The position numbers were made by a program, and so were the translations under genes. Positions 1-64,000 of a stretch of DNA of 64,000 nucleotides are shown in pieces. The notes beneath the pieces were generated by a model, which was not told the origin of the DNA, did not search any database, and saw only the letters and a list, made by a program, of their open reading frames with translations. Source of the stretch: Moheibacter sediminis (lineage in GTDB: Bacteria > Bacteroidota > Bacteroidia > Flavobacteriales > Weeksellaceae); assembly GCF_900176425.1 (NCBI RefSeq), contig NZ_FWXS01000006.1, positions 1 through 64,000 on the forward strand, written 5' to 3'. The first letter of the stretch is position 1, and the number at the start of each line of letters is the position of its first letter.

Positions 1-115
1 ACTTCTGAAAAACAAAGTCGTATTTGACGGTCGAAATATCTATGATGCAGAATATCTGAAAGAAGAAGGGTTTGTACATTATGGAATTGGGATGGCTGAA
101 ACGAAATACGATTAA
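1..115 (+). CDS. ugd: UDP-glucose 6-dehydrogenase, C-terminal end (partial)
   Basis: An open frame enters from the left edge (first whole codon at 2) and ends with TAA at 113-115. The visible 37 residues contain the run VVFDGRNIYD followed by a short tail with GF and IGM, the usual last strand and helix of UDP-glucose 6-dehydrogenases. That enzyme oxidises UDP-glucose to UDP-glucuronate with NAD+ in the cytoplasm. Its place at the head of a capsule-type locus fits supply of a uronic acid. Only about one tenth of the protein is visible, so a related nucleotide-sugar dehydrogenase cannot be excluded. Confidence 0.8.
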   Translation, partial: LLKNKVVFDGRNIYDAEYLKEEGFVHYGIGMAETKYD

Positions 116-420
116 AATGAATTGCATTTAATCAAAATATTATATAATCATCGAAGGAAAATTTGCAGGTGATTTCATATTATGATGATAGACGATAATA
201 GTAATGGCAACGATGTAGTTGAAATATTTTCGGTTTAAGAATTTAAAACTTAATAAGAAAGTATTACAATAAATTATTTAAAAATTTTCTACTCTAGAAT
301 ATTTTAAACTTATAAAGTGGACTAGAAAAGTAAAAATGTCATGAATATAATAATGATTTAAAATCATTAAAAAGTATAGGGTTTTTTGAAATGGTATAAG
401 GGTATTATAGATAAATATTT
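116..420. other. AT-rich intergenic region between ugd and the murA paralogue
   Basis: These 305 bases hold no convincing gene. The stretch is strongly AT-rich. It probably contains the leader and promoter of the gene starting at 421, but I see no clean TAnnTTTG element. The longest notable open frame is an 18-codon one at 182-238, which I do not call. No strong hairpin is visible. Confidence 0.5.
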
Positions 421-1668
421 ATGGAAAAAGATTTGGTAATCAGAAAAGCGGTTTTAAATGGAAAAGTAAAGATAAGCGGAGCAAAAAACAGTGCTTTACG
501 TTTACTTGCAGCAGCAATGCTTACTGACGAAACGGTAGAACTGAACAATTTTCCCAATGGCTTGTTAGATGTTCAGATCCATCTGGATATGCTTAAAGTA
601 TTAGGAAAAGATATTTACACGATTGAAGACAATGTGGTTATAAAAGAGACGCAATCTGAAATAACTTCATTAGATTGGACAGAACGTTCTATAAGAAATA
701 CATTACTTATTTTGGGAGCACTAGTCACTCGTTTCGGAGAAGGAAGAGTTCCTTTACCGGGAGGATGTAAGTTAGGCGAAAGAAAATATGATTTACATGT
801 TATGCTTTTAGAAAATCTTGGAGCAGAAGTATGGGAAGAAGAACCGGGATTTTTGTGTGCTAAAGTAAAAGTAGGAAAACGACTAACGGGTTCTGAAATT
901 CATTTACCGATGCGTTCTACAGGAGCAACAGAAAACTCTATTCTCTGTGCATCTTTAGCCAAGGGAACCACTACCATTTGGAATCCGCATATTCGCCCTG
1001 AAATTATGGACTTAATTGATATGCTAACCAAAATGGGAGCTAAAATTAAAGTATATGGGCAGAAATGTATTGTAGTTGAAGGCGTAGAAAAACTTTCTGC
1101 TGTAAAACATGCCGTAATTCCTGATAATATGGAAGCTCTGACGTGGGCAATAGGTGCAGTAATTACAAATGGAGAGGTAGAAATAGAGAATTTTCCGTTT
1201 GAACACCTTGAAATTCCCATGGTTTATTTAAGAGAAAGTGGAATGAAGTTCTACAGAGGAGAAAACAGCTTGATTGTAAAAGGAGGAACACCTTATCCTG
1301 TTGAAATTAGTACTGGGCCTTATCCAGGAATAAACTCTGATATGCAGCCACTTTTTGCCGTATATGGAGCCATGTGTCAGGGAGAATCCAAAGTAGTAGA
1401 TTTAAGGTTTCCGGGACGTTACGGTTACGCAGAAGAGTTGGCAAAGATGGGAATGAAATACCAGGTACAAGGTGATATGTTGGTAATTGAAGGGGGAACT
1501 TCGCTAAAAGGGGCAACCGTTACCGCTCTGGACTTAAGAGCAGGGATTGCATTATTGTTAGCAGGATTGACGGCAGAAGGCGAAACCATTATCGAAAGTT
1601 CATGGCAGATTCATAGAGGGTACGAAAATTTGTTTGGTAAGCTGAGGCAATTAGGAGTAAACATTTAA
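421..1668 (+). CDS. MurA paralogue (UDP-GlcNAc enolpyruvyl transferase family) in polysaccharide locus
   Basis: This 415-aa protein belongs to the EPSP-synthase/MurA fold family, which transfers enolpyruvate from PEP to the 3-OH of UDP-GlcNAc. Key residues are kept: Lys22-Asn23 in GAKN, the PEP-binding Cys116 in PGGC, Asp307 in SDMQ, Arg373 in DLRAG and Arg399 in HRGYE. Several normally fixed blocks have drifted: PDRIEAGT reads PDNMEALT and the FE-RF region reads DLRFPGRYGY. It sits inside a glycosyltransferase/flippase operon with a MurB homologue at 3502, so it is probably a dedicated paralogue feeding polysaccharide synthesis rather than the peptidoglycan enzyme. That role is inferred. Cys116 suggests fosfomycin sensitivity. 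Two bases separate it from the next gene. Confidence 0.85.
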   Translation: MEKDLVIRKAVLNGKVKISGAKNSALRLLAAAMLTDETVELNNFPNGLLDVQIHLDMLKVLGKDIYTIEDNVVIKETQSEITSLDWTERSIRNTLLILGALVTRFGEGRVPLPGGCKLGERKYDLHVMLLENLGAEVWEEEPGFLCAKVKVGKRLTGSEIHLPMRSTGATENSILCASLAKGTTTIWNPHIRPEIMDLIDMLTKMGAKIKVYGQKCIVVEGVEKLSAVKHAVIPDNMEALTWAIGAVITNGEVEIENFPFEHLEIPMVYLRESGMKFYRGENSLIVKGGTPYPVEISTGPYPGINSDMQPLFAVYGAMCQGESKVVDLRFPGRYGYAEELAKMGMKYQVQGDMLVIEGGTSLKGATVTALDLRAGIALLLAGLTAEGETIIESSWQIHRGYENLFGKLRQLGVNI

Positions 1669-1670
1669 AG

Positions 1671-2204
1671 ATGGCCTCAATAAAACAAACATTCAGAGAT
1701 ATAAAAAATGATTTTCCTAAAGGAAAAATAAGTTTGCGATTATTCATTACTTACTATTTATATAGTCCAAGATTCAGAATTTTACTTAACCATAGATTAG
1801 GAAAATTCTTTTCAAAAAGTAAGAATATTTTGATTAGACAAATCGGAAGTTATTATAAAACAAGAATGATTATTAAGAGGAATTGTGATTTCTCATATAA
1901 TGCCAATATTGGTAAGAATTTTAAAATGCCACATCCTATAGGTATTGTTATAGGTGATGGAGTTATTATTAAAGATAATGTAATGATTTTTCAGCAGGTA
2001 ACTATTGGAAGTCATGGGAAAAAAGACGAAGAAATGAAATATCCAGTAATAGAGTCTGGAGTTAAAATTTACGCAGGAGCTAAAATTATAGGAGGAATTA
2101 GAATTGGAGAAAATGCTATCATTGGAGCCAATGCTGTGGTGAATATTGATGTTCCCTCTAATACAACTGCCGTTGGCATTCCCTGCAAAATTATAAGGAA
2201 ATGA
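1671..2204 (+). CDS. Serine-acetyltransferase-like hexapeptide acyltransferase
   Basis: This 177-aa protein has a helical N-terminal half and a left-handed beta-helix from about residue 75 to the end, built of hexapeptide turns (IGDGVII, IGENAIIG, GANAVV). The block HPIGIVIG with QQVTIGSHG is the active-site region of CysE-type serine acetyltransferases, including the catalytic His. In sugar loci such short CysE relatives usually O-acetylate a sugar using acetyl-CoA. It follows the murA paralogue by 2 bases and overlaps the flippase gene by 4 bases (ATGA), so it belongs to the operon. The acceptor sugar is unknown. A role in cysteine synthesis is less likely from context. Confidence 0.8.
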   Translation: MASIKQTFRDIKNDFPKGKISLRLFITYYLYSPRFRILLNHRLGKFFSKSKNILIRQIGSYYKTRMIIKRNCDFSYNANIGKNFKMPHPIGIVIGDGVIIKDNVMIFQQVTIGSHGKKDEEMKYPVIESGVKIYAGAKIIGGIRIGENAIIGANAVVNIDVPSNTTAVGIPCKIIRK

Positions 2205-3505
2205 TAGTAAAGTCGTCATTTATAAAAGACGTTCTTAGGGTAGGTGTTTCCCAAGGTTTGATGATTATCTTTGGGCTTACTGCTTCTATAATTACTGCCC
2301 GTTATATAGGTCCGGAGGGAAATGGAATTATAGCAGGACTTGCTGTGTACCCCTCTTTGTTTATGACAGTTGGGTCATTGGGAATCAGACAATCAACAAC
2401 CTATTTTTTGGGAAAAGGAATATTTTCTGAAGAGCAAATCAAAACAGCCATCACCCAAATATGGATGATGACAACAGTTGTTTCTTTGTTGGTCTGCTTT
2501 GTTTTGATGTACTATTTCAGTAACTCAGGCTCTAATTTGATATTGGTGATATTAGCTTTATTACCCATTCCTTTTAGCTTATTCAATACCTATAATTCGG
2601 GAATATTTTTAGGAAAGAACGATATTAAAACCTTCAATAAGATTAATTGGATTCCGTCCTTAATTGCTTTATTAGGAACTGCTCTTTTTGTAATATTACT
2701 TCAGTGGGATGTAGAGGGAGCTATGGTTGCCTCAATATGCGGACCGGTTTTTATGTTTGTAATACTGTTGTTTAAGAATAAATTTTTGCAATTCTTTTCT
2801 TTACAATATAATTGGGTAATTATTAAACAAATGCTTTCTCTTGGGATTATTTACGCCCTGTCTTTATTTGTTATAAATCTAAATTATAGAATTGATGTTA
2901 TATTGCTAGATAAACTTAGCAACGCATACGAATTAGGAATTTATGCCAAGGGTGCAAGCATTACCCAATATCTATGGCAGATTCCAATGCTATTGAGCAC
3001 TGTTGTTTTTGCCCGAAGTGCTGTATCCAAGAATGACAAAGGGTTTTCATTAAAAGTGGCTCAGTTGTTAAGAATTTCTTTTATAATTATTGGAATTGTT
3101 TCTATCGGATTGTTGTTGTTTTCCGAATTGATAATCGTAGTTATGTACGGAGAGAGCTTTAGAGATAGCTCTTCGGTATTGCGTTATCTTTTACCTGGAG
3201 TTCTTATACTTACTATTTTTAAGGTTATGAATATGGATTTAGCAGGAAAAGGTAAGCCTTGGATAGCCATGAAAGCTATGATTCCTGCCCTTATAATAAA
3301 CGTGGTGATGAACATACTACTTATCCCAAATTTGGGAGCAGAGGGAGCCGCTATTTCTTCTACGGTAAGCTATGGAGTCGCAGGTATTTTATTTTTATTT
3401 TTTTACAGCAGAGCAGTAAACATAAGTATGAAGGAAATCATGGTGTATAAAAAAGCAGATTTTGACCCTATATTGGATGTGTTGAAAAAACTAAAGAAAA
3501 AATGA
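2201..3505 (+). CDS. wzx: Wzx-type lipid-linked oligosaccharide flippase
   Basis: This 434-aa integral membrane protein has about twelve predicted transmembrane helices and the polysaccharide-transporter/MATE-like pattern. The N-terminal segment with ITARYIGPEGNG is typical, and repeated family motifs recur near the C-terminus (NLGAEGAAISST). Wzx proteins move undecaprenyl-diphosphate-linked repeat units from the cytoplasmic to the periplasmic face. The start codon overlaps the upstream stop as ATGA, and its own stop overlaps the murB-like start in the same way, so translation is probably coupled. Together with the Wzy-like gene at 5824 this marks a Wzx/Wzy-dependent pathway. Confidence 0.9.
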   Translation: MIVKSSFIKDVLRVGVSQGLMIIFGLTASIITARYIGPEGNGIIAGLAVYPSLFMTVGSLGIRQSTTYFLGKGIFSEEQIKTAITQIWMMTTVVSLLVCFVLMYYFSNSGSNLILVILALLPIPFSLFNTYNSGIFLGKNDIKTFNKINWIPSLIALLGTALFVILLQWDVEGAMVASICGPVFMFVILLFKNKFLQFFSLQYNWVIIKQMLSLGIIYALSLFVINLNYRIDVILLDKLSNAYELGIYAKGASITQYLWQIPMLLSTVVFARSAVSKNDKGFSLKVAQLLRISFIIIGIVSIGLLLFSELIIVVMYGESFRDSSSVLRYLLPGVLILTIFKVMNMDLAGKGKPWIAMKAMIPALIINVVMNILLIPNLGAEGAAISSTVSYGVAGILFLFFYSRAVNISMKEIMVYKKADFDPILDVLKKLKKK

Positions 3506-4356
3506 AAATTTATAATAATTTTGAACTTACCAATTATAATTCATACAATGTAAAATCACATTGTAAGACTGCTTATTTTCCCGAAAATGAAAATGATGTC
3601 ATTTCTTTTTTTTCAAACCATAAGGATTTTATTTTATTAGGTAGTGGTCATAATATTATTTTCTCAAAAGAATATTATGAAAAATCGGTATTGATTTTCA
3701 ATGGAAATTATAATGCAATTAGCTTGTCGGAAGACAGTCTTTTAGAAATAGAGGCCGGAGCCATGATGTGGGATGTTGCCAAATTTGCGCTTGATCATTC
3801 ATTACAGGGTTTAGAAATATTCTGGGATATACCCAGCTCTCTTGGAGGAGCAGTTGTAATGAACGCAGGAGCAAGCGGAGAAGAAATAAAGGATGTTTTG
3901 GTCAAGGTGCGTTATCTGGACTTAATTGATTATGAAGTAAAAGAAATAGCTAAAGAAGATATCTCTTTTGAGTACCGTAATAGTTTTTTTCAAAAAAATA
4001 CTGACAAAATAGTACTCAAGGCGTGGCTACAATTGCAAAAAGCAAATAAAGATGCTATTTATGAAAAAATGGAAACCATAAAAACACAACGTTGGGCAAA
4101 ACAGCCTAAAGAATTTCCAAATGGGGGTAGTGTTTTTAAGCGACCAAAAGGGTACTATGTAGGAGCAATAATGGACGAGTTGGGATTAAAAGGTTTTACA
4201 GTTGGAGGAGCAAAAATTTCAGAAAAACACGGAGGATTTATTATAAACTATAATAATGCTACCGGACAGGATATTTTAGATATTATCAGAGAAGTAAAAC
4301 GGCAGGTATGGGAGAAATATCAGATAGATTTGGAAGTAGAACAAAGAGTGATATGA
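3502..4356 (+). CDS. MurB paralogue (UDP-N-acetylenolpyruvoylglucosamine reductase family) in polysaccharide locus
   Basis: This 284-aa FAD-dependent reductase family member would reduce the enolpyruvyl ether to a lactyl ether with NADPH. The family blocks are present: the FAD-binding LGSGHNIIF (about residue 46), PSSLGGAVVMNAGASG (111-126), FEYRNS with Arg159, GGSVFKRP with the proton-donating Ser210, GGAKISEKHGGFIIN (235-249), and a C-terminal Glu (278 or 280). The motifs are those of the short MurB form lacking the extra domain of type I enzymes. It overlaps wzx upstream and a GT2 gene downstream by 4 bases each, tying it to polysaccharide synthesis. With the MurA paralogue it likely makes a muramic-acid-type nucleotide sugar (inference). 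Confidence 0.87.
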   Translation: MKIYNNFELTNYNSYNVKSHCKTAYFPENENDVISFFSNHKDFILLGSGHNIIFSKEYYEKSVLIFNGNYNAISLSEDSLLEIEAGAMMWDVAKFALDHSLQGLEIFWDIPSSLGGAVVMNAGASGEEIKDVLVKVRYLDLIDYEVKEIAKEDISFEYRNSFFQKNTDKIVLKAWLQLQKANKDAIYEKMETIKTQRWAKQPKEFPNGGSVFKRPKGYYVGAIMDELGLKGFTVGGAKISEKHGGFIINYNNATGQDILDIIREVKRQVWEKYQIDLEVEQRVI

Positions 4357-5267
4357 TTATGAAACCAAAAGTGGCGGTTATTACCTTATATTACAATAGA
4401 AGAGACCATGTCGTAGACTCTATCAATAGTTTATTAAACCAGACATATGAAAATTTAGAAATTATCATAGTAGATGATTGTTCTAAAGACGATACATACG
4501 AAATCATTCAAAAAACCGTAACTAACTCTTCAAGAGTAAAATGCTTAAAAAATGAACACAATAAAGGATTTACTCAGACTTTGATCGACACAATTAATAA
4601 TACTGAAGCAGAATACATAGCGATTCATGGAGCAGGAGATATTTCACTCCCCACTCGTATCGAAGAACAAGTAAAACATTTAGAAAACAATCTACAAGTT
4701 GGAGTAGTTACGACTGATATAACCAATTCAAAAAAATCAAAATTTCATAAAACTGAAATTACACTCGATGATTTACTCCAAAAAAACCGAATAACCCACG
4801 GTGCTGTAATGTTTCGAAAAAAACCTTACGATGAGGTAGGTGGTTACAGAACATTTTTTACAACAAGACAAGATAAAGATTTATGGTTTAGAATGAGTTT
4901 GATAACAAAAATTCATTTTCTAAATAAAAAGTTATATGAGTTAGTAGAAATAAAAAAATCAGTATCTCAAACGGCTTCTTTGACTGGAATGCCCACACTC
5001 ATATCAGGATTTGCAAAATTTTTGATACTTGAGAGAATAAAGACTGGGACAGATTCATTAGATTTGTTTGGAGCCAGTGGAGCTTTATACTATAATCCAT
5101 CTACAGCAAACACACTTTTTTATAAAAATTTAAGAATAAATATACTTCAAAAGAATATAAATAATGTTATTTCATATTTAAATATTTTGATTAAAATCAA
5201 TACCAATAGATTTTTAATTGCAGCCTATAAGATTTTTAGAAAACTTTTAATTTATTCGAAACGATGA
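4353..5267 (+). CDS. Family 2 glycosyltransferase
   Basis: This protein of about 304 aa has a GT-A fold. The nucleotide-binding N-terminus reads VAVITLYYNRRD, followed by IIIVDDCSKDDT, the classic GT2 motif. A later RQDKDLWFR block matches the acceptor/catalytic base region. I take the ATG at 4353, which overlaps the murB-like stop as ATGA; an in-frame ATG at 4308 would bury 15 extra residues in the upstream gene. The donor and acceptor sugars cannot be read from sequence. Adjacent to the murB paralogue, it is a reasonable candidate to transfer the lactyl-bearing sugar, but this is only positional inference. Confidence 0.85.
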   Translation: MIMKPKVAVITLYYNRRDHVVDSINSLLNQTYENLEIIIVDDCSKDDTYEIIQKTVTNSSRVKCLKNEHNKGFTQTLIDTINNTEAEYIAIHGAGDISLPTRIEEQVKHLENNLQVGVVTTDITNSKKSKFHKTEITLDDLLQKNRITHGAVMFRKKPYDEVGGYRTFFTTRQDKDLWFRMSLITKIHFLNKKLYELVEIKKSVSQTASLTGMPTLISGFAKFLILERIKTGTDSLDLFGASGALYYNPSTANTLFYKNLRINILQKNINNVISYLNILIKINTNRFLIAAYKIFRKLLIYSKR

Positions 5268-5779
5268 TAAATAGACTTTTAAATAAATACCGTAGAACCT
5301 TTTGGCCTGCAGAAAAATATGCACGTTTTGTAGGGGTGAAAATTGGAAAAGATTGTCTTATATCTACCAAGAATTTTCCAACTGAAGCTTATTTGGTAGA
5401 AATAGGGGACCATTGTAGGATAGCTTCGGATGTTACATTTTTTACCCATGGGGGATTATGGTCACAAAGAAAAAAACATAAAAACTTAGATTATTTTGGC
5501 AAGATAAAAATAGGTAATTATACATATGTAGGAGAAGGTTCTAAAATAATGCCAGGAGTTGTTATAGGGAATGATGTCATTGTGGGAGCTGGAACTATAG
5601 TAACAAAATCAGTTCCTGATGGTATGATTGCCGCTGGTAATCCTGCACGAATTGTAGGGGAAACTAAGAATTTTGTAGAAAAAATAAAACAATTCGATGT
5701 GGGGTCTAAAGGAATGAATTATGATGAGAAAAAAAAGTATTTATTATCGCTTTCTGAAGAGAAATTTATAAAAAAATAG
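5264..5779 (+). CDS. WbbJ/maltose-acetyltransferase-like hexapeptide acyltransferase
   Basis: This 171-aa left-handed beta-helix acyltransferase shows IGDHCRIASDV, IGNYTYVGEGSKI and IGNDVIVGAGTIV turns. It then has VPDGMIAAGNPARIV, the usual closing coil of the LbH-MAT/WbbJ-like family. A His in FFTHGG is placed like the catalytic His of the family. It probably O- or N-acetylates a repeat-unit sugar. The start overlaps the GT2 stop by 4 bases. The substrate is unknown. Confidence 0.8.
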   Translation: MINRLLNKYRRTFWPAEKYARFVGVKIGKDCLISTKNFPTEAYLVEIGDHCRIASDVTFFTHGGLWSQRKKHKNLDYFGKIKIGNYTYVGEGSKIMPGVVIGNDVIVGAGTIVTKSVPDGMIAAGNPARIVGETKNFVEKIKQFDVGSKGMNYDEKKKYLLSLSEEKFIKK

Positions 5780-5823
5780 AATCGATTTGTCACTGTAGTT
5801 AGAAAGCAATCTAAAAATTTAAT

Positions 5824-7245
5824 ATGTTTAAAAAGCTCCTTTTTTTTGGAATTGTTTTACTCTTATCTGTTTATTACTTCAACTCAAATGAAAACATGGA
5901 TAAAGAAGTAATATTTATTTTACTTTCTTTAGTAGGAGTTACCACATTTTTATTTTTTTACAGAAAAGAAGCTGAACCAAACCTAAAAGGTCAATTTTTT
6001 AAACATTCTACCATTGCAGTTACAGGTTTATTGATAGTCAATTTCCAGTATTATATCGATTATTTAGTTGGTAATATACCTATTACTGATAGTTTTATTT
6101 TTGTAAATCAACGTATTGTTGTCAAGTCACTTACACTTTCTTTGATAGGATTGTTGATGTTCTTTATAGGTTACTTAAGCTATACAAAAAGAAAAAAAAT
6201 ATTTAAAGCTAGAAAGCGCATTTATCACACCAAATATTTAGAAATACTAGTAGTGGTTTTTCTCATTTTATATTTCTCAACCATTAACATAAACTATGTA
6301 ATGGGTGGATATGGTAAGGTAGATAAAGGATCGGGCATTACTTATATTGATTTGTTATTTAAAACTTTTGTGATAAGTACCATTATCCAAAAAACAAGAA
6401 ATCTGATTCTAAGCGGTAAAGAGAATATAACAATAAAAATATATTTGAAAAATCTAGGGTTACCTCTAAATATATCTTTGATTTTATATTTGCTGACGGT
6501 TCTATTAAGTGGTGACCGAGGACCTTTAATTACTTTTTTAATACTAGTTTTTACGGGATATTTATTTGTTACAAAGCGAAAAGTAAAAAAAAGGTATGGA
6601 ATTTTGGCATTATTTGTGGGTGCGAGCTTAATTACAATATTAGGTGTGGCGCGCAGTTTCAGCTCAGATTTATCATTTACAGATAAAGTGCAGCTTGCAT
6701 TTCAAGATGACCCATTTAGTCAGGAGAAATCATTCTTACCACAAACCAAAGAATTAGCAGGGTCTGTTAAAGCAAATCATCATGCCGTCGATTTTGTACC
6801 CGAACACCATGATTTTTTATATGGAAGATTTCAATTTCAACAAATTACAGTAGTATTACCTTTTTTTAATATTTTTAATGTTATCATTTTTGAAGATGTT
6901 TCAAAAAAGTATGCAGGATCAGCATCCTTTGTTACCTGGATTTTTCAAGGCGATAGACCTACCTATGGAAATGGGACGTCAGTCATTGCTGATTTTTATT
7001 TTGACTTGGGATTGATAGGTGTTGTAATAGGTATGTTTTTTTTCGGATATTTTATGCGGATGGCCGAAGTCAAAATGTACGTTGAAAAAATGCCAAGTTT
7101 ATTTTCCCATACATTTTTTATGGTTTACATTGGGAGTGCATTATACATTGCACGTTCATCATTTTTATTTGAATTCAGAACAGTTGTTTGGGTTTTTGTT
7201 ATATTATTAATCAATCAATACCTTTTTAATAAAAAATATTTGTAA
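5824..7245 (+). CDS. wzy: Wzy-type repeat-unit polymerase
   Basis: This 473-aa hydrophobic protein has roughly eleven predicted membrane segments and a larger loop around residues 285-345. LLSGDRGPLITFL near residue 235 is the SG-RG motif seen in oligosaccharide-repeat-unit polymerases. The loop contains several His residues (ANHHAVDF, PEHHDF). Wzy joins repeat units on undecaprenyl diphosphate at the periplasmic face. Sequence conservation in this family is low, so the call rests on topology, the SG-RG motif and the presence of Wzx, Wza and Wzc homologues nearby. It starts with ATG 44 bases after the acyltransferase gene. Confidence 0.8.
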   Translation: MFKKLLFFGIVLLLSVYYFNSNENMDKEVIFILLSLVGVTTFLFFYRKEAEPNLKGQFFKHSTIAVTGLLIVNFQYYIDYLVGNIPITDSFIFVNQRIVVKSLTLSLIGLLMFFIGYLSYTKRKKIFKARKRIYHTKYLEILVVVFLILYFSTININYVMGGYGKVDKGSGITYIDLLFKTFVISTIIQKTRNLILSGKENITIKIYLKNLGLPLNISLILYLLTVLLSGDRGPLITFLILVFTGYLFVTKRKVKKRYGILALFVGASLITILGVARSFSSDLSFTDKVQLAFQDDPFSQEKSFLPQTKELAGSVKANHHAVDFVPEHHDFLYGRFQFQQITVVLPFFNIFNVIIFEDVSKKYAGSASFVTWIFQGDRPTYGNGTSVIADFYFDLGLIGVVIGMFFFGYFMRMAEVKMYVEKMPSLFSHTFFMVYIGSALYIARSSFLFEFRTVVWVFVILLINQYLFNKKYL

Positions 7246-7257
7246 ACCACAAAAGAT

Positions 7258-8373
7258 TTGAAAAATAAAAACAGCAATATATGCTTTTTTGTAACTACAC
7301 TCGATAGTGGCGGTTTAGAAAACTATTTATTAAGATTTTTACAATATAAAGCTGAAAATTTTGGAAAAATAATAGTTTTTTGTAAAGGAGGTAAATCGGG
7401 ACAATTAGAAGAAAAATATAAATCAATATCAGATTTAACTATTCATATTAAGGAAATAAGTTATTTTAATCCCAAAGATTACATCTATTTATACAAATTC
7501 TTAAAAAAAAATAGAATAAGTTCGGTCTGTGACTTTACAGGTAATTTTGCCGGATTAATTCTATTCACTGCCAAATGCGCCAATATTAGTAAAAGAGTTT
7601 CCTTTTACAGAGGCTCCTCAAATCATTTTATCGAATCCGGATTAAGATTGATGTATAATAAATTTGTCAAATATCTGACCTATAAGTATGCTACAGATAT
7701 CTTGTCAAATTCCAAAGCTGCTTTTGATTTTTTCTATCCGGATATTTGGAAAAAAGACAATCGTTTTGAGGTGATTTATAACGGCATAAACCCTGCAACG
7801 TTTGTAAATGAAAATAAGAACCTGCGACAAGAACTCAATATTCCGGAAAATGCATTTGTGATAGGACATACAGGTAGGTATAATGAGGCTAAAAATCATA
7901 AAACAATCTTGAAAGTTGCACTTGAATTCTGTAAGAGAAACAAAGATTTTTACTTTTTGTTTTGTGGTAATGGTGTGAAAGATAATTTAGAAGAGATTAT
8001 AAAAAAGCATCAATTTCAACAGAGAATTATAGTACTAAATAATCGTACTGATATACCAAAAGTACTAAAAACAATAGATTGTTATTATTTCCCCTCTATT
8101 ACAGAAGGCCAGCCAAATGCTTTAATTGAAGCGATGATAATGAATATCCCTATTGTAGCCTCAGATATTCCATCTATAAAGGAATCTGTTCCTGATTATT
8201 TTGTAGAAGAATTAGTGCCTGCTGAATCAGTAGATGAAGCGATTGATAAAATATTACAGGTTTATACTACTGATAACTATCCTCTGTTAGGGAAATGGGC
8301 AATAGAAAAGTTTGATTATAAATTACTTTTTGAGCAGTTTTTTGCTGTTTTGAATAATAAAAAGATTAAATGA
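7258..8373 (+). CDS. Family 4 glycosyltransferase
   Basis: This 371-aa GT-B protein has an N-terminal acceptor domain beginning with a TTLDSGGLENYL motif and a C-terminal donor domain with IGHTGRYNEAKNH (about 202-214). The E-x7-E region TEGQPNALIEAM (about 281-292) binds the nucleotide-sugar phosphates. It likely adds one sugar to the lipid-linked repeat unit on the cytoplasmic membrane face. The only start that keeps the N-terminal motif intact is TTG at 7258. The stop overlaps the next GT start (ATGA). Confidence 0.85.
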   Translation: MKNKNSNICFFVTTLDSGGLENYLLRFLQYKAENFGKIIVFCKGGKSGQLEEKYKSISDLTIHIKEISYFNPKDYIYLYKFLKKNRISSVCDFTGNFAGLILFTAKCANISKRVSFYRGSSNHFIESGLRLMYNKFVKYLTYKYATDILSNSKAAFDFFYPDIWKKDNRFEVIYNGINPATFVNENKNLRQELNIPENAFVIGHTGRYNEAKNHKTILKVALEFCKRNKDFYFLFCGNGVKDNLEEIIKKHQFQQRIIVLNNRTDIPKVLKTIDCYYFPSITEGQPNALIEAMIMNIPIVASDIPSIKESVPDYFVEELVPAESVDEAIDKILQVYTTDNYPLLGKWAIEKFDYKLLFEQFFAVLNNKKIK

Positions 8374-9557
8374 AAAATTTAGTGTTTGCCACAGAAGCTC
8401 GTTTTACAAAAGATTCTCAAGGGAATATCTATGGAGACGCGTCGTTTTCACACTCATTATGGGAAAGATATTTAAAAGTTTTTGACCGCATATTTGTTAT
8501 AGCAAGAGTAAACACAGATGCCAACTTCAAAGGGGATTTTCTTTTTTTGTCTAATTCCGAAAATGTCATATTTATTGAAGTTCCTTATTATATAGGCCCC
8601 CTGGAGTATTTAAAGAAAAGAAAAATAATAAAAAAAATAATAAAAAAAAATGTTGAGAAACTAAAAGATGAAAGTAAGTTTATTTGTAGAATTCCCGGAC
8701 AAATAAGTGATTTAGTTATTGATGTATTAAATAAAAACAAAAAAAAATACGCTCTGGAAGTAGTCGGAGATCCGGATGATGTATTTGCTCCTGGAACAAT
8801 AAAACATCCTCTGAGAAGATATTTCCGGAATAAGATGGTGAAATCTATGGAAAATAACATCCGAAATGCTTCGGGAGTACTTTATGTGACAAAAAACACA
8901 CTTCAGAGCAAATACCCTGTAAAAGAAGGTACTTTCACAACCTATGCTTCAAATGTGCAGTTAAACAGTTCCGAAACAATAGAAGTTCCAAAAAAATGGC
9001 AATCGAAAAATACGATAAATATAACTTCTATCGGCTCTTTAGAGCAAATGTATAAAGCGCCCGATGTCGTTCTTGAAGCCATTAAGATTGTGAATGAAAA
9101 TAAAAAAGAAATTGAAATCAACCTTTTGTGGATGGGAGATGGGAAGTTTAAAGACAATATGATAGAACTGGCAAAGGAACTGGGAATTGAACAAAACATT
9201 GACTTTATCGGAAATGTAAATAAACAACAAGTATTTGAACATCTTTCTAATTCTGATATCTTTATATTGGCCTCAAGGACAGAGGGATTGCCAAGGGCCA
9301 TTATTGAGGCTATGTCAATAGGTCTTCCTGTAATTGGAACAAATGTAGGAGGTATACCGGAATTGATAGAAGACTCTGTATTAGTAGAGAAAAACAATGC
9401 CATAGCCCTAGCAGAAAAAATTGAAGAAGTAATATCAAACCAAGTTTTTTATAACCAACAGGCCGCAAGAAATTTTGAAGAAGCTAAAAATTATAAAGAC
9501 GAATTTTTAGCCGTGAAAAGGTTTGAATTTTATAGTTTTATTAATGATAATTTATAA
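8370..9557 (+). CDS. Family 4 glycosyltransferase
   Basis: This 395-aa GT-B glycosyltransferase has the donor-site sequence SIGSLEQMYKAPDV and the E-x7-E block ASRTEGLPRAIIEAM, followed by the GLPVIGTNVGGIPELI turn typical of GT4. It overlaps the preceding glycosyltransferase gene by 4 bases and lies 3 bases before the next, so it is co-translated with them. Its specific linkage is unknown. A stretch near 8625-8655 is almost pure A, encoding a lysine/isoleucine-rich helix without breaking the frame. Confidence 0.85.
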   Translation: MKNLVFATEARFTKDSQGNIYGDASFSHSLWERYLKVFDRIFVIARVNTDANFKGDFLFLSNSENVIFIEVPYYIGPLEYLKKRKIIKKIIKKNVEKLKDESKFICRIPGQISDLVIDVLNKNKKKYALEVVGDPDDVFAPGTIKHPLRRYFRNKMVKSMENNIRNASGVLYVTKNTLQSKYPVKEGTFTTYASNVQLNSSETIEVPKKWQSKNTINITSIGSLEQMYKAPDVVLEAIKIVNENKKEIEINLLWMGDGKFKDNMIELAKELGIEQNIDFIGNVNKQQVFEHLSNSDIFILASRTEGLPRAIIEAMSIGLPVIGTNVGGIPELIEDSVLVEKNNAIALAEKIEEVISNQVFYNQQAARNFEEAKNYKDEFLAVKRFEFYSFINDNL

Positions 9558-9560
9558 GCA

Positions 9561-10712
9561 ATGCACATTTTACACCTTATAAAGACAAGTGAAGGAGCCA
9601 CTTGGGCAATTAAATTGTTGCAAGAAATGAAAAATGCATATAAAGAAATAACTTTTAGTGTTGTTATTCCTTCAGGCGGTAAACATTTCGAAGAATATAA
9701 AAATTTATGCAAAAATGTTTATGATTTTGACTTTAAATTAGACACCGGTATCTATAAGCAGGGCAAAATACTTAAAGATATTGTACTAAAAGAAAACCCG
9801 GATATCATACACAGTTGGTTTACTCAAACAACATTATATTCTAGGCTCTTTTTAAGAAATGTTGATATACCTGTTATTTTTCAGGTTGCAGGACCCGCTC
9901 ATTTAGAAAATTCAATTTTCAAATTGGGAGATATTAAAAGTGCTCAAAAAAATGACTACTGGATTGCAACTTCAGAGTATATATACAATAAATACCTGTC
10001 TTCTGGAGTTTCAAAAAATAAACTTTTTTTAAATTATGCTTTTATTGATGCTAAAGCATTACTTCATTCAAAAGAACACATTGAACCTAGAAATATAAGA
10101 AAAGAATTCAATATCGATGAAAATATAAAAATCATAGGTACAGCATCCTATATTTACCCGCCAAAATTCTATGAAAAAACTGGAATTAAAGGGCATGAGT
10201 TTCTTTTAGAAGTATTTGAAAAATTATTGAAAAAAAGAAATGATGTAGTTTTACTAATAGCCGGGACTACATTTGGAGGAGACCCATCCTATGAAAATAA
10301 ATTAAAGCAAAAAGCTAAAAATATAGCCAAGGATAAAGTTATTTTTACAGGCAAATATCACCATATATATGAGATTATTTCAAATTTTGATATTTTTATC
10401 TATTTGTCAAAATCTGAAAATTTAGGAGGTGTATACGAAAGTTTACTTTTTGAGATTCCGACTATTTCTTCAAATAAAGGAGCTTTGACAGAATTAGTTA
10501 TCAATAACGAAACAGGTTTTAATGCCGACCCTAATGATACTGACAAGCTCGTAGAACACATATTAAGTTTATTAGAAAATGATAATAAAATATTAAAAAC
10601 AAAAGGAAAAGACTTGGTCATGAATAAATTTAATAAAGAAGCAATTGTTCAGAAGACTTATGAAGTTTATACTAAAATTATAGAAGATTTTAAAATAAAA
10701 CATTTCGATTAA
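9561..10712 (+). CDS. Family 4 glycosyltransferase next to pglC
   Basis: This 383-aa GT4-type protein has an N-terminal acceptor domain (MHILHLIKTSEGATWA), a central linker, and a donor domain with GTASYIYPPK and LSKSENLGGVYESLLFEIP in place of the usual E-x7-E segment. It sits directly upstream of the PglC-like phosphoglycosyl transferase, the place often held by the enzyme that adds the second sugar onto the primed lipid carrier. That order-of-addition idea is inference. The gap to pglC is 2 bases. Confidence 0.8.
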   Translation: MHILHLIKTSEGATWAIKLLQEMKNAYKEITFSVVIPSGGKHFEEYKNLCKNVYDFDFKLDTGIYKQGKILKDIVLKENPDIIHSWFTQTTLYSRLFLRNVDIPVIFQVAGPAHLENSIFKLGDIKSAQKNDYWIATSEYIYNKYLSSGVSKNKLFLNYAFIDAKALLHSKEHIEPRNIRKEFNIDENIKIIGTASYIYPPKFYEKTGIKGHEFLLEVFEKLLKKRNDVVLLIAGTTFGGDPSYENKLKQKAKNIAKDKVIFTGKYHHIYEIISNFDIFIYLSKSENLGGVYESLLFEIPTISSNKGALTELVINNETGFNADPNDTDKLVEHILSLLENDNKILKTKGKDLVMNKFNKEAIVQKTYEVYTKIIEDFKIKHFD

Positions 10713-10714
10713 AT

Positions 10715-11323
10715 ATGTATAAATACTTTTTAAAGCGTCTTTTTGACTTTTTTGCAGCTCTCTTAGGATTGATTTTACTAAGCCCCATTTTCATTTTTGT
10801 GATGATAGGGTTGTTTTTAGCCAATCAAGGAAAACCCTTTTTCTTTCAGCTACGTCCTGGGAAAAACGAACGCATGTTTAAGATTGTAAAGTTCAAAACC
10901 ATGAACGACAAAAAAGATGCTAATGAAAATCTTTTATCAGATGCAGAACGATTGACCAAAATAGGCAACTTTGTAAGAAAGACTTCTTTAGATGAAGTGC
11001 CACAACTACTAAACGTTTTGAAAGGCGACATGTCCCTGATAGGCCCTAGGCCTTTGCTGACTCAGTATTTGCCTTTGTACAACGATGTCCAGAAAAGAAG
11101 ACATGAAGTGCGCCCTGGAATTACCGGCTGGGCACAAGTCAATGGAAGAAATGCAATTTCATGGGAACAGAAATTTGAATTTGATGTTTGGTATGTAGAT
11201 AATGTGTCATTCCAACTAGATATAAAAATATTATTTTTAACATTCAAAAAAGTATTTGTCAGGGAAGGGATTTCTCAAGAGGGACAAGTTACAATGACAC
11301 CTTTTAAAGGTAACAATAATTAA
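10715..11323 (+). CDS. pglC: PglC-like phosphoglycosyl transferase (initiating sugar-1-P transferase)
   Basis: This 202-aa monotopic phosphoglycosyl transferase has one N-terminal re-entrant hydrophobic helix (about residues 8-36). The catalytic Asp93-Glu94 pair lies in TSLDEVPQLLNVLKGDMS, followed by GPRPLLTQYLPLY and RPGITGWAQVNGRNAISW. As far as I remember Campylobacter PglC, these blocks match it closely, including the numbering of the DE dyad. PglC transfers phospho-N,N'-diacetylbacillosamine from UDP to undecaprenyl phosphate. The adjacent pglD, pglE and pglF homologues make that exact sugar the likely substrate. Confidence 0.9.
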   Translation: MYKYFLKRLFDFFAALLGLILLSPIFIFVMIGLFLANQGKPFFFQLRPGKNERMFKIVKFKTMNDKKDANENLLSDAERLTKIGNFVRKTSLDEVPQLLNVLKGDMSLIGPRPLLTQYLPLYNDVQKRRHEVRPGITGWAQVNGRNAISWEQKFEFDVWYVDNVSFQLDIKILFLTFKKVFVREGISQEGQVTMTPFKGNNN

Positions 11324-11328
11324 AAAAT

Positions 11329-11925
11329 ATGTATTTATTTGGCGCCAGCGGGCATGGAAAAGTTATTGCTGAAATTGCGGAACTACTTAAAATAAAAATA
11401 CAAGGCTTCGTTGATGCAAATACAAACATCAAAACCTTGTTGGATTATGAAGTTTCTCATAAAATTCCTGAAAATGCAAAAAATATTATCATTTCAATTG
11501 GAAATAATAATACAAGAAAGAAAATTTACGAAACACATACAAAATATACTTACCCTATTCTAATTCACCCAAACTCTAATGTGTCTCACAGAGCTCAGTT
11601 AGACATAGGTTCTGTTGTAATGGCTGGGTCAACTATAAACTCAGAAACTAAAATAGGAAAACATTGTATAATTAATACCAATGCATCCATTGATCATGAT
11701 TGTATCATAGAGGATTTTGTACATATATCTCCAAATGCCGCCTTGGCAGGATCGGTTTATGTTTCAGAAGGAACCCACATAGGAATTGGTGCATCTGTCA
11801 TTCAAGGATTAAAAATAGGAAAATGGGCAACTATAGGAGCCGGAGCAGTCATAATCAAGGATGTGCCTGACTATGCTGTTGTGGTAGGAAACCCTGCAAG
11901 AATAATAAAATTTCAACAGAAATAA
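11329..11925 (+). CDS. pglD: PglD-like UDP-4-amino-sugar N-acetyltransferase
   Basis: This 198-aa protein has a small Rossmann-like N-terminus (YLFGASGHGKVIAE), which binds the UDP-sugar, and a C-terminal left-handed beta-helix. His123 in SIDHDCIIEDF matches the general base of Campylobacter PglD, and IGNNNTRKKIY is also shared. It should acetylate the C4 amine of the PglE product using acetyl-CoA, giving UDP-N,N'-diacetylbacillosamine. The gene begins 5 bases after pglC. NeuD-type sialic-acid O-acetyltransferases share the fold, but the pglE/pglF context favours PglD. Confidence 0.87.
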   Translation: MYLFGASGHGKVIAEIAELLKIKIQGFVDANTNIKTLLDYEVSHKIPENAKNIIISIGNNNTRKKIYETHTKYTYPILIHPNSNVSHRAQLDIGSVVMAGSTINSETKIGKHCIINTNASIDHDCIIEDFVHISPNAALAGSVYVSEGTHIGIGASVIQGLKIGKWATIGAGAVIIKDVPDYAVVVGNPARIIKFQQK

Positions 11926-11948
11926 AATTCTCTTAACCTAAAACCTAT

Positions 11949-11956
11949 TATCTTTG
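11949..11956 (+). promoter_or_regulatory. -7 promoter element upstream of pglE
   Basis: TATCTTTG followed by C matches the Bacteroidota -7 consensus TAnnTTTG. It overlaps a possible TTG start at 11954, which argues that translation begins instead at the ATG at 11990, leaving a leader of about 28 bases. No convincing -33 TTG is visible at the normal distance. Confidence 0.5.
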
Positions 11957-11989
11957 CAAAAATTTATATCGCTAAGCTTAATAACTAAA

Positions 11990-13099
11990 ATGAATTCAAA
12001 AAAAATATGGTTGTCCTCCCCACACATGGGAGGAAATGAGCTGAAATATATCCATGAAGCCTTTGCTGAAAATTGGGTAGCTCCCTTAGGTCCAAATGTA
12101 GAAGGTTTTGAAAAAGACTTAGCTGACTATTTAGGAGGCAATTCGTATGTTGCCGCATTGAGCGCCGGAACAGCAGCAATCCACTTAGGGCTGATTATGT
12201 TGGGTGTGGAAGCAGGCGACGAAGTAATCTGTCAAAGTATGACATTTTCAGCTTCAGCAAATCCCATTATGTACCAAGGCGCAACTCCTGTTTTTATCGA
12301 CAGTGAGGCAGAAACCTGGAATATGTGTCCGGAACAATTAGAAAGAGCAATAAAAGACAGAATAGCTAACGGTAAAAAACCAAAAGCGATCATCGCTGTT
12401 CATTTATATGGAATGCCCTATAAACATGATGAGATCAAATCTATAGCAGAAAAATACCAAATCCCAGTTTTGGAAGATGCTGCAGAAGCCTTGGGAAGCA
12501 AATATAAAGGACAAAATTGTGGAACCTTAGGTGATATTTCTGTATTATCATTCAATGGAAATAAAATAATAACCACTTCTGGTGGAGGTGCAATGGTTGT
12601 GAAAGACAAAGCTCTGAAAGACAGAGCAATATTTTTGTCAACACAAGCAAGAGACAATGCTCCACACTACCAACACTCTCATGTTGGGTTCAATTACAGA
12701 ATGTCCAATATCGTTGCAGGGATCGGACGCGGACAAATGGAAGTATTGGACGAAAGGGTAAAAGCAAGAAGAGCTAACTTTGAATATTACCAAAATAAAT
12801 TTGAAAAAGACAATGGTATTACTTTTGTAAATGAACCCCAAGGATTTTTCTCGAACAGATGGTTGTCATGTATATTGACAGAATCATTCGAAAGAAGAGA
12901 ACAGATCAGATTGAATTTACAGAATTATAATATAGAAACCAGACCTTTGTGGAAGCCTATGCACATGCAGCCTATATTTGAGAAATATCCTCAATATATG
13001 AATGGAACGAGCGAGAAATTGTTCGAAGTTGGTTTATGTTTGCCAAGTGGTTCTGATTTAACTAAAGAAGATTTAGACAGAGTAATTGAAGGGTTCTAA
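11990..13099 (+). CDS. pglE: PglE-like UDP-4-keto-sugar aminotransferase
   Basis: This 369-aa DegT/DnrJ/EryC1/StrS-family PLP aminotransferase has the PLP lysine at about 192 in NGNKIITTSGGG. The N-terminal WLSSPHMGGNELKYI and the later STQARDN and YNYRMSN-like blocks match Campylobacter PglE closely from memory. It would convert the UDP-4-keto-6-deoxy sugar made by PglF into the 4-amino sugar, using glutamate. I choose the ATG at 11990 because the upstream in-frame TTG lies inside a promoter element. The end overlaps the pglF start region by 14 bases if that gene begins at 13086. Confidence 0.9.
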   Translation: MNSKKIWLSSPHMGGNELKYIHEAFAENWVAPLGPNVEGFEKDLADYLGGNSYVAALSAGTAAIHLGLIMLGVEAGDEVICQSMTFSASANPIMYQGATPVFIDSEAETWNMCPEQLERAIKDRIANGKKPKAIIAVHLYGMPYKHDEIKSIAEKYQIPVLEDAAEALGSKYKGQNCGTLGDISVLSFNGNKIITTSGGGAMVVKDKALKDRAIFLSTQARDNAPHYQHSHVGFNYRMSNIVAGIGRGQMEVLDERVKARRANFEYYQNKFEKDNGITFVNEPQGFFSNRWLSCILTESFERREQIRLNLQNYNIETRPLWKPMHMQPIFEKYPQYMNGTSEKLFEVGLCLPSGSDLTKEDLDRVIEGF

Positions 13100-15029
13100 T
13101 TTTTTGTTGTTCAGACAACAGTTGAAGAGAAGTTTACGGAGAGAAACTCCTCGCTGGGTAGTGTTTTGTATAGATTTATACATTACACTCAACACTTTTC
13201 TATTGGGATTTTTAATCGTTACAAATTTCAAACTCCAGATATCTGGAGTTGATTTGAAAATAGCGATGATTCAGTCGCCACAAGTTCTGTTTTTTGCATT
13301 TGTAGCATTTGTAGCAACATCTTCTTACAAAGGAATTGTTCGACATACGGGGTTCAAAGATATTTTAAGTGTTTTAAGAGCAAATGTACTTTTAGCATTT
13401 ATGTTGGGACTTTTCTCTTGGTTAGTGAGTAAAGCATCTCCGGAATCAGTTCACATTATAAACGCACCCACTGTAATTATTCATTTTCTGCTCAACACAA
13501 TGGCGTTGATTTTCTTGAGAATTCTTTACAAAAATCTCTATGATTATTACGTAGTAGGGACCCGTTATACAAAACGTGCAATGATTTATGGCGCAGGAGA
13601 CTCGGGGGTAATTACCTATAAAGCACTTAAAAATGATGAAAGAAGCCGCATCAGTATTTTCGGATATTTAGACGATAAAAAAAGTAAGACCGGAAAAAAA
13701 ATAAATGGCGTTACAGTTTATGATCCTAAAAAAGTAGATGCTCGATTCTTAGAAAAACACCATATAAACGAAATAATTATTTCTATTCAAAACATACGTC
13801 CTTCAAGACTTAGAGAAATAGTAGATTCTTTTACGGACTCACCTGTGACGTTGAAAATTGTTCCAGCGGTTAATAAATGGCTGAACGGTGACTTGAACCC
13901 ACAACAAATTAAAGCGGTAAAAATCGAAGACCTTTTAGGACGAAAACCAATAAAACTTGATAATCCTGAAATTCGCGAAGAAATCCGTGATAAAGTTGTT
14001 TTGGTTACAGGGGCGGCTGGTTCCATCGGCAGCGAAATATCACGTCAGTTGATGGGGTATCCTTATAAAAAACTCATATTGGTTGATCAGGCAGAATCAC
14101 CTCTTTATGACCTTCAGCAAACGACACAAGGTTTATGTAAAGGAGAATGTGAATTTGTGATGGGTGATGTGAGAGACCCTAACCGTGTTGATACAATTTT
14201 TAGGATTTTCAGACCGCAGATTGTATTTCATGCAGCTGCATATAAACATGTCCCTTTGATGGAAGATAATCCATATGAAGCAGTTCACACCAACGTCAAA
14301 GGAACTAAAATTGTAGCAGATAAAGCTGCTGAATATGAAGTAGAAAAATTTGTAATGGTTTCTACAGATAAAGCGGTTAATCCGACTAACGTTATGGGTG
14401 CAACCAAACGCCTGGCGGAGTTATATGTTACTTATTTAAACAAAAGAGTAAATACAAATTTTATCGTTACAAGATTTGGAAACGTTTTAGGTTCAAACGG
14501 TTCTGTAATTCCAATTTTCAAAAGACAAATCGAGGAAGGTGGACCGCTTACCGTTACGCATCCTGATATTACCCGTTTCTTTATGACAATTCCTGAAGCT
14601 TGTCAGTTGGTCTTGGAGGCCGGTGTTATGGGAAAAGGGGGAGAAGTATTTGTCTTTGATATGGGTGAATCTGTAAAAATTATTGACCTGGCCAAAAAAA
14701 TAATAAGATTGAGTGGGATGCGCTATCCACAGGACATTGATATAAAGATAACAGGATTGAGACCAGGAGAAAAAATATTTGAAGAACTTTTGGCAGATGG
14801 AGAATCCACAATGAAAACACATCACGAAAAAATCATGATTGCTACTGTATGTAATGACGATTCTGATGAATTCAATGAGAAAATACAAGAATTAATCAAA
14901 GAAAATCACAACCCCAACCAAAGAGAAAAGAATTTACTTTTAGTAACTAAAATTAAGGAGCTCGTTCCGGAATATGTTTCCCAGAATTCTATCTATACCA
15001 GTATAGATGAACAAAAAAATAATGTTTGA
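13086..15029 (+). CDS. pglF: PglF/CapD-like membrane UDP-GlcNAc 4,6-dehydratase
   Basis: This 647-aa protein has four N-terminal membrane helices (about residues 25-150), a first nucleotide-binding CoA-like domain (MIYGAGDSGVI near 165), and a C-terminal extended SDR domain. The SDR part has VTGAAGSIGSEI at 307-318 and the catalytic region STDKAVNPTNVMGATKR. It should dehydrate UDP-GlcNAc to the 4-keto-6-deoxy intermediate. The start is uncertain: no ATG is near and several TTG codons occur (13086, 13104). I give the longest, which overlaps pglE. Length and layout match the PglF/WbpM/CapD family; the pgl neighbours favour the bacillosamine route. Confidence 0.88.
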   Translation: MKGSNFLLFRQQLKRSLRRETPRWVVFCIDLYITLNTFLLGFLIVTNFKLQISGVDLKIAMIQSPQVLFFAFVAFVATSSYKGIVRHTGFKDILSVLRANVLLAFMLGLFSWLVSKASPESVHIINAPTVIIHFLLNTMALIFLRILYKNLYDYYVVGTRYTKRAMIYGAGDSGVITYKALKNDERSRISIFGYLDDKKSKTGKKINGVTVYDPKKVDARFLEKHHINEIIISIQNIRPSRLREIVDSFTDSPVTLKIVPAVNKWLNGDLNPQQIKAVKIEDLLGRKPIKLDNPEIREEIRDKVVLVTGAAGSIGSEISRQLMGYPYKKLILVDQAESPLYDLQQTTQGLCKGECEFVMGDVRDPNRVDTIFRIFRPQIVFHAAAYKHVPLMEDNPYEAVHTNVKGTKIVADKAAEYEVEKFVMVSTDKAVNPTNVMGATKRLAELYVTYLNKRVNTNFIVTRFGNVLGSNGSVIPIFKRQIEEGGPLTVTHPDITRFFMTIPEACQLVLEAGVMGKGGEVFVFDMGESVKIIDLAKKIIRLSGMRYPQDIDIKITGLRPGEKIFEELLADGESTMKTHHEKIMIATVCNDDSDEFNEKIQELIKENHNPNQREKNLLLVTKIKELVPEYVSQNSIYTSIDEQKNNV

Positions 15030-15039
15030 TTTTAAATTA

Positions 15040-15047
15040 TATCTTTA
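15040..15047 (+). promoter_or_regulatory. Possible -7 promoter element upstream of wza
   Basis: TATCTTTA followed by C is one base from the Bacteroidota -7 consensus. It lies 20 bases before the wza ATG and just past the pglF stop. A TTTG occurs at 15025-15028, but the spacing (11 bases) is shorter than usual, so this is a weak call. Confidence 0.35.
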
Positions 15048-15066
15048 CACCACTTTAATCCACAGC

Positions 15067-15837
15067 ATGAAAAATAGGATTTTAAACAAACCAATTCAAT
15101 TTATCCTTATTTGCTTGGCACTCATTTCTTTAACCGGATGTGCTACAAGAGAACAAATTGTTTATTTTCAAGGAGACATCGATTCTATAGAGCAGCAGGT
15201 TGAAAAGTACTCACCCACCATCCAACCCGATGATTTATTAGTGATAACTATATCAGCGAGAGATTTTGAAGCTACAAAACCTTTCAATCAGGTAAACTAC
15301 TATTACCAATCTCCAAATGAAGCAAGACTTCAAACTTATTTGGTGGATGAAGAAGGTAACATAGACTATCCGGTATTAGGTAAAATAGAACTTGGGGGTT
15401 TAACCCGTTCACAAGCTACAAATAAGTTGAAAAAATTATTGGAAGAGTACATTATAGATCCAGGAGCGACAATTAATATTACCAATTTTAAGGTTACTGT
15501 ATTGGGTGAGGTAACACGTCCCGGAAGTTACACAATCCCAAATGAGAGAATTACAATCCTTGAAGCTTTAGGCCTGGCAGGAGATTTAACCATAAATGGA
15601 GTAAGGAATAATGTAATGGTAATCAGGGAAATAAATGGAGAAAAAACCTTTCATAGGGTTGATTTGACTTCCGGAAATGTAGTTAATTCCCCTGTGTATT
15701 TCCTGATGCAAAATGACGTTGTTTATATAGAGCCAAATAAAGCACAGATACAGTCTTCTGCATTTGGAAGAAATACCTCAATAATTATTTCTGTTGCAGG
15801 ATTGTTAATAACAGTAATTTCGGTGCTTACCCGATAA
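15067..15837 (+). CDS. wza: Wza-type polysaccharide export lipoprotein
   Basis: This 256-aa outer-membrane export protein has a type II signal with lipobox LTGC (Cys25). The polysaccharide-export (SLBB-type) domain includes IQPDDLLVITISA and the soluble ligand-binding part VTVLGEVTRPGSYTIP. A hydrophobic C-terminal helix (about residues 236-254) ends the protein. Bacteroidota relatives are shorter than E. coli Wza. An upstream in-frame ATG at 15007 would add 20 residues before the signal peptide and lies inside pglF, so I use 15067. It pairs with the kinase 12 bases downstream. Confidence 0.87.
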   Translation: MKNRILNKPIQFILICLALISLTGCATREQIVYFQGDIDSIEQQVEKYSPTIQPDDLLVITISARDFEATKPFNQVNYYYQSPNEARLQTYLVDEEGNIDYPVLGKIELGGLTRSQATNKLKKLLEEYIIDPGATINITNFKVTVLGEVTRPGSYTIPNERITILEALGLAGDLTINGVRNNVMVIREINGEKTFHRVDLTSGNVVNSPVYFLMQNDVVYIEPNKAQIQSSAFGRNTSIIISVAGLLITVISVLTR

Positions 15838-15849
15838 TACAAAATAGAA

Positions 15850-18267
15850 ATGGAGAAAAGCGATTTATATAATTCATTTGAAGAAGAAGAGAATAACTTC
15901 AACCTAAGGGAAGTTTTAGAACAATATCTCTATTACTGGAAATGGTTTGTGCTGGGGTTTATAATTGCTATAGCAGGTGCATATATTTATTTGAGATACA
16001 GCACTCCCGCATATATGGTCTCCTCTAAAATACTTTTACTGGACGAAACCAATTCAATGTCTGGCGAACTAGCAGCCCTGCAGGATCTTTCAATACTTTC
16101 AGATGGGGGAAAAGCAAATGTAGAAGATCAAATTGAAATATTAAAGTCAAGGCGTTTAATGACAGAAGTCGTTACTCAGTTAAATTTAAATATACAATAT
16201 CTAAGAGAGGGAAGATTTAAAACTACCGAGCTTCTGAATGAAAGTTCGCCCATTAAATTAAAATTATTGGAACAAAATTCAACTTTAAAAGATACGTTGA
16301 GTTCCAATTTCTTGGTAAAAATAATCTCTCCGACAGAATATGAAATAAAAGAGGAAGAAAAAGGTTTCAAAACAATAGCGAAATTTGGAAACAGAATAAA
16401 GTCTCCGGTTGGAGAAATCATTCTTATACCCAATGGAGAAAATCTAAATAAAAACGTAAACGACTTATTCTATATAAGAGTTCGACCTTTTATGAAAGTT
16501 GTTGAGAGCTATCGAAATAAAATCCAAGCGGAAGCTACAGGATCAGGCACCCGCAAAAACAATGTTATCACACTTTCAATGGTCGATAACGTAAAAGCCA
16601 AGGCAGTACGTATAATTGATGAGTTAGTAACACAATACAATGCCGATGCTGTAAATGATAAAAAACGCGTAGGTGAAAAAACAGCAAAATTTATCAATGA
16701 AAGATTAGATCTCGTAACTGCAGACCTTAAAGGAGCAGATGAGGATGTTAAAGAATTTAAATCCCAAAACAATGTTACAGATCTGGAAACTGAAACAGGA
16801 ATCAATTTACAAACCTCGGCTCAAAATGATAGTAAGCTGTTGGAATATTCAACGCAGTTGAATTTGGTAAGTTATATGAACGATTATCTCAATTCCAACT
16901 CTAACGATTTAGTTCCTGCAAATATTGGTCTTAATGACGTTGCCATAAATACTTCAACCCAAAAGTACAACGAGCTGATTCTAGCAAGAGAATCCATGCT
17001 TACCCACTCGACAGAGAAAAATCCAATTGTGCAAAACCTCAATCAGCAAATTAATGATTTAGGGCAATCACTCAAAACAAGTTTGAATAACTACAAACAA
17101 ACTACTCAGATTGCTGTAAACAATATAAAAAGAGAGGGTGGCTCTATTAATTCTAAAATCTCTGCTTTTCCAAACCAGGAAAAACAATTCAGAGACTTAT
17201 CCAGACAACAGCAAATTGTAGAAGCTATTTATCTTTTTCTTCTTCAAAAAAGAGAGGAAACAGAAATTTCTAATGCCGCAACACCTTCAAAAATAAAAAT
17301 CGTAGATACAGCTTATGGAAATGATACGCCAATATCTCCCAAAAAAAATATAATATATCTGGGAGCTGCTATCTTGGGACTTATAATTCCTTTTGGTTTT
17401 CTTTATACAAGATTTTTACTTGACAATAAAGTTCATACCCGTAAAGAAATGGAAGCAGTTGTAAAAGCTCCTGTTATAGGAGACATTCCAACTTCTGAAA
17501 ATACTTTTATTGAACAAAACGACAGAAGTGTACTTGCAGAAGCATTCCGCATTTTACGTACTAACATGAGTTTTTATTTATCAGGAAATAAAAATGAAAC
17601 AAAAAATATTTTTATAACCTCCACGATAAGCGGAGAAGGGAAAACATTTATAGCAACCAATCTATCAATAGTCCTTTCTTCATCCACAACAAAAAACAGA
17701 GTATTGATTATTGAAGCAGATATTCGTAGTCCTAAAGTATTGGATTATCTCAATATTAAAAATCTAATGTCCAACCGTAAAGGTATTACTCATTTCTTGA
17801 TGGATGAAGATTTAACAATAGAAGATATTATAATAAAAGACTCTTCTTATGCATTTGACATCATTTCTGCGGGTGTTTTGGCGCCTAATCCTTCTGAATT
17901 ATTGATGAATGGGAGATTCCAGGAAATGATTAGCCAGGCACAGGGAAAATACGATTATATAGTTGTAGATACAGCTCCTGTAAGTTTGGTGACGGATACA
18001 CAGTTGATTTCTGAGCAGGCAGATTTATTTATTTATGTAACACGTGCAAATTATCTAGATAAACGATTGCTTAATGTTCCTAGAGAACTTTACCGTGACA
18101 AAAAACTTCCAAACATGGCAATGTTATTAAATGACGTCGGAGCGGGAAGAGGTTACGGCTATGGTTACGGCTACGGATATGGCTACGGATATGGTTATGG
18201 CTACGTTCAGCAAAAGAAAAAATGGTACGAAAAATTTTTACCTGAAAATCCCTTAAAGAGAAAATAA
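15850..18267 (+). CDS. wzc: Wzc-type polysaccharide co-polymerase / tyrosine autokinase
   Basis: This 805-aa inner-membrane protein has a Wzz domain at the N-terminus (membrane helix about 34-50), a long periplasmic coiled region, a second membrane helix near 500, then a cytoplasmic BY-kinase domain. Walker A is TSTISGEGKT (Lys598), with ILIIEADIR-like Walker A' (VLIIEADIR) and VVDTAP as Walker B. The C-terminal tyrosine cluster, where the family autophosphorylates, is an exact (GY)x9 repeat at residues 768-785. It controls chain length and export with Wza and Wzy. It is the last gene of the locus; folC converges 4 bases later. Confidence 0.92.
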   Translation: MEKSDLYNSFEEEENNFNLREVLEQYLYYWKWFVLGFIIAIAGAYIYLRYSTPAYMVSSKILLLDETNSMSGELAALQDLSILSDGGKANVEDQIEILKSRRLMTEVVTQLNLNIQYLREGRFKTTELLNESSPIKLKLLEQNSTLKDTLSSNFLVKIISPTEYEIKEEEKGFKTIAKFGNRIKSPVGEIILIPNGENLNKNVNDLFYIRVRPFMKVVESYRNKIQAEATGSGTRKNNVITLSMVDNVKAKAVRIIDELVTQYNADAVNDKKRVGEKTAKFINERLDLVTADLKGADEDVKEFKSQNNVTDLETETGINLQTSAQNDSKLLEYSTQLNLVSYMNDYLNSNSNDLVPANIGLNDVAINTSTQKYNELILARESMLTHSTEKNPIVQNLNQQINDLGQSLKTSLNNYKQTTQIAVNNIKREGGSINSKISAFPNQEKQFRDLSRQQQIVEAIYLFLLQKREETEISNAATPSKIKIVDTAYGNDTPISPKKNIIYLGAAILGLIIPFGFLYTRFLLDNKVHTRKEMEAVVKAPVIGDIPTSENTFIEQNDRSVLAEAFRILRTNMSFYLSGNKNETKNIFITSTISGEGKTFIATNLSIVLSSSTTKNRVLIIEADIRSPKVLDYLNIKNLMSNRKGITHFLMDEDLTIEDIIIKDSSYAFDIISAGVLAPNPSELLMNGRFQEMISQAQGKYDYIVVDTAPVSLVTDTQLISEQADLFIYVTRANYLDKRLLNVPRELYRDKKLPNMAMLLNDVGAGRGYGYGYGYGYGYGYGYGYVQQKKKWYEKFLPENPLKRK
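18151..18204 (+). repeat. Hexanucleotide tandem repeat encoding (Gly-Tyr)x9 in wzc
   Basis: Nine consecutive GGN-TAY codon pairs form the phosphorylatable tail. The third bases vary (GGT/GGC/GGA, TAT/TAC), so the peptide repeat is kept while the DNA repeat is imperfect. Confidence 0.9.
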
Positions 18268-18271
18268 ATTT

Positions 18272-19492
18272 TTAAATAATTTCAGCCACCACAAAGGTGC
18301 TTCCGCCAACATAGATGAAATCATCTGCGTTGGCGTTTTCTTTTGCGCTTTCCAAAGCATTTTTAATGGTTGAATGATAAGTAGCATCCAATTCATTTGG
18401 AACCAATTTCTTCAGATCCTCCAAAAGCATCTTACGTGGAACATCCGGCTCACTGAAATAATATCGTGCATCTTTAGGGAAAAGTTCCAGGATGGACACG
18501 ACGTCTTTATCATTTACAAACCCCAAAACCAAATGGAGTTTTTCATACTCGGTTTGATTAATTTGTTTCATCACTTCACTCAAACCATGCGTATTGTGTG
18601 CCGTATCGGTAACGATGAGTGGGTTTCTCTGAAGAATGTCCCAACGACCTCGCAAACCTGTATTTTTAACTACATTTTTCAATCCTCTTTCGATTGAATT
18701 TTCATCAATATGAAATCCTTTCTTTTGTAAAATATCAACTGCCATAAGCACTGTTCTTCTGTTTTTTATCTGATAAATTCCAATCAAATCTGACTCATAT
18801 TCCTTGAATGAATTTTCTTCAGTGAAGACAATTTCAGAATGGGTTTCTTTAGCTTTTTGTTCAAATACTTTTCTGGTTTCTGGAAGCGTCTCTCCGATTA
18901 CGACAGGAATATTAGGTTTGATGATTCCTGCTTTTTCAAATGCAATTTCTTCAATTGTATTCCCTAAAATATTTATATGGTCAAATCCGATGTTGGTAAT
19001 CACAGACAAAATAGGCATGATGATATTGGTAGAATCCAATCTTCCGCCCAAACCGGTTTCGATTACCGCAATATCTACATTTTCTTTGGCAAAATAATCA
19101 AAAGCCATCGCCACAGAAACTTCAAAAAATGAAGCCTCAAGCGATTCGATTTTAGCTGAATTATTTTCTACAAAATCGATGATAAAATCTTCGCTGCACA
19201 TTTCGCCGTTGACTCTGATTCTTTCTCTGAAATCTTTCAGATGGGGAGAAGTCGTCAATCCCACTTTGTAACCTGATTCCTGCAAAATCGAAGAAAGCAT
19301 GTGCGAAGTGCTCCCTTTTCCGTTGGTGCCAGCAACATGAATGGTCAAATATTTTTGGTGAGGATTTCCCAAATATTCGGTAAGCAATCTGATGTTGTGT
19401 AAATCTTTTTTCAGCGCCGCGCTGCCAATTCTCTGAAACATAGGCAGCTTTTCATAAAGCCATTCAACCGTCTGTGCGAAATTTTTTTTCAT
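18272..19492 (-). CDS. folC: Bifunctional folylpolyglutamate / dihydrofolate synthase
   Basis: This 406-aa Mur-ligase-family enzyme has the ATP site HVAGTNGKGSTSHML near residue 52, the DRFRERI-like region LKDFRERIRVNG, VIETGLGGRLDSTN, and the C-terminal Mur-ligase domain with VTDTAHNTHG. It adds glutamate to dihydropteroate and folates in the cytoplasm. Length is normal for the family. Its stop almost meets the wzc stop, and its start is 2 bases from the nhaA stop, suggesting co-transcription with nhaA upstream. Confidence 0.92.
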   Translation of the reverse strand: MKKNFAQTVEWLYEKLPMFQRIGSAALKKDLHNIRLLTEYLGNPHQKYLTIHVAGTNGKGSTSHMLSSILQESGYKVGLTTSPHLKDFRERIRVNGEMCSEDFIIDFVENNSAKIESLEASFFEVSVAMAFDYFAKENVDIAVIETGLGGRLDSTNIIMPILSVITNIGFDHINILGNTIEEIAFEKAGIIKPNIPVVIGETLPETRKVFEQKAKETHSEIVFTEENSFKEYESDLIGIYQIKNRRTVLMAVDILQKKGFHIDENSIERGLKNVVKNTGLRGRWDILQRNPLIVTDTAHNTHGLSEVMKQINQTEYEKLHLVLGFVNDKDVVSILELFPKDARYYFSEPDVPRKMLLEDLKKLVPNELDATYHSTIKNALESAKENANADDFIYVGGSTFVVAEII

Positions 19493-19493
19493 T

Positions 19494-20624
19494 TTATTTA
19501 GAACTAATTCGCAGCCAAATATAACCTATAATTCCAGCAAAAAATGAAGCGCACATAATCATAAATTTGGCATTGTTTATAATTTCCCAATCATCAAAGG
19601 CAAGTAATGTGATGAATATGGACATTGTAAATCCGATTCCCGCCAGAAATCCAACCCCGGTGAGGTTTGACCAATTCATTCCCGTTGGAAGTTTACACGC
19701 TTTTAGAATGACAGCAATCAAACAGAATAAAAGAATTCCCAAGGGTTTGCCTAAAATTAATCCACCTAAAATTCCCAAAGCATAAGGTTCTCCGAAGTTG
19801 CTTTCCCATCCTGGATTTATAATAATTGCAGTATTTGCCAAAGCAAAAATGGGTAAAACCAAAAATGCAACAGGCGCATGTAAAACGTGTTGTAATTTGT
19901 ATGATTTTGAAAGTGAATCATCTTTGTGAAACGGAATTGTAATGGCAAGTAAAACGCCTGCAATGGTCGCATGAATTCCGGAATGTAACATGAAATACCA
20001 CATAAAAATTCCTCCGATTAAATAAATCCAAATGGATTGAATTCTCATTTTGTTTAACATCAATAATAAAACAAAAATCGCCAATGCAATTCCTAAATTG
20101 ATCCAATAAATGGCAGAGCTGTAAAAGATTGCAATAACCATAATCGCTCCCAGATCATCTATTACAGCAAGCGCAGTCAGAAATACTTTGAGCGAAAGCG
20201 GAACTCTTTTTCCTAACAATGAAAGAATTCCAATCGCAAATGCAATGTCGGTTGCCATCGGAATTCCAAATCCGGATTCGGTTGGTGTACCGGAATTGAA
20301 ATTCATATAAATCAATGCCGGAACCAACATCCCGCCAATTGCGGCGATGATAGGAAGCAAAGCGTTTTTGAAACTTGAAAGTTCGCCTACGATGACTTCT
20401 CTTTTTAATTCTAAACCGATTAAGAAAAAGAAAATAACCATCAATCCATCGTTGACCCAATGGTCTAGATGATGTCCGAAAATTTCCGTTTTCCAAAAAT
20501 TTTCATAGCTGATTCCTAAAGAAGAATTGGCAATAAAAAGTGAAACAATTGTACAAAAAAGTAAGATGACTCCACCCGCTTGTTGACTCTTGAAAAAGTT
20601 TATAAAAATCTTTTGTACCTTCAT
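19494..20624 (-). CDS. nhaA: Na+/H+ antiporter NhaA
   Basis: This 376-aa inner-membrane antiporter has about twelve helices. The ion-site aspartates are present: TDIAF (Asp126) and AVIDDLGAI (Asp156-Asp157), corresponding to E. coli Asp133 and Asp163-164. FLAGIGFTMSIFI near the end is also conserved. It exchanges Na+ for protons in pH and salt homeostasis. Length is normal. No clear promoter match is visible; CGAAGGTA just upstream is one base from the reverse-strand -7 consensus. Confidence 0.93.
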   Translation of the reverse strand: MKVQKIFINFFKSQQAGGVILLFCTIVSLFIANSSLGISYENFWKTEIFGHHLDHWVNDGLMVIFFFLIGLELKREVIVGELSSFKNALLPIIAAIGGMLVPALIYMNFNSGTPTESGFGIPMATDIAFAIGILSLLGKRVPLSLKVFLTALAVIDDLGAIMVIAIFYSSAIYWINLGIALAIFVLLLMLNKMRIQSIWIYLIGGIFMWYFMLHSGIHATIAGVLLAITIPFHKDDSLSKSYKLQHVLHAPVAFLVLPIFALANTAIIINPGWESNFGEPYALGILGGLILGKPLGILLFCLIAVILKACKLPTGMNWSNLTGVGFLAGIGFTMSIFITLLAFDDWEIINNAKFMIMCASFFAGIIGYIWLRISSK

Positions 20625-20649
20625 ATTGCGAAGGTATTAAATCTAATTT

Positions 20650-22515
20650 TTAAATATTAATTTTTAGCTTTGTTCCTTTTCCTTTGTTATTGTTGATGGT
20701 CAATTCTCCGCCCAGTTCGGCGATTCGTTTGTACATATTGTGAAGCCCGTTGCCGAGTTTGACATTGTTTTCATCGAGTCCGATTCCATTGTCTAAAACG
20801 CAGATAACAAACCTTTCTCCATTTTTTTTGAACTTAATTTGTATTTCTGTCGGTTCTGCATGTTTGATGGAATTATTGATGGACTCCTGAATCACGCGGT
20901 AAATGTTAATTCCTTCAAGAGCAGAAAATGAAAATTCCTCATCGATTTTTTCATCAATTTCGAAATTGAAATCAATTCCTTTTGTTGCCAATTTTGCATT
21001 TTCGATGAAATTATTGATTCGAATTTTTAAATCAGCAAAAGAAATATTTTCCTTGTTCATGGCCCAAATGGTATCCCGGAGTTCGGTAATCGTGTGGCGT
21101 GTGAAATAGCTGATGTCTTCCAAACGGTCTGAAATTTCCGGATTTTCTTGGTTTAGGATAAATTTCAGATTGTCAATAGACGAAATGATGAATGTGAGCT
21201 GCGAGCCGATATTGTCATGTAGATCACGGGAAATCCTCAGACGTTGTTCATGTAATTTGTTTTGGGTTTCGATTTTGATTAGCGCATCTTTGAGCTGGTT
21301 TTCCTTTTCGAGTTGTTTGTTTCGGATCTTTTGAACTCTGTAAAACTGATAACCAATCATTCCTCCCAAAACTGCCAAACTGATTATTGCTAAAATCAAT
21401 AGGTTTTTTCTCTCTATTTTCAATTGATTTTCTGCTATCTGCGCGCGTTGTACAAGAATTTGTCTTTCTTTTTTTTCAGTTTGATATTTGGTCTCTACAT
21501 CATGTAACTGTTCCAAATTATTTTCTTGTCTTATACTGTCGGAAATGCTGTTATATTTTTTGTAATATTGATTGGCTTCTTTGAATTTTTGTTGTTGCTC
21601 ATTATAGTTGATGTAATTTTCAATGCTTATAAGGTAATCTTCTGATATTTTATTTTTTTTAGAAAAGGAATAAGCAGAATCTATATAATTTTTTGCAGTG
21701 GTATATTCTTTATTCTCAATTAGCATTTGAGCAATATTGTTGTAAGTAGACGCAACTCCACCTAGATTTTTTATTGATTTCTCAATCGCAAGAACTTCTC
21801 TGAAAATTTTGAGCGCATCGTTTATTTTCCCTTGATAATAATAAACACCTCCCACATTATTCAATGATTCTGAAATGCCTTTTTTATCTTTAAGATTTCT
21901 TTCAATTTCCAAAGATTTTGTAAAATACTCTAAGGCTTCGTCCAAATTTCCTTCATTTACTACAATCATTGCATAATTGTTATATGCTTCAGATAATCCT
22001 TTTTTGTTTTCTGTTTTGGTAAACTTTTCGATGGCAGTCTGGTTGTATTCTTTTGCTTTTTCATACAGTTCCAATGAATTATAAACCACACTTAAATTAC
22101 TGCATACGGTTGCGTATTCATTGTCCAGTTTGAGCTTATCATAGCCCTTCAAAGCATTTATGTAAAATTTCACAGCTTCTTCGTACTTGCCCATCGAGCG
22201 GTTGCAGGCACCGATATTATTGTAAGCGGAGGCTTCAAGTTTGATATCCCGGGTTCCTAAAACTTTTAAAGAATATTGTTTGGCCTTTTCGAATTCGCCT
22301 AAAAATCTGTAAACGATTCCTAGGCTGTTATTGGTTCGTTGGACATCAATTTTTTCTTCTGATAATTTTTGAGCTTCTTCTAATAACGATAACGCACGTT
22401 TTGCCTCTGTTCGGTAAATTTTCAGAGCGTCATCATTTAATTTCTCAATATTCTTTTTCTGAGCACAAAGAGTTGAGCAAAAAAATAAAACCAGATAAAA
22501 TAGAAATGTTTTCAT
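20650..22515 (-). CDS. TPR-containing HisKA_3 sensor histidine kinase
   Basis: This 621-aa protein has a signal peptide (residues 1-18), six or so TPR repeats (about 60-330) predicted periplasmic, one membrane helix (371-392), a coiled linker, then a HisKA_3 dimerisation domain with the phospho-acceptor His433 in RISRDLHDNIG. A HATPase domain follows, with NNSIKH, DNGIGLD and GNGLHNMYKR boxes. The likely partner is the LuxR-type regulator at 23429, from which it is separated by a small lipoprotein gene on the same strand. The stimulus is unknown; periplasmic TPRs suggest a protein or peptide contact. Confidence 0.88.
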   Translation of the reverse strand: MKTFLFYLVLFFCSTLCAQKKNIEKLNDDALKIYRTEAKRALSLLEEAQKLSEEKIDVQRTNNSLGIVYRFLGEFEKAKQYSLKVLGTRDIKLEASAYNNIGACNRSMGKYEEAVKFYINALKGYDKLKLDNEYATVCSNLSVVYNSLELYEKAKEYNQTAIEKFTKTENKKGLSEAYNNYAMIVVNEGNLDEALEYFTKSLEIERNLKDKKGISESLNNVGGVYYYQGKINDALKIFREVLAIEKSIKNLGGVASTYNNIAQMLIENKEYTTAKNYIDSAYSFSKKNKISEDYLISIENYINYNEQQQKFKEANQYYKKYNSISDSIRQENNLEQLHDVETKYQTEKKERQILVQRAQIAENQLKIERKNLLILAIISLAVLGGMIGYQFYRVQKIRNKQLEKENQLKDALIKIETQNKLHEQRLRISRDLHDNIGSQLTFIISSIDNLKFILNQENPEISDRLEDISYFTRHTITELRDTIWAMNKENISFADLKIRINNFIENAKLATKGIDFNFEIDEKIDEEFSFSALEGINIYRVIQESINNSIKHAEPTEIQIKFKKNGERFVICVLDNGIGLDENNVKLGNGLHNMYKRIAELGGELTINNNKGKGTKLKINI

Positions 22516-22679
22516 ACCATTGTTTTTATAAATTAACCAAGGTATCAGAAAGGTTTAAAGATAATTGACACATTTCAAAAATGAATTGTTGAATTTCCTG
22601 ATATAAAATTAGGAAAATAAATCGTCCGTTTTATAATCCTTTTAATTTTAATGCTTTATGTTATTTTTAATTGAAAATT

Positions 22680-22730
22680 AGCGTAATAGCAGTAAACTCA
22701 GAATAACTACATCGTTCCTGCCATTACGCT
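22680..22730. repeat. Long imperfect inverted repeat between lipoprotein and kinase genes
   Basis: AGCGTAATAGCAG at 22680-22692 pairs with CTGCCATTACGCT at 22718-22730 with a single mismatch, leaving a 25-base loop. It lies in the 284-base gap that must hold the kinase leader. It could be an mRNA structure, an operator or a small RNA; no T-tract follows on either strand, so it is not a standard terminator. Confidence 0.55.
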
Positions 22731-22769
22731 CTCTCACATGTTAATTAATCAATGTATAATAGTAAAGAG

Positions 22770-22786
22770 AACCCCTAAAAGGGGTT
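22770..22786 (-). terminator. Short hairpin after the lipoprotein gene
   Basis: AACCCCT and AGGGGTT form a perfect 7-bp stem with a 3-base loop, 14 bases downstream of the minus-strand lipoprotein stop. The following T-tract on the minus strand is weak (CTCTTTACTATT), so termination may be partial. Confidence 0.5.
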
Positions 22787-22799
22787 TAAATTGTTAGAA

Positions 22800-23330
22800 T
22801 TAAAGTTGTATATTGAAGGAACCTTCAGTCACATTTTTCACGCTGTTGTCACCGTTTACATTTTTACAAGAAAAACTGAATGTGCCTTTTACATGAGTGG
22901 CCGTCATTTCTGAAATTTTGATTTCGCCTGCCTGACTTGAATCATAAGGTGCTTGCCAAGTGTGTGTTTGCGTGTTCATCGGATTGCTCATATCAACCAC
23001 AATTTCCATATAAGAAGCGCTGTTCGCTATGTTAGCACCACCTCCGAGAGGATAAGTTCCCACACCGTCAATTCCATTGATAAGCAATGTAAGTGCTTTA
23101 CTGGATGTTCCTCCTGTATTTCCCTGAATGGATAAAGTTCCGCTGACCAAGTTGGCAAAAGTTACCATCTCTAGAGTCGTGATGGTAGTTCCATCCACTT
23201 TTGCCACAATCGTTCCTTCAGCTGCTGGTCCGGCATTTCCACCATCATCATCACTTTTACAAGAGAAAGTAAAAATTGCAGATGAAATTAAAAGCAACAT
23301 CATAATGTTTAATTTTTTAATCGTTTTCAT
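22800..23330 (-). CDS. Small secreted lipoprotein of unknown function
   Basis: This 176-aa protein has a lipoprotein signal ending in TFSC (Cys24), then an acidic/glycine spacer (KSDDDGGNAG) and a compact beta-rich domain beginning GTIVAKVDGTTI. GVGTYPLGGGAN and KGTFSFSCKN are notable. The order (lipobox, variable spacer, A-vDG strand, G-YPL turn, GTFSF strand) resembles small Flavobacteriia lipoproteins of the DUF6252 type, but I am not certain of the family. It lies between the response-regulator and kinase genes, all on the minus strand, so it may be a target or accessory sensor protein of that system. No enzymatic motif is visible. Confidence 0.7.
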   Translation of the reverse strand: MKTIKKLNIMMLLLISSAIFTFSCKSDDDGGNAGPAAEGTIVAKVDGTTITTLEMVTFANLVSGTLSIQGNTGGTSSKALTLLINGIDGVGTYPLGGGANIANSASYMEIVVDMSNPMNTQTHTWQAPYDSSQAGEIKISEMTATHVKGTFSFSCKNVNGDNSVKNVTEGSFNIQL

Positions 23331-23428
23331 AATTTTTTGGATTAATAGTTATGATGCAAATTTTCAAATTCAAATAAATTCATGCAATAAGGCATTTGCC
23401 CTATTTTGAAATTCTTAAAATGAAAAGA

Positions 23429-24079
23429 TTAAATAAGCTTGATTCGTTCTGCTTTTTGGATGGCTTCCAGTTTATTATGAACCTGCAGTTTTTTGTAGAT
23501 ATTTTCGATGTGTTTCCTCACGGTACTTGGCGAAAGGAAAAGGTTTTCGGCTATATTATTGTAATTTAAACCTTTGCTTAATTGTTCCAAAACGTCTATT
23601 TCACGGGCAGAAAGTTTTACGTCCTCTTGTTCGGACTGATTTTTAAATTCAACCGGATTTCTAAGCAATTTCAGGGTTTTCAGGGCAATCGATGGCGTCA
23701 TGGCTGCACCGCCATTGATGGTTTCGATGATGCCGTTGTAGAGGTTTTGGGCTTTTATGTCTTTGAGTAAATAACCGTCAGCCCCGGCTTTGATGGAATT
23801 GAAAATATTTTCATCATTATCAAAAACGGTAAGCATCACGATTTTGATGTGCGGGTATTTTTTTTTGATTTCTTCCGTGGCTTCAATGCCGTTCATGACG
23901 GGCATTTCTATGTCCATAAGAATCAAATCAATAACGGAGTCAGATTTCATTTTTTCGATCAAGTCTTTTCCGTTGATAGCTGTGAATTTCAATTTCAAAT
24001 CGTCAAAAAAAGAGAGTTTTTCTTCGATGACCTTGGTCAGGAAGAAATTATCATCTGCTATGGCAATTCGTACATTCAC
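23429..24079 (-). CDS. NarL/FixJ-type response regulator
   Basis: This 216-aa protein has an N-terminal receiver domain with acidic residues Asp9-Asp10, the phospho-acceptor Asp56 in DLILMDIEMP, the Thr in MLTVFD and the Lys in YLLKDI. A C-terminal LuxR-type helix-turn-helix follows (about residues 152-210; LSAREIDVLEQLSKGL and SPSTVRKHIENIYKKL). It would bind DNA when phosphorylated, most likely by the TPR kinase encoded at 20650. The order regulator, lipoprotein, kinase is co-directional. Length is standard. Confidence 0.92.
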   Translation of the reverse strand: MNVRIAIADDNFFLTKVIEEKLSFFDDLKLKFTAINGKDLIEKMKSDSVIDLILMDIEMPVMNGIEATEEIKKKYPHIKIVMLTVFDNDENIFNSIKAGADGYLLKDIKAQNLYNGIIETINGGAAMTPSIALKTLKLLRNPVEFKNQSEQEDVKLSAREIDVLEQLSKGLNYNNIAENLFLSPSTVRKHIENIYKKLQVHNKLEAIQKAERIKLI

Positions 24080-24099
24080 ATTTTAAAATTAATTCAAAT

Positions 24100-25152
24100 T
24101 CAGGAATATACAACGCCTGAGCTGTGATTTTTTTTCGCCCCAGTAACAGATTTTAAGACATTGATTTCGTTTTCGTGTTTTAAAATTCCGATGAACGCAA
24201 AAACCAATGCTTCTTTGAAGTCGATAATTTCATCTTTTGGAATGATAATTTCCGTTTCGTCCATGGATCTCAACCTTTCGAGGAAGAATTTATTTTTCGT
24301 ACCGCCACCGGTGATGAAGATATCTCTGAGTTGATTCTGATTAAATATTTTGCTGATTTGCTGTGCGAAATGTTCTGTAAAAGTTGCGAGTAGATCTTCT
24401 GTTTTTAAGTTTGATTTTTCAATCAAAGGAAAAACTTCTTCGATGCAGAATTCAATTCCTAATGATTTTGGAGGATTGAGTCTATAAAATTCTAGAGAAT
24501 TTAATTCTTCCAAAAAAGAATTATTTAGAGTTCCATTTCGGGCTAAGTCCCCGTCTTTATCATATTTAAATCCTGACTTTTCTGCCAGATAATTTAAAAT
24601 TATATTGAAAGGAGAAACATCAAAAGCAATTCGTTCATTTTCTTTTTTGAATGAAATGTTTGAAAATCCGCCCAAATTAAGACAAGCATCAAATTCTCTA
24701 AACAATTTTTCATCTCCAATTGGAACCAAAGGCGCGCCCTGCCCGCCAAGTGCTACATCCTGCATTCGGAAATCACAAATTGTTTTGATGCCCGTTTCGG
24801 CAAAAATCGCTGCACCATTCCCGATTTGAAGTGTATATTTTTCTTTTGGATTATGAAAGACTGTATGTCCGTGAGAGGAAATCAAATCAATATTTTTTAC
24901 CTGATATTTTTGGATGAATTCATTTACTTTTTGTCCTAAATAAAATCCGTAATCTGCGTCTAATTTAGTTAAATCCAATCCTGAAAGATAAATTGAATTT
25001 TTTAACCTGGAAATCCATTCGTCTGAATAAGAAACAGTTTCCGCATGGATGATTTCAAAATGAAATGAAGGCAATTCAAATTTAGCATAACACAAATCCA
25101 ACCCATCCAGAGAAGTCCCAGACATCAAACCGATTGCATAAAATGTTTTCAT
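24100..25152 (-). CDS. anmK: Anhydro-N-acetylmuramic acid kinase
   Basis: This 350-aa sugar kinase starts with YAIGLMSGTSLDGLDL, the family's ATP-binding signature (SGTSLDG at 11-17). SSHGHTVFHNP, IGNGAAIF, DFRMQDVALGGQGAPLVP and FITGGGTKNKFF follow. It cleaves and phosphorylates 1,6-anhydro-MurNAc to MurNAc-6-P in peptidoglycan recycling. I start at the ATG at 25152: a longer open frame to 25296 would run through the divergent glyA promoter and start and adds unrelated sequence. Normal length for the family is about 350-370 aa. Confidence 0.92.
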   Translation of the reverse strand: MKTFYAIGLMSGTSLDGLDLCYAKFELPSFHFEIIHAETVSYSDEWISRLKNSIYLSGLDLTKLDADYGFYLGQKVNEFIQKYQVKNIDLISSHGHTVFHNPKEKYTLQIGNGAAIFAETGIKTICDFRMQDVALGGQGAPLVPIGDEKLFREFDACLNLGGFSNISFKKENERIAFDVSPFNIILNYLAEKSGFKYDKDGDLARNGTLNNSFLEELNSLEFYRLNPPKSLGIEFCIEEVFPLIEKSNLKTEDLLATFTEHFAQQISKIFNQNQLRDIFITGGGTKNKFFLERLRSMDETEIIIPKDEIIDFKEALVFAFIGILKHENEINVLKSVTGAKKNHSSGVVYS

Positions 25153-25217
25153 ATGTTGAATTATTTTAAGTGAAATGAGCCTTTTGATTTCATCGTTTAA
25201 AAATAAGATAAATTCAG

Positions 25218-25225
25218 TACTTTTG
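25218..25225 (+). promoter_or_regulatory. Promoter upstream of glyA
   Basis: TACTTTTG matches TAnnTTTG exactly. A TTTA at 25196-25199 sits 18 bases upstream, where a -33 element would be expected. The start codon follows 20 bases after the -7 element. Confidence 0.6.
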
Positions 25226-25245
25226 GGACGCAAAATACTTATACA

Positions 25246-26517
25246 ATGGCAAAAGACATAATTTTCGATTTGATTGAAGACGAAAGAGAAAGACAAACTG
25301 TCGGACTGGAGCTGATTGCTTCAGAAAATTACGTGAGTGGTGATGTGATGAAAGCGATGGGCTCAATTTTAACCAATAAATATGCGGAGGGTTATCCCGG
25401 AAAGCGTTATTATGGAGGATGTGAGGTCGTGGATGAAATCGAAACTCTTGCCATTGAAAGGTTGAAACATTTGTTCAATGCAGAATATGCAAATGTGCAG
25501 CCACACAGTGGTTCACAGGCAAATGCTGCTGTTTATCTGGCTTGTTTGAACCCGGGCGATAAAATCATGGGATTTGATTTGTCTCATGGGGGGCATTTGA
25601 CTCATGGTTCGCCTGTAAGTTCTTCAGGGATTTTGTTTGAAACTTGTTTCTATGGTGTAAGCCAGGAAACGGGGAGAATTGATTATGAAGCTATGCGTCA
25701 AACGGCTTTGAAAGAAAGACCGCAAATGATTATTTGTGGAGCTTCTGCTTATTCGCGCGACATTGATTATACCAAATTTAGAGCAGTTGCAGATGAAATA
25801 GGAGCTTTATTGATGGCAGATATCGCGCATCCGGCGGGATTGATTGCAAGAGGGATTTTGAACGACCCGATTCCACATTGCCACATAGTCACTTCTACAA
25901 CGCATAAAACTTTGCGAGGACCACGTGGAGGAATCATTTTGATGGGCAAAGATTTTGAAAATCCTTGGGGTCATGCTACACCAAAAGGCGAAATCAAAAT
26001 GATGTCTCAATTGTTGAATGCTGCCGTATTTCCTGGAATTCAGGGAGGTCCTTTGGAGCATGTGATTGCAGCAAAGGCAGTTGCGTTTGAGGAAGCTTTG
26101 TCTGATGAATACTTCGAATACATTTTGCAGGTAACCAAAAATGCACAGGCTTTGGCTAAAGCGATGATTGACAAAGGTTATGAAATAATTTCCGGTGGAA
26201 CAGATAACCATTTGATGTTGATTGATTTACGTAATAAAAATATTTCCGGAAAAGAAGCGGAAAATACTTTGGTAAAAGCGGATATCACTTGTAACAAAAA
26301 TATGGTTCCGTTTGATGATAAATCTCCATTTACCACTTCTGGTATCCGTTTAGGGACGGCTGCAGTTACTACACGTGGACTAAAAGAAGCTGAAATGCAA
26401 ACCATTTCGGATTTGATTGATGAGGCGTTGATGAATAAGGATGACGAATCGGTTTTGGAATCAGTTGCAGAAAAAGTTAATGAATTGATGCAGGACAGAC
26501 CACTTTTTGTAAAATAA
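25246..26517 (+). CDS. glyA: Serine hydroxymethyltransferase
   Basis: This 423-aa PLP enzyme interconverts serine and glycine with tetrahydrofolate. LIASENYVS, the glycine-rich [11 protein letters not shown] block, [24 protein letters not shown] and the PLP lysine (Lys221) in [13 protein letters not shown] are all intact. It is transcribed divergently from anmK from a recognisable promoter and ends before a strong hairpin terminator, so it is probably monocistronic. Confidence 0.96.
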
Positions 26518-26534
26518 TTCAGAATTTTAAGATA

Positions 26535-26568
26535 CAAAAGCAGTATAATTTTCATTATACTGCTTTTG
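26535..26568 (+). terminator. Terminator hairpin after glyA
   Basis: A perfect 15-bp inverted repeat (arms 26535-26549 and 26554-26568, core CAGTATAAT/ATTATACTG) has a 4-base loop TTTC. The arms end in CAAAAG/CTTTTG, giving a U-rich 3' side. It starts 18 bases after the glyA stop. Confidence 0.85.
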
Positions 26569-26718
26569 TGTTTAAATAACTTTTAATCAGGCTTTTGTAA
26601 AATGATTTCAAGTGTCTGTTTTCGGGAATTCGTACATTATAAATACTTGAAATTTAATGTTTTCTTAATATACTTGTCGTTGAATTTATAATATTTATTC
26701 GTGTCCAAATCCTAAATA

Positions 26719-27195
26719 ATGAAAACCTATTCAAAAATCAGTAATAAGAATACCATAGGTCTTCGATTAAAAATAATCGAACTACTTATGTTGCTCCATC
26801 TACCCATTTTCTTTCTTCTGTTTTTTATTAGAATAAGTAATGCTTACAAGGAAGAATTTGGAATATTGTTGAGTATTTCTTTTGTGTTTTTAACCATTAT
26901 GTTTTTTCGAGCAAGATATTTTGAACTTGATTCTTCAGGGGAAGTAATTTCAATTAGGAGTTATCATCCGATATTTAAAAATATGGAAAGACGAGCAGAA
27001 TTTCCCAAACAAAAGTTGCAGGATTATAAAGTTGAAAAGAAACCGGGTGGTGCAGTGATTAAAGTATATCTGAAGATGCTTGAAAAGAAGAATACATCAG
27101 TTAAGTATTCAATTCAGGGATTGAGTAAAAATAATGTCCAAAAATTAGAGAAGTCCTTAGAGAAAACAAAAGAGGAATATAAATCTTATCTCTAA
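26719..27195 (+). CDS. Small two-helix membrane protein of unknown function
   Basis: I do not recognise this 158-aa protein. It has a basic N-terminus, two membrane helices (about 15-37 and 46-64), then a cytoplasmic-type domain of about 90 residues. That domain has alternating beta-strand character (FELDSSGEVISIRSYHP, GAVIKVYLKML) and a charged helical C-terminus. The arrangement resembles membrane-anchored PH-like domains, but no motif proves that. It stands alone between the glyA terminator and a convergent AraC-type regulator. Confidence 0.65.
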   Translation: MKTYSKISNKNTIGLRLKIIELLMLLHLPIFFLLFFIRISNAYKEEFGILLSISFVFLTIMFFRARYFELDSSGEVISIRSYHPIFKNMERRAEFPKQKLQDYKVEKKPGGAVIKVYLKMLEKKNTSVKYSIQGLSKNNVQKLEKSLEKTKEEYKSYL

Positions 27196-27221
27196 ATCCG
27201 ACTTTTAAAATTGTAAAGAAA

Positions 27222-28868
27222 TTATTTATTTTCTTTCTGGATCTCTTTTAGAAAATAAGAAGGTCTGATTCCGGTTTGGTCATAAAAAGCTTTTGAGAAG
27301 CTTTGACGAGTATTATAACCAGCCAATTCTGCAATCGCGTCTATGGTATATGATCTGTATTTAGATTCCTCTTTTAAGAGTTGGATGATGTAATTTATTT
27401 TCAATTCATTGAGGTAATTTGTAAAAGTTTTTCCTTTAATATCATTTATTGTTTTAGAAAGGTAACTTGAGTTTGTTTTTAATTGCGAAGCAAGTTTGTT
27501 TAAAGTTAAATTAGACTGAAGGAAATTTTTTCTTTCTTCAAATCGTTGTAATTTTTCAAGAATTTCTCGTGAGGTTTCGTTGGCTATTTCAAAAGAAACT
27601 TTCCCTATAGGTTGAATGGTGGCAGGAATGTTTATGAGCAAATCGTATTTTTCTTTAAATGAACGTTTTTGTTGAATCAGTCTGACACTCCAGATAATTA
27701 GAAAAATCAATCCCAAGGCACCAATTATAATTACATATTGGTAGCTTCTGCTTTGTTTTTTATAATTTGTCTCTAATTGTTGTTTCTCTAAGATTAATTT
27801 ATTGGTGTCATATTCTTTGTGGATTTTGGGAGAAATATATTCAAAATGTGCAGTGTTTATACTATCTAACTTGAGCAATTGATTCACATAGTAGAGCTGT
27901 TCTGACTGCTGCCCCAGAGATTTATGATGATTAATAAGTATTTCATACATAGGGCGAAATGTTTTGTCAGCATATTGGTATTCATTAAAAAGAGAATCAA
28001 CCTTATTAAAATAATTGAGGGCTTTTTTCTTTTCATCTAACTTCCAGTAACTTCTCCCTATGTGGTAGTATGAAATCCCAATCCATGTAAAATCCTCAGT
28101 ATTTTCAAGTATATATTCTAGTCCTTTTTCTACAGTTTCTATGCAGGAATTATATTCCCCAGCCATGTATCTTTCATATCCAAGAACAATTAGAGAGTAG
28201 TTGAAAAATTGTTGATCCTTCAATCTTTCAGATTCTTTGAGTAAAAGCCTGTTATTTTCAAAAAGTTTTTTATAATTATCAATCCTATAATAAGCCATAT
28301 TGATTCCTGAAAGAGAAAGCAGATAAAGTCTTTCACTTTTGTAATCATTTTGAGATTTAAAGTAAGTTATACATTTACTAAATAAATCAATAGCTTCTTC
28401 AGATTCATTGAGATAGGCTTTGATAGATGCTATGTGCAGCAAAGTGCTGTATTTAAGAAGTGAATTTTTGGAATTTTCCAAATATTTGTCTGCAATCAAA
28501 TAATTATTGAGTGCATCTGTATGGTCTTTTTCTATGTAAAACAATCTTCCCTTTGTCAAATATGCTTCTCCTATTAAGTCTTCTTTCTTAGATAATTTTG
28601 CATAGTAGAGAGAACTGTCGAGCACGATGAGGTTTTTTTCTTTATCATACAAAGTCCATTGTAAACGGTAGTAATCAGAAAGAAATTCATAATCTTTTTC
28701 TTTTTTGGCTTTTTCAAACCTGTCACTCAGTTCATAAACTTCTTTTAGGTCAGTCAGTGAAAATTTTTTATCGAAATTGGAAATTTTATTGATGTCAGCA
28801 TCTTTCTGGCTAAATACAAAATGTGTAGAAAAAATAAGGGTTAGAAAGAGGATTTTTTTTGCTACCAT
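27222..28868 (-). CDS. TPR-fused membrane AraC-family regulator
   Basis: This 548-aa protein has a signal peptide (VAKKILFLTLIFSTHFVFSQ), TPR-like helical repeats (about 40-340), a single membrane helix (about 377-395), and a C-terminal AraC-type helix-turn-helix domain of about 100 residues with LASQLKTNSSYLSKTIND and AELAGYNTRQSFSKAFYDQTG. Such proteins sense outside the cytoplasm and bind DNA inside. I use the ATG at 28868; a TTG at 28877 is less likely because a -7-like element overlaps it. It is divergent from the large T9SS protein at 29090, a plausible target. Confidence 0.85.
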   Translation of the reverse strand: MVAKKILFLTLIFSTHFVFSQKDADINKISNFDKKFSLTDLKEVYELSDRFEKAKKEKDYEFLSDYYRLQWTLYDKEKNLIVLDSSLYYAKLSKKEDLIGEAYLTKGRLFYIEKDHTDALNNYLIADKYLENSKNSLLKYSTLLHIASIKAYLNESEEAIDLFSKCITYFKSQNDYKSERLYLLSLSGINMAYYRIDNYKKLFENNRLLLKESERLKDQQFFNYSLIVLGYERYMAGEYNSCIETVEKGLEYILENTEDFTWIGISYYHIGRSYWKLDEKKKALNYFNKVDSLFNEYQYADKTFRPMYEILINHHKSLGQQSEQLYYVNQLLKLDSINTAHFEYISPKIHKEYDTNKLILEKQQLETNYKKQSRSYQYVIIIGALGLIFLIIWSVRLIQQKRSFKEKYDLLINIPATIQPIGKVSFEIANETSREILEKLQRFEERKNFLQSNLTLNKLASQLKTNSSYLSKTINDIKGKTFTNYLNELKINYIIQLLKEESKYRSYTIDAIAELAGYNTRQSFSKAFYDQTGIRPSYFLKEIQKENK

Positions 28869-28874
28869 ATATTC

Positions 28875-28882
28875 CAAATATA
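28875..28882 (-). promoter_or_regulatory. -7-like element at the start of the TPR-AraC gene
   Basis: The minus strand reads TATATTTG, an exact TAnnTTTG match, only 6 bases before the ATG at 28868. If real, the transcript would be almost leaderless; it may be a chance match in AT-rich DNA. Confidence 0.3.
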
Positions 28883-29049
28883 CAAAACAATGGTTTCAAA
28901 CCTTAAAATAATTCTACGTTAAAAAAAACTTAATATTTGATATTTTAAAATGATTAAATTGTTGATTTTCAATTTTTTGTAAAACTATAAAATAAGTAAT
29001 CATTTATAAATCACTCCCGGTATTAATTTTTTTAACCATTCCACTTCGA

Positions 29050-29057
29050 TATTTTTG
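29050..29057 (+). promoter_or_regulatory. Promoter upstream of the GEVED/T9SS gene
   Basis: TATTTTTG matches TAnnTTTG and lies 32 bases before the ATG at 29090. A T-run ending in TTTA at about 29029-29032 is at a suitable -33 distance. Confidence 0.5.
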
Positions 29058-29089
29058 ACCAGGATAATTTTAAAAAATTAATAAAACAC

Positions 29090-32000
29090 ATGAGAAACAT
29101 TTTATTATTTGCACTGGTTTACTTTTTGTATTCAAATGCGTATTGTCAGGAAAACTGTGATTATGATTTTCCCGGCAATGGTACTTTTAGTTATGTAATT
29201 GGCATTTCTACTTTTGAGCAAGCAGCTGATTTTGATGTAGAACCTGCGGTTCAGTTTACACTTCAACAATATGAAGTAAATTTAAACGCAGAGATTACTA
29301 CAGCTCAAATCAAAGTTTATGGCGATAACACTACAAACCCCGGGAGACCTGGAGCCGTATTAGCAACATTTGCTTCAGTAGTACCAGCTTCTCAAACAAA
29401 TTTGGGAAATGGGTTTTACAATACTGTTTTTAATCTACCACAAGATGTAATCTTGGCAGGCGGACAAACTGGAAAAAAATTCTGGATAAGTATCCTTACA
29501 ACCAGTGGTGAGGTAGAAGCACAAGAAACCCCAACCGGACCTGGAGTTAAAACCAATTTAGGGGGTTTTTGGTATGATTTTTTTAGCGGCGACATTGCTT
29601 TTAATGTTTCAGGTGAGTGTGAAGAACAAGATGTACAATTTTGTGAAGCCGGTTTTTCAACTATAGAACCTATAACAAGAGTAAATTTTGCAGGAATAAA
29701 CAACCCATCCAGCGCAACTTCAACAGTGGGAAATGAATCTTTCACAAACATACAAGGAGCCGTAAATCAGGGAGGTAATTATGATATTTCAATAGAAGGA
29801 AATACAAATGGTAATCAAACAACTTATGTGACATTATTTGTGGATTGGAATGCTAATAATTTATTGGATGACGAGGGTGAACGTTATGAAATAGGAACAA
29901 TTACAAACTCTACAGGAACTGATGGTGTTACTGCAGAAGGAAATATTACAGTTCCGGAAGATGCTACAATAGGAAATGCCCGTATGAGGGTAATTAAAAG
30001 CTCTTCGGCTTATGCAACAGATCCTTGTGGAAGCTACGCAGGGCAGGCAGAAGACTATACACTAAATGTAGGATTGTTGTTGCATGTAAATTGTGAAATA
30101 GGAATTTCGGGAACTGTAACGCCTATTTCATTGATTAACTTTGCAGGGATTTACAACCAATCTTCTTTATCAAGTAATATTGCACATGAAAAGTTTTACG
30201 ATATTCAAGCTACTGTAATTCCTGGAAATGCCTATCAATTAAAAGTGAGAGGGACAACCAATGGAACTTATGAAAACATTGCGGTATTTATAGACTGGAA
30301 TGCAAATGACCGTTTCGATGAGGGAGAAATGTATTTATCTCCAAACGCATTTAATTCAAATGGTAATGATGGGCAAGAAGCAATAATTAATGTAGGAGTG
30401 CCATCAAATGCAGCGTTAGGCTTGACGAAAATGAGAATAATAAAAGCAACCGGCGGATTTCCTACCAACCCTTGTGGAGATTATGCGCAGGGACAAGCGG
30501 AAGACTATACCATATTGATACAAAATAATGTAGATGATTATTGCGAGCCAAACTTTACTGGATTCTTGGACAATATGGAAACCATTTCTTTTGCAGAAAT
30601 TGAGTATACAATTTCCAATTCTCCTTCTCCATTGGAATATGAATTAGACTTGGTGGCTAATGTAATGCAAGGGCAAATAGTTCCAATTATAGTACAGAAA
30701 CCCAATAATAGTTCGAATTACATCACAGCCTATTTTGATTGGAATAACAATAATGTATTTAATTCAAATGAGGTGTACACTTTAGTGGGTATAGGAGATG
30801 ATGTCTATCAACAGAGTATCTATGTACCAGCAAATGCGCAATTGGGCGAAACAAGAATGCGCGTAATTTTAGGTTCAAACGATTCGACAGATCCTTGTGG
30901 AGAATACATTCATGGACAAATGGTTGATTTCACAGTCAATGTAAGTGTAGGAAGTGGAGACCTGAGCGCTGACTGTTTCCAAGGAAATCCAAGCAATGAT
31001 TTTGAAATGGGAGCAGCAATGGGGCGTTATGCGGAAGACTTTTTTGTGTCTGCAGGAAATAATTTGGTTGCTGAAACCATTGAATTAAATGTGCTTTCAA
31101 CTTTTAGCGTTGGTCCTGTAACATTGAAATTCAGAGATGATGTGAACGGAAAACCAGGAAACATCATTCATCAGGTTACAGTAGCCCCAACTTCCCAAGA
31201 AATTATTGGGCTGAGTTTTGGTGTATCTGTGCGGAAATTAATTTTAGATATTGACCCGATTTATTTTTTCGGTGGAAACAACGGAAAGAAATATTGGATA
31301 CAACCATCTGGTCTGGATAGTAATAATAATCTCTATTTCTGGGAGTTTACTTCTGAAAATTTAGGAGACTCACCAATTCATTATGATGTAAATAATTGGG
31401 ATATTTTTGAACCGGTAGAAGGTTACAATGGTGTATTTAAAATTAATTGTACAGATGGCATTATAGGAGAAGCAGATTGCGGCCAAGGAAATGAAAGCAA
31501 TAATTTCGAAGAAGGTTATAATGTTGCAGATGAGAATAACAGCGTGTTATTAGCAGATGACTTTGCAGTCTCTCCAGGAAATACAATGACCGTTGAGAAA
31601 GTAGTAATCAATTTAATTGCTGAATTTCCTGCACAGGATGTGACACTTAGGTTCTATGAAGACAACAATGGGAAGCCGGGAACAGTTATAACTACATTGA
31701 CTGATATCGTTCCAGTTTCTCAGGAAATAATTGGCCAAGCATTTAACCGCAATGTATATGAAGTTGTTTTAGACATAGACCCACAAAGCTTCTCAGGCGG
31801 TGGAACAGGTAAAAATTATTGGTTTAGTCCTCAAGTAACTTCAACTTGGAGTGGTACACCTATTTATTGGGAAGTTAGTTCTCAACCGGGTATTGGAAGC
31901 GATATGCATTACAGCTTGGTAGGTGGACCATGGGATATGCAGTCAGGATTTAATGGTGTGTTTACATTATTATGCGAAGATGAACCTCCATTCGTTGATA

Positions 32001-32704
32001 CATATTGTACGCTGGAATATATCGGAGGAGTTGTGCCTATGACACATCTTATTTTAAGCGATGTAGATAATATTTCTACGCCAAGTTTGAGCGCACCACT
32101 TCAGGAATATTTCCTTGATCCGTTGGTAAATGTTAATCAAGGAGAAACTTACGACATTACTTTCCAAGGAAATACATTAGGAGAATACACCTTCTATTTT
32201 ACAGCATTTATTGATTGGAACCAAAATGGAGTGCTAAATGACGAGGGAGAAGTATATCAATTAGGAACTGTTTATAATTCTTCGGGGACCGATGGTGTTT
32301 TTGGTACAAATACTATTCAAATTCCAAATGGTGCAATTTTAGGTGAAACAAGAATGAGAATTATCTATAATTATGATTATTACCACATGGATCCTTGTGC
32401 CGATATAGAAGTAGGTCAAGCAGAGGAATACACTCTAAAAATTGGAGAAGAGATGGGAATTTCAGATTTACAGAAAAATAAATTCTCTTACTATCCAAAC
32501 CCGGTTAAGGATGTTTTAAATCTGAAATCAGATCATCAGATTTCTGAAATCCGCATCTATGATCTTACCGGTAAAGAAGTGTTTGCTCAAAGTATTCATT
32601 CCAATTCGAAAGAAATTACTTTATCTCAATTAGAAACTGGAATTTATGCAGCGAGGATTATCATAAACGGTAAACCAGAAACATTTAAAATTATCAAAAA
32701 GTAA
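29090..32704 (+). CDS. Mosaic GEVED-domain surface protein with T9SS sorting domain
   Basis: This 1204-aa secreted protein has a signal peptide (1-19) and four GEVED domains, each with a calcium-site-like DWN-N strand and an ending like AEDYTL (about residues 185-327, 335-476, 485-625 and 985-1125). Three copies of a second module share NGKPG/GRPGA, SQ and GKKYW-like motifs (about 20-175, 635-795 and 800-975). A C-terminal type A sorting domain follows (last 75 residues, YYPNPVKDVLNL). It should cross the outer membrane by T9SS and be attached or released at the surface. The function is probably adhesion or polymer binding (inference). No catalytic domain is seen. Confidence 0.87.
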   Translation: MRNILLFALVYFLYSNAYCQENCDYDFPGNGTFSYVIGISTFEQAADFDVEPAVQFTLQQYEVNLNAEITTAQIKVYGDNTTNPGRPGAVLATFASVVPASQTNLGNGFYNTVFNLPQDVILAGGQTGKKFWISILTTSGEVEAQETPTGPGVKTNLGGFWYDFFSGDIAFNVSGECEEQDVQFCEAGFSTIEPITRVNFAGINNPSSATSTVGNESFTNIQGAVNQGGNYDISIEGNTNGNQTTYVTLFVDWNANNLLDDEGERYEIGTITNSTGTDGVTAEGNITVPEDATIGNARMRVIKSSSAYATDPCGSYAGQAEDYTLNVGLLLHVNCEIGISGTVTPISLINFAGIYNQSSLSSNIAHEKFYDIQATVIPGNAYQLKVRGTTNGTYENIAVFIDWNANDRFDEGEMYLSPNAFNSNGNDGQEAIINVGVPSNAALGLTKMRIIKATGGFPTNPCGDYAQGQAEDYTILIQNNVDDYCEPNFTGFLDNMETISFAEIEYTISNSPSPLEYELDLVANVMQGQIVPIIVQKPNNSSNYITAYFDWNNNNVFNSNEVYTLVGIGDDVYQQSIYVPANAQLGETRMRVILGSNDSTDPCGEYIHGQMVDFTVNVSVGSGDLSADCFQGNPSNDFEMGAAMGRYAEDFFVSAGNNLVAETIELNVLSTFSVGPVTLKFRDDVNGKPGNIIHQVTVAPTSQEIIGLSFGVSVRKLILDIDPIYFFGGNNGKKYWIQPSGLDSNNNLYFWEFTSENLGDSPIHYDVNNWDIFEPVEGYNGVFKINCTDGIIGEADCGQGNESNNFEEGYNVADENNSVLLADDFAVSPGNTMTVEKVVINLIAEFPAQDVTLRFYEDNNGKPGTVITTLTDIVPVSQEIIGQAFNRNVYEVVLDIDPQSFSGGGTGKNYWFSPQVTSTWSGTPIYWEVSSQPGIGSDMHYSLVGGPWDMQSGFNGVFTLLCEDEPPFVDTYCTLEYIGGVVPMTHLILSDVDNISTPSLSAPLQEYFLDPLVNVNQGETYDITFQGNTLGEYTFYFTAFIDWNQNGVLNDEGEVYQLGTVYNSSGTDGVFGTNTIQIPNGAILGETRMRIIYNYDYYHMDPCADIEVGQAEEYTLKIGEEMGISDLQKNKFSYYPNPVKDVLNLKSDHQISEIRIYDLTGKEVFAQSIHSNSKEITLSQLETGIYAARIIINGKPETFKIIKK

Positions 32705-32736
32705 CTTATTCTCATAATTAGTTAATATTTAATAAG

Positions 32737-32773
32737 AAGGTACTCTACGGAGTGCCTTTTTATTTTTTTCCAA
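32737..32773 (+). terminator. Terminator after the GEVED/T9SS gene
   Basis: AAGGTACTC (32737-32745) pairs with GAGTGCCTT (32750-32758) with one G-U pair and a 4-base loop. A run of T residues interrupted once follows, overlapping the end of the convergent DUF4260 gene. Confidence 0.8.
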
Positions 32774-33113
32774 TTCTGCCTAAATGGGTATCGTGAAATC
32801 CGGCAAAATGTTTCAATCCATATCCAAAAATTCTGTCCATAACCGAATGGGCAAATAAAATAATTCCAACCAATTGAATGAATTCATTCTCGAAATAAAC
32901 TCCTGATAGATAAACTAAAATAGCCAATCCCTGATGGTGAAATAAATTATAAACAATGGCTCCGAATTTATTTCCACAGGCATATCCAAGCATACTTAAA
33001 TCTGGCAAAAGAAGCAATGCCGGAAACCACCACCAACTGAATTCCAGCAAGGAAAATAAATAAATCGACAGTATAAATAACCCTAAATTTTCTAAACTTA
33101 CAACAGCTTTCAT
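32760..33113 (-). CDS. DUF4260 small membrane protein
   Basis: This 117-aa protein has four predicted membrane helices. LLPDLSMLGYACGNKFGAIVYNLFHH is the conserved core of the DUF4260 family, and MDRIFGYGLKHFAGFHDTHLG closes the protein as in relatives. Its biochemical role is unknown. It is a single gene flanked by convergent and divergent large surface-protein genes. Confidence 0.8.
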   Translation of the reverse strand: MKAVVSLENLGLFILSIYLFSLLEFSWWWFPALLLLPDLSMLGYACGNKFGAIVYNLFHHQGLAILVYLSGVYFENEFIQLVGIILFAHSVMDRIFGYGLKHFAGFHDTHLGRIGKK

Positions 33114-33209
33114 TTTTCAACTTTACTTATAAGTTTAACTTGGACGAGGTTTGTTACAAATCCTGCACACGACAAACATCAAATTTCCGTTATTTGTACA
33201 TAAATTCTA

Positions 33210-36200
33210 TTGTTGCAGTTGCGGTATAAAATAGTATTACTTTTTTGTTCGGTTTTGATTTCGTTTGCATGGGGGCAGGTTCCTTCGTGGCAAAATGACA
33301 ATTCCCGAAAAGATTCTATCGTAATTTCAGATACGGTTCAACTCAACGCAAATGTGATTTTGCCGGAAAAATTTTTTGTTTTTGATGAATTGGGTCAACC
33401 CATTTCTGATTTATTTTACCGCGTTGATCATGCTTCCGGAAAAATATATTTTGACGAGTCTTTAAAAAACCAAAAGGCAACCGTATACTATTTCATTCAT
33501 CCCGATTTACAGCAAACTGCGTATTATTCAAAAGACACAGCGCTGATAGTCGAACGCGAAAAAGAAAATATTTTTTATTCGTTCGGAGACGAAAAAATAA
33601 AAGAAAAAAAACCATTCGACGGACTCAATAGCCGTGGCTCTCTCGTTCGGGGAATCCGTTTCGGGAACAACCAAAGTGCTTCTACGCAATCTTCTTTGGA
33701 TTTGCAATTGTCAGGAAATTTAACCGAAGAAATAGGCATCAATGCGGTGATTTCTGACAACAATGTTCCGATTCAAGCGGATGGTTATACGCAGCAACTC
33801 CAGGAATTTGACAAAGTTTATGTCGAATTGTTCAATAAAAATTCAAGGGTTCGTGCGGGACATATTGATTTGGTTCAGGACAAAGATTTCTTTGGGAATT
33901 TTACACAAAAAGTAACAGGATTGCAAATCGGAACTGAACTCACGCACGCCAACGATTCCAAAACCAGAATCCAAGTTGCAGGAAGTACAACACGAGGGGA
34001 ATTTGCCACGCGGAAAATCATCGGTCAAAACGGAAATCAAGGTCCATACCGGCTTTCAGGGAATAACAATGAATTGTTTATTATCATCGTTTCAGGAAGT
34101 GAGCGTGTTTACCTCGATGGTGTTTTGCTGACGCGTGGCGAAGACAATGATTATGTAATTAATTATAATACAGGAGAATTAACTTTTACCAGCAATCGTT
34201 TAATTACTGCGAATTCAAGGATTACGGTGGAATACCTTTATGCAAACAGAAGTTATTCTCAGTTTTTAATTTATGGAGGAATTGAACATGAGTCGGAAAA
34301 ATTTAAGATTGCAGGACATTTTTATTCCAACGGTGATTCCAAAAATAATCCTTTGAACGATAATCTGAGTGATGCGGATAAACAAATTCTAGCGGATGCC
34401 GGAAACAACACGGCTGAAATGTTCAATACTACTGCCGTTCCAACAGCGTATGACCCTGATCGGAATTTGTACCGAAAAGTTTTGATTGATGGTGTTGAAA
34501 TATTTGAATATTCGGATGATCCGGAAGAAGAATTGTTTTATGTAACTTTTACTTTGATGGGTAATAATCGAGGAAATTATATAAAAAGTGACATTGAAGT
34601 GAATGGGAAAATTTTTCAATATGTTCCGCCTGTTGGAGGCATTCCGCAAGGAAATTACGAACCGATTCGCCAATTGGTTCCGCCCAAAAGACTGCAGCTT
34701 TATACGATTAATTCTGCTTATAAGTTGAAAAACAATGGTTTGATTGGATTGGATTTGGCGATGAGCAATGAAGATTTAAATCTATTTTCGGACATTGATG
34801 ACAATCAAAATGTAGGTTTTGGAGGAAGAGTCTACGGCAACAGAAAATTCCAAATGAAAGATTGGGGGCTCAATCCTTTGTTTGAACTATCATACATCCA
34901 GAAAAATTTCCAATCGATTCAGCGGTTGAGAACCGTGGAATTTACGCGTGATTTCAACCTCGACCAAGAACTCTCCGAAGTCAATCAAACTTATTTGAAA
35001 GTCGGTTTGCAAGCCAATTACAGAGATTCATTAAACTTAAATTATAATTTACATTATTTAAACAATGAAAACCAGTATACGGGTTTTAAAAATGATTTGA
35101 ATTTGAATTATAAATCCGGAAAGAATTTTGCACAAGCGAATTTCTCTTTGTTGAATTCAGAAAAACATTCTATTCTTACCCCTGATTTAGATCCCGACAA
35201 ATCGCAATTTTTACGCTATCAGGCCATTGCAAAGAGAAAGGTTTACAAATCTTTTTGGATCGGTGCGCAATACATGGGAGAGCGAAATGAAATTGAAGAC
35301 AGAATCAACGCTCCGGAAGGAAACAATTTATCTGATTTGTCTTTCCAATGGGATGAAATCCAAGCATTAGCGGGAATTGGAGATTCGACCAAGATGAATG
35401 TTCAGCTTACTTTTTACAACCGCCGTGATGATTCCATTCGTTTGGGCGTGATGGAAAGAATCTCAGTTTCAAATGGTTTAATTCTTCAGTCTAAATTAAT
35501 TAATAAATCTGACCACCGACTCGATTTGACAGGGCATTACCGTTCCGTAAAATACGAATTTGAGGACATGGCAAACGAAGATTACATCACCGGAAACATT
35601 CGCTGGTACAAAAGTTTTTTCCGTGGCGGAATGGTCGTAAATGCTTTTTATGAACTGGGAAGCGGAGTAGAGCCGCAACGTGAATTTGAATATGTGAAAG
35701 TGACGGACGGCATGGGAATTTACAAATGGACAGATTACAATGGTGACGGCATTGAACAATTGGATGAATTTGAAGTTGCTGAATTTCAGGACCAGGCAAA
35801 TTATGTCCGCGTTTTTACCAATACGATGGAATATATAAAAACCAACAAAAACGGATTTAACTTCTCTGTCAGATTAAAACCCAAAGAATTAATTAATTCT
35901 GAAAATGAATTCCTGGGAAGATGGACACTTCAGGGGTCTTTGCAATCCAACAATTCACTCAAAAAAGAAGGAAAAACCCTCGAATGGAATCCTTTTACAA
36001 GTTCAGAAGAATTGTTGAGTAAATCCCAAACTTTACGTACCAATTTGAATTTCAACCAAAGCAGCAAATACAAATGGTCTTCTTCCTATACTTATTCACA
36101 ACAAGAATCCAAAAGTTTCATCTTCACCGGAGGCGAATCACGCGATTCCCGAAGCCATTTGCTCAATGCGAAATACAAACCTTGGGAAAATTTCTTTTTC

Positions 36201-36665
36201 TTAGCTGAGGGTGAAAATATAGTGACAGTAAGCGATTCGGATTTGTTTGCTTCCCGCAGATTTACCATAGATGCATGGCGGGTGAAGCCACAGATAACAT
36301 ATCAGGTTGAAAGCAAGTTCAGCGCATCGGCTCATTTTACCTACCAAAATAAATCGAATCGAACCGGAGAAGAATTGCTTAAACAGTCCAACATGGGAGC
36401 GGAAGTGCAGTGGAATGACGGTGCTAAATCTTCTTTGTTGGGAACTTTTAATTACATCAAAAATGATTTTACCGGAAATGGTCAATCCGTTGTCGGAAAC
36501 CAAATGATGGAAGGTTTGAAGCCGGGTGACAATTTCGTGTGGCAATTGTTATTGCAGCGTCAGTTGAATTCATTCTTAAGTGTAAATGTAAGTTACGACG
36601 GACGTAAAACGGAAGAAAATAAAACTATCCATACCGGAAGCGTGCAGATACAGGCGAGGTTTTAA
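33210..36665 (+). CDS. Large outer-membrane beta-barrel-like protein with EF-hand-type loop
   Basis: This 1151-aa protein has a signal peptide (about 1-22) and then beta-rich sequence with frequent aromatic strand ends, finishing in a terminal strand ending QIQARF, as in outer-membrane barrels. The segment VSGSERVYLDG and then GEDNDYVINYNTGELTF (about 290-330) resembles a motif I associate with SprA-type T9SS proteins, but this protein is half their length. DYNGDGIEQLDE near residue 845 fits a calcium-binding EF-hand loop. I do not know its function. No plug domain or TonB box is seen. The frame opens with TTG-TTG; no ATG precedes the signal peptide. Confidence 0.7.
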   Translation: MLQLRYKIVLLFCSVLISFAWGQVPSWQNDNSRKDSIVISDTVQLNANVILPEKFFVFDELGQPISDLFYRVDHASGKIYFDESLKNQKATVYYFIHPDLQQTAYYSKDTALIVEREKENIFYSFGDEKIKEKKPFDGLNSRGSLVRGIRFGNNQSASTQSSLDLQLSGNLTEEIGINAVISDNNVPIQADGYTQQLQEFDKVYVELFNKNSRVRAGHIDLVQDKDFFGNFTQKVTGLQIGTELTHANDSKTRIQVAGSTTRGEFATRKIIGQNGNQGPYRLSGNNNELFIIIVSGSERVYLDGVLLTRGEDNDYVINYNTGELTFTSNRLITANSRITVEYLYANRSYSQFLIYGGIEHESEKFKIAGHFYSNGDSKNNPLNDNLSDADKQILADAGNNTAEMFNTTAVPTAYDPDRNLYRKVLIDGVEIFEYSDDPEEELFYVTFTLMGNNRGNYIKSDIEVNGKIFQYVPPVGGIPQGNYEPIRQLVPPKRLQLYTINSAYKLKNNGLIGLDLAMSNEDLNLFSDIDDNQNVGFGGRVYGNRKFQMKDWGLNPLFELSYIQKNFQSIQRLRTVEFTRDFNLDQELSEVNQTYLKVGLQANYRDSLNLNYNLHYLNNENQYTGFKNDLNLNYKSGKNFAQANFSLLNSEKHSILTPDLDPDKSQFLRYQAIAKRKVYKSFWIGAQYMGERNEIEDRINAPEGNNLSDLSFQWDEIQALAGIGDSTKMNVQLTFYNRRDDSIRLGVMERISVSNGLILQSKLINKSDHRLDLTGHYRSVKYEFEDMANEDYITGNIRWYKSFFRGGMVVNAFYELGSGVEPQREFEYVKVTDGMGIYKWTDYNGDGIEQLDEFEVAEFQDQANYVRVFTNTMEYIKTNKNGFNFSVRLKPKELINSENEFLGRWTLQGSLQSNNSLKKEGKTLEWNPFTSSEELLSKSQTLRTNLNFNQSSKYKWSSSYTYSQQESKSFIFTGGESRDSRSHLLNAKYKPWENFFFLAEGENIVTVSDSDLFASRRFTIDAWRVKPQITYQVESKFSASAHFTYQNKSNRTGEELLKQSNMGAEVQWNDGAKSSLLGTFNYIKNDFTGNGQSVVGNQMMEGLKPGDNFVWQLLLQRQLNSFLSVNVSYDGRKTEENKTIHTGSVQIQARF

Positions 36666-36837
36666 TCTTTTTTAATTCATTTACTTCGTTAAATTTTACA
36701 TGAATGATGGTCGATCTTGGGATTTTATTGTTTAACAGAACATAAAGTAACAGTGAGCAAAACGGAAGATGAAGTAATGTGAGCGGAGTGCGCAGTAGTG
36801 GGGGGCATATTTATAAAGCTGATTGATTATATTGTTT

Positions 36838-37533
36838 TCATCCCCAGAAGTATATTTTCATTATTGAATTTAAAATAATTGTACTTCTGGAAAAACAAAT
36901 CGTTCTCCGGTTGAGCCTTTTTAAATGTGTTCGGAGCGTCAAATGTTTTCTTTCAATGGAATTTGTCCCAAAGCGTTTTACTTTATGAATATTCTTCTCA
37001 ATCAGAAACTTATAGTTTTTTAATTCATCAGTGTAAATAAACTTAGCCTTGCTTAAATTTAAAGTACTTATAACAGATTTCAGCGTTTGATTGGTTCTTC
37101 TGCCTATATTGAATGAAACAATCCCTTTGCTGATTCTCTCCAGTGCACAAACTATCCAGATCCTTCTTTGTTTGCTGCCGATGTAAGTACAGAGTTCATC
37201 GACTTCATATTCTTTTCTCATGCTGATAATAGGCGGTTTGATGTTGCGGGAAATGGAAAGAATTCTTTTCAATAAAGTGGTGGTTGAAATATTTAAAACT
37301 CTGGCAGTACTTCTGATTCCCAAACCTTCTTTGGTAAGAATAATAATTTGTTGATTTAAGTCGGTTTGGTATGCATTGTAAGTATAAAAATCTATAAACC
37401 GTTTCTTGCATGATTTACATAAAAATTGCTGTTTGCCCGTTTTTGTTTTACCATTCTTTATAATTTGATTTGCTTTACAATTAGGGCAGATTACTGTATC
37501 ACTAACTTTGAAACACTTGGTCTCGGTTTTCAT
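36838..37533 (-). CDS. IS1-family-like transposase
   Basis: This 231-aa single-frame transposase has an N-terminal zinc-ribbon (CPNCKANQIIKNG, then CKSCKKRF), a helix-turn-helix (GIRSTARVLNIS), and a DDE-type catalytic region with YEVDELCTYIG, FIYTDELKNY and an ending IERKHLTLRTHLKRLNRRT that matches the InsB end of IS1. Unlike classical IS1 it needs no frameshift. It appears intact. Terminal inverted repeats and target duplication could not be defined by eye. It lies 112 bases from a broken RHS fragment. Confidence 0.85.
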   Translation of the reverse strand: MKTETKCFKVSDTVICPNCKANQIIKNGKTKTGKQQFLCKSCKKRFIDFYTYNAYQTDLNQQIIILTKEGLGIRSTARVLNISTTTLLKRILSISRNIKPPIISMRKEYEVDELCTYIGSKQRRIWIVCALERISKGIVSFNIGRRTNQTLKSVISTLNLSKAKFIYTDELKNYKFLIEKNIHKVKRFGTNSIERKHLTLRTHLKRLNRRTICFSRSTIILNSIMKIYFWG

Positions 37534-37565
37534 ATTTTCAGGCGGTTTAAGATGCTAAAAATAGA

Positions 37566-37590
37566 AAGAGTGGACATAACGTCCACTCTT
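37566..37590. repeat. Perfect palindromic hairpin upstream of the transposase
   Basis: AAGAGTGGAC and GTCCACTCTT are perfect 10-bp arms around ATAAC. It lies 33 bases before the transposase start on the minus strand. It may guard against read-through transcription into the element or mark its end. Confidence 0.75.
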
Positions 37591-37645
37591 AAATTAAAAT
37601 ATTATGAAAATTATTTTCTGATTTTCAGTGATTTAAAATAAATAT

Positions 37646-37738
37646 TTATTTCATCACTAACTCTGATACATCGCCCATATAATGTCGCCAGCCAAAGTCG
37701 TACATACCGGTCTCCTGCAGTCTCTTTGTTGTACTTGT
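37646..37738 (-). pseudogene. Relic of an RHS core (C-terminal boundary fragment)
   Basis: On the minus strand this frame reads KRLQETGMYDFGWRHYM, nearly identical to KELQETGMYDFGWRHYM of the RHS protein upstream, then GDVSELVMK and a stop at 37646-37648. The DNA across about 60 bases is also closely similar to 39677-39740. The rest of the core (IGRW to DPDG) and any tail are missing. It is a decayed core-boundary piece, as expected from past swapping of RHS C-terminal cassettes. It lies between the second immunity-like gene and the insertion sequence. Confidence 0.8.
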
Positions 37739-37794
37739 ATTAAAGAACGTCTCGTTTTTAATTTCTGATCGACTGAAAATCAATATTAAATTTA

Positions 37795-38259
37795 TTAATC
37801 TGGAATGCAACTGTTTTTAAGGTAATCTCGAACAGGAAACTTTCTGATGCTATGCACATCAATGGTATCTCCATTATCTATTTCTATAATTTTTTTATTA
37901 TTATCAAGATTAATTACAAGTTTGGAGCCTATCTTATACTGATGATGGCGAGGTCTTCTCAAATCTTTCACAGAGTAAATCATTACTGCTAAAGAGTCTT
38001 TTACTCGTATAAAAAATCTATTATTGTCGATTTGATTATAATCTTTATAATTTGATTCTTCTACTCTTAGACAAGCTATTCTTAGAGATGTATCTGATTT
38101 TATTTCAATAATTTCCCCCTTCAATTCTAAATCAAAATTTTCGATAAAATTCTGATGATCTTTATGCATGGGTGTTGATTCTACGCCCTTAATGATGAGA
38201 AATATTATTAATATAAAAGCTAAAAAAATCCCTAAAATTATTATTATAATTTTTTTCAT
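37795..38259 (-). CDS. Membrane-anchored immunity-like protein, copy 2
   Basis: This 154-aa protein has a strongly hydrophobic N-terminal helix (about 4-25) without a lipobox or clear cleavage site, then a soluble domain probably outside the cytoplasm. It includes FDLELKGEIIEIKSD, RVKDSLAVMIYS and FPVRDYLKNSCIP. It aligns without gaps to the neighbour at 38286 (about 64 percent identity by hand count). I recognise no family. Position, small size, duplication and AT-rich composition behind an RHS tail suggest an immunity protein (inference). It starts 26 bases after the first copy. Confidence 0.7.
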   Translation of the reverse strand: MKKIIIIILGIFLAFILIIFLIIKGVESTPMHKDHQNFIENFDLELKGEIIEIKSDTSLRIACLRVEESNYKDYNQIDNNRFFIRVKDSLAVMIYSVKDLRRPRHHQYKIGSKLVINLDNNKKIIEIDNGDTIDVHSIRKFPVRDYLKNSCIPD

Positions 38260-38285
38260 ATATACTTCCTATTTCCATTAATAAA

Positions 38286-38750
38286 TTAGTTTGGGATGCA
38301 ACTGTTTTTAAGATAGTCTCGAACTGGAAAAGTGTCGATACCATATATATCTATGGTATGTTTTTCTTCCAGTTCAATAATTTTTTTGTTATTATTATGA
38401 TTAATCAAAAGTTGTGATCCAATTCTATATTGATGATGTCGAAACTTGTTTACATCCTTTGTAGAATAAATCATAACTGCTAATGAATCTTTTACCCTCA
38501 TAAAAAACCTATTGCCTTCAACTTTATAGTATTCTTTATAATTTGAATGTTCTACTTTTAAACAAGCAATCCTTAATGAACCATCTGACTTAATATCAAT
38601 AATTTCACCCTTTAATTCCAAATCGAAATTATTTACGAACTTTTGATATTCTTTGTACATTGGTGCAGATTCAACTAGTAAATTGAGTAGAAATCGTACT
38701 ATTCCAAATAATACTATTAGCACCACTATTATTAGTACTATTTTTTTCAT
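38286..38750 (-). CDS. Membrane-anchored immunity-like protein, copy 1
   Basis: This 154-aa paralogue of the gene at 37795 has the same architecture: N-terminal membrane helix (about 4-26) and a conserved extracytoplasmic-type domain with LKGEIIDIKSD, NRFFMRVKDSLAVMIYS, RHHQY and YLKNSCIPN. It begins only 5 bases after the RHS stop, so it is co-transcribed and probably co-translated with the RHS protein. A membrane-anchored protective protein would fit a toxin acting in the periplasm or membrane. No enzymatic motif is visible. The role is inferred from context only. Confidence 0.7.
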   Translation of the reverse strand: MKKIVLIIVVLIVLFGIVRFLLNLLVESAPMYKEYQKFVNNFDLELKGEIIDIKSDGSLRIACLKVEHSNYKEYYKVEGNRFFMRVKDSLAVMIYSTKDVNKFRHHQYRIGSQLLINHNNNKKIIELEEKHTIDIYGIDTFPVRDYLKNSCIPN

Positions 38751-38755
38751 ATATT

Positions 38756-39565
38756 TTATTTCCAGCCACTTCCTAAAGGCCCCTGAACAACATCATCTAC
38801 ATTAACTTCGACATTAAATCTAAATATTCCTGCACGCACATCACCTCCTAAAATAAACATCGGAGTTTTACCTCCATTATTGTTTAGGTCAACCATTCGG
38901 TTAGCTGGGTATATCGGACTGTTAAGCGTAGTTCCAGAGAACCACCCATTTTCTTTGCTATAGACACTTCCACTGGCTGCTTCTCTACTCACACCAGACA
39001 AGCTTCCACTAACAGTAGCTGTTCCAAATTTAATGTTATCAATGAAATTGGTTTCGAAAATATTAATAGAACCCTCAGCACCAACTCCAGCTATAGAGCC
39101 ACCTAAATCAAATTCACCTATCGCCAAATTTAAATCTCCCTCATTTTTGTCGTAAGTAAGAGAAAATGCAGTAACACCTAAAGATACATCTATCGCATTT
39201 CCTATTTTAAAATTTTTAACTCCAACTCCTAAACCTATACCAAAATCATTTAAATTAAGAAAGTCTGGTTCAGTCAAAGCAACTAGATCTCCGCTTTCTG
39301 TAAATGAAGAAACCGCTCCATCTATTATAATTCTAGGTTTAGGTTTATACCCAAGGAATTTCCTGATATTAGTCCATGTTCTACCAAACCAAGATGGTCC
39401 GGGATTATAATTACTATAGTAAGTAGTTACAGGACCATCACCAAAGCTACCTCCACTTTCCAGATGAGATAACAGACTGCCATAACTTCCGCCCTCTGCA
39501 AAGTATCCTAATACTGATTGTATCTCTGAGCCTGTAAATATAAAGGCATCATCCGTTTCTGTATA
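38756..39565 (-). other. Variable C-terminal tail region of the RHS protein
   Basis: This segment encodes residues 951-1219, after the DPDG end of the RHS core. It is richer in A and T than the core. It contains a WFGRTWTNIRKFLG segment, then alternating glycine strands (IGLGVGVKNF, LGGSIAGVGAEGS, VSGSLSGVS). No catalytic triad, nuclease or deaminase motif is apparent, so its activity, if toxic, is unassigned. Confidence 0.65.
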
Positions 39566-42415
39566 TCTACCGTCAGGATCTCTGAAAGAAACAGGATTAT
39601 TTAAAACATATCCGTAGGGAGATGTTGAGTGATACATTTCCGATAGCTGATCCATTCCGTTCCATCTTCCGATGTCCGGCATATAATGTCTCCATCCGAA
39701 GTCGTACATTCCTGTCTCCTGAAGCTCTTTTCCGCTGTATTTGTAATTGTAAGGCACGGAAAGCGGACTGTAACCCGGCATGCTTAGCTGGTTGAGGTGG
39801 TTCATGCCGAAGGCATAGTATTTATTGTTGTCCAGTACTCTGGCAGCCCCCGTCGTTGTATGTCTCGTATAGCTCATGCGTACGTTCCCGGTCTGGTCTT
39901 TGTACTGGTAAATATAACGTTTATTCTCATAATCATAGAACCCTTCGGAAGTAGGGAAGAAGACGAGGTCGAATGTCAGCGGATCTCCCCCTCCGGGGTT
40001 TCCGGGCGCTTTTTCTGCAAAGGTAAATGCTTCCGGTTCCGATGCGACTTTGGCTGACTCTAAGGACTCGCTTTCAGAAGTACGGAACATACCTGCGATC
40101 AGGTCTGAGTTGGGTGTGGAATACTGAAAACCGTCCAGGTAAAGCGTAGTGATGTCCACGTTGCTGCCGTTGTGGTTGATTGTCAGTGTCTTTCTTAGTT
40201 TTGTGCCGTCCGCACTGTAAAGAAAAGTTGTAGTATTGCCATCTGCAATGGTGGTGGGGAGGTTGAGGAAGTTATAAGTAATATTGGTAATTCCCTTGTC
40301 GGGCATCGCTGTCATGTTGCCGTTGATGTCATATTGTATGGTTCCGTTTCCTCCTTCGTAACCGTTTGCATTTCCCGTTTGGTCATTGATATTGGTCAGC
40401 CTGTTTCCGTCATAAGCGTAGAAAAGATTGTCTATAAGTCTTGCCACGGTTTCCTGCGGATGCTTGAACGAGGTACGGTACATGGATTTGATGTTTCCGC
40501 GGTTGTCATAGCTGACGATCTCACTATTGCTTTTTTGGTAAGGGTCACCATGCGGCTGGAAAAGCCCGGCTGTCAACCTGCCTGCTGCGTCATATACATA
40601 TCCGTATCTTTCGATGATGCCCGATGATGTTGCCCATGAAGTTTCTGCGATGGTTCCGTTGTAGCGTGGTTTGACTTTTTGTGCGGAGAAGTTATTATTG
40701 GGAGTTTCCACACCTTCTCTTTGGTTGTAGTTGATCTTGAAGGCAAAGAGGTCTGTTCCCAGATTTGCAGGATTGTTGACCGAAGTCAGCCAGCCGCGGA
40801 TATTGTAAGTATAATCTAACTGCTGCAGGTTGTTTCCTACTTTTTTACTGGTTATGCGACCGAGGTTGTCATAAGTGAGTTCTGAAAGCAGCTCTTCCGG
40901 ATGGTTGTCTACTTTGTGGAAGTGATGGGTCAAGAGGTTTTGTGCAGAGTAGATGTAGCGCTGCTTTATTTCTATTTCTGCAGCATTCGTTGTTCTTTTA
41001 TGGTTCACTTTCGATTCCCTGATATTTCCGGGAAAATCCAGTTTCATCTCTGTCTTGCTGTAGCCGTTAAGGTGGTTGGTCTTGTGGCTTCCGATAAGGC
41101 GCTCTTTGGCATCATACCAGAAAACAGTCTTGTTCCATTTTTCATCTTCCATATTTCTGACATATGATGCAGTAAGCATTGATTTGGTGCTGTGGGTAGA
41201 TGTAATATCAGAGGATAGTGTTGATTGTTCGTAAATCTGTGCAGGTCTGGAAGGTACTCCTGCCGGGTATTCATCATAATAATTGACACTCAATACATCG
41301 GTAACTGAAGTAGGATAGGCATTTTTAGTATAGTAAATCAAAGTGAAAGAGTTGTTGAACCCTGTTGCACTTTTGGATTCAAACACAGCAATTGAGCTGT
41401 TGGCACCTGCCTGTTCCGTATTTCTTTCTCCTCCGGTGCACAGTCCGGTGTAGATAACTCTTCCCAGTTTGTCGTATTTCACAAATGCCCATTTGCCTTC
41501 CGATTTCATTTTGGTATCGGTGGACATGATTACGCGGTCTTCCCTGTCATAGACATAAAATTCTTTCTCTTTTCCCGGAAGCTTTTTTTCAATTAATCTG
41601 CCCATTGCATCGTACTTATACTGGTACAATACTTTGTTTTTAGTGTCAGTTGTCAGAGGGTTTTCTCCCGAGTTCAAAGGTGGGATGATGTATGTCAGCT
41701 GGTTGTACTGGTTATAAACATAATAAGTGTCCAGATTGACAGCCCCGTTTTTTATACGTGTCATCAGAACTTGTCCGCTTCCGTTTTTGTATTCCATGGA
41801 AATGTTTCCGTCTTCGTCCTTTGCGGTCGTTTTATGAAGTGTATTTACGGCATAGAACCCACTTTGTGTAAGGGAATTTTCAAAAGTAGAGGTATTCAGT
41901 GCCGACACAAATTTTTTGACAGTGTTGGCTTCATTAAATCCATATGTAAATTCTTTGGTATTCTGCCCGTCCATCTTCCAGTCAGTTCCGGGGTTTGCTG
42001 TTTTTATAACACGGTTTTGAGGGGAATCATCATATTTTACCTCTGCATAAGCATTTGTAGTACCATGATATAGATTGATGCCCGATTCCGAAACAGAATG
42101 AATCGCTCCGTTCTGGCTGTTTACGGAAATTGGAAGATATTGCTTGGTCTGCTTTGCGCCCTGCTCAGAGAAATAGGTACTTACAAGGTCTTGTCCGGGC
42201 TGGATGCCGTTAATGACTATGTTTTGTTTTACTCTTCCCAATCCATCGGTATAGGTTACATTTTGGATCGATTGCCCACTGTTCATATTACTTACAGTTA
42301 CGCCTTCCAGAAATACTCTCGTATATGTGTAGGTCTGATTAGGACTGAAGTTCTGTGAGTATAGTTTACCGGAGATGCTCAATAGCATCAATAAGGTGAT
42401 ATATAGGTTTTTCAT
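38756..42415 (-). CDS. RHS-repeat protein with N-terminal DUF6443 and variable glycine-rich tail
   Basis: This 1219-aa protein (from the ATG at 42415) has a signal peptide (KNLYITLLMLLSISGKLYSQ) and a DUF6443-type domain with VTYTDGLGRVKQ. RHS/YD repeats follow (YDRE-R-, YDAMGRLIEK and so on) to about 900, then the RHS core end ETGMYDFGWRHYMPDIGRW, SPYGYVLNNP and DPDG near 950. The last 269 residues are a different, glycine-rich, beta-type domain with no recognised toxin motif. The family forms shells around C-terminal effectors. An ATG at 42460 overlaps the upstream stop but would hide the signal peptide; I prefer 42415. Confidence 0.85.
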   Translation of the reverse strand: MKNLYITLLMLLSISGKLYSQNFSPNQTYTYTRVFLEGVTVSNMNSGQSIQNVTYTDGLGRVKQNIVINGIQPGQDLVSTYFSEQGAKQTKQYLPISVNSQNGAIHSVSESGINLYHGTTNAYAEVKYDDSPQNRVIKTANPGTDWKMDGQNTKEFTYGFNEANTVKKFVSALNTSTFENSLTQSGFYAVNTLHKTTAKDEDGNISMEYKNGSGQVLMTRIKNGAVNLDTYYVYNQYNQLTYIIPPLNSGENPLTTDTKNKVLYQYKYDAMGRLIEKKLPGKEKEFYVYDREDRVIMSTDTKMKSEGKWAFVKYDKLGRVIYTGLCTGGERNTEQAGANSSIAVFESKSATGFNNSFTLIYYTKNAYPTSVTDVLSVNYYDEYPAGVPSRPAQIYEQSTLSSDITSTHSTKSMLTASYVRNMEDEKWNKTVFWYDAKERLIGSHKTNHLNGYSKTEMKLDFPGNIRESKVNHKRTTNAAEIEIKQRYIYSAQNLLTHHFHKVDNHPEELLSELTYDNLGRITSKKVGNNLQQLDYTYNIRGWLTSVNNPANLGTDLFAFKINYNQREGVETPNNNFSAQKVKPRYNGTIAETSWATSSGIIERYGYVYDAAGRLTAGLFQPHGDPYQKSNSEIVSYDNRGNIKSMYRTSFKHPQETVARLIDNLFYAYDGNRLTNINDQTGNANGYEGGNGTIQYDINGNMTAMPDKGITNITYNFLNLPTTIADGNTTTFLYSADGTKLRKTLTINHNGSNVDITTLYLDGFQYSTPNSDLIAGMFRTSESESLESAKVASEPEAFTFAEKAPGNPGGGDPLTFDLVFFPTSEGFYDYENKRYIYQYKDQTGNVRMSYTRHTTTGAARVLDNNKYYAFGMNHLNQLSMPGYSPLSVPYNYKYSGKELQETGMYDFGWRHYMPDIGRWNGMDQLSEMYHSTSPYGYVLNNPVSFRDPDGRYTETDDAFIFTGSEIQSVLGYFAEGGSYGSLLSHLESGGSFGDGPVTTYYSNYNPGPSWFGRTWTNIRKFLGYKPKPRIIIDGAVSSFTESGDLVALTEPDFLNLNDFGIGLGVGVKNFKIGNAIDVSLGVTAFSLTYDKNEGDLNLAIGEFDLGGSIAGVGAEGSINIFETNFIDNIKFGTATVSGSLSGVSREAASGSVYSKENGWFSGTTLNSPIYPANRMVDLNNNGGKTPMFILGGDVRAGIFRFNVEVNVDDVVQGPLGSGWK

Positions 42416-42459
42416 GTGATTCTTTTTTATAGATACTTGATACGATAGGATTTTATACA

Positions 42460-45369
42460 TTACTGAATGTAATTTTTGTATTTATTTTCCTTGATCACAT
42501 TGTGGTTGATGTCTTCTACTCTGATCAGGCGGTTGGCATTGTCGTAATAATAGTATTCCTTGTTTCCGCTCGGTGTGGTCATGCTCTTGATTCCTATTAA
42601 CGGATCGTATGTATAAGTGGTAATCTGATAATCTTTGAAATTGGAATTGAGCCTGAATGTGTCCAGTCTTATTCTGAAAGCTTCCTCTGTGGCATCATTT
42701 ATATCAAGATTTGACCTGGTGTAAATATCCAGACTTTTATAAGCCTCCGAAGTATTTGGCAGTCCATAAGCCTGCATCACCTGTGCATAGGTTGCTCCTT
42801 CTATTTTAGCGATCAATAATGTACTGTTGTAACCATAAATGAATGTGGTTGCAATTCCGGTTTTGCTTGTGGTCTGCAGTACGTTGCCCATCGTATCATA
42901 TAGTTCATTTTTCTCTTCTGAGTTCAGCGCATTATTGATTCCGAATTTCTTGATAGATGAAGGGAAGAAATTATCTGTATGGTCAAATTTCATCTCTACC
43001 TTACCTGTTTCTATGTTGTTTTGCTTTTGAACAACCTCGAGGGGTACAGAAAACATACTTGCATTTAAAAGTTTTGTATTGTTTTTTTCAAGCGCATATT
43101 TGTAGGTAACTTCAGATACGGTTCCGTCTGCAGTGGTTTTCTTCTCTGACATCAGGTTATTGTTTTGCAGGTTGAACCCTCTTTCTACTGTAACTTTCAT
43201 CGAGTTGCCCTGCGCATCGTAGTCATAGTCTTCGGTTTTTATCTTTTCTGCGAATAATTCTTGGGTGTACATCATATACGGATCTCCAGCCGGATGAGCA
43301 TATGGGCAGTTCTCACATTGTACTTCATATGGATAAAGCTGTGAAACATTATAAGATGGGAGCGTATAGTCAAATACTGTAGAGTGTTTGATTATATTAT
43401 TTGCATTATAGATTTCTTGTTTATCAAGGATTCCTTTCTTTCTGAGGTTATAATTTGGCCATATCGTTTTGTTCATCAATGTAGGATGGGGATCAGTAGG
43501 GAAGTCAAAAGGTGTTTTATAGTAATATTTTGTATAGCCTCCCTTGTCACTTTCCGTAACCTTTATATTTTTATAAATGATTGCTTCTTTCTGGTCATCT
43601 CCTACTGCTACACCACTTGATATTCCAGGCTCGTCAAAACGGGTGTAGTCATAGTTTACTATTTTAGGATTAGTTCCATAAGAATTGCCTTCCCAACTAT
43701 TGTAAGTGATTTTTTCTATTCTCACGCCTGAATTGGGAAGCGTTTTCTCATTGATGTAAGGAGGAGAAGTATAATGCTTTTCAAAAATATCGAAATATCC
43801 GTTGCCTCCTGAACCGGTTATTTCTATGTATGCACTCCCATTGGAAGGAATAACATAAAATTTACTATTAAGATCTTCGGTATCATTATGAGGTCCGTAA
43901 GAATTATAGATAGCGTTTTTTACGTTGTAAGCAAGTCTCGGAGGAGGGAAAACACCAGGTTGCAAAGGTTCATGCTCCTGCTCTTCGTAGGGGTATGTTT
44001 CATATTTTACAAATCTAATGTAAATGCGTGTATTAGGTGATTTTTGGAATCCTGTTAGGGGATATATCTTAGTGTTCCTAGTATCAAAATCAATAGATTG
44101 TACATGTTCTAAATATTGAATTTCAGGGTCAGAAAAATCCATCGGATTTTGCATTTTTTGAATGTAAGCAGTCGTATTTTTATCTTCAGACTTTAACTTA
44201 TTTACCCGGAATTGATAATCAATTTTAGCTTTGGTGGGCAGAATAACGGATTCCAACACACCAACTAAAAGAGAATTAGGATCATCATCTGTATAATATT
44301 TGTGGTTAATTGGAAGATAATCTTTCCAAATATTTGAGGGGCCATAAATATTAGTGGTCAAAAGGCGATAGTTTAGCGTAGTTCTTTCAAGAAGATTGGA
44401 ACTTTGATCTAATCTATTTATTCTTGTTAGTATTCGAGAATTGAAAGACCTTATTTCAGGGAAATCATCATATTCACTATGTAGATCATAGAAGCTGTAA
44501 CCAGAAGGTTCAATGTTTAAGCTATATTTTGAAACAAAATTATCTTTATGATCTTTTAGGGTAAAAACATTTAAAAAGTATTTATCATGAAAATCAAATG
44601 TATACCCCCCGTCTCCATGATCTATGGTAATTGAACCATAATCTGTTTGTATTTTTTCAGGTAAATAAATCCATCCGTCAATAATAGTATTGTTGCTATG
44701 TTCTTCATAACTGGTATATTTTTTATTAGTGTAAGTTACTATCTGCCTATTTTTAGCATCAAGAATCTTTGTTATATAAAAAGTATTTCTCATATCACGC
44801 CCTTGCTCTACAGAAAGTTTATAGTAATCGTGGTCTTGAAAATAGTATTTATAGCCTTTACTATCTGTAATAGTAAAAGATTTTACGGGTTTAGTACTAT
44901 AACCTACTATTTCTCTCTCAAACTCAATTTTCACATTGCTTGAGGTTAGTTTTACGACATGGTATGTATCATTAGGAAAAGTTCCATGTTTCTCAAATTT
45001 AAAGCTGCCCTGCTCTCCATTAAGTGTATAGAAGTAAATATCATCCCAGTTCCCGTCAGCAGGATCAACTTCATCTATCCAGCTGCTCATGACTTTTCGG
45101 GTGATTGTAAAATTGCTACCTGACAGTATCCAGTTTTTGGCAACCTGACCGCTGTATTCGCCCATCCTGAATGAATTAGGATTGTAACTAAGACCCAGAC
45201 TTATATTGAAATCTTTGGTGGCAGGTAAGTCAACAAGTGGGAATGATATGTCAGGAACACCTGTTTGGTTAGCGACAGGAGTGAGCACAGATGCCGAATT
45301 GGAATTGTCCTGGCTTTTCAAGGACATACTAATTACAAAAGCAAATAGGATATATAGATTTTTCATCAT
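42460..45369 (-). CDS. RHS-associated secreted partner protein
   Basis: This 969-aa protein has a signal peptide (MMKNLYILFAFVISMSLKSQ). The N-terminal region DISFPLVDLPATKDFNISLGLSYNPN resembles the start of Bacteroidota RHS-associated and SpvB-like proteins. A long beta-rich middle follows, and at the C-terminus there are a few YD-type repeats (TYTYDPLIGIKSMT, YYYDNANRLIRVED). It lies between a T9SS protein (1-base gap) and the RHS protein, so it likely forms part of the same shell or delivery complex. No catalytic motif is visible. The 3' part is GC-richer than the 5' part. Confidence 0.75.
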   Translation of the reverse strand: MMKNLYILFAFVISMSLKSQDNSNSASVLTPVANQTGVPDISFPLVDLPATKDFNISLGLSYNPNSFRMGEYSGQVAKNWILSGSNFTITRKVMSSWIDEVDPADGNWDDIYFYTLNGEQGSFKFEKHGTFPNDTYHVVKLTSSNVKIEFEREIVGYSTKPVKSFTITDSKGYKYYFQDHDYYKLSVEQGRDMRNTFYITKILDAKNRQIVTYTNKKYTSYEEHSNNTIIDGWIYLPEKIQTDYGSITIDHGDGGYTFDFHDKYFLNVFTLKDHKDNFVSKYSLNIEPSGYSFYDLHSEYDDFPEIRSFNSRILTRINRLDQSSNLLERTTLNYRLLTTNIYGPSNIWKDYLPINHKYYTDDDPNSLLVGVLESVILPTKAKIDYQFRVNKLKSEDKNTTAYIQKMQNPMDFSDPEIQYLEHVQSIDFDTRNTKIYPLTGFQKSPNTRIYIRFVKYETYPYEEQEHEPLQPGVFPPPRLAYNVKNAIYNSYGPHNDTEDLNSKFYVIPSNGSAYIEITGSGGNGYFDIFEKHYTSPPYINEKTLPNSGVRIEKITYNSWEGNSYGTNPKIVNYDYTRFDEPGISSGVAVGDDQKEAIIYKNIKVTESDKGGYTKYYYKTPFDFPTDPHPTLMNKTIWPNYNLRKKGILDKQEIYNANNIIKHSTVFDYTLPSYNVSQLYPYEVQCENCPYAHPAGDPYMMYTQELFAEKIKTEDYDYDAQGNSMKVTVERGFNLQNNNLMSEKKTTADGTVSEVTYKYALEKNNTKLLNASMFSVPLEVVQKQNNIETGKVEMKFDHTDNFFPSSIKKFGINNALNSEEKNELYDTMGNVLQTTSKTGIATTFIYGYNSTLLIAKIEGATYAQVMQAYGLPNTSEAYKSLDIYTRSNLDINDATEEAFRIRLDTFRLNSNFKDYQITTYTYDPLIGIKSMTTPSGNKEYYYYDNANRLIRVEDINHNVIKENKYKNYIQ

Positions 45370-45370
45370 T

Positions 45371-46990
45371 TTATTTCTTTACTAATTTTGAATTCACAGT
45401 TTTATTGGATGTTTTTACAGTAACTATGTAGACGCCGGCAGGTAAGACTTTGGTATCTACTTTTGTTACTGCATTTTTTGTGTTGAGCGTTTGTATCTTT
45501 CTTCCGCTCATATCATGAAGAAATATCTCTGCTTCTTCATTTTTTTCAAGTTCAAAGCCCAATTCTACATAGCAGTATTCATTTGCAGGATTAGGGTAGA
45601 TGCGGATATCATATTTCTCTACAAGCTCAGACAATTGCTTGTCTCCTAGTTTCAATATTTTCCAGTTTTCATCACCGGTTATATCTCCGCTTGTGCCTGC
45701 CAAGATATATGTGCCATCATTTTGCAACTTCGCTGTTACCAGATGTTCTTCTTTTTTTGCAGATTTGCCTTCTGTATGTTTTCTCCATTCTTCATTTCCC
45801 TTACTGTCAAGATAAAGCATCCAGAACTGTTCATCATTTTTTCGGACTCTCTCTTCTGCCTGTGTATAACCTCCCAGCAGATAACCCTTATCTAAGCTTT
45901 GGTTGTCCTGATTGGTTGTTCTGATTACATGCATGCTCATCAGTATGTCTTTCCCTCCTAAGCTGTAATTCTTCTGCCATATTTCGTTCCCTGAATGGTC
46001 CAATGATATCAACCACAAATCTGTTCCGTCAACAGCATCTTCTTTTTTATTGCCTGATGAGCCGCTTTTGCTTTCTCCTCCAATCAGATAACCTGTTTCT
46101 GTAAATACAATACTCTTGGGATAATCGTCTTTTTCTCCACCATATATTTTTTGCCATTCTATATTGGCATTTTCATCCAGCTTCACAACCCAATAGTCAC
46201 CCTCGCCGAAGCTATCCTGGCTCTTACCTCTAAGATTTTCTATAGAAGAAATAAATTCATTCCCGTCATTACGGTTCAAATTATCAACGTCTAGAACAAT
46301 ATCAGCAGACTTCATAGAAGTAGAATAAATGAGAATAGCAGCTCCGCCATCAGGTGTAGCTATCATATCTGTCACCTCATCTATAGTATCACCTCCTAGT
46401 ATGATTGTTTTTATAAGTTTTCCTTGTTCATTCAATTTTGAAACAAAAATGTCTTTTGACCCAAAAAAATGATTATTTGATTGAATGCTTCCTGCAAGAA
46501 AAAAGCCCTGATCGGTTGATTGGATAATACTCGAAGCTTCTTCATTATTCTGGGTGCCTATTGTTTTTTGCCACAATTCTTCTCCGCTTTCATCCAATCT
46601 TAAAATCCATACATCTGATCCGCCGGCATTCTTTTCTTTCTTATCGTGTGACTGATTTGAAAAAGAGGTTCCGGCTAGAATAAGCCCTCCTTCATTTGTA
46701 GAAACCACAGAGTGTAGGTAATCATTCTTGGCTCCTCCAAAGTATTTTTCCCACGATATCTCTCCATCCTGTAAAAGTTTTACAACATGATAATCATATC
46801 CATTATTTTCATTTTCAGAATTTTGATGGATAGAACTACCCGAAAGAACCATCTGGCGATCAGGGGTAAATGTCATGTCAGAAAGAATATTCTGCGTTGA
46901 TGATGCTATGTCTTTTTGCCAGAGAACTTCTTGGGCTGAAAGATTTAGTAAAGTACCTAGATATAATAGGCTTAAATATCTTTTTTTCAT
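45371..46990 (-). CDS. Secreted repeat protein with T9SS sorting domain, first gene of RHS operon
   Basis: This 539-aa protein has a signal peptide (1-19), then repeated units of about 50 residues with the theme GG-KNDY-hSV and GG-ILAGTS, IW-KTIGT and WQK-YGG. These look like blades of a beta-propeller (about 20-440). A type A T9SS sorting domain ends the protein (about 460-539, IRIYPNPANEYCYVEL). It should be exported to the cell surface by T9SS. It leads the operon with the RHS partner 1 base downstream, suggesting it anchors or presents the RHS proteins, which lack their own sorting domains (inference). Confidence 0.85.
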   Translation of the reverse strand: MKKRYLSLLYLGTLLNLSAQEVLWQKDIASSTQNILSDMTFTPDRQMVLSGSSIHQNSENENNGYDYHVVKLLQDGEISWEKYFGGAKNDYLHSVVSTNEGGLILAGTSFSNQSHDKKEKNAGGSDVWILRLDESGEELWQKTIGTQNNEEASSIIQSTDQGFFLAGSIQSNNHFFGSKDIFVSKLNEQGKLIKTIILGGDTIDEVTDMIATPDGGAAILIYSTSMKSADIVLDVDNLNRNDGNEFISSIENLRGKSQDSFGEGDYWVVKLDENANIEWQKIYGGEKDDYPKSIVFTETGYLIGGESKSGSSGNKKEDAVDGTDLWLISLDHSGNEIWQKNYSLGGKDILMSMHVIRTTNQDNQSLDKGYLLGGYTQAEERVRKNDEQFWMLYLDSKGNEEWRKHTEGKSAKKEEHLVTAKLQNDGTYILAGTSGDITGDENWKILKLGDKQLSELVEKYDIRIYPNPANEYCYVELGFELEKNEEAEIFLHDMSGRKIQTLNTKNAVTKVDTKVLPAGVYIVTVKTSNKTVNSKLVKK

Positions 46991-47280
46991 AAGTTATAAT
47001 TGAATTAGAAGAATTTTAAAGTTGAAAATTGATTGTCATATAATAAATTCTTATAGAGTAGCTGTTCGAAATAAGTTCTATAAATAGAATATTTCAAAAC
47101 ATAATTATCAGTGATAGAGTAAGGAAAATGAATCGAATAGACGATGCCTCTTGTAAAGATAGGTCTGGTTTCATAGGTTTAAATTTGAGACTACAAACTT
47201 AAATATTTTCGAATAATTAAAAAATACTAAGAACATGGTATTTTTAATTAATTTTTGAGATGTTATTCAAAATGAATTCT

Positions 47281-47300
47281 GTTATTGCGACTGCAATAAC
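47281..47300. repeat. Perfect palindrome in the regulator/RHS intergenic region
   Basis: GTTATTGC-GACT-GCAATAAC is a perfect 8-bp inverted repeat about 60 bases upstream of the regulator's -7 element. GAAT and ATTC outside it extend the symmetry with offset spacing. It could be an operator or a small hairpin; no T-tract follows. Confidence 0.6.
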
Positions 47301-47358
47301 GATTCAAATGACATTGCGTAATTTTCCACAAACAATCTCTGCAAGCAGAAAAATTATA

Positions 47359-47366
47359 TATCTTTG
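47359..47366 (+). promoter_or_regulatory. Promoter -7 element upstream of membrane AraC regulator
   Basis: TATCTTTG followed by G matches TAnnTTTG. It lies 60 bases before the ATG at 47426. No clear -33 TTG is found at the normal distance. Confidence 0.5.
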
Positions 47367-47425
47367 GCTGAACCGACTTAAGATGTTGAAGGAAATTTAA
47401 TTTATTTCAAGACACTCTGTTGAAT

Positions 47426-48607
47426 ATGTTATCTGCAATTGAATCTTACTTTTCGGTTTTAATGCTTTTTGGTGCTTCACAGGCTGTGTTGAGCATTTAT
47501 CTTTTAACCAAAGACAAAAACCGGCCTTTCTCAAATAATATACTTGCCTTACTTCTGTTTGCGTGGGGCTTTTCATGTTATTGGTTCTTTGCATTTATTG
47601 CTAAGGGAGCTTTGTTCAGTGTCACACTGACGACATTCATCGGCCCTATGCTTGCACTGACATTATTTCCGCCAATTTATCTTTATATAAAATATTTGTT
47701 TAACGAATCTAAAGGATTTCAGAAAGAAGATCATTTACATTTTTTACCCATCTATATTTATTTAATTTTTACTTTCTATCTTTATTTTGACAGCGATTTT
47801 TCCATTGCCAATATGCGCCATCATGAATGGTTTAAGATACGGAGGATTGTATGCGCCTATTTCGCAACCATCCAAGGTCCGTTTTATTTTTTCAAAACCA
47901 ATTTTTTATTAAAAAAGTGGCAGCAGAAAATTGAAAAAGATTACTCAGAAATAGAAAGCCGCAAGCTTGAATGGTTTAAAATCATCAATTACAGTTTTGC
48001 AATAGTGTTCATCGTTGGCGGTATATCAACCATTGTAAGAAGTACTTTAGTTGATGCATATTATTTGTACATGGGATACCATGCTGTGATTGCAGTAAGC
48101 TTATTTTACATAACAGTTATAATTTATAAATATCCTCTTCTATTTACAAAAAATGAATCTCTTCCTGAAGTTTTTCAGATAAATGAACCTTTGATAACAG
48201 ATTTGAAAGAAGTTGAAAATTTGTATGAAATCAATTCTTCGGATGAAAAAACGGATGACAAAGATTTGATGATCATTGCCAAAATTGAATTGGTCATGAA
48301 AGAACAAAAATTATATAAAAATCCAAATTTCAATCTAAATGATTTGGCAGAATCCATTTCAGAAAGCCGAAATGCCATTTCTTTTGCGCTTAATAATAGT
48401 TTGAATAAAACTTTTTATAATTACATAAATGAATTGCGCATCGCTGAAAGTAAAATCATGCTTTCCGATAAAAATATGCAGCATTTTTCTATTGAAGGAA
48501 TTGCTGCCCAATCCGGTTTTAAAACCATGTCAGTGTTTTACAGGTTTTTTAAAGACATAGAAAAAGTAACTCCGGCTGTTTACCGTAAAAATTCTCTCAA
48601 TTCCTAA
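47426..48607 (+). CDS. Membrane-bound AraC-family regulator
   Basis: This 393-aa protein has about seven predicted membrane helices in the first 245 residues, a short acidic linker (SSDEKTDDKD), and a C-terminal AraC-type DNA-binding domain. That domain has FNLNDLAESISESRNAISFALN as first helix-turn-helix and GIAAQSGFKTMSVFYRFFKD as second. Such seven-helix AraC proteins are common in Flavobacteriia and are thought to sense membrane or extracellular signals. I use the ATG at 47426 rather than the TTG at 47420. It is divergent from the RHS operon and precedes the T9SS adhesin gene on the same strand; either may be its target. Confidence 0.85.
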   Translation: MLSAIESYFSVLMLFGASQAVLSIYLLTKDKNRPFSNNILALLLFAWGFSCYWFFAFIAKGALFSVTLTTFIGPMLALTLFPPIYLYIKYLFNESKGFQKEDHLHFLPIYIYLIFTFYLYFDSDFSIANMRHHEWFKIRRIVCAYFATIQGPFYFFKTNFLLKKWQQKIEKDYSEIESRKLEWFKIINYSFAIVFIVGGISTIVRSTLVDAYYLYMGYHAVIAVSLFYITVIIYKYPLLFTKNESLPEVFQINEPLITDLKEVENLYEINSSDEKTDDKDLMIIAKIELVMKEQKLYKNPNFNLNDLAESISESRNAISFALNNSLNKTFYNYINELRIAESKIMLSDKNMQHFSIEGIAAQSGFKTMSVFYRFFKDIEKVTPAVYRKNSLNS

Positions 48608-48758
48608 ACAGCTCATATTTAGCGTTGTCACACAATGTCATCTCCGTTTGGGACGAAAAGGAGTTATATAATTTGCCCAGGAGTCATTAACTGAGTAGTT
48701 TTCGTGTTGATTATTTTCACAAATTAATTAAACATAAAAAAATTTTAAAACACGCAGA

Positions 48759-51700
48759 ATGAAAAAAACACAGAGACTTTTTTTACTAACCATGCTTTTC
48801 GCTCTTTCGGGCTGGCTTCATGGTCAATTATTACAACCTTTCAAAGACGACGTCGAGTCGCACGCTGACTTTCAGCAAAACGGTCTTGTAGGATGGACTT
48901 CACTTGATGTAGATGGCCTGGTTACAGCAGGCCCATTTCAAAGTTTCCCAGGCAAGGGAGGTCCTTTGGGATTTATCGTTTATAATCCTTCTCAGACAGA
49001 TCCTGTCAATACACTTCCGGGTTATGACCCTCGTTCCGGTCAAAAATATTTTGCAAGTATATCTTCTTATTCCGGCCCGAGCAATGACTGGTTGATTTCA
49101 AGTGAATTGGCGGCGCATACGGGTGGTACTTTTTCTTTTTATGCTAAAAGTGCTGCAGATTTTGCAGGTTTAGACAGGTTTAAAGTTGCGTATTCAACTA
49201 CCGGTTCAAATCCCGCAGATTTTACATTTGTCAATGCTACACCCACTACAACTACAATGAATTGGGCAAGGTATCAATTTACGATTCCAAATAATGCAAA
49301 ATATGTGGCGATAAACTGTGTTTCACAAGCCTTTATGATGTTGGTAGATGACATAGAATTCACGCCAACTGTAGCGGGTACAGCACCCAATACGATTACC
49401 AATTTCTCTTCTGAAACTCAGATGAATTCTGGATTTCAGGCTGTTTTCAACTGGACAAATCCAACTCTTGACAATGCTGGAAATGCTTTGAGCAGCATGA
49501 CAGGTGTAAAAGTTTACAGAGGAACGCATCCTATGAATTTGGTTGAAATTGCCAATCTTCCTTCAGCTGTAGGCCAAGCGATGACTTATACCGATAATTT
49601 ACCGGGAGAAGGTTCTTATACCCACAGATTTGTTCCCTATAATGCTTCCGGAAATGGTGTTGCTTACAATACGCCCATTACATTTTTCGGATATGAAACC
49701 GTTCCTGGAGCACCGGCTAATATAACTTTCACACAAAATGGAAGCTTGCAAACTGTAATTTCTTGGAATGAAGTAAATTATGGCCAAAATGGTGGGGTTT
49801 TACAAAATCCGGTAGTAGGCTATAAAATTACCAGAACTTTAGGAAGCAGTACCGTAACTTTAGCAGAAATGCATACAAGTACTACTTTCACGGAAACAAC
49901 CATTCCGGCATTTAATTTATACACTTATACAATCACTGCAATGACCAGCCCGACAAATCCGGGAATACCTGCTGCTGTTCCGGCTTATTCGGGAATGAAT
50001 GCAAATCAGGTTTCAGTCACAAGCGGAAACAGCCCTTCAGATCAGCCATTTGAATTGAGCCGAGGTTCTATCATCTCACAGAGTATTTACAAGCCTGAAG
50101 AAATTGGCGGCAGCGGATTGATTACTTCTATTTCCTATTTTGGGAACTTGGGAGCCACCAGCACTGCACGTTATAAAATTTACATGAGTACTACGAACCG
50201 TAATACATTTGGTACAACTACCAACAATGCAGTTTGGGAATATTTTGGTAATCAAAAACTTTTGTTTGATGGAAATATTCAATTTGTTGCAGGACGAAAT
50301 GCGACGACCATTGAGTTCGATCAGCCTTTTTATTACGATGCCAGCTCTAATCAAAATGTGATTATCACCATTGTGAAACCATTATTGAATAATCCTCCTT
50401 CTGTCAATCCTCGCGAGTTTTATAATACTCCGGTGGAAGGGATGCGGACTTATTTTTCTATTGGATATTCTGTAGATTTAAGTGTGATCACATCTCAGCC
50501 TGCGGCATGGACGCTCGAAGAAGTTATTACAATTCCAAGTATTGTGGTTGAAAAAACTACTGATTTCGCCAGTGTTTCCGGAACAGTTACATTATTTTCA
50601 GATGGTTCTCCAATGGAAGGCGTAACAGTTTCCATTACTCCAGAAGATTCAAATGCTTATCAAACAGAAACAACTATAACCAATGCGTCAGGTGGTTATC
50701 AAATCCCTGCATTGATTCCTGGAAATTATGTGGCAACTTTCAGCAAGAATACATTTAATACTGTTGAAATTGAATTCACTGTAACTCCAAATCAACAATT
50801 AGTTTTAGATGCTGTTCTTGACAATTCACTTCCAATCTTGATTTCCGGAAGAGTCGTTGATGTTAACGGAAACGGTTTAGAAGGAATTAATTTGAATTTA
50901 ACTGGATTCTCTGAATTTAATACTGTAAGTGATGCCGCAGGGAATTTCACATTAGAAGCATTTGCAGATAAACAATATGAATTGGAAGCGGCTCATCCGT
51001 TATTTATTTCTGAAACTGTAACATTTACAAGTGAAGATAATGACCACACAATTGACACTATAACATTGGAATTGGCATTGAACAAACCAGGAAATGTCGT
51101 TGCAGTAAATAATGAAGGTGTAGGTGAAGTGGAATGGAGAGTGCCGGTTGGGCAATACAATGAAACCATGTTAGGTTGGGGAAGCTTCATTACAACCGGA
51201 GATGCTTGGGGTAATGGCGGCGATCCGTTTATTGCTGGAGTTAGATTTGAAACTTCTGATCTCCACGCTAAATTAACTGAAGGTGCAGAATTGACACACG
51301 TAAGAGTTTATTTTGCCAACAATGCCAACGCTGTCATCAAGATATTTGAAGGTCCAAATGCAGAGCAACTTGTACATTCACAGCCGGTTTCAATACCAAG
51401 TGAAGATTGGTATGTAATTGAATTGACGCAATCCTTGGCAATTGATTTTACCAAAGAATTATGGATTGGAGTAGAATTCCTTGCGGGACAATATGGTGCT
51501 TATCCGATTGGATTGGATGACGGGCCAAATGCGCCTGGCAGAAAGGGAAGTATGAAATACGAAAACGGCGCGTGGCTTGGTATGAGTTTGACCAATAAAA
51601 ACTGGAATATCTATGGTATAGCCAATAACACGATGGAGGCAGATCCGGCGGGTTATAAAGTTTACAGAAGTCCTGCTACTGAAGAAAACTGGACTGAACT

Positions 51701-53096
51701 TACTCCGTCGCCAATTACATCAACTACTTACAATGATACAACTTTGAATGATGCTGCGCCAAATATGTACAAATATGGAGTTGAAGCAATTTATGGTGAT
51801 AATTTAATTTCAGAAAAAGGGATTTCAAATGAGATTGAACACAATATGTTCTTTGATTTCACTTTAAATCTTGATACAGATTTCGGAAGTGCAGAAGGAG
51901 CTTATGTTTCCGTTTGGAACGATGAAAATTTTGCTGAAGCATTTGTGCCGGCATCAGGATCTGTTACCCTGAATCAGTTAATGCATGGAAATTACAACGT
52001 AAGAGTAGAGTTAAACAATTATGAAATTGCAGAACTTTCTAACGTTGTTGTAGAAGAAGGAAGCAATGTCACAGTTCCGTTAAATCTACTGAAAGTTCAA
52101 CCTTCTAATCTGACTGCTGATGTAGAAGGGAATTCTGCAAGACTTGACTGGACGCTTCATGATACGTTCACTGATAAAATCGAAAAGTATGCGGACTTTG
52201 AACGCCAAACTATCGGAAATTACATTATGAAAGACTTGGATGGGCTTGGAACTTATACGTACAATAATTTCAGCTGGCCAAATGCAGGTATTCCAATGGC
52301 ATTTATGGTATTTAATCCTCATGCAACGACACCACCTGTAAATATTCCTTCTCTTTCCGGACGTAGATTTTTAACTGCATTTGCAGGTCCGGATGGTGCT
52401 AATAATGACTGGTTGATCATCCCGGCTGGAAGTGGAGAATTTTCTTTCAATGCAGCCTCGTTAACCAATGAAATGCTGGAAAGAATGCGAGTTCTATACT
52501 CGACAACAGGAACTGAAGTATCAGATTTTACAGCATTTGGAAATCAAATCACAGTGCCTGCAACATGGACGGAATATTCATACGATGCACCGGAAGGAAC
52601 TAAATATGTGGCTATTAATTTTGTAAGCAACGATAGTTACATTTTGAAAATTGATGATTTGACTTATGAAAAAGAATATAATCATGCGCTTTATTACAGA
52701 GTTTATCTGGATGGTGAATTGGTTGTAGATAACTTGACGGAAATGAACTATTTGCTCGATGGTCTGATTACACAACCAACGCACATTGCTGAAGTGGAAG
52801 CTGTTTATAACACAGGAGCTTCTGAGAAAACGGAAATCATTATTTCAAGGTTGAATACGGAAGACCATAATTTAAGTGAATTTGCAGTTTATCCAAACCC
52901 TTCTTCCGGGAAATTCTGGTTGAAAGTTGATAAAAAGGCTGCTGTCAAGATTTTTGATTTGAATGGAAGAATCTTGTATTCTGGCGAAAAAGAAGCCGGA
53001 ACATCTATGATGGAACAGAAATTCTCAGCAGGAACTTACATCATTCAAGTTCAAACTGAAAAAGGAATTACTTCCAAAAAATTAATTTTCAAGTAA
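48759..53096 (+). CDS. Large adhesin-like surface protein with two choice-of-anchor J domains and T9SS sorting domain
   Basis: This 1445-aa secreted protein has a signal peptide (1-22) and a first choice-of-anchor J/cleaved-adhesin-like domain (about 30-205, NDWLIS motif). Fibronectin-like segments and a carboxypeptidase-regulatory-like domain follow (about 595-660, SGTVTLFSDGSPMEGVTVS), then a second such repeat (about 665-730) and more beta domains. A second choice-of-anchor J domain is at about 1140-1315 (NNDWLIIP), with a C-terminal T9SS sorting domain (about 1370-1445, FAVYPNPSSGKFWL). It resembles gingipain-adhesin-type proteins without a peptidase. A role in surface binding is inferred. 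It is monocistronic, followed by a strong terminator. Confidence 0.88.
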   Translation: MKKTQRLFLLTMLFALSGWLHGQLLQPFKDDVESHADFQQNGLVGWTSLDVDGLVTAGPFQSFPGKGGPLGFIVYNPSQTDPVNTLPGYDPRSGQKYFASISSYSGPSNDWLISSELAAHTGGTFSFYAKSAADFAGLDRFKVAYSTTGSNPADFTFVNATPTTTTMNWARYQFTIPNNAKYVAINCVSQAFMMLVDDIEFTPTVAGTAPNTITNFSSETQMNSGFQAVFNWTNPTLDNAGNALSSMTGVKVYRGTHPMNLVEIANLPSAVGQAMTYTDNLPGEGSYTHRFVPYNASGNGVAYNTPITFFGYETVPGAPANITFTQNGSLQTVISWNEVNYGQNGGVLQNPVVGYKITRTLGSSTVTLAEMHTSTTFTETTIPAFNLYTYTITAMTSPTNPGIPAAVPAYSGMNANQVSVTSGNSPSDQPFELSRGSIISQSIYKPEEIGGSGLITSISYFGNLGATSTARYKIYMSTTNRNTFGTTTNNAVWEYFGNQKLLFDGNIQFVAGRNATTIEFDQPFYYDASSNQNVIITIVKPLLNNPPSVNPREFYNTPVEGMRTYFSIGYSVDLSVITSQPAAWTLEEVITIPSIVVEKTTDFASVSGTVTLFSDGSPMEGVTVSITPEDSNAYQTETTITNASGGYQIPALIPGNYVATFSKNTFNTVEIEFTVTPNQQLVLDAVLDNSLPILISGRVVDVNGNGLEGINLNLTGFSEFNTVSDAAGNFTLEAFADKQYELEAAHPLFISETVTFTSEDNDHTIDTITLELALNKPGNVVAVNNEGVGEVEWRVPVGQYNETMLGWGSFITTGDAWGNGGDPFIAGVRFETSDLHAKLTEGAELTHVRVYFANNANAVIKIFEGPNAEQLVHSQPVSIPSEDWYVIELTQSLAIDFTKELWIGVEFLAGQYGAYPIGLDDGPNAPGRKGSMKYENGAWLGMSLTNKNWNIYGIANNTMEADPAGYKVYRSPATEENWTELTPSPITSTTYNDTTLNDAAPNMYKYGVEAIYGDNLISEKGISNEIEHNMFFDFTLNLDTDFGSAEGAYVSVWNDENFAEAFVPASGSVTLNQLMHGNYNVRVELNNYEIAELSNVVVEEGSNVTVPLNLLKVQPSNLTADVEGNSARLDWTLHDTFTDKIEKYADFERQTIGNYIMKDLDGLGTYTYNNFSWPNAGIPMAFMVFNPHATTPPVNIPSLSGRRFLTAFAGPDGANNDWLIIPAGSGEFSFNAASLTNEMLERMRVLYSTTGTEVSDFTAFGNQITVPATWTEYSYDAPEGTKYVAINFVSNDSYILKIDDLTYEKEYNHALYYRVYLDGELVVDNLTEMNYLLDGLITQPTHIAEVEAVYNTGASEKTEIIISRLNTEDHNLSEFAVYPNPSSGKFWLKVDKKAAVKIFDLNGRILYSGEKEAGTSMMEQKFSAGTYIIQVQTEKGITSKKLIFK

Positions 53097-53118
53097 AATT
53101 CCTTTTAATTTATAATGC

Positions 53119-53150
53119 AACCGCCTCATTGTTTCAATGGGGCGGTTCTT
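53119..53150 (+). terminator. Terminator after the adhesin gene
   Basis: AACCGCCTCATTG (53119-53131) pairs with CAATGGGGCGGTT (53135-53147) with one G-U type mismatch and a 3-base loop, followed by CTTTG. It begins 22 bases after the stop codon. Confidence 0.85.
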
Positions 53151-53160
53151 TGATTTTATA

Positions 53161-53194
53161 AAACAAAAAAAGCCTCAAATTTCTTTGAAGCTTT
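53161..53194 (-). terminator. Terminator after tRNA-Leu
   Basis: On the minus strand AAAGCTTCAAA pairs with TTTGAGGCTTT (one G-U pair, 4-base loop) and is followed by a T-rich run ending at 53161. It lies just downstream of the tRNA gene. Confidence 0.8.
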
Positions 53195-53196
53195 GT

Positions 53197-53279
53197 ACCC
53201 GAGGCCGGAATCGAACCGGCACGTCCTTGCGAACACAGGATTTTGAATCCAGCGCGTCTACCAGTTCCGCCACTCGGGC
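53197..53279 (-). tRNA. tRNA-Leu (anticodon CAA)
   Basis: The minus strand folds as a class II tRNA of 83 nt without encoded CCA. The acceptor is GCCCGAG/CTCGGGT (last pair G-U), the D-arm has GGCGGAACTGGTAGACGC, and the anticodon stem-loop is GGATT-CAA-AATCC. A long variable arm is present, and the T-arm contains GGTTCGATTCC. The long variable arm and CAA anticodon identify leucine, reading UUG codons. Confidence 0.96.
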
Positions 53280-53326
53280 TGGTAATTGGACGGCAAATAT
53301 ATAAAGTTTTTATGATTAATTCAAAA

Positions 53327-54109
53327 TTAAATTTGAATTTCTAATTTGTCGTATGCTAAATACACATTTTCAGGCAGTTCCGCCTGCACTTCATTATGAA
53401 AGCCCAAAGAAACGCTGATATGAGTGAAATAAGTTCGTTTGGATTGAACTTTTTCAGCAATTTCAATGGCTTCTTCGAGGGTGAAATGTGAATAATGTTT
53501 CTCCGTTTTTCGCAAAGCATTTAATACTAAAACATCTACCCCTTGTATTTTTTCCAAAGTTTCCTCTGAAATGTAACTCGCATCTGTGATGTACGCAAAT
53601 TTATCATCAACCAAAAATCCATAAATCGGCAATTTTCCATGCATGATTTCCAAGGGCTGGACTTTAAATCCGACAACTTCAAAAGTATTCCCATCAATCA
53701 AATGTTCATTTAAACTGGGTGCGCCGGGATATTTTTCATCCGCAAAAACATACGGAAACCTCACTTTGATTTCGTTTAAAGTTCGCTCCCGCGCATAGAT
53801 ATCCATCGGTTGTTGGGCATAAAAACTAAACGGGCGCGTATCATCAATTCCCAAAACATGGTCGTTGTGTTCATGTGTAAAAAGAATGGCTTCCAATGTC
53901 TGAACGTTTGCTCTGAGCATCTGCTGTCGAAAGTCCGGACCGCAATCGATGGTTATGTTTTTGTTGTCTTTTGAAATCAAAACCGACGACCGAAGTCGCT
54001 TGTCTTTAGGGTTAGTAGAAAAATTGACCGGATGCGTACCCGCAATAATTGGAATTCCCTGCGAAGTTCCTGTACCTAAAAACTGAATCTTTAGCTGTGT
54101 ATTCGACAT
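53327..54109 (-). CDS. MBL-fold metallo-hydrolase, PhnP-like
   Basis: This 260-aa metallo-beta-lactamase-fold protein has LGTGTSQGIPIIAG at the N-terminus and the metal motif FTHEHNDHVLGIDD. An ITDASYI aspartate and a late THISVSLGFH histidine complete the di-metal site. Close relatives include PhnP-type cyclic phosphodiesterases and coenzyme PQQ PqqB-like proteins. The substrate here is unknown. It stands alone, with the 476-aa gene divergent from it. Confidence 0.85.
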   Translation of the reverse strand: MSNTQLKIQFLGTGTSQGIPIIAGTHPVNFSTNPKDKRLRSSVLISKDNKNITIDCGPDFRQQMLRANVQTLEAILFTHEHNDHVLGIDDTRPFSFYAQQPMDIYARERTLNEIKVRFPYVFADEKYPGAPSLNEHLIDGNTFEVVGFKVQPLEIMHGKLPIYGFLVDDKFAYITDASYISEETLEKIQGVDVLVLNALRKTEKHYSHFTLEEAIEIAEKVQSKRTYFTHISVSLGFHNEVQAELPENVYLAYDKLEIQI

Positions 54110-54116
54110 AATTTTG
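54109..54116 (+). promoter_or_regulatory. Promoter upstream of the 476-aa conserved gene
   Basis: TAATTTTG matches TAnnTTTG and lies 33 bases before the ATG at 54150. A possible -33 TTTA is at 54090-54093. The element touches the start codon of the divergent MBL gene. Confidence 0.5.
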
Positions 54117-54149
54117 GTAAATTTACGCCGTAAAATTTAAATTAAACTT

Positions 54150-55580
54150 ATGAGTTTTGATCAGGTTCTTTCTGCGAAACAAAAAGCATTGGAAATAAAT
54201 CTAGACCCGAACATTTACGGAAGCTTTGCCGAAATCGGCGCAGGACAGGAAACAGTCCGTTTTTTTTACCGTGCAGGCGGTGCTTCAGGGACTTTGGCAA
54301 AAGCAATGAGTGCTTATGACAAAGACTTTTCGGATGCGATTTATGGAAAAGAAGAAGCCGGAAGATACGTGACCGAAGAGCGTTTGAAAAAAATGCTCGA
54401 CCATGAAACCAATTTGATGGAAGAACGTCTCAACCAAGATACTCACAAAGACAAATTGTTCTTTACATACGCAAATACGGTTACGACAATTGATTTTACC
54501 AAAACTTACAAAGGTCACGGTTGGGTTGGAATCCGTTTTCAATTAGACAAGAATCAGGATTACAACGAGATCGTTTTTCACGTTCGGTTCAAAGAAAACA
54601 ATGCGCAGCTGCAGCAGGAAACTTTGGGTGTGATGGGCGTGAATTTAATTTATGGCGCTTATTTCTATAATGACAACCCACGCAGATTGCTTCGATCATT
54701 GTATGACGGGTTGGACAAAGATCAGGTTGAAATTGATATGGTTAACTTCAGCGGACCTCGATTTGCTTACGTTGACAACCGTTTGATGAGTTTGCAATTG
54801 GTGAGAAACGGGATGACCGATGCGGTGATTTTTGGACCACAAGGACAAAATTTCCTTCCAGCAGCTATTTTATACAGAAAAAACATTTTCGCTTTGCGGG
54901 GAAGTTTCCGCCCGGTAACGAATGTAAACATGGACATGCTGGATTCAAGCCTGGAAATGTTTATGAATCAGGAAGATGTGGCGGAAGAAAACACGGAAAT
55001 CCTTTTTGAAATTACTTTGAGTAATTTGTCTTCAGATGGTGAAATTGACGAACGTGATTTCCTTGACAGAGCCGATATCATCGGGAATTTAGGGTACAAT
55101 GTAATTATTTCCAATTTTTCAGAATATTATAAACTCGTTCACTACTTTACTGAATTCACCAAAAATTCAACTAAAATCGGATTGGGAATGGGTGTAAATA
55201 ATTTGCTTGAAGTATTTAATGCGGATTATTACGAAAATCTTCCGGGGGGAATCATGGAGGCTTTTGGTAAATTGTTCAAGAAAAATGTGATGGTTTATCT
55301 TTATCCATATCTGGACAAACAAGAAAATAAATTGCTTACTTCTGACAATCTGAAAGTAAGTGAAAATCTGAAAGAATTATATAAATTCTTTAAATTCAAC
55401 CAAAGAATTAAAGATGTGGAGGCCTACAATCCTGAATATTTAGGAATTTATTCCAGAAAAATTCTAGAACAAATCGTGAAGGGAGAAGAAGGTTGGGAAA
55501 AACATGTTCCGAAAGAAGTTGCCGACATGATCAAAGATCGCGGCATGTTGGGTTACACGAAAAGTTTTGCTTTCAACTGA
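54150..55580 (+). CDS. Conserved soluble protein of unknown function (about 476 aa)
   Basis: This 476-aa cytoplasmic-type protein has no signal peptide or membrane helix. The N-terminal IYGSFAEIGAGQE, FFYRAGGASGTLAKAMSAYD and FSDAIYG blocks, and later GVNLIYGAYF, QVEIDMV and TSDNLKVSENLKELYKF, look strongly conserved. I remember relatives of this kind in many phyla, with conflicting labels in databases such as TonB-dependent receptor or nicotinate-nucleotide adenylyltransferase. The sequence supports neither label: there is no barrel or HxGH motif. Function unknown. It ends before a bidirectional terminator. Confidence 0.75.
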   Translation: MSFDQVLSAKQKALEINLDPNIYGSFAEIGAGQETVRFFYRAGGASGTLAKAMSAYDKDFSDAIYGKEEAGRYVTEERLKKMLDHETNLMEERLNQDTHKDKLFFTYANTVTTIDFTKTYKGHGWVGIRFQLDKNQDYNEIVFHVRFKENNAQLQQETLGVMGVNLIYGAYFYNDNPRRLLRSLYDGLDKDQVEIDMVNFSGPRFAYVDNRLMSLQLVRNGMTDAVIFGPQGQNFLPAAILYRKNIFALRGSFRPVTNVNMDMLDSSLEMFMNQEDVAEENTEILFEITLSNLSSDGEIDERDFLDRADIIGNLGYNVIISNFSEYYKLVHYFTEFTKNSTKIGLGMGVNNLLEVFNADYYENLPGGIMEAFGKLFKKNVMVYLYPYLDKQENKLLTSDNLKVSENLKELYKFFKFNQRIKDVEAYNPEYLGIYSRKILEQIVKGEEGWEKHVPKEVADMIKDRGMLGYTKSFAFN

Positions 55581-55613
55581 CTGACTAAATTAGAGTTAGA
55601 ATTAGCGTAAAAT

Positions 55614-55646
55614 AAAAAAGGGATTCAAATCGAATCCCTTTTTTTT
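55614..55646. terminator. Bidirectional terminator between convergent genes
   Basis: GGGATTC and GAATCCC form a 7-bp stem with a 5-base loop, flanked by A-run on the left and T-run on the right. It can serve both the 54150 gene (+) and the DUF3078 gene (-). Confidence 0.85.
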
Positions 55647-55648
55647 AT

Positions 55649-56620
55649 CTAGTTACTGCCTTCCTGTATATTTTCCGGTCTTATTTTCAACTCTGCTGTA
55701 TTGTCAAATTTATAAGCCAAACCAATGCCCAAAGTTTGTTTCAACTGTGTCTTTTTGATTTGGTCTTCATCATAAAATAAGTTGATGGTTGCCTGCGCCG
55801 AAATCAAATTATTTACTTTTAAATCCAAAACGCCCTGATAAGCGATGTCCATATTTTGCGGTGTATTCAAATAGTTGGAATAAATCCCTAATCGGCTGTC
55901 GTAAGAAATATTTTGCATGACATTAAATTTGTAACGCGCTCCTAAATAAGCACCAAATTCATAAAAGTAAGAGTCACCATCTTCTTTCAAACCAAAACTT
56001 CCAGCAAACTGTAAATCAGGATCTTTCACAAATGTAAATCTCGATGTAAACGGGTGAAAGTTTACTTGCAGATTGTCACTCGGTTTGTAATCGATACCAA
56101 TTCCCAGTGCCCACTGTCCCGGTGCCATGAAATTTGAAATTTTCTTGTAACCTCCTGAAATTGTATCGGGCACATTATAATCAAAACCTGATGAAAACTG
56201 CGTTTTGAAGTTGGTGGAACCCGCAAAATACAAATGTCTTACAAACTCATAACCGTAAGATGAGGTCAAATCAATCACGTCATTTGATTTTCTGTAATCT
56301 TCGCCTTCATTTCTCAAAATTCCATAAGCTAAAATCACACGGTTATCCCAAATGTGTCTTCCACTAGTCAAATTAAATTCATAATCGACATTGGCATTCA
56401 ACGCATAAGAATTCACCCCGCCCGCAATCCAGTTCGAAAATGCAGCCTGATTAAATTGTAAGGAGTTATTCCCTTTTATCAACCAACCCTGAAGTCTTTC
56501 CGCACCAATATCTTTGAGATATCGGTGGCTATTCGTTTTTAGATTTCCGCTCCCGTCAACAGTTTGTGAAAATGCGATTGCACTTGTCACAAACATCATC
56601 AACATGATTATTTTTTTCAT
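55649..56620 (-). CDS. DUF3078 outer-membrane-type protein
   Basis: This 323-aa protein has a signal peptide (1-18, AIAFSQ) and a DUF3078 domain. WLIKGNNSLQFNQAAFSNWIAGGVNSYALNANVDYEF is the family hallmark near the N-terminus, followed by amphipathic strands (YGILRNEGEDYRKSNDVIDL) of a predicted small beta-barrel. Function is unknown in the family. It has its own promoter and a terminator. Confidence 0.85.
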   Translation of the reverse strand: MKKIIMLMMFVTSAIAFSQTVDGSGNLKTNSHRYLKDIGAERLQGWLIKGNNSLQFNQAAFSNWIAGGVNSYALNANVDYEFNLTSGRHIWDNRVILAYGILRNEGEDYRKSNDVIDLTSSYGYEFVRHLYFAGSTNFKTQFSSGFDYNVPDTISGGYKKISNFMAPGQWALGIGIDYKPSDNLQVNFHPFTSRFTFVKDPDLQFAGSFGLKEDGDSYFYEFGAYLGARYKFNVMQNISYDSRLGIYSNYLNTPQNMDIAYQGVLDLKVNNLISAQATINLFYDEDQIKKTQLKQTLGIGLAYKFDNTAELKIRPENIQEGSN

Positions 56621-56643
56621 TCTTACCTTTTTAAGTTAGATTG

Positions 56644-56651
56644 CAAAGTTA
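56644..56651 (-). promoter_or_regulatory. Promoter -7 element of the DUF3078 gene
   Basis: The minus strand reads TAACTTTG followed by C, a full match to the extended consensus TAnnTTTGC, 24 bases before the ATG at 56620. Confidence 0.6.
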
Positions 56652-56680
56652 GAATCTTTCAGCGAAAGATGAAATTAACG

Positions 56681-57250
56681 TTAATTTTCTACAAATTGAA
56701 CTTTTTCAGAAATAGGCTTTCTGTTGCCTTCTACCAAGTCAGATTTTAGTTTCCCCATGTAAAAAATTCCGAAGCATTTTTCATTTTCTTCCAATGGGAT
56801 GAATTCATCCATCTGAGAAATTGTAGACGGAGAAGACCAGTAAGAGCCAATGCCCATTGCAGTTGCCATCAGCCACATGTTTTGTACAGCCATAGCAGTT
56901 GCCGCCAATTCTTCCCATTCAGGAAGCATCCCAGAGGCTTTCATATTAATCAAAATAATGGTGTGAGAAAGGTTGCATTTATCGATTACATCCAGTTTTT
57001 TTCTTTCGGTCTGGCTTTCTGCAGGAGTGTTGTCCATATATTTTTTTACCATGAATTCTGCAAATCTTGTTTTTGCATTTCCTTGGATTACTTTAAATCT
57101 CCAGGGCTCAGTACGCTTGTGGTTCGGTGCCCAGTTTGCACTTTCAAGGATTTGACCCAATTCTGCTTCGCTGATTTCAATATCGCCGTACTGTAAAGGA
57201 TTTACGTTTCTTCTTGTTTTTATAATTTCAAATAATTCGTCTGATTTCAT
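56681..57250 (-). CDS. Nitroreductase family protein
   Basis: This 189-aa FMN-dependent oxidoreductase of the nitroreductase fold has IIKTRRNVNPL at the N-terminus, WAPNHKRTEPWRF (flavin-binding and dimer motif), and AVQNMWLMATAMGIGSYWSS, with GKLK near the end. It resembles the short YdjA/TdsD-like branch. The physiological substrate is unknown. It is preceded by an exact -7 element. Confidence 0.88.
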   Translation of the reverse strand: MKSDELFEIIKTRRNVNPLQYGDIEISEAELGQILESANWAPNHKRTEPWRFKVIQGNAKTRFAEFMVKKYMDNTPAESQTERKKLDVIDKCNLSHTIILINMKASGMLPEWEELAATAMAVQNMWLMATAMGIGSYWSSPSTISQMDEFIPLEENEKCFGIFYMGKLKSDLVEGNRKPISEKVQFVEN

Positions 57251-57272
57251 TTTAAAGTTTTTATATTCGAAA

Positions 57273-57280
57273 CAAATTTA
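57273..57280 (-). promoter_or_regulatory. Promoter -7 element of the nitroreductase gene
   Basis: The minus strand reads TAAATTTG, an exact TAnnTTTG match, 23 bases before the ATG at 57250. Confidence 0.5.
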
Positions 57281-57415
57281 AGCCTTAAAAATTTAACTCG
57301 AGGAAAAGTGAATAGAATAGATACCATTACCGTCGAAGCAAAAATCCGTCATGGATATAACTTTGATTACGAAACTATCCTGAAATTGAATACATCAATA
57401 ACAATTTAATTAAAA

Positions 57416-58372
57416 ATGCTCAGATATTCAGAAATTTTTGAAAGAATGAATGAATTAGGAGCAGAAAAAACTCCTTTTTTATTCATAATTGATTTTCTGA
57501 AAAATTCAGGAAAAGTGATTCCTTTAGATGAATTAAATGATGAAGTTGAATTTAAAATCCATGCTGAATCAGAAGAATTTAATTCTGAAATTAAACTGAA
57601 AAAATATCCCATTTCATTTGATCAATACGAACCTCAATTCAATTTAGTCAAAGAAAATATTTTACTCGGAAATTCTTATTTGACGAATTTAACTTGTGCC
57701 ACACCGATTGAAATCAATTTAAATCTGGAAGAAATTTACCGTTATTCTAAATCCAAATACAAACTTTTTTGGAAAGAACATTTCGTTTGTTTTTCGCCGG
57801 AAACCTTTGTCAAAATTCACAATGGAAAAATTTATTCCTATCCGATGAAAGGAACGATTGATGCTTCGGTTGAAAATGCAGCAGAAAAAATTCTCTCTGA
57901 TGAAAAAGAAATGGCTGAACATTACACGATTGTAGATTTGATCCGGAATGATTTGAGCCAAGTTGCCAAAAAAGTAACCGTTGAAAAATTCCGTTACATC
58001 GATGAAATTTCAACACACGAAAGAAAAATTTTACAAGTAAGCTCTGAAATTTCAGGTAAATTAGCTGAAAATTTCCACGAAAACATTGGAACTATTTTTA
58101 ACAAATTATTACCTGCTGGTTCCATTTGTGGCGCACCCAAAAAGAAAACCGTTGAAATTATTTTAGAAGCGGAAAATTATAATCGAAATTTCTACACGGG
58201 CGTTTTCGGTGTTTTTGACGGAGAGAATCTCGATAGTGCAGTGATGATTCGTTTCATCGAACAAACGGATAAAGGTTTGGTTTTCAAAAGTGGCGGCGGA
58301 ATCACACACCAAAGCAATGCAGAAGATGAGTACAACGAAATGATACAAAAAGTATATGTCCCGATTTATTGA
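57416..58372 (+). CDS. pabB: Aminodeoxychorismate synthase component I
   Basis: This 318-aa chorismate-utilising enzyme lacks the N-terminal domain of long forms. The nucleophile lysine lies in YPMKGTID (Lys145), the PabB hallmark that separates it from TrpE. HYTIVDLIRNDLSQVA, LPAGSICGAPKKKTVEII and YTGVFGVFDG follow. It forms 4-amino-4-deoxychorismate for folate, with ammonia from a PabA-type glutaminase that is not encoded nearby. Its 3' end overlaps pabC by 17 bases. Confidence 0.92.
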   Translation: MLRYSEIFERMNELGAEKTPFLFIIDFLKNSGKVIPLDELNDEVEFKIHAESEEFNSEIKLKKYPISFDQYEPQFNLVKENILLGNSYLTNLTCATPIEINLNLEEIYRYSKSKYKLFWKEHFVCFSPETFVKIHNGKIYSYPMKGTIDASVENAAEKILSDEKEMAEHYTIVDLIRNDLSQVAKKVTVEKFRYIDEISTHERKILQVSSEISGKLAENFHENIGTIFNKLLPAGSICGAPKKKTVEIILEAENYNRNFYTGVFGVFDGENLDSAVMIRFIEQTDKGLVFKSGGGITHQSNAEDEYNEMIQKVYVPIY

Positions 58373-58949
58373 AAGCATCTGTATCAAAGACGGGGAAATC
58401 CGAAATCTCACTTTTCATCAAGCGCGAATGAACCGTTCACGTTATAAAATTTTGGGAATTGACGGGGGAATTAATTTGGAAGAATTCATTCTTTCCCATC
58501 AAATACCACAAAATGGAAAGCATAAATTCAGAATTGTTTACGATGAAAAAATTGAATCGATAGAATTCATTCCTTATAAGATCAGAACAATCAATTCGGT
58601 TAAATTAATCGAAGACAATCAAATCGAATATCCTCATAAATTTCTTGACAGAATACAGTTTGAATTACTTTCTGACAATGTTTCGGAAGACGAAATTTTG
58701 ATTGTTAAAAATGGAAAAATTACAGATACATCTTATTCCAACATCGTATTTTTCGACGGAGAAAATTGGATTACGCCTTCGACCTTTTTACTCAACGGAA
58801 CGATGCGTCAATATTTACTAAAATCTAATCAAATCATCGAAAAAGAGATTGATGAAAATGATTTAAACAAATTTATTTCGTTTAAGCTGATCAATGCCAT
58901 GATGAATTTGGAGGAAAGTCACGAGCTGGATATTTCAATTATCCGTTAA
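58356..58949 (+). CDS. pabC: Aminodeoxychorismate lyase-like class IV aminotransferase
   Basis: This 197-aa class IV PLP protein is shorter than typical PabC (about 270). The predicted PLP lysine is in YPHKFLDR, and KITDTSYSNIVFFDG and TPSTFLLNGTMRQYLL form the cofactor-phosphate region. It should cleave aminodeoxychorismate to p-aminobenzoate and pyruvate. The overlap with pabB supports this assignment over other class IV enzymes. The start is the ATG at 58356 inside pabB. Confidence 0.85.
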   Translation: MSRFIESICIKDGEIRNLTFHQARMNRSRYKILGIDGGINLEEFILSHQIPQNGKHKFRIVYDEKIESIEFIPYKIRTINSVKLIEDNQIEYPHKFLDRIQFELLSDNVSEDEILIVKNGKITDTSYSNIVFFDGENWITPSTFLLNGTMRQYLLKSNQIIEKEIDENDLNKFISFKLINAMMNLEESHELDISIIR

Positions 58950-58957
58950 TTTGCTGA

Positions 58958-59929
58958 ATGAAATTTGACAAATTCGTTCTGGCAATCATTGTTACAATCA
59001 TCATTGCTTATTTTTTTCCGCAATTTGGCGCTGAAGATTCAGTTTTACCATTGAACCTAATTGCTTCGGTCGGAATTTCCCTGATTTTTTTCTTTTACGG
59101 ATTGAAATTGAGCAAAGAAAAAATAAAATCAGGGTTGAGCAACTGGAAACTTCATTTACTGATTCAGCTTTCAACTTTTGCACTGTTTCCCTTATTAATT
59201 ATCGCGTTTTATCCCTACTCAACTACGAACGATCACATTCATACAATTTGGCTCGGATTTCTGTTTTTAGGCGCATTGCCTTCTACGGTTTCCTCTTCGG
59301 TGGTAATGGTTTCTATGGCGAAAGGAAATATGCCTGCCGCGATTTTTAATGCCAGCATTTCGGGTATTATTGGAATTCTCATCACACCTTTATGGATTGG
59401 ATTATTTGTACACCAAACGAATCATGATTTCGATTATTCAGCCATTTACATCAAGTTGCTTTTGGAAATTGCTGCGCCACTTACATTAGGGATTCTATTA
59501 CAGAAATTTGGACATCAATTAGCAATCAAATATGCCAAAGAACTGAGCTTATTTGACAAAAGCATCATTCTCATCATCATTTACAAAAGCTTCGCTGAAT
59601 CCTTTATAGAAAACATTTTTTCAAGTTTGGAATGGAAAGATTTAGGAATAATTTTGGTCATGGTTTTAATTCTTTTCTTAGTTGTTTATTTACTGATTGC
59701 AAGGATTTCACGTTTCCTGAAATTTTCGCAGGAAGATACAATTACTGCACAATTTTGTGGAACAAAGAAATCATTGGTTCATGGAACGGTTTTCTCAAAA
59801 ATACTTTTTCAGGGAACAACTTCTATCGGAATTATTCTGCTTCCGCTAATGATTTTTCATGCAGTTCAAATCCTTATCATCAGCTTGATTGCTACAAAAC
59901 TTGCGAAACGTGAAGATGTTTTGGGTTAA
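58958..59929 (+). CDS. Bile-acid:sodium-symporter-like (SBF/YfeH) transporter
   Basis: This 323-aa membrane protein has about ten helices. FFYGLKLSKEKIKSGLSNWKLH and LGALPSTVSSSVVMVSMAKGNMPAAIFNASISGIIG are the crossover-helix signatures of the SBF-like (YfeH) family, and CGTKKSLVHGT is the second conserved site. It probably moves an organic anion with sodium; the substrate is unknown. It follows pabC by 8 bases, so it may be read with the pab genes. It overlaps the convergent TlpA-like gene by 4 bases. Confidence 0.85.
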   Translation: MKFDKFVLAIIVTIIIAYFFPQFGAEDSVLPLNLIASVGISLIFFFYGLKLSKEKIKSGLSNWKLHLLIQLSTFALFPLLIIAFYPYSTTNDHIHTIWLGFLFLGALPSTVSSSVVMVSMAKGNMPAAIFNASISGIIGILITPLWIGLFVHQTNHDFDYSAIYIKLLLEIAAPLTLGILLQKFGHQLAIKYAKELSLFDKSIILIIIYKSFAESFIENIFSSLEWKDLGIILVMVLILFLVVYLLIARISRFLKFSQEDTITAQFCGTKKSLVHGTVFSKILFQGTTSIGIILLPLMIFHAVQILIISLIATKLAKREDVLG

Positions 59930-61272
59930 ATATTTTTATCAAATAATTCTCTGATTTCTTTGTCTGAAGGACGTGGTGCATCTGCGCTTAAAATGTTTCC
60001 GTTTTTGTCAATCAGTAAAAATCTCGGAATCGCATCGATGCCGTAAGCTTTTACGAATTCAGATTTCCAATCACTGTCAGCAAATAACTGAACACCTTTC
60101 AATTGTTTGTCCGTTACCATTTTTTTCCATTTTTCAAAATCTTTTTGAACGTCAATTGAGATGCTGATTATTTCTACATTTTTACTTTTGTAATCTTCCT
60201 TTAACTGTTTCAAAGCAGGAATTTCCTGGATACACGGTCCGCACCAAGTAGCCCAAACATCGATGTAAACCAATTTTCCCTTGAAATCATCTAAAGAAAC
60301 GTTCTTTCCGCTGATATCTTGATAAGAAAATTTCGGTGAAGGTTTTCCAACCAAAAGACTTTTAATGGCATTGGTTTTTTGAAGCGAACGCATTTTAAGC
60401 TGTTCGTTTTCAGAATATTGCTGAATGATTTCATTTAAACTTTCAGAATCTGGATTCGTTGAAGAAATTCTATAAAACAATGCGCCGACCAAGTCTTCTT
60501 TGATTTCTTTTGATTTGATTTTTGAAACCATTTCTTCCAAAGCTTTTGGAGATTCTGCCTTTTCAATATCCAACATGTATTTATTGATAATCAAATCTTT
60601 ATAGTAAGGAATCAATTCATAATCTTCCTGACTGTCATAACTGATTCCATCCAATTCTTTTAAAAATCCTGCGGGCAATTCTGGAGCATTTCCTGTGAAA
60701 TATTTGTGAGCATCAGGATATTGAGCGATGAGAGAAAGGTATCCGTATTTCAAGTTTCTTTTTTCAATTTCTTTGAATTCTTTTTCGGCTTTGGATGAAT
60801 TCAAAGCAGTTTCCAATTCTTCAGAATGTGTTTTAAATTTCTTTTGAAAATCAATTGGATTGAGAGAAAATAATTCTGCGGAACTCGTTCCCATAGCTTC
60901 TTCTTTCAAGAATTTTTTAACCAAATAATTATTTTTATCAGCTCCAATTCCGCTGTAAACGATGGATTCGTCAAATTTTTGTGTGTCCAAAGTGATGTAC
61001 AAGCTATCGCCTGAAAAAAGAAATAATTCCGCTTGTTCTCTGCCGTCAGAAAAATAAAAATATCCTTTTTGGTCTAATTGAATCGTGTCATAAAATTCAC
61101 CTTTTTCATTCAAGGCAAATGATTTTTCTCTATCTGGAAAGTAAAGATAAACACTGTCTGACTGCGGATTTATAACTTTTCCGGCAAAAACAGTGTAATC
61201 TTTCGGCTCGTTTTTGTCACAAGAAATTATGAAAAGCGCGGACAAAACTGCTAAGAATATGGATTTTTTCAT
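59926..61272 (-). CDS. TlpA-family thioredoxin-like lipoprotein
   Basis: This 448-aa protein has a lipoprotein signal (FIISC), an N-terminal beta-rich DUF4369-like region (about 25-125), a helical middle, and a C-terminal thioredoxin domain with VWATWCGPCIQEIPAL (CGPC at about 344-347) and the cis-proline segment DAIPRFLLID. It is a periplasm-facing disulfide reductase or bacteroidal TlpA/ResA-like protein. The ATG at 61272 gives a clean signal peptide; an ATG three codons upstream touches the rnhA stop. It likely shares a transcript with rnhA. Confidence 0.87.
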   Translation of the reverse strand: MKKSIFLAVLSALFIISCDKNEPKDYTVFAGKVINPQSDSVYLYFPDREKSFALNEKGEFYDTIQLDQKGYFYFSDGREQAELFLFSGDSLYITLDTQKFDESIVYSGIGADKNNYLVKKFLKEEAMGTSSAELFSLNPIDFQKKFKTHSEELETALNSSKAEKEFKEIEKRNLKYGYLSLIAQYPDAHKYFTGNAPELPAGFLKELDGISYDSQEDYELIPYYKDLIINKYMLDIEKAESPKALEEMVSKIKSKEIKEDLVGALFYRISSTNPDSESLNEIIQQYSENEQLKMRSLQKTNAIKSLLVGKPSPKFSYQDISGKNVSLDDFKGKLVYIDVWATWCGPCIQEIPALKQLKEDYKSKNVEIISISIDVQKDFEKWKKMVTDKQLKGVQLFADSDWKSEFVKAYGIDAIPRFLLIDKNGNILSADAPRPSDKEIRELFDKNI

Positions 61273-61281
61273 TTCGGGCAT

Positions 61282-61770
61282 TTAGCCGGCAAAGTTAATG
61301 CTATCTGAGGATTTATCCGCCTCAAATCCAGTATCAATTTTTAAATCTTTTGAATTTGCAGCAGCAACTGCAATTACGTCGGCGCGTTCGTTGAATTCAT
61401 TTCCTGCGTGGCCTTTTACCCATTGGAAACTTACTTTATGTTTTCGATAAAATATTAGGAATCTACGCCACAAATCTTCATTCTTTTTCCCCTTAAATCC
61501 TTTTTTTTCCCAACCCAAAACCCATTTTTTTTCTACTGAATCGCAAACGTATTTTGAATCGGTATAAATCGTAATTTCAGTTTGCGGTTTTTTGAGCATT
61601 TCCAAAGCAACGATCACGGCCAATAATTCCATACGGTTATTGGTTGTCAAACGAAATCCTTGTGAAAACTCTTTCTTGACCTTTTTTTCCGTTTCCAATA
61701 AAATCGTTCCGTATCCGCCCGGCCCAGGGTTTCCGAGCGATGAACCGTCGGTGTATGCTATGATTGCCAA
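61282..61770 (-). CDS. rnhA: Ribonuclease HI
   Basis: This 162-aa RNase H fold protein has YTDGSSLGNPGPGGYG (first catalytic Asp), NNRMELLAVIVAL (catalytic Glu), IYTDSKYV (second Asp) and WVKGHAGNEFNERAD (His and last Asp). It degrades RNA in RNA-DNA hybrids in the cytoplasm. Length and residue order are those of the E. coli enzyme, including the basic handle region (VLGWEKKGFKGKK). Confidence 0.95.
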   Translation of the reverse strand: MAIIAYTDGSSLGNPGPGGYGTILLETEKKVKKEFSQGFRLTTNNRMELLAVIVALEMLKKPQTEITIYTDSKYVCDSVEKKWVLGWEKKGFKGKKNEDLWRRFLIFYRKHKVSFQWVKGHAGNEFNERADVIAVAAANSKDLKIDTGFEADKSSDSINFAG

Positions 61771-61808
61771 TTTATTTTTGTTTAAAGTTTAAGGTTAAAA
61801 GTTTCGAG

Positions 61809-62543
61809 TTATTCAGATTTTAGTTCAGATAAAATCTTTTGAAAGCAAACTTCTTTCAAACCGTCTTTATCCTTCAAACTTAATTCTTTTGTTTCGATTA
61901 TGTCCAATAATTTGACTTCAACTGTTCCGGGATACCCTTTGCGCCAACTGAAAGGAAACATTTCTTTCAAGCCTTTGATTGTATAAACCGCAATCGGCAA
62001 ATCAGTTATGGTCGCAATCGCAAAAGCACCGTCTTTGAATTCATCCAAAATTATATTTGTATCATCGGGAACGCCTCCTTCAGGAAAGATTACAATGCTG
62101 TTTCCTAAATTAATTTTTTCTTTTGCCAATTTAAAAACCCGGCGTTTACTCGTATTGTCAGACCGATTGACGAGGATGCAAATTTGCTTATAAATCCTGC
62201 CAAATATGGGAACTTTAGACAATTCTTCTTTGGCAACAAACACAATTGGGTGTTTGGGATGAATGATAGCCATGACCAAAATGTCGATTCCGGAAGTATG
62301 ATTGGATATAAACATATAAGATTGGTTTGGATTGAGTTCTTGATTTCTTTCAAGATTTAATCGAAATCCGGAACCATAAAAAATTAAAATTGCCCACAAT
62401 CGTATACCTTTGTAAGCCAATGGAAATGTTTTTTGGGAAAATGAAAGTGGATAAGTCCAGAAAATACCGATGGTAAGAATAAGAAAGACAGTCAGAAAAC
62501 AAAACCAGCATTTCCAAAGTATAATAAATATTTCGCTGAGCAT
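61809..62543 (-). CDS. plsC: 1-acyl-sn-glycerol-3-phosphate acyltransferase
   Basis: This protein of about 244 aa has N-terminal membrane helices and the acyltransferase blocks ISNHTSGIDILV (H-x4-D, catalytic), FGRIYKQICILVNRSD, IVIFPEGGVPDD (substrate-binding EG) and LPIAVYTIKG. It acylates lysophosphatidate to phosphatidate at the inner membrane. Starts at 62549 and 62543 are both ATG; the first leaves only two more residues. A terminator upstream separates it from the small lipoprotein gene. Confidence 0.9.
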   Translation of the reverse strand: MLSEIFIILWKCWFCFLTVFLILTIGIFWTYPLSFSQKTFPLAYKGIRLWAILIFYGSGFRLNLERNQELNPNQSYMFISNHTSGIDILVMAIIHPKHPIVFVAKEELSKVPIFGRIYKQICILVNRSDNTSKRRVFKLAKEKINLGNSIVIFPEGGVPDDTNIILDEFKDGAFAIATITDLPIAVYTIKGLKEMFPFSWRKGYPGTVEVKLLDIIETKELSLKDKDGLKEVCFQKILSELKSE

Positions 62544-62556
62544 TTTCATTTCGGAT

Positions 62557-62564
62557 CAAAAATA
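62557..62564 (-). promoter_or_regulatory. Possible -7 element of plsC
   Basis: The minus strand reads TATTTTTG, an exact TAnnTTTG match, lying between the upstream terminator and the plsC start. The leader would be very short (under 15 bases), so the call is tentative. Confidence 0.35.
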
Positions 62565-62590
62565 AGAATTCCCTCAAATTATAGGAAATA

Positions 62591-62620
62591 AAAAAGCCCC
62601 GAATTTCGGGGCTTGATTTT
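62591..62620 (-). terminator. Terminator after the small repeat lipoprotein gene
   Basis: AAGCCCCGA (62594-62602) and TCGGGGCTT (62606-62614) form a perfect 9-bp GC-rich stem with a 3-base loop. A T-run follows on the minus strand. Confidence 0.9.
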
Positions 62621-62636
62621 TATAAGCTTCGCTTAA

Positions 62637-62909
62637 TTATTTTGCAGGAGCTTCTTCAGTTGCAGCTGGAGTAGTTCCGTCAGCTGGAGCAGCTTCTACT
62701 GGAGCAACTTCAGTTCCGTCAGCTGGAGCAGCTTCTACTGGAGCAGTTTCTACTGGAGCAACTTCTTCAGTTGGAGCAACCTCAGCACCTTCAACACCTT
62801 CTTCTGTAGTTTCTACAGTTTCTTCAGCTTTTTGCTCACAAGAGATGTTAGCGAAAGACAAAGCAACAACTGCTAATAATGCGAATCCTTTTACAAATAC
62901 TTTTTTCAT
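62637..62909 (-). CDS. Small Ala/Pro/Glu-repeat lipoprotein
   Basis: This 90-aa protein has a lipoprotein signal ending NISC (Cys24). The mature part is almost wholly low-complexity, acidic and proline-rich: repeats of EVAPVEAAPADG and EEVAPVE. No folded domain is expected; it could be an extended tether in the periplasm or at the surface. It has its own promoter and terminator, so it is probably well expressed. The repeat is also present at DNA level. Confidence 0.8.
   Translation of the reverse strand: MKKVFVKGFALLAVVALSFANISCEQKAEETVETTEEGVEGAEVAPTEEVAPVETAPVEAAPADGTEVAPVEAAPADGTTPAATEEAPAK
62674..62745 (-). repeat. 39-bp-period tandem repeat in the small lipoprotein gene
   Basis: A 33-base stretch beginning GTTCCGTCAGCTGGAGCAGC at 62674-62706 is repeated exactly at 62713-62745, giving a 39-base (13-codon) period. 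A further degenerate copy precedes it. The exactness suggests recent duplication by slippage or recombination. Confidence 0.85.
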
Positions 62910-62941
62910 AACTAAAATTTTTTAATGGTTTTTATTTGTTC

Positions 62942-62949
62942 CAAAAGTA
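62942..62949 (-). promoter_or_regulatory. Promoter -7 element of the small lipoprotein gene
   Basis: The minus strand reads TACTTTTG, an exact TAnnTTTG match, 33 bases before the ATG at 62909. Confidence 0.6.
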
Positions 62950-63051
62950 CATTAGCTTTGCATCTGAGTTGTTGAAAATGGGTTGTAAGGGTCTTGTAAA
63001 TCATTTTACAATTTACAAAAAACTGAAAATCAATAAATTAAATCTAAATAT

Positions 63052-64000
63052 TTGACTAAATTTTCTGATATAGAATTGTTTGATTTGCTTAAAAAAGACA
63101 TCACTAAACACTTTTTTGAGTCAAATTCTGCTTCGTCTTATGACATTTCGGAGTGGAAAGGACAAGACATTGTAACTTTTCAGGAAGATTTGTTTGCAAG
63201 AACAAAATCAACGGTAAGCGAAAAATGGTTTTATACCTATTTCAAATCTGATTTTAAAAAGCTTCCACGGATAGATATGTTAAATATTTTGGCGCAATAT
63301 GCCGGGCATACTAATTGGGCGGCATTTTCCAGGTCACAAAATAACAATTACGTTCCCGAGACTCCTGTTTCAGTGGAATTAGACGTAATTCCTGTTACCA
63401 CTGAAGCGGATATTTCTCAGATTGAAGATAAAATAGAAGCTAAAATCATCAATCCTCCAAAAAAGAAAGGCAAATATGCAGTAACAGCTGCAATTAGTAT
63501 TTTGATTTTAGGAATTTTTGGTGCAATTATTTATTATTCATTCTTTTATCAAAGAACTTATGAGTTTTGTTTTATAGATTCTGACAGAAATACTTCTATA
63601 AAAGACCCGATTGAAATTACAATTCTCAGGAAAGGATTTACACCGTTGCAGTTGGTTACCAATAATGGCTGCATTCAATTTAGTTCGATGGAAGACACTT
63701 TGCAGATGTATGTAAGTTCTCCTTATCATAAATTAGATACGTTTAAAATTAATTTACATCAATACCAAAACAAAGAAAATATCCGCTTGGAACCTGATGA
63801 TTATAAGGTAATGTTGCGGCATTATTCAAAATCTTCCCAAAGCGTTAAGGAAAGAATCAAAATGCTCAATGAAATGATTGCGGATGATGCGTTGATCTAT
63901 CAAGTATATGATAATGAGTTCTTTGGCGTAGAAGTTTTGAGCAAAAAACAATACATCAATTTAGTATCGCTTCCCACAAGTTCATTGAAAAATTTCACTT
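63052..64000 (+). CDS. Single-pass membrane protein with conserved N-terminal domain (partial)
   Basis: An open frame runs from a TTG at 63052 past the right edge (316 residues visible). The N-terminal 100 residues form a soluble helical domain with SSYDISEWKGQDIVTFQEDL, SEKWFYTYFKSD and LPRIDMLNILAQYAGHTNW. I associate this domain with Flavobacteriia proteins of unknown role. A linker, one membrane helix (about 143-163) and a beta-rich extracytoplasmic part follow. No ATG is found before the conserved domain, so TTG is the likely start. Function unknown. It is read divergently from the small lipoprotein gene. Confidence 0.7.
   Translation, partial: MTKFSDIELFDLLKKDITKHFFESNSASSYDISEWKGQDIVTFQEDLFARTKSTVSEKWFYTYFKSDFKKLPRIDMLNILAQYAGHTNWAAFSRSQNNNYVPETPVSVELDVIPVTTEADISQIEDKIEAKIINPPKKKGKYAVTAAISILILGIFGAIIYYSFFYQRTYEFCFIDSDRNTSIKDPIEITILRKGFTPLQLVTNNGCIQFSSMEDTLQMYVSSPYHKLDTFKINLHQYQNKENIRLEPDDYKVMLRHYSKSSQSVKERIKMLNEMIADDALIYQVYDNEFFGVEVLSKKQYINLVSLPTSSLKNFT

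What the first reader, a model, noticed from the sequence alone, without database searches (positions are those of the whole stretch)
37646..46990. T9SS-linked RHS locus: five-gene operon with effector-like tail and tandem immunity-like genes
Seen: a minus-strand run with gaps of 1, about 0, 5 and 26 bases encodes a T9SS-sorted repeat protein, an RHS partner, a DUF6443 RHS protein with an unrelated 269-aa C-terminal tail, and two paralogous membrane-anchored 154-aa proteins, then a broken RHS fragment. Known: RHS shells carry variable C-terminal toxins followed by cognate immunity genes. Inference: this is a polymorphic-toxin or surface-effector system in which a T9SS protein presents RHS proteins that have signal peptides but no sorting domain. 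I know of no described pathway with this exact layout.
Basis: partly seen in the sequence, partly recalled or inferred. Interest (0 to 1): 0.85.

Follow-up and report, generated by a model that had tools for sequence, protein, structure and literature searches.

The report
T9SS-linked RHS toxin–immunity operon
A Flavobacteria-type bacterium carries an operon that looks like a swappable antibacterial toxin packed in a two-part protein shell, with two guard proteins and a surface-secreted partner that may carry or hold the shell outside the cell.

Summary
A minus-strand run (46990-37795) encodes an SBBP-repeat protein with a T9SS sorting domain, a signal-peptide RHS partner, a DUF6443 RHS protein with a 269-aa tail, and two 64%-identical membrane-anchored 154-aa proteins; an RHS scrap cut off by IS1 follows. 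Relatives show a polymorphic toxin locus: in 17 aligned RHS proteins invariant columns end at residue 964, the boundary seen in TccC-type shells, and the tails differ. Tox-REase-9 (own genome), Ntox43 and Tlde1 each occur in 1 of 17. Orphan tip/neighbour cassettes exist in the genome; one pair matches a Kaistella operon's pair. The order SBBP-T9SS, partner, DUF6443-RHS recurs in 11 of 12 relatives with readable upstream sequence (all Chryseobacterium or Kaistella) and one same-genus species, but two RHS genes of another same-genus species stand alone. Relatives were found only for the first ~58 tail residues; ~210 have no detectable family or fold. That the 154-aa proteins are immunity is inferred; T9SS delivery is unproven. 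T9SS adjacency of rhs genes (Apibacter) and of TANFOR toxins is already in print. New here: the conserved three-gene order, the split TcB/TcC-like arrangement and an uncharacterised toxin/immunity candidate.

The parts
45371..46990 (-). SBBP/delta-60-type repeat (beta-propeller-like) protein, 539 aa, N-terminal signal sequence, C-terminal T9SS type A sorting domain (residues 464-539)
   Evidence: signal sequence read by eye; relatives at this place 37-55% identical over the alignment (Aquimarina row left out)
42460..45369 (-). RHS partner, 969 aa, signal sequence, RHS-type C-terminal ~150 aa conserved; no sorting domain listed
38756..42460 (-). DUF6443 RHS protein, 1234 aa; probable true start at 42415
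39569..39820 (-). RHS-associated core (residues 881-964), ends ...NNPVSFRDPDG, boundary equivalent to that of TccC/YenC2 shells
   Evidence: invariant columns of A4 end at G964
39389..39568 (-). linker (residues 965-1024) shared with two genomes of another genus that carry a different toxin end
38759..39388 (-). private C-terminal candidate toxin domain (residues 1025-1234), glycine-rich, no family found
   Evidence: lower G+C than shell
38286..38750 (-). candidate immunity protein A, 154 aa, N-terminal membrane helix and predicted beta-barrel-like domain
37795..38259 (-). candidate immunity protein B, paralogue of A (64% identity)
37676..37739 (-). scrap of RHS core (82% identical DNA to 39680-39745), start of a displaced cassette cut off by IS1
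36820..37675 (-). IS1-family element (transposase 36838-37533), related copies beside two other RHS cassette arrays of this genome; outer ends approximate

Best explanation
A polymorphic toxin operon of the RHS kind whose shell is split over two exported proteins and which is genetically tied to a T9SS-secreted beta-propeller-like protein. Inferred working: all three large proteins enter the periplasm by Sec. The partner and the DUF6443 RHS protein assemble into a closed RHS cocoon, as TcB and TcC do, and the core cuts off the tail at the DPDG boundary inside it. The T9SS-sorted protein binds the cocoon and takes it through, or holds it on, the outer surface. On contact the ~210-aa tail is delivered to a neighbour and acts in its envelope; the two membrane-anchored 154-aa proteins protect the producer on the periplasmic side of its inner membrane. 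Supported by data here: recurrent gene order, variable tails, cassette turnover. Inferred: cocoon assembly, cleavage, T9SS export, toxicity of this tail, immunity function of the 154-aa proteins.
For: RHS proteins: DUF6443 in 17 of 17, invariant columns at residues 36-964, none in the tails (the window's own included). Tips: Tox-REase-9 (E 1.5e-33, own genome, contig C9), Ntox43 and Tlde1 (1 of 17 each, bearers not named); five tips of 24 carry HExxHxxGxxH. A same-strand frame follows within 150 b in 28 of 32 recognised RHS C-termini. Three of the four misses are orphan cassettes; the fourth (start of contig C7) has a 68-aa frame 3 bases behind that the script dropped. Of 7 pairs with homologous tips 3 have homologous next genes, of 371 other pairs 0; two further pairs agree (L066/L072; own orphan cassette and a Kaistella operon, tip 66%, neighbour 60%). 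Same linker, different end and different membrane proteins behind in G054. Orphan cassettes in own genome share DNA with each other or with the full gene. SBBP gene directly before the partner in 11 of 12 readable loci and in same-genus G009 (34% identical); TIGR04183 in 11 of 12 scanned. T9SS translocon gene sprA present. RHS 844-965 matches TccC3/TccC2/YenC2, ending at the tail boundary. SpvB and TcdB-mid domains in 1 of 14 partners, which I take to be the 2033-aa C9 one.
Against: No family, fold or homologue for the private tail (model failed, pLDDT 31). The 154-aa family was found in only 2 of 296 family genomes; in the other (G055) the tandem pair stands beside groEL (named by eye) with no RHS gene near, and G055 has no such tail, so tail and 154-aa genes are not seen together twice. 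4 of 7 homologous tip pairs have unrelated next genes. The SBBP gene is absent before the RHS genes of Aquimarina and before the second operon of Olleya; two long RHS genes of same-genus G055 (L091, L092) have neither partner nor SBBP gene before them. So neither is essential to all such RHS genes. The core match is not specific to toxin complexes: an Rhs protein and the T6SS effector Tse5 also match, more weakly. The short partner matched no solved TcB. Other SBBP repeat proteins in this genome (C11, C12) are not next to RHS genes.
Confidence: 0.66

Rival explanations
1. Polymorphic toxin locus as above, but the T9SS protein is an independent surface adhesin or receptor-recognition part that merely shares the operon; RHS proteins leave the cell by another route (lysis, vesicles, another secretion system) or stay in the periplasm.
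For: No sorting domain among listed matches of 17 RHS and 14 partner proteins; gene order is the only link; Aquimarina and Olleya loci lack the gene, and two G055 RHS genes lack both it and the partner.
Against: Tight, recurrent order and spacing in 11 of 12 readable loci and in same-genus G009.
Confidence: 0.24
2. RHS surface or adhesion structure, not a toxin; the tail is a variable recognition domain and the small proteins are accessory membrane proteins.
For: The private tail has no toxin signature and is glycine-rich with weak beta-type amphipathicity (z 2.05 against shuffles).
Against: Homologues carry nuclease and other named toxin domains at the same place with small genes behind; orphan tip/neighbour cassettes.
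Confidence: 0.06
3. Toxin tail real, but the 154-aa pair is not (or no longer) its cognate immunity: it may be an orphan immunity or unrelated envelope gene pair left by cassette turnover.
For: The pair occurs without an RHS gene in G055; it lies in an area of cassette and IS1 rearrangement.
Against: Gene A starts 5 bases behind the tail, the usual immunity position; its G+C is lower than that of 38 other window genes.
Confidence: 0.2

Closest known systems
Rhs genes of Apibacter beside T9SS type A sorting-domain genes (PMC8125069, passages seen)
   Same: rhs genes next to a T9SS-sorted gene; SpvB/TcdB-type shells; authors infer T9SS association and possible antagonism
   Different: no operon order, partner gene or DUF6443 split is set out in the passages seen; here a three-gene order recurs in Chryseobacterium/Kaistella
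TANFOR polymorphic toxins (PMC7073777, outline and passages seen)
   Same: Bacteroidetes toxins, most with signal peptides; T9SS-sorted genes enriched nearby (SprB/CTD gene directly upstream in one case); T9SS export hypothesised, not shown
   Different: RHS/DUF6443 shell and an SBBP protein here; no TANFOR match was listed
TcB/TcC cocoon of toxin complexes (solved TccC3, TccC2, YenC2)
   Same: core 844-965 matches and ends at the same boundary; SpvB and TcdB-mid domains in one of 14 partners, taken to be the C9 paralogue's
   Different: small immunity-like gene behind, signal peptides, a T9SS gene in the operon; short partner matched no solved TcB
Rhs tip displacement in Ornithobacterium hominis (PMC6421346, passages seen)
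   Same: large rhs gene with SpvB/TcdB signatures, variable ends, unique genes behind, displaced tips
   Different: no T9SS partner gene is mentioned in the passages seen; one >9 kb gene rather than a split pair
T6SS Rhs effectors with orphan cassettes (described in the passages of PMC8125069; Tse5 matches the core weakly)
   Same: RHS core, variable tip, immunity gene, orphan tips
   Different: no PAAR match among the listed hits; signal sequences by eye; T9SS gene in the operon

Membership tests
RHS polymorphic toxin | RHS-associated core followed by a non-conserved C-terminal tip | tested here: met
   invariant columns end at G964 in 17 RHS proteins
RHS polymorphic toxin | tips of homologues are known toxin domains | tested here: met
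   Tox-REase-9, Ntox43, Tlde1, each in 1 of 17
RHS polymorphic toxin | this locus's own tip is a toxin | tested here: inconclusive
   no family or fold
RHS polymorphic toxin | small gene directly behind, co-varying with the tip | tested here: met
   for the class: (4 of 7 homologous tip pairs do not agree); for this tip no second instance
RHS polymorphic toxin | orphan tip/immunity cassettes with core remnants | tested here: met
   remnant at 37676-37739
T9SS substrate | signal peptide plus CTD on the SBBP protein | tested here: met
   CTD; signal read by eye, no predictor run
T9SS substrate | CTD on RHS and partner proteins | tested here: not met
   no sorting family listed
T9SS substrate | export of RHS or partner depends on T9SS | not testable with these tools
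   experiment needed; sprA is present
Toxin complex (TcA/TcB/TcC) | TcC-type core at the tip boundary | tested here: met
   not specific, Tse5 also matches weakly
Toxin complex (TcA/TcB/TcC) | SpvB/TcdB-type TcB partner | tested here: not met
   not in P0002; met in 1 of 14 partners
Toxin complex (TcA/TcB/TcC) | TcA injector subunit beside it | not tested
   not searched
TANFOR polymorphic toxin | TANFOR domain | tested here: inconclusive
   no such family listed for P0002 or P0003, but I did not verify that the libraries hold a TANFOR model

The most novel reading that the evidence does not exclude
A new way out for polymorphic toxins: a T9SS-sorted beta-propeller-like protein acts as dedicated carrier or surface dock for a sealed two-subunit RHS cocoon that has no sorting signal of its own, so that T9SS (directly or by display) becomes an antibacterial delivery route in Chryseobacterium-type bacteria; its payload here is a new toxin family with a new, duplicated, membrane-anchored immunity family.
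Probability: 0.33. Interest if true: 0.8.

Novelty: new variant of a known kind. Interest (0 to 1): 0.56.

Why it matters
Whether T9SS serves interbacterial warfare is an open question stated in passages of both PMC7073777 and PMC8125069. A compact, recurrent three-gene order with modular tips gives a concrete, testable system for it: one gene predicted to be the carrier, two predicted to form the shell, and tips with known activities (for example the Tox-REase-9 operon of the same genome) to read out delivery. The tail and the 154-aa family add an uncharacterised toxin/immunity candidate.

Tried and rejected
Homologues of the private tail: in 296 family genomes only the own genome, once the linker matches in G054 and G110 are set apart. 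In 395 order genomes, one extra match at E 8e-4 (L081) lies in a ~390-aa frame beside a T9SS-tailed gene, no RHS context; rejected as chance. In 395 phylum genomes, extra matches at E 2e-3 and 3e-3; one read (L086, no RHS context) and rejected, the other (L087) has stops inside and was not read further. No match in plasmids or phages.

154-aa family: beyond own genome and G055, three matches at E 3e-4 to 1e-3 over the N-terminal half only, taken as membrane-helix noise and not read; none in plasmids or viral contigs.

Structure: tail model failed (mean pLDDT 31, single sequence). 154-aa model moderate (71; four sequences): helix plus small beta-barrel-like domain; no Foldseek match at E <= 0.001 in PDB or viral models; best VIA-align Z 5.6, within what that tool calls common. 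Co-folding of tail and small proteins was not possible.

Considered and rejected: T6SS Rhs effector (signal sequences by eye, no PAAR listed); CDI (no CdiA-type family listed); chance juxtaposition (gene order repeats in other species). The p-value 4e-6 is not to be taken at face value: pairs are not independent and two of the three agreeing pairs share L079. One search used only the C-termini that a motif search recognised (32); among others L070, L074, L091, L092, L095 and L096 were missed by it, and L062 has no end. At least two of its 28 next frames (behind L029:14119 and L030:3008) look like the continuation of a broken tip, not a separate gene. For one search, 5 of 29 next genes were dropped beforehand (another cassette or tip piece, or more than 150 bases away). 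The comparison with three same-genus species found none of the 15 window genes tested right of P0007 within ~15 kb downstream of its orthologue, so that side is species-specific or rearranged; this cannot be called a clean insertion and says little about function.
Full report
Observation. The first protein carries SBBP/delta-60-type repeats and a T9SS type A sorting domain. The third has DUF6443 at its N-terminus and an RHS-associated core ending at residue 964. Signal sequences on all three large proteins are read by eye (they end in SAQ, KSQ and YSQ); no predictor was run. Seven relatives begin at the counterpart of RHS residue 16, so its start is probably 42415. The fragment behind the small genes is 64 bp of RHS core, 82% identical to the gene's own core, ending at 37676; from 37675 on the sequence is shared (94-95% over 225-230 bp) with IS1 copies beside two other RHS arrays of the genome. 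I read it as the start of a displaced cassette whose rest is gone.

Composition. G+C falls from 0.433 in the RHS shell to 0.368 in the private tail and 0.27 in both small genes; 38 other window genes average 0.348, range 0.278-0.406. This step is usual for swapped tips and immunity genes (general knowledge).

Own genome. The genome (3.2 Mb, 27 contigs) holds more loci of the kind. Contig C9: end of a T9SS-sorted SBBP gene, a 2033-aa partner, a DUF6443 RHS protein whose tip is Tox-REase-9 (E 1.5e-33), a 146-aa gene and orphan cassettes. SpvB, TcdB-mid and FG-GAP families were found in 1 of 14 partners scanned; the table does not name the bearer, and I take it to be this one. Contigs C22 and C24 carry parts of a further set, and C7 and C8 begin inside tip/neighbour cassettes. 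Core pieces share 82-98% DNA identity with the C9 gene or with each other. One orphan C9 cassette, now frame-shifted, is 98.5% identical over 735 bp to the full gene's 3' region and then changes to another tip; that tip (66% over 73 aa) and its 96-aa neighbour (60%) match the tip and 97-aa neighbour of a Kaistella operon.

Relatives. A scan of genome contigs with the RHS protein gave 19 loci: 14 Chryseobacterium, 2 Kaistella, and one each of Aquimarina, Flagellimonas and Olleya. Twelve have readable sequence before the partner; in 11 of these a homologue of the SBBP-T9SS gene (47-53% identical over the matched part; two cut by the edge of the locus) stands directly before it. Ten of the 11 are Chryseobacterium, one Kaistella. 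The exception is Aquimarina: one of the 12 SBBP-position proteins scanned is a ribonuclease E/G, and I take it to be the Aquimarina gene; the sorting domain was found in 11 of 12 (that set is the window protein, nine loci with a whole gene, G009 and Aquimarina). The second of two tandem operons in Olleya has no SBBP homologue before it. The other seven loci are cut short before the partner, by a contig end or by what was held. The partner is split or repeated in L068, L078 and L079.

Same genus. G009 has the full order SBBP (34% identical), partner, RHS, 147-aa gene. Against the pattern, G055 has two long RHS genes (L091, 1199 aa; L092, 1084 aa) with neither partner nor SBBP gene before them, besides shorter pieces. 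In three same-genus species none of 15 window genes tested right of P0007, the operon included, lies within ~15 kb downstream of the P0007 orthologue.

Shell versus tip. In 17 aligned RHS proteins, the window's own included, the invariant columns lie between residues 36 and 964 and stop there. DUF6443 is present in 17 of 17; the other families listed are RHS repeats (11 of 17) and one case each of Tox-REase-9, Ntox43 (E 1e-17) and Tlde1 (E 9e-6); no T9SS sorting family is listed. The 14 partners scanned likewise show none. Residues 844-965 match the solved shells of TccC3, TccC2 and YenC2, with most matches ending at the DPDG boundary where tips begin; an Rhs protein and Tse5 match more weakly, so the core is not specific to toxin complexes. 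That such cores cut off the tip there is recalled knowledge. The window's short partner matched no solved structure, alone or as a profile, so a TcB-like role rests on the one SpvB/TcdB-type partner and on gene order.

Tips and neighbours. Of 32 RHS C-termini that a motif search recognised, 28 have a same-strand frame within 150 bases. Three of the four without are orphan cassettes; the fourth, at the start of contig C7, has a 68-aa frame 3 bases behind that the script dropped. At least two of the 28 next frames look like continuations of broken tips. All 19 RHS frames of 690 aa or more in that set have a next gene. Among 378 pairs of the 28, tips are homologous in 7, and in 3 of these the next genes are homologous too; of the 371 other pairs none has homologous next genes. 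Pairs are not independent, and 4 of 7 do not agree. Of 24 next genes examined (5 of 29 dropped beforehand), by a crude rule 9 look like lipoproteins, 6 have membrane segments and 9 show no export signal. Of five tips with HExxHxxGxxH, four have a lipoprotein-like neighbour by that rule; the Tox-REase-9 tip has one without export signal.

The window's tip. Residues 965 to about 1024 are a linker found again (36% identity) in two genomes of another genus, G054 and G110, whose matching stretches are nearly the same. There the end is different and hydrophobic, and the gene behind is an unrelated membrane protein; in G054 two such genes follow in tandem. For residues 1025-1234 I found no relative in 296 family, 395 order and 395 phylum genomes (sets overlap) beyond marginal matches rejected as chance, nor in plasmids or phages, and no Pfam or NCBIfam family. 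The structure model failed. Beta-type amphipathicity is weakly above shuffles (z 2.05). Its activity is unknown; an envelope target is inferred from the membrane-anchored neighbours.

The 154-aa proteins. N-terminal helix followed by a small beta-barrel-like domain (mean pLDDT 71), no significant fold match. Relatives: one tandem pair in the same-genus species G055, next to groEL (named by eye) and without an RHS gene within the 18 kb read. G055 has other RHS genes but not this tail. An orphan immunity pair would look like this; so would a gene pair with no tie to the toxin.

Mechanism and status. Best reading: a polymorphic toxin with a two-protein exported RHS shell and a T9SS-sorted protein in the same run of genes that carries or docks it. 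The genome has the T9SS translocon gene sprA and dozens of T9SS-type tails. Shown: recurrent gene order, modular tips, cassette turnover. Inferred: co-transcription, assembly, cleavage, export, killing, protection.

Literature. T9SS-sorted genes beside TANFOR toxins (PMC7073777) and beside rhs genes in Apibacter (PMC8125069) are in print, both with T9SS delivery as a hypothesis. Ornithobacterium rhs tips are described in PMC6421346. PMC12645872 reports 27 RHS genes more expressed in one Apibacter raozihei strain than in another after contact with cultured cells, three of them called T9SS effectors. PMC12419801 lists T9SS among the delivery hallmarks of some polymorphic toxins. Passages only were seen in all five, plus the outline of the first. 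DUF6443 is in no paper of the library, T9SS with YD repeat in none. I found no paper that sets out the three-gene order (search listings; open-licence papers only).

Noticed in passing
window 36820-37675; L029 15551-15970; L031 1426-1883: Related IS1-family copies sit beside three RHS cassette arrays of this genome (94-95% DNA identity over 225-230 bp); the window copy abuts the RHS scrap.
   Followed up: partly
L030 1-6473 (contig C7), L029 11341-15386 (contig C9): Arrays of RHS tip/neighbour cassettes with repeated core pieces.
   Followed up: partly
L066, L069, L073, L079: Metalloprotease-like tips (HExxHxxGxxH) with mostly lipoprotein-like neighbours in Chryseobacterium; the two scanned gave weak matches to metzincin-type families.
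   Followed up: partly
L033 11805-12712: Tandem pair of the 154-aa family beside groEL in a same-genus species, without an RHS gene nearby; possible orphan immunity locus.
   Followed up: partly
L091 423-4022, L092 4952-8206 (G055): Two long RHS genes of a same-genus species, related to the window's and to contig C24's, with neither partner nor SBBP gene before them.
   Followed up: no
window 33210-36665: 1151-aa protein with a weak, below cut-off match to SprA; conserved in three same-genus species (70-78%), no Pfam family above cut-off.
   Followed up: no
window 48759-53096: 1445-aa T9SS-sorted protein with cleaved-adhesin and carboxypeptidase-regulatory-like domains; like the other window genes tested right of P0007, not found within ~15 kb of the P0007 orthologue in three same-genus species.
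   Followed up: no
L088, L036, L090 (ends of contigs C8, C16, C26): Three contigs end inside SBBP genes that follow a ~480-aa gene of similar C-terminus; repeated sequence there probably broke the assembly.
   Followed up: no
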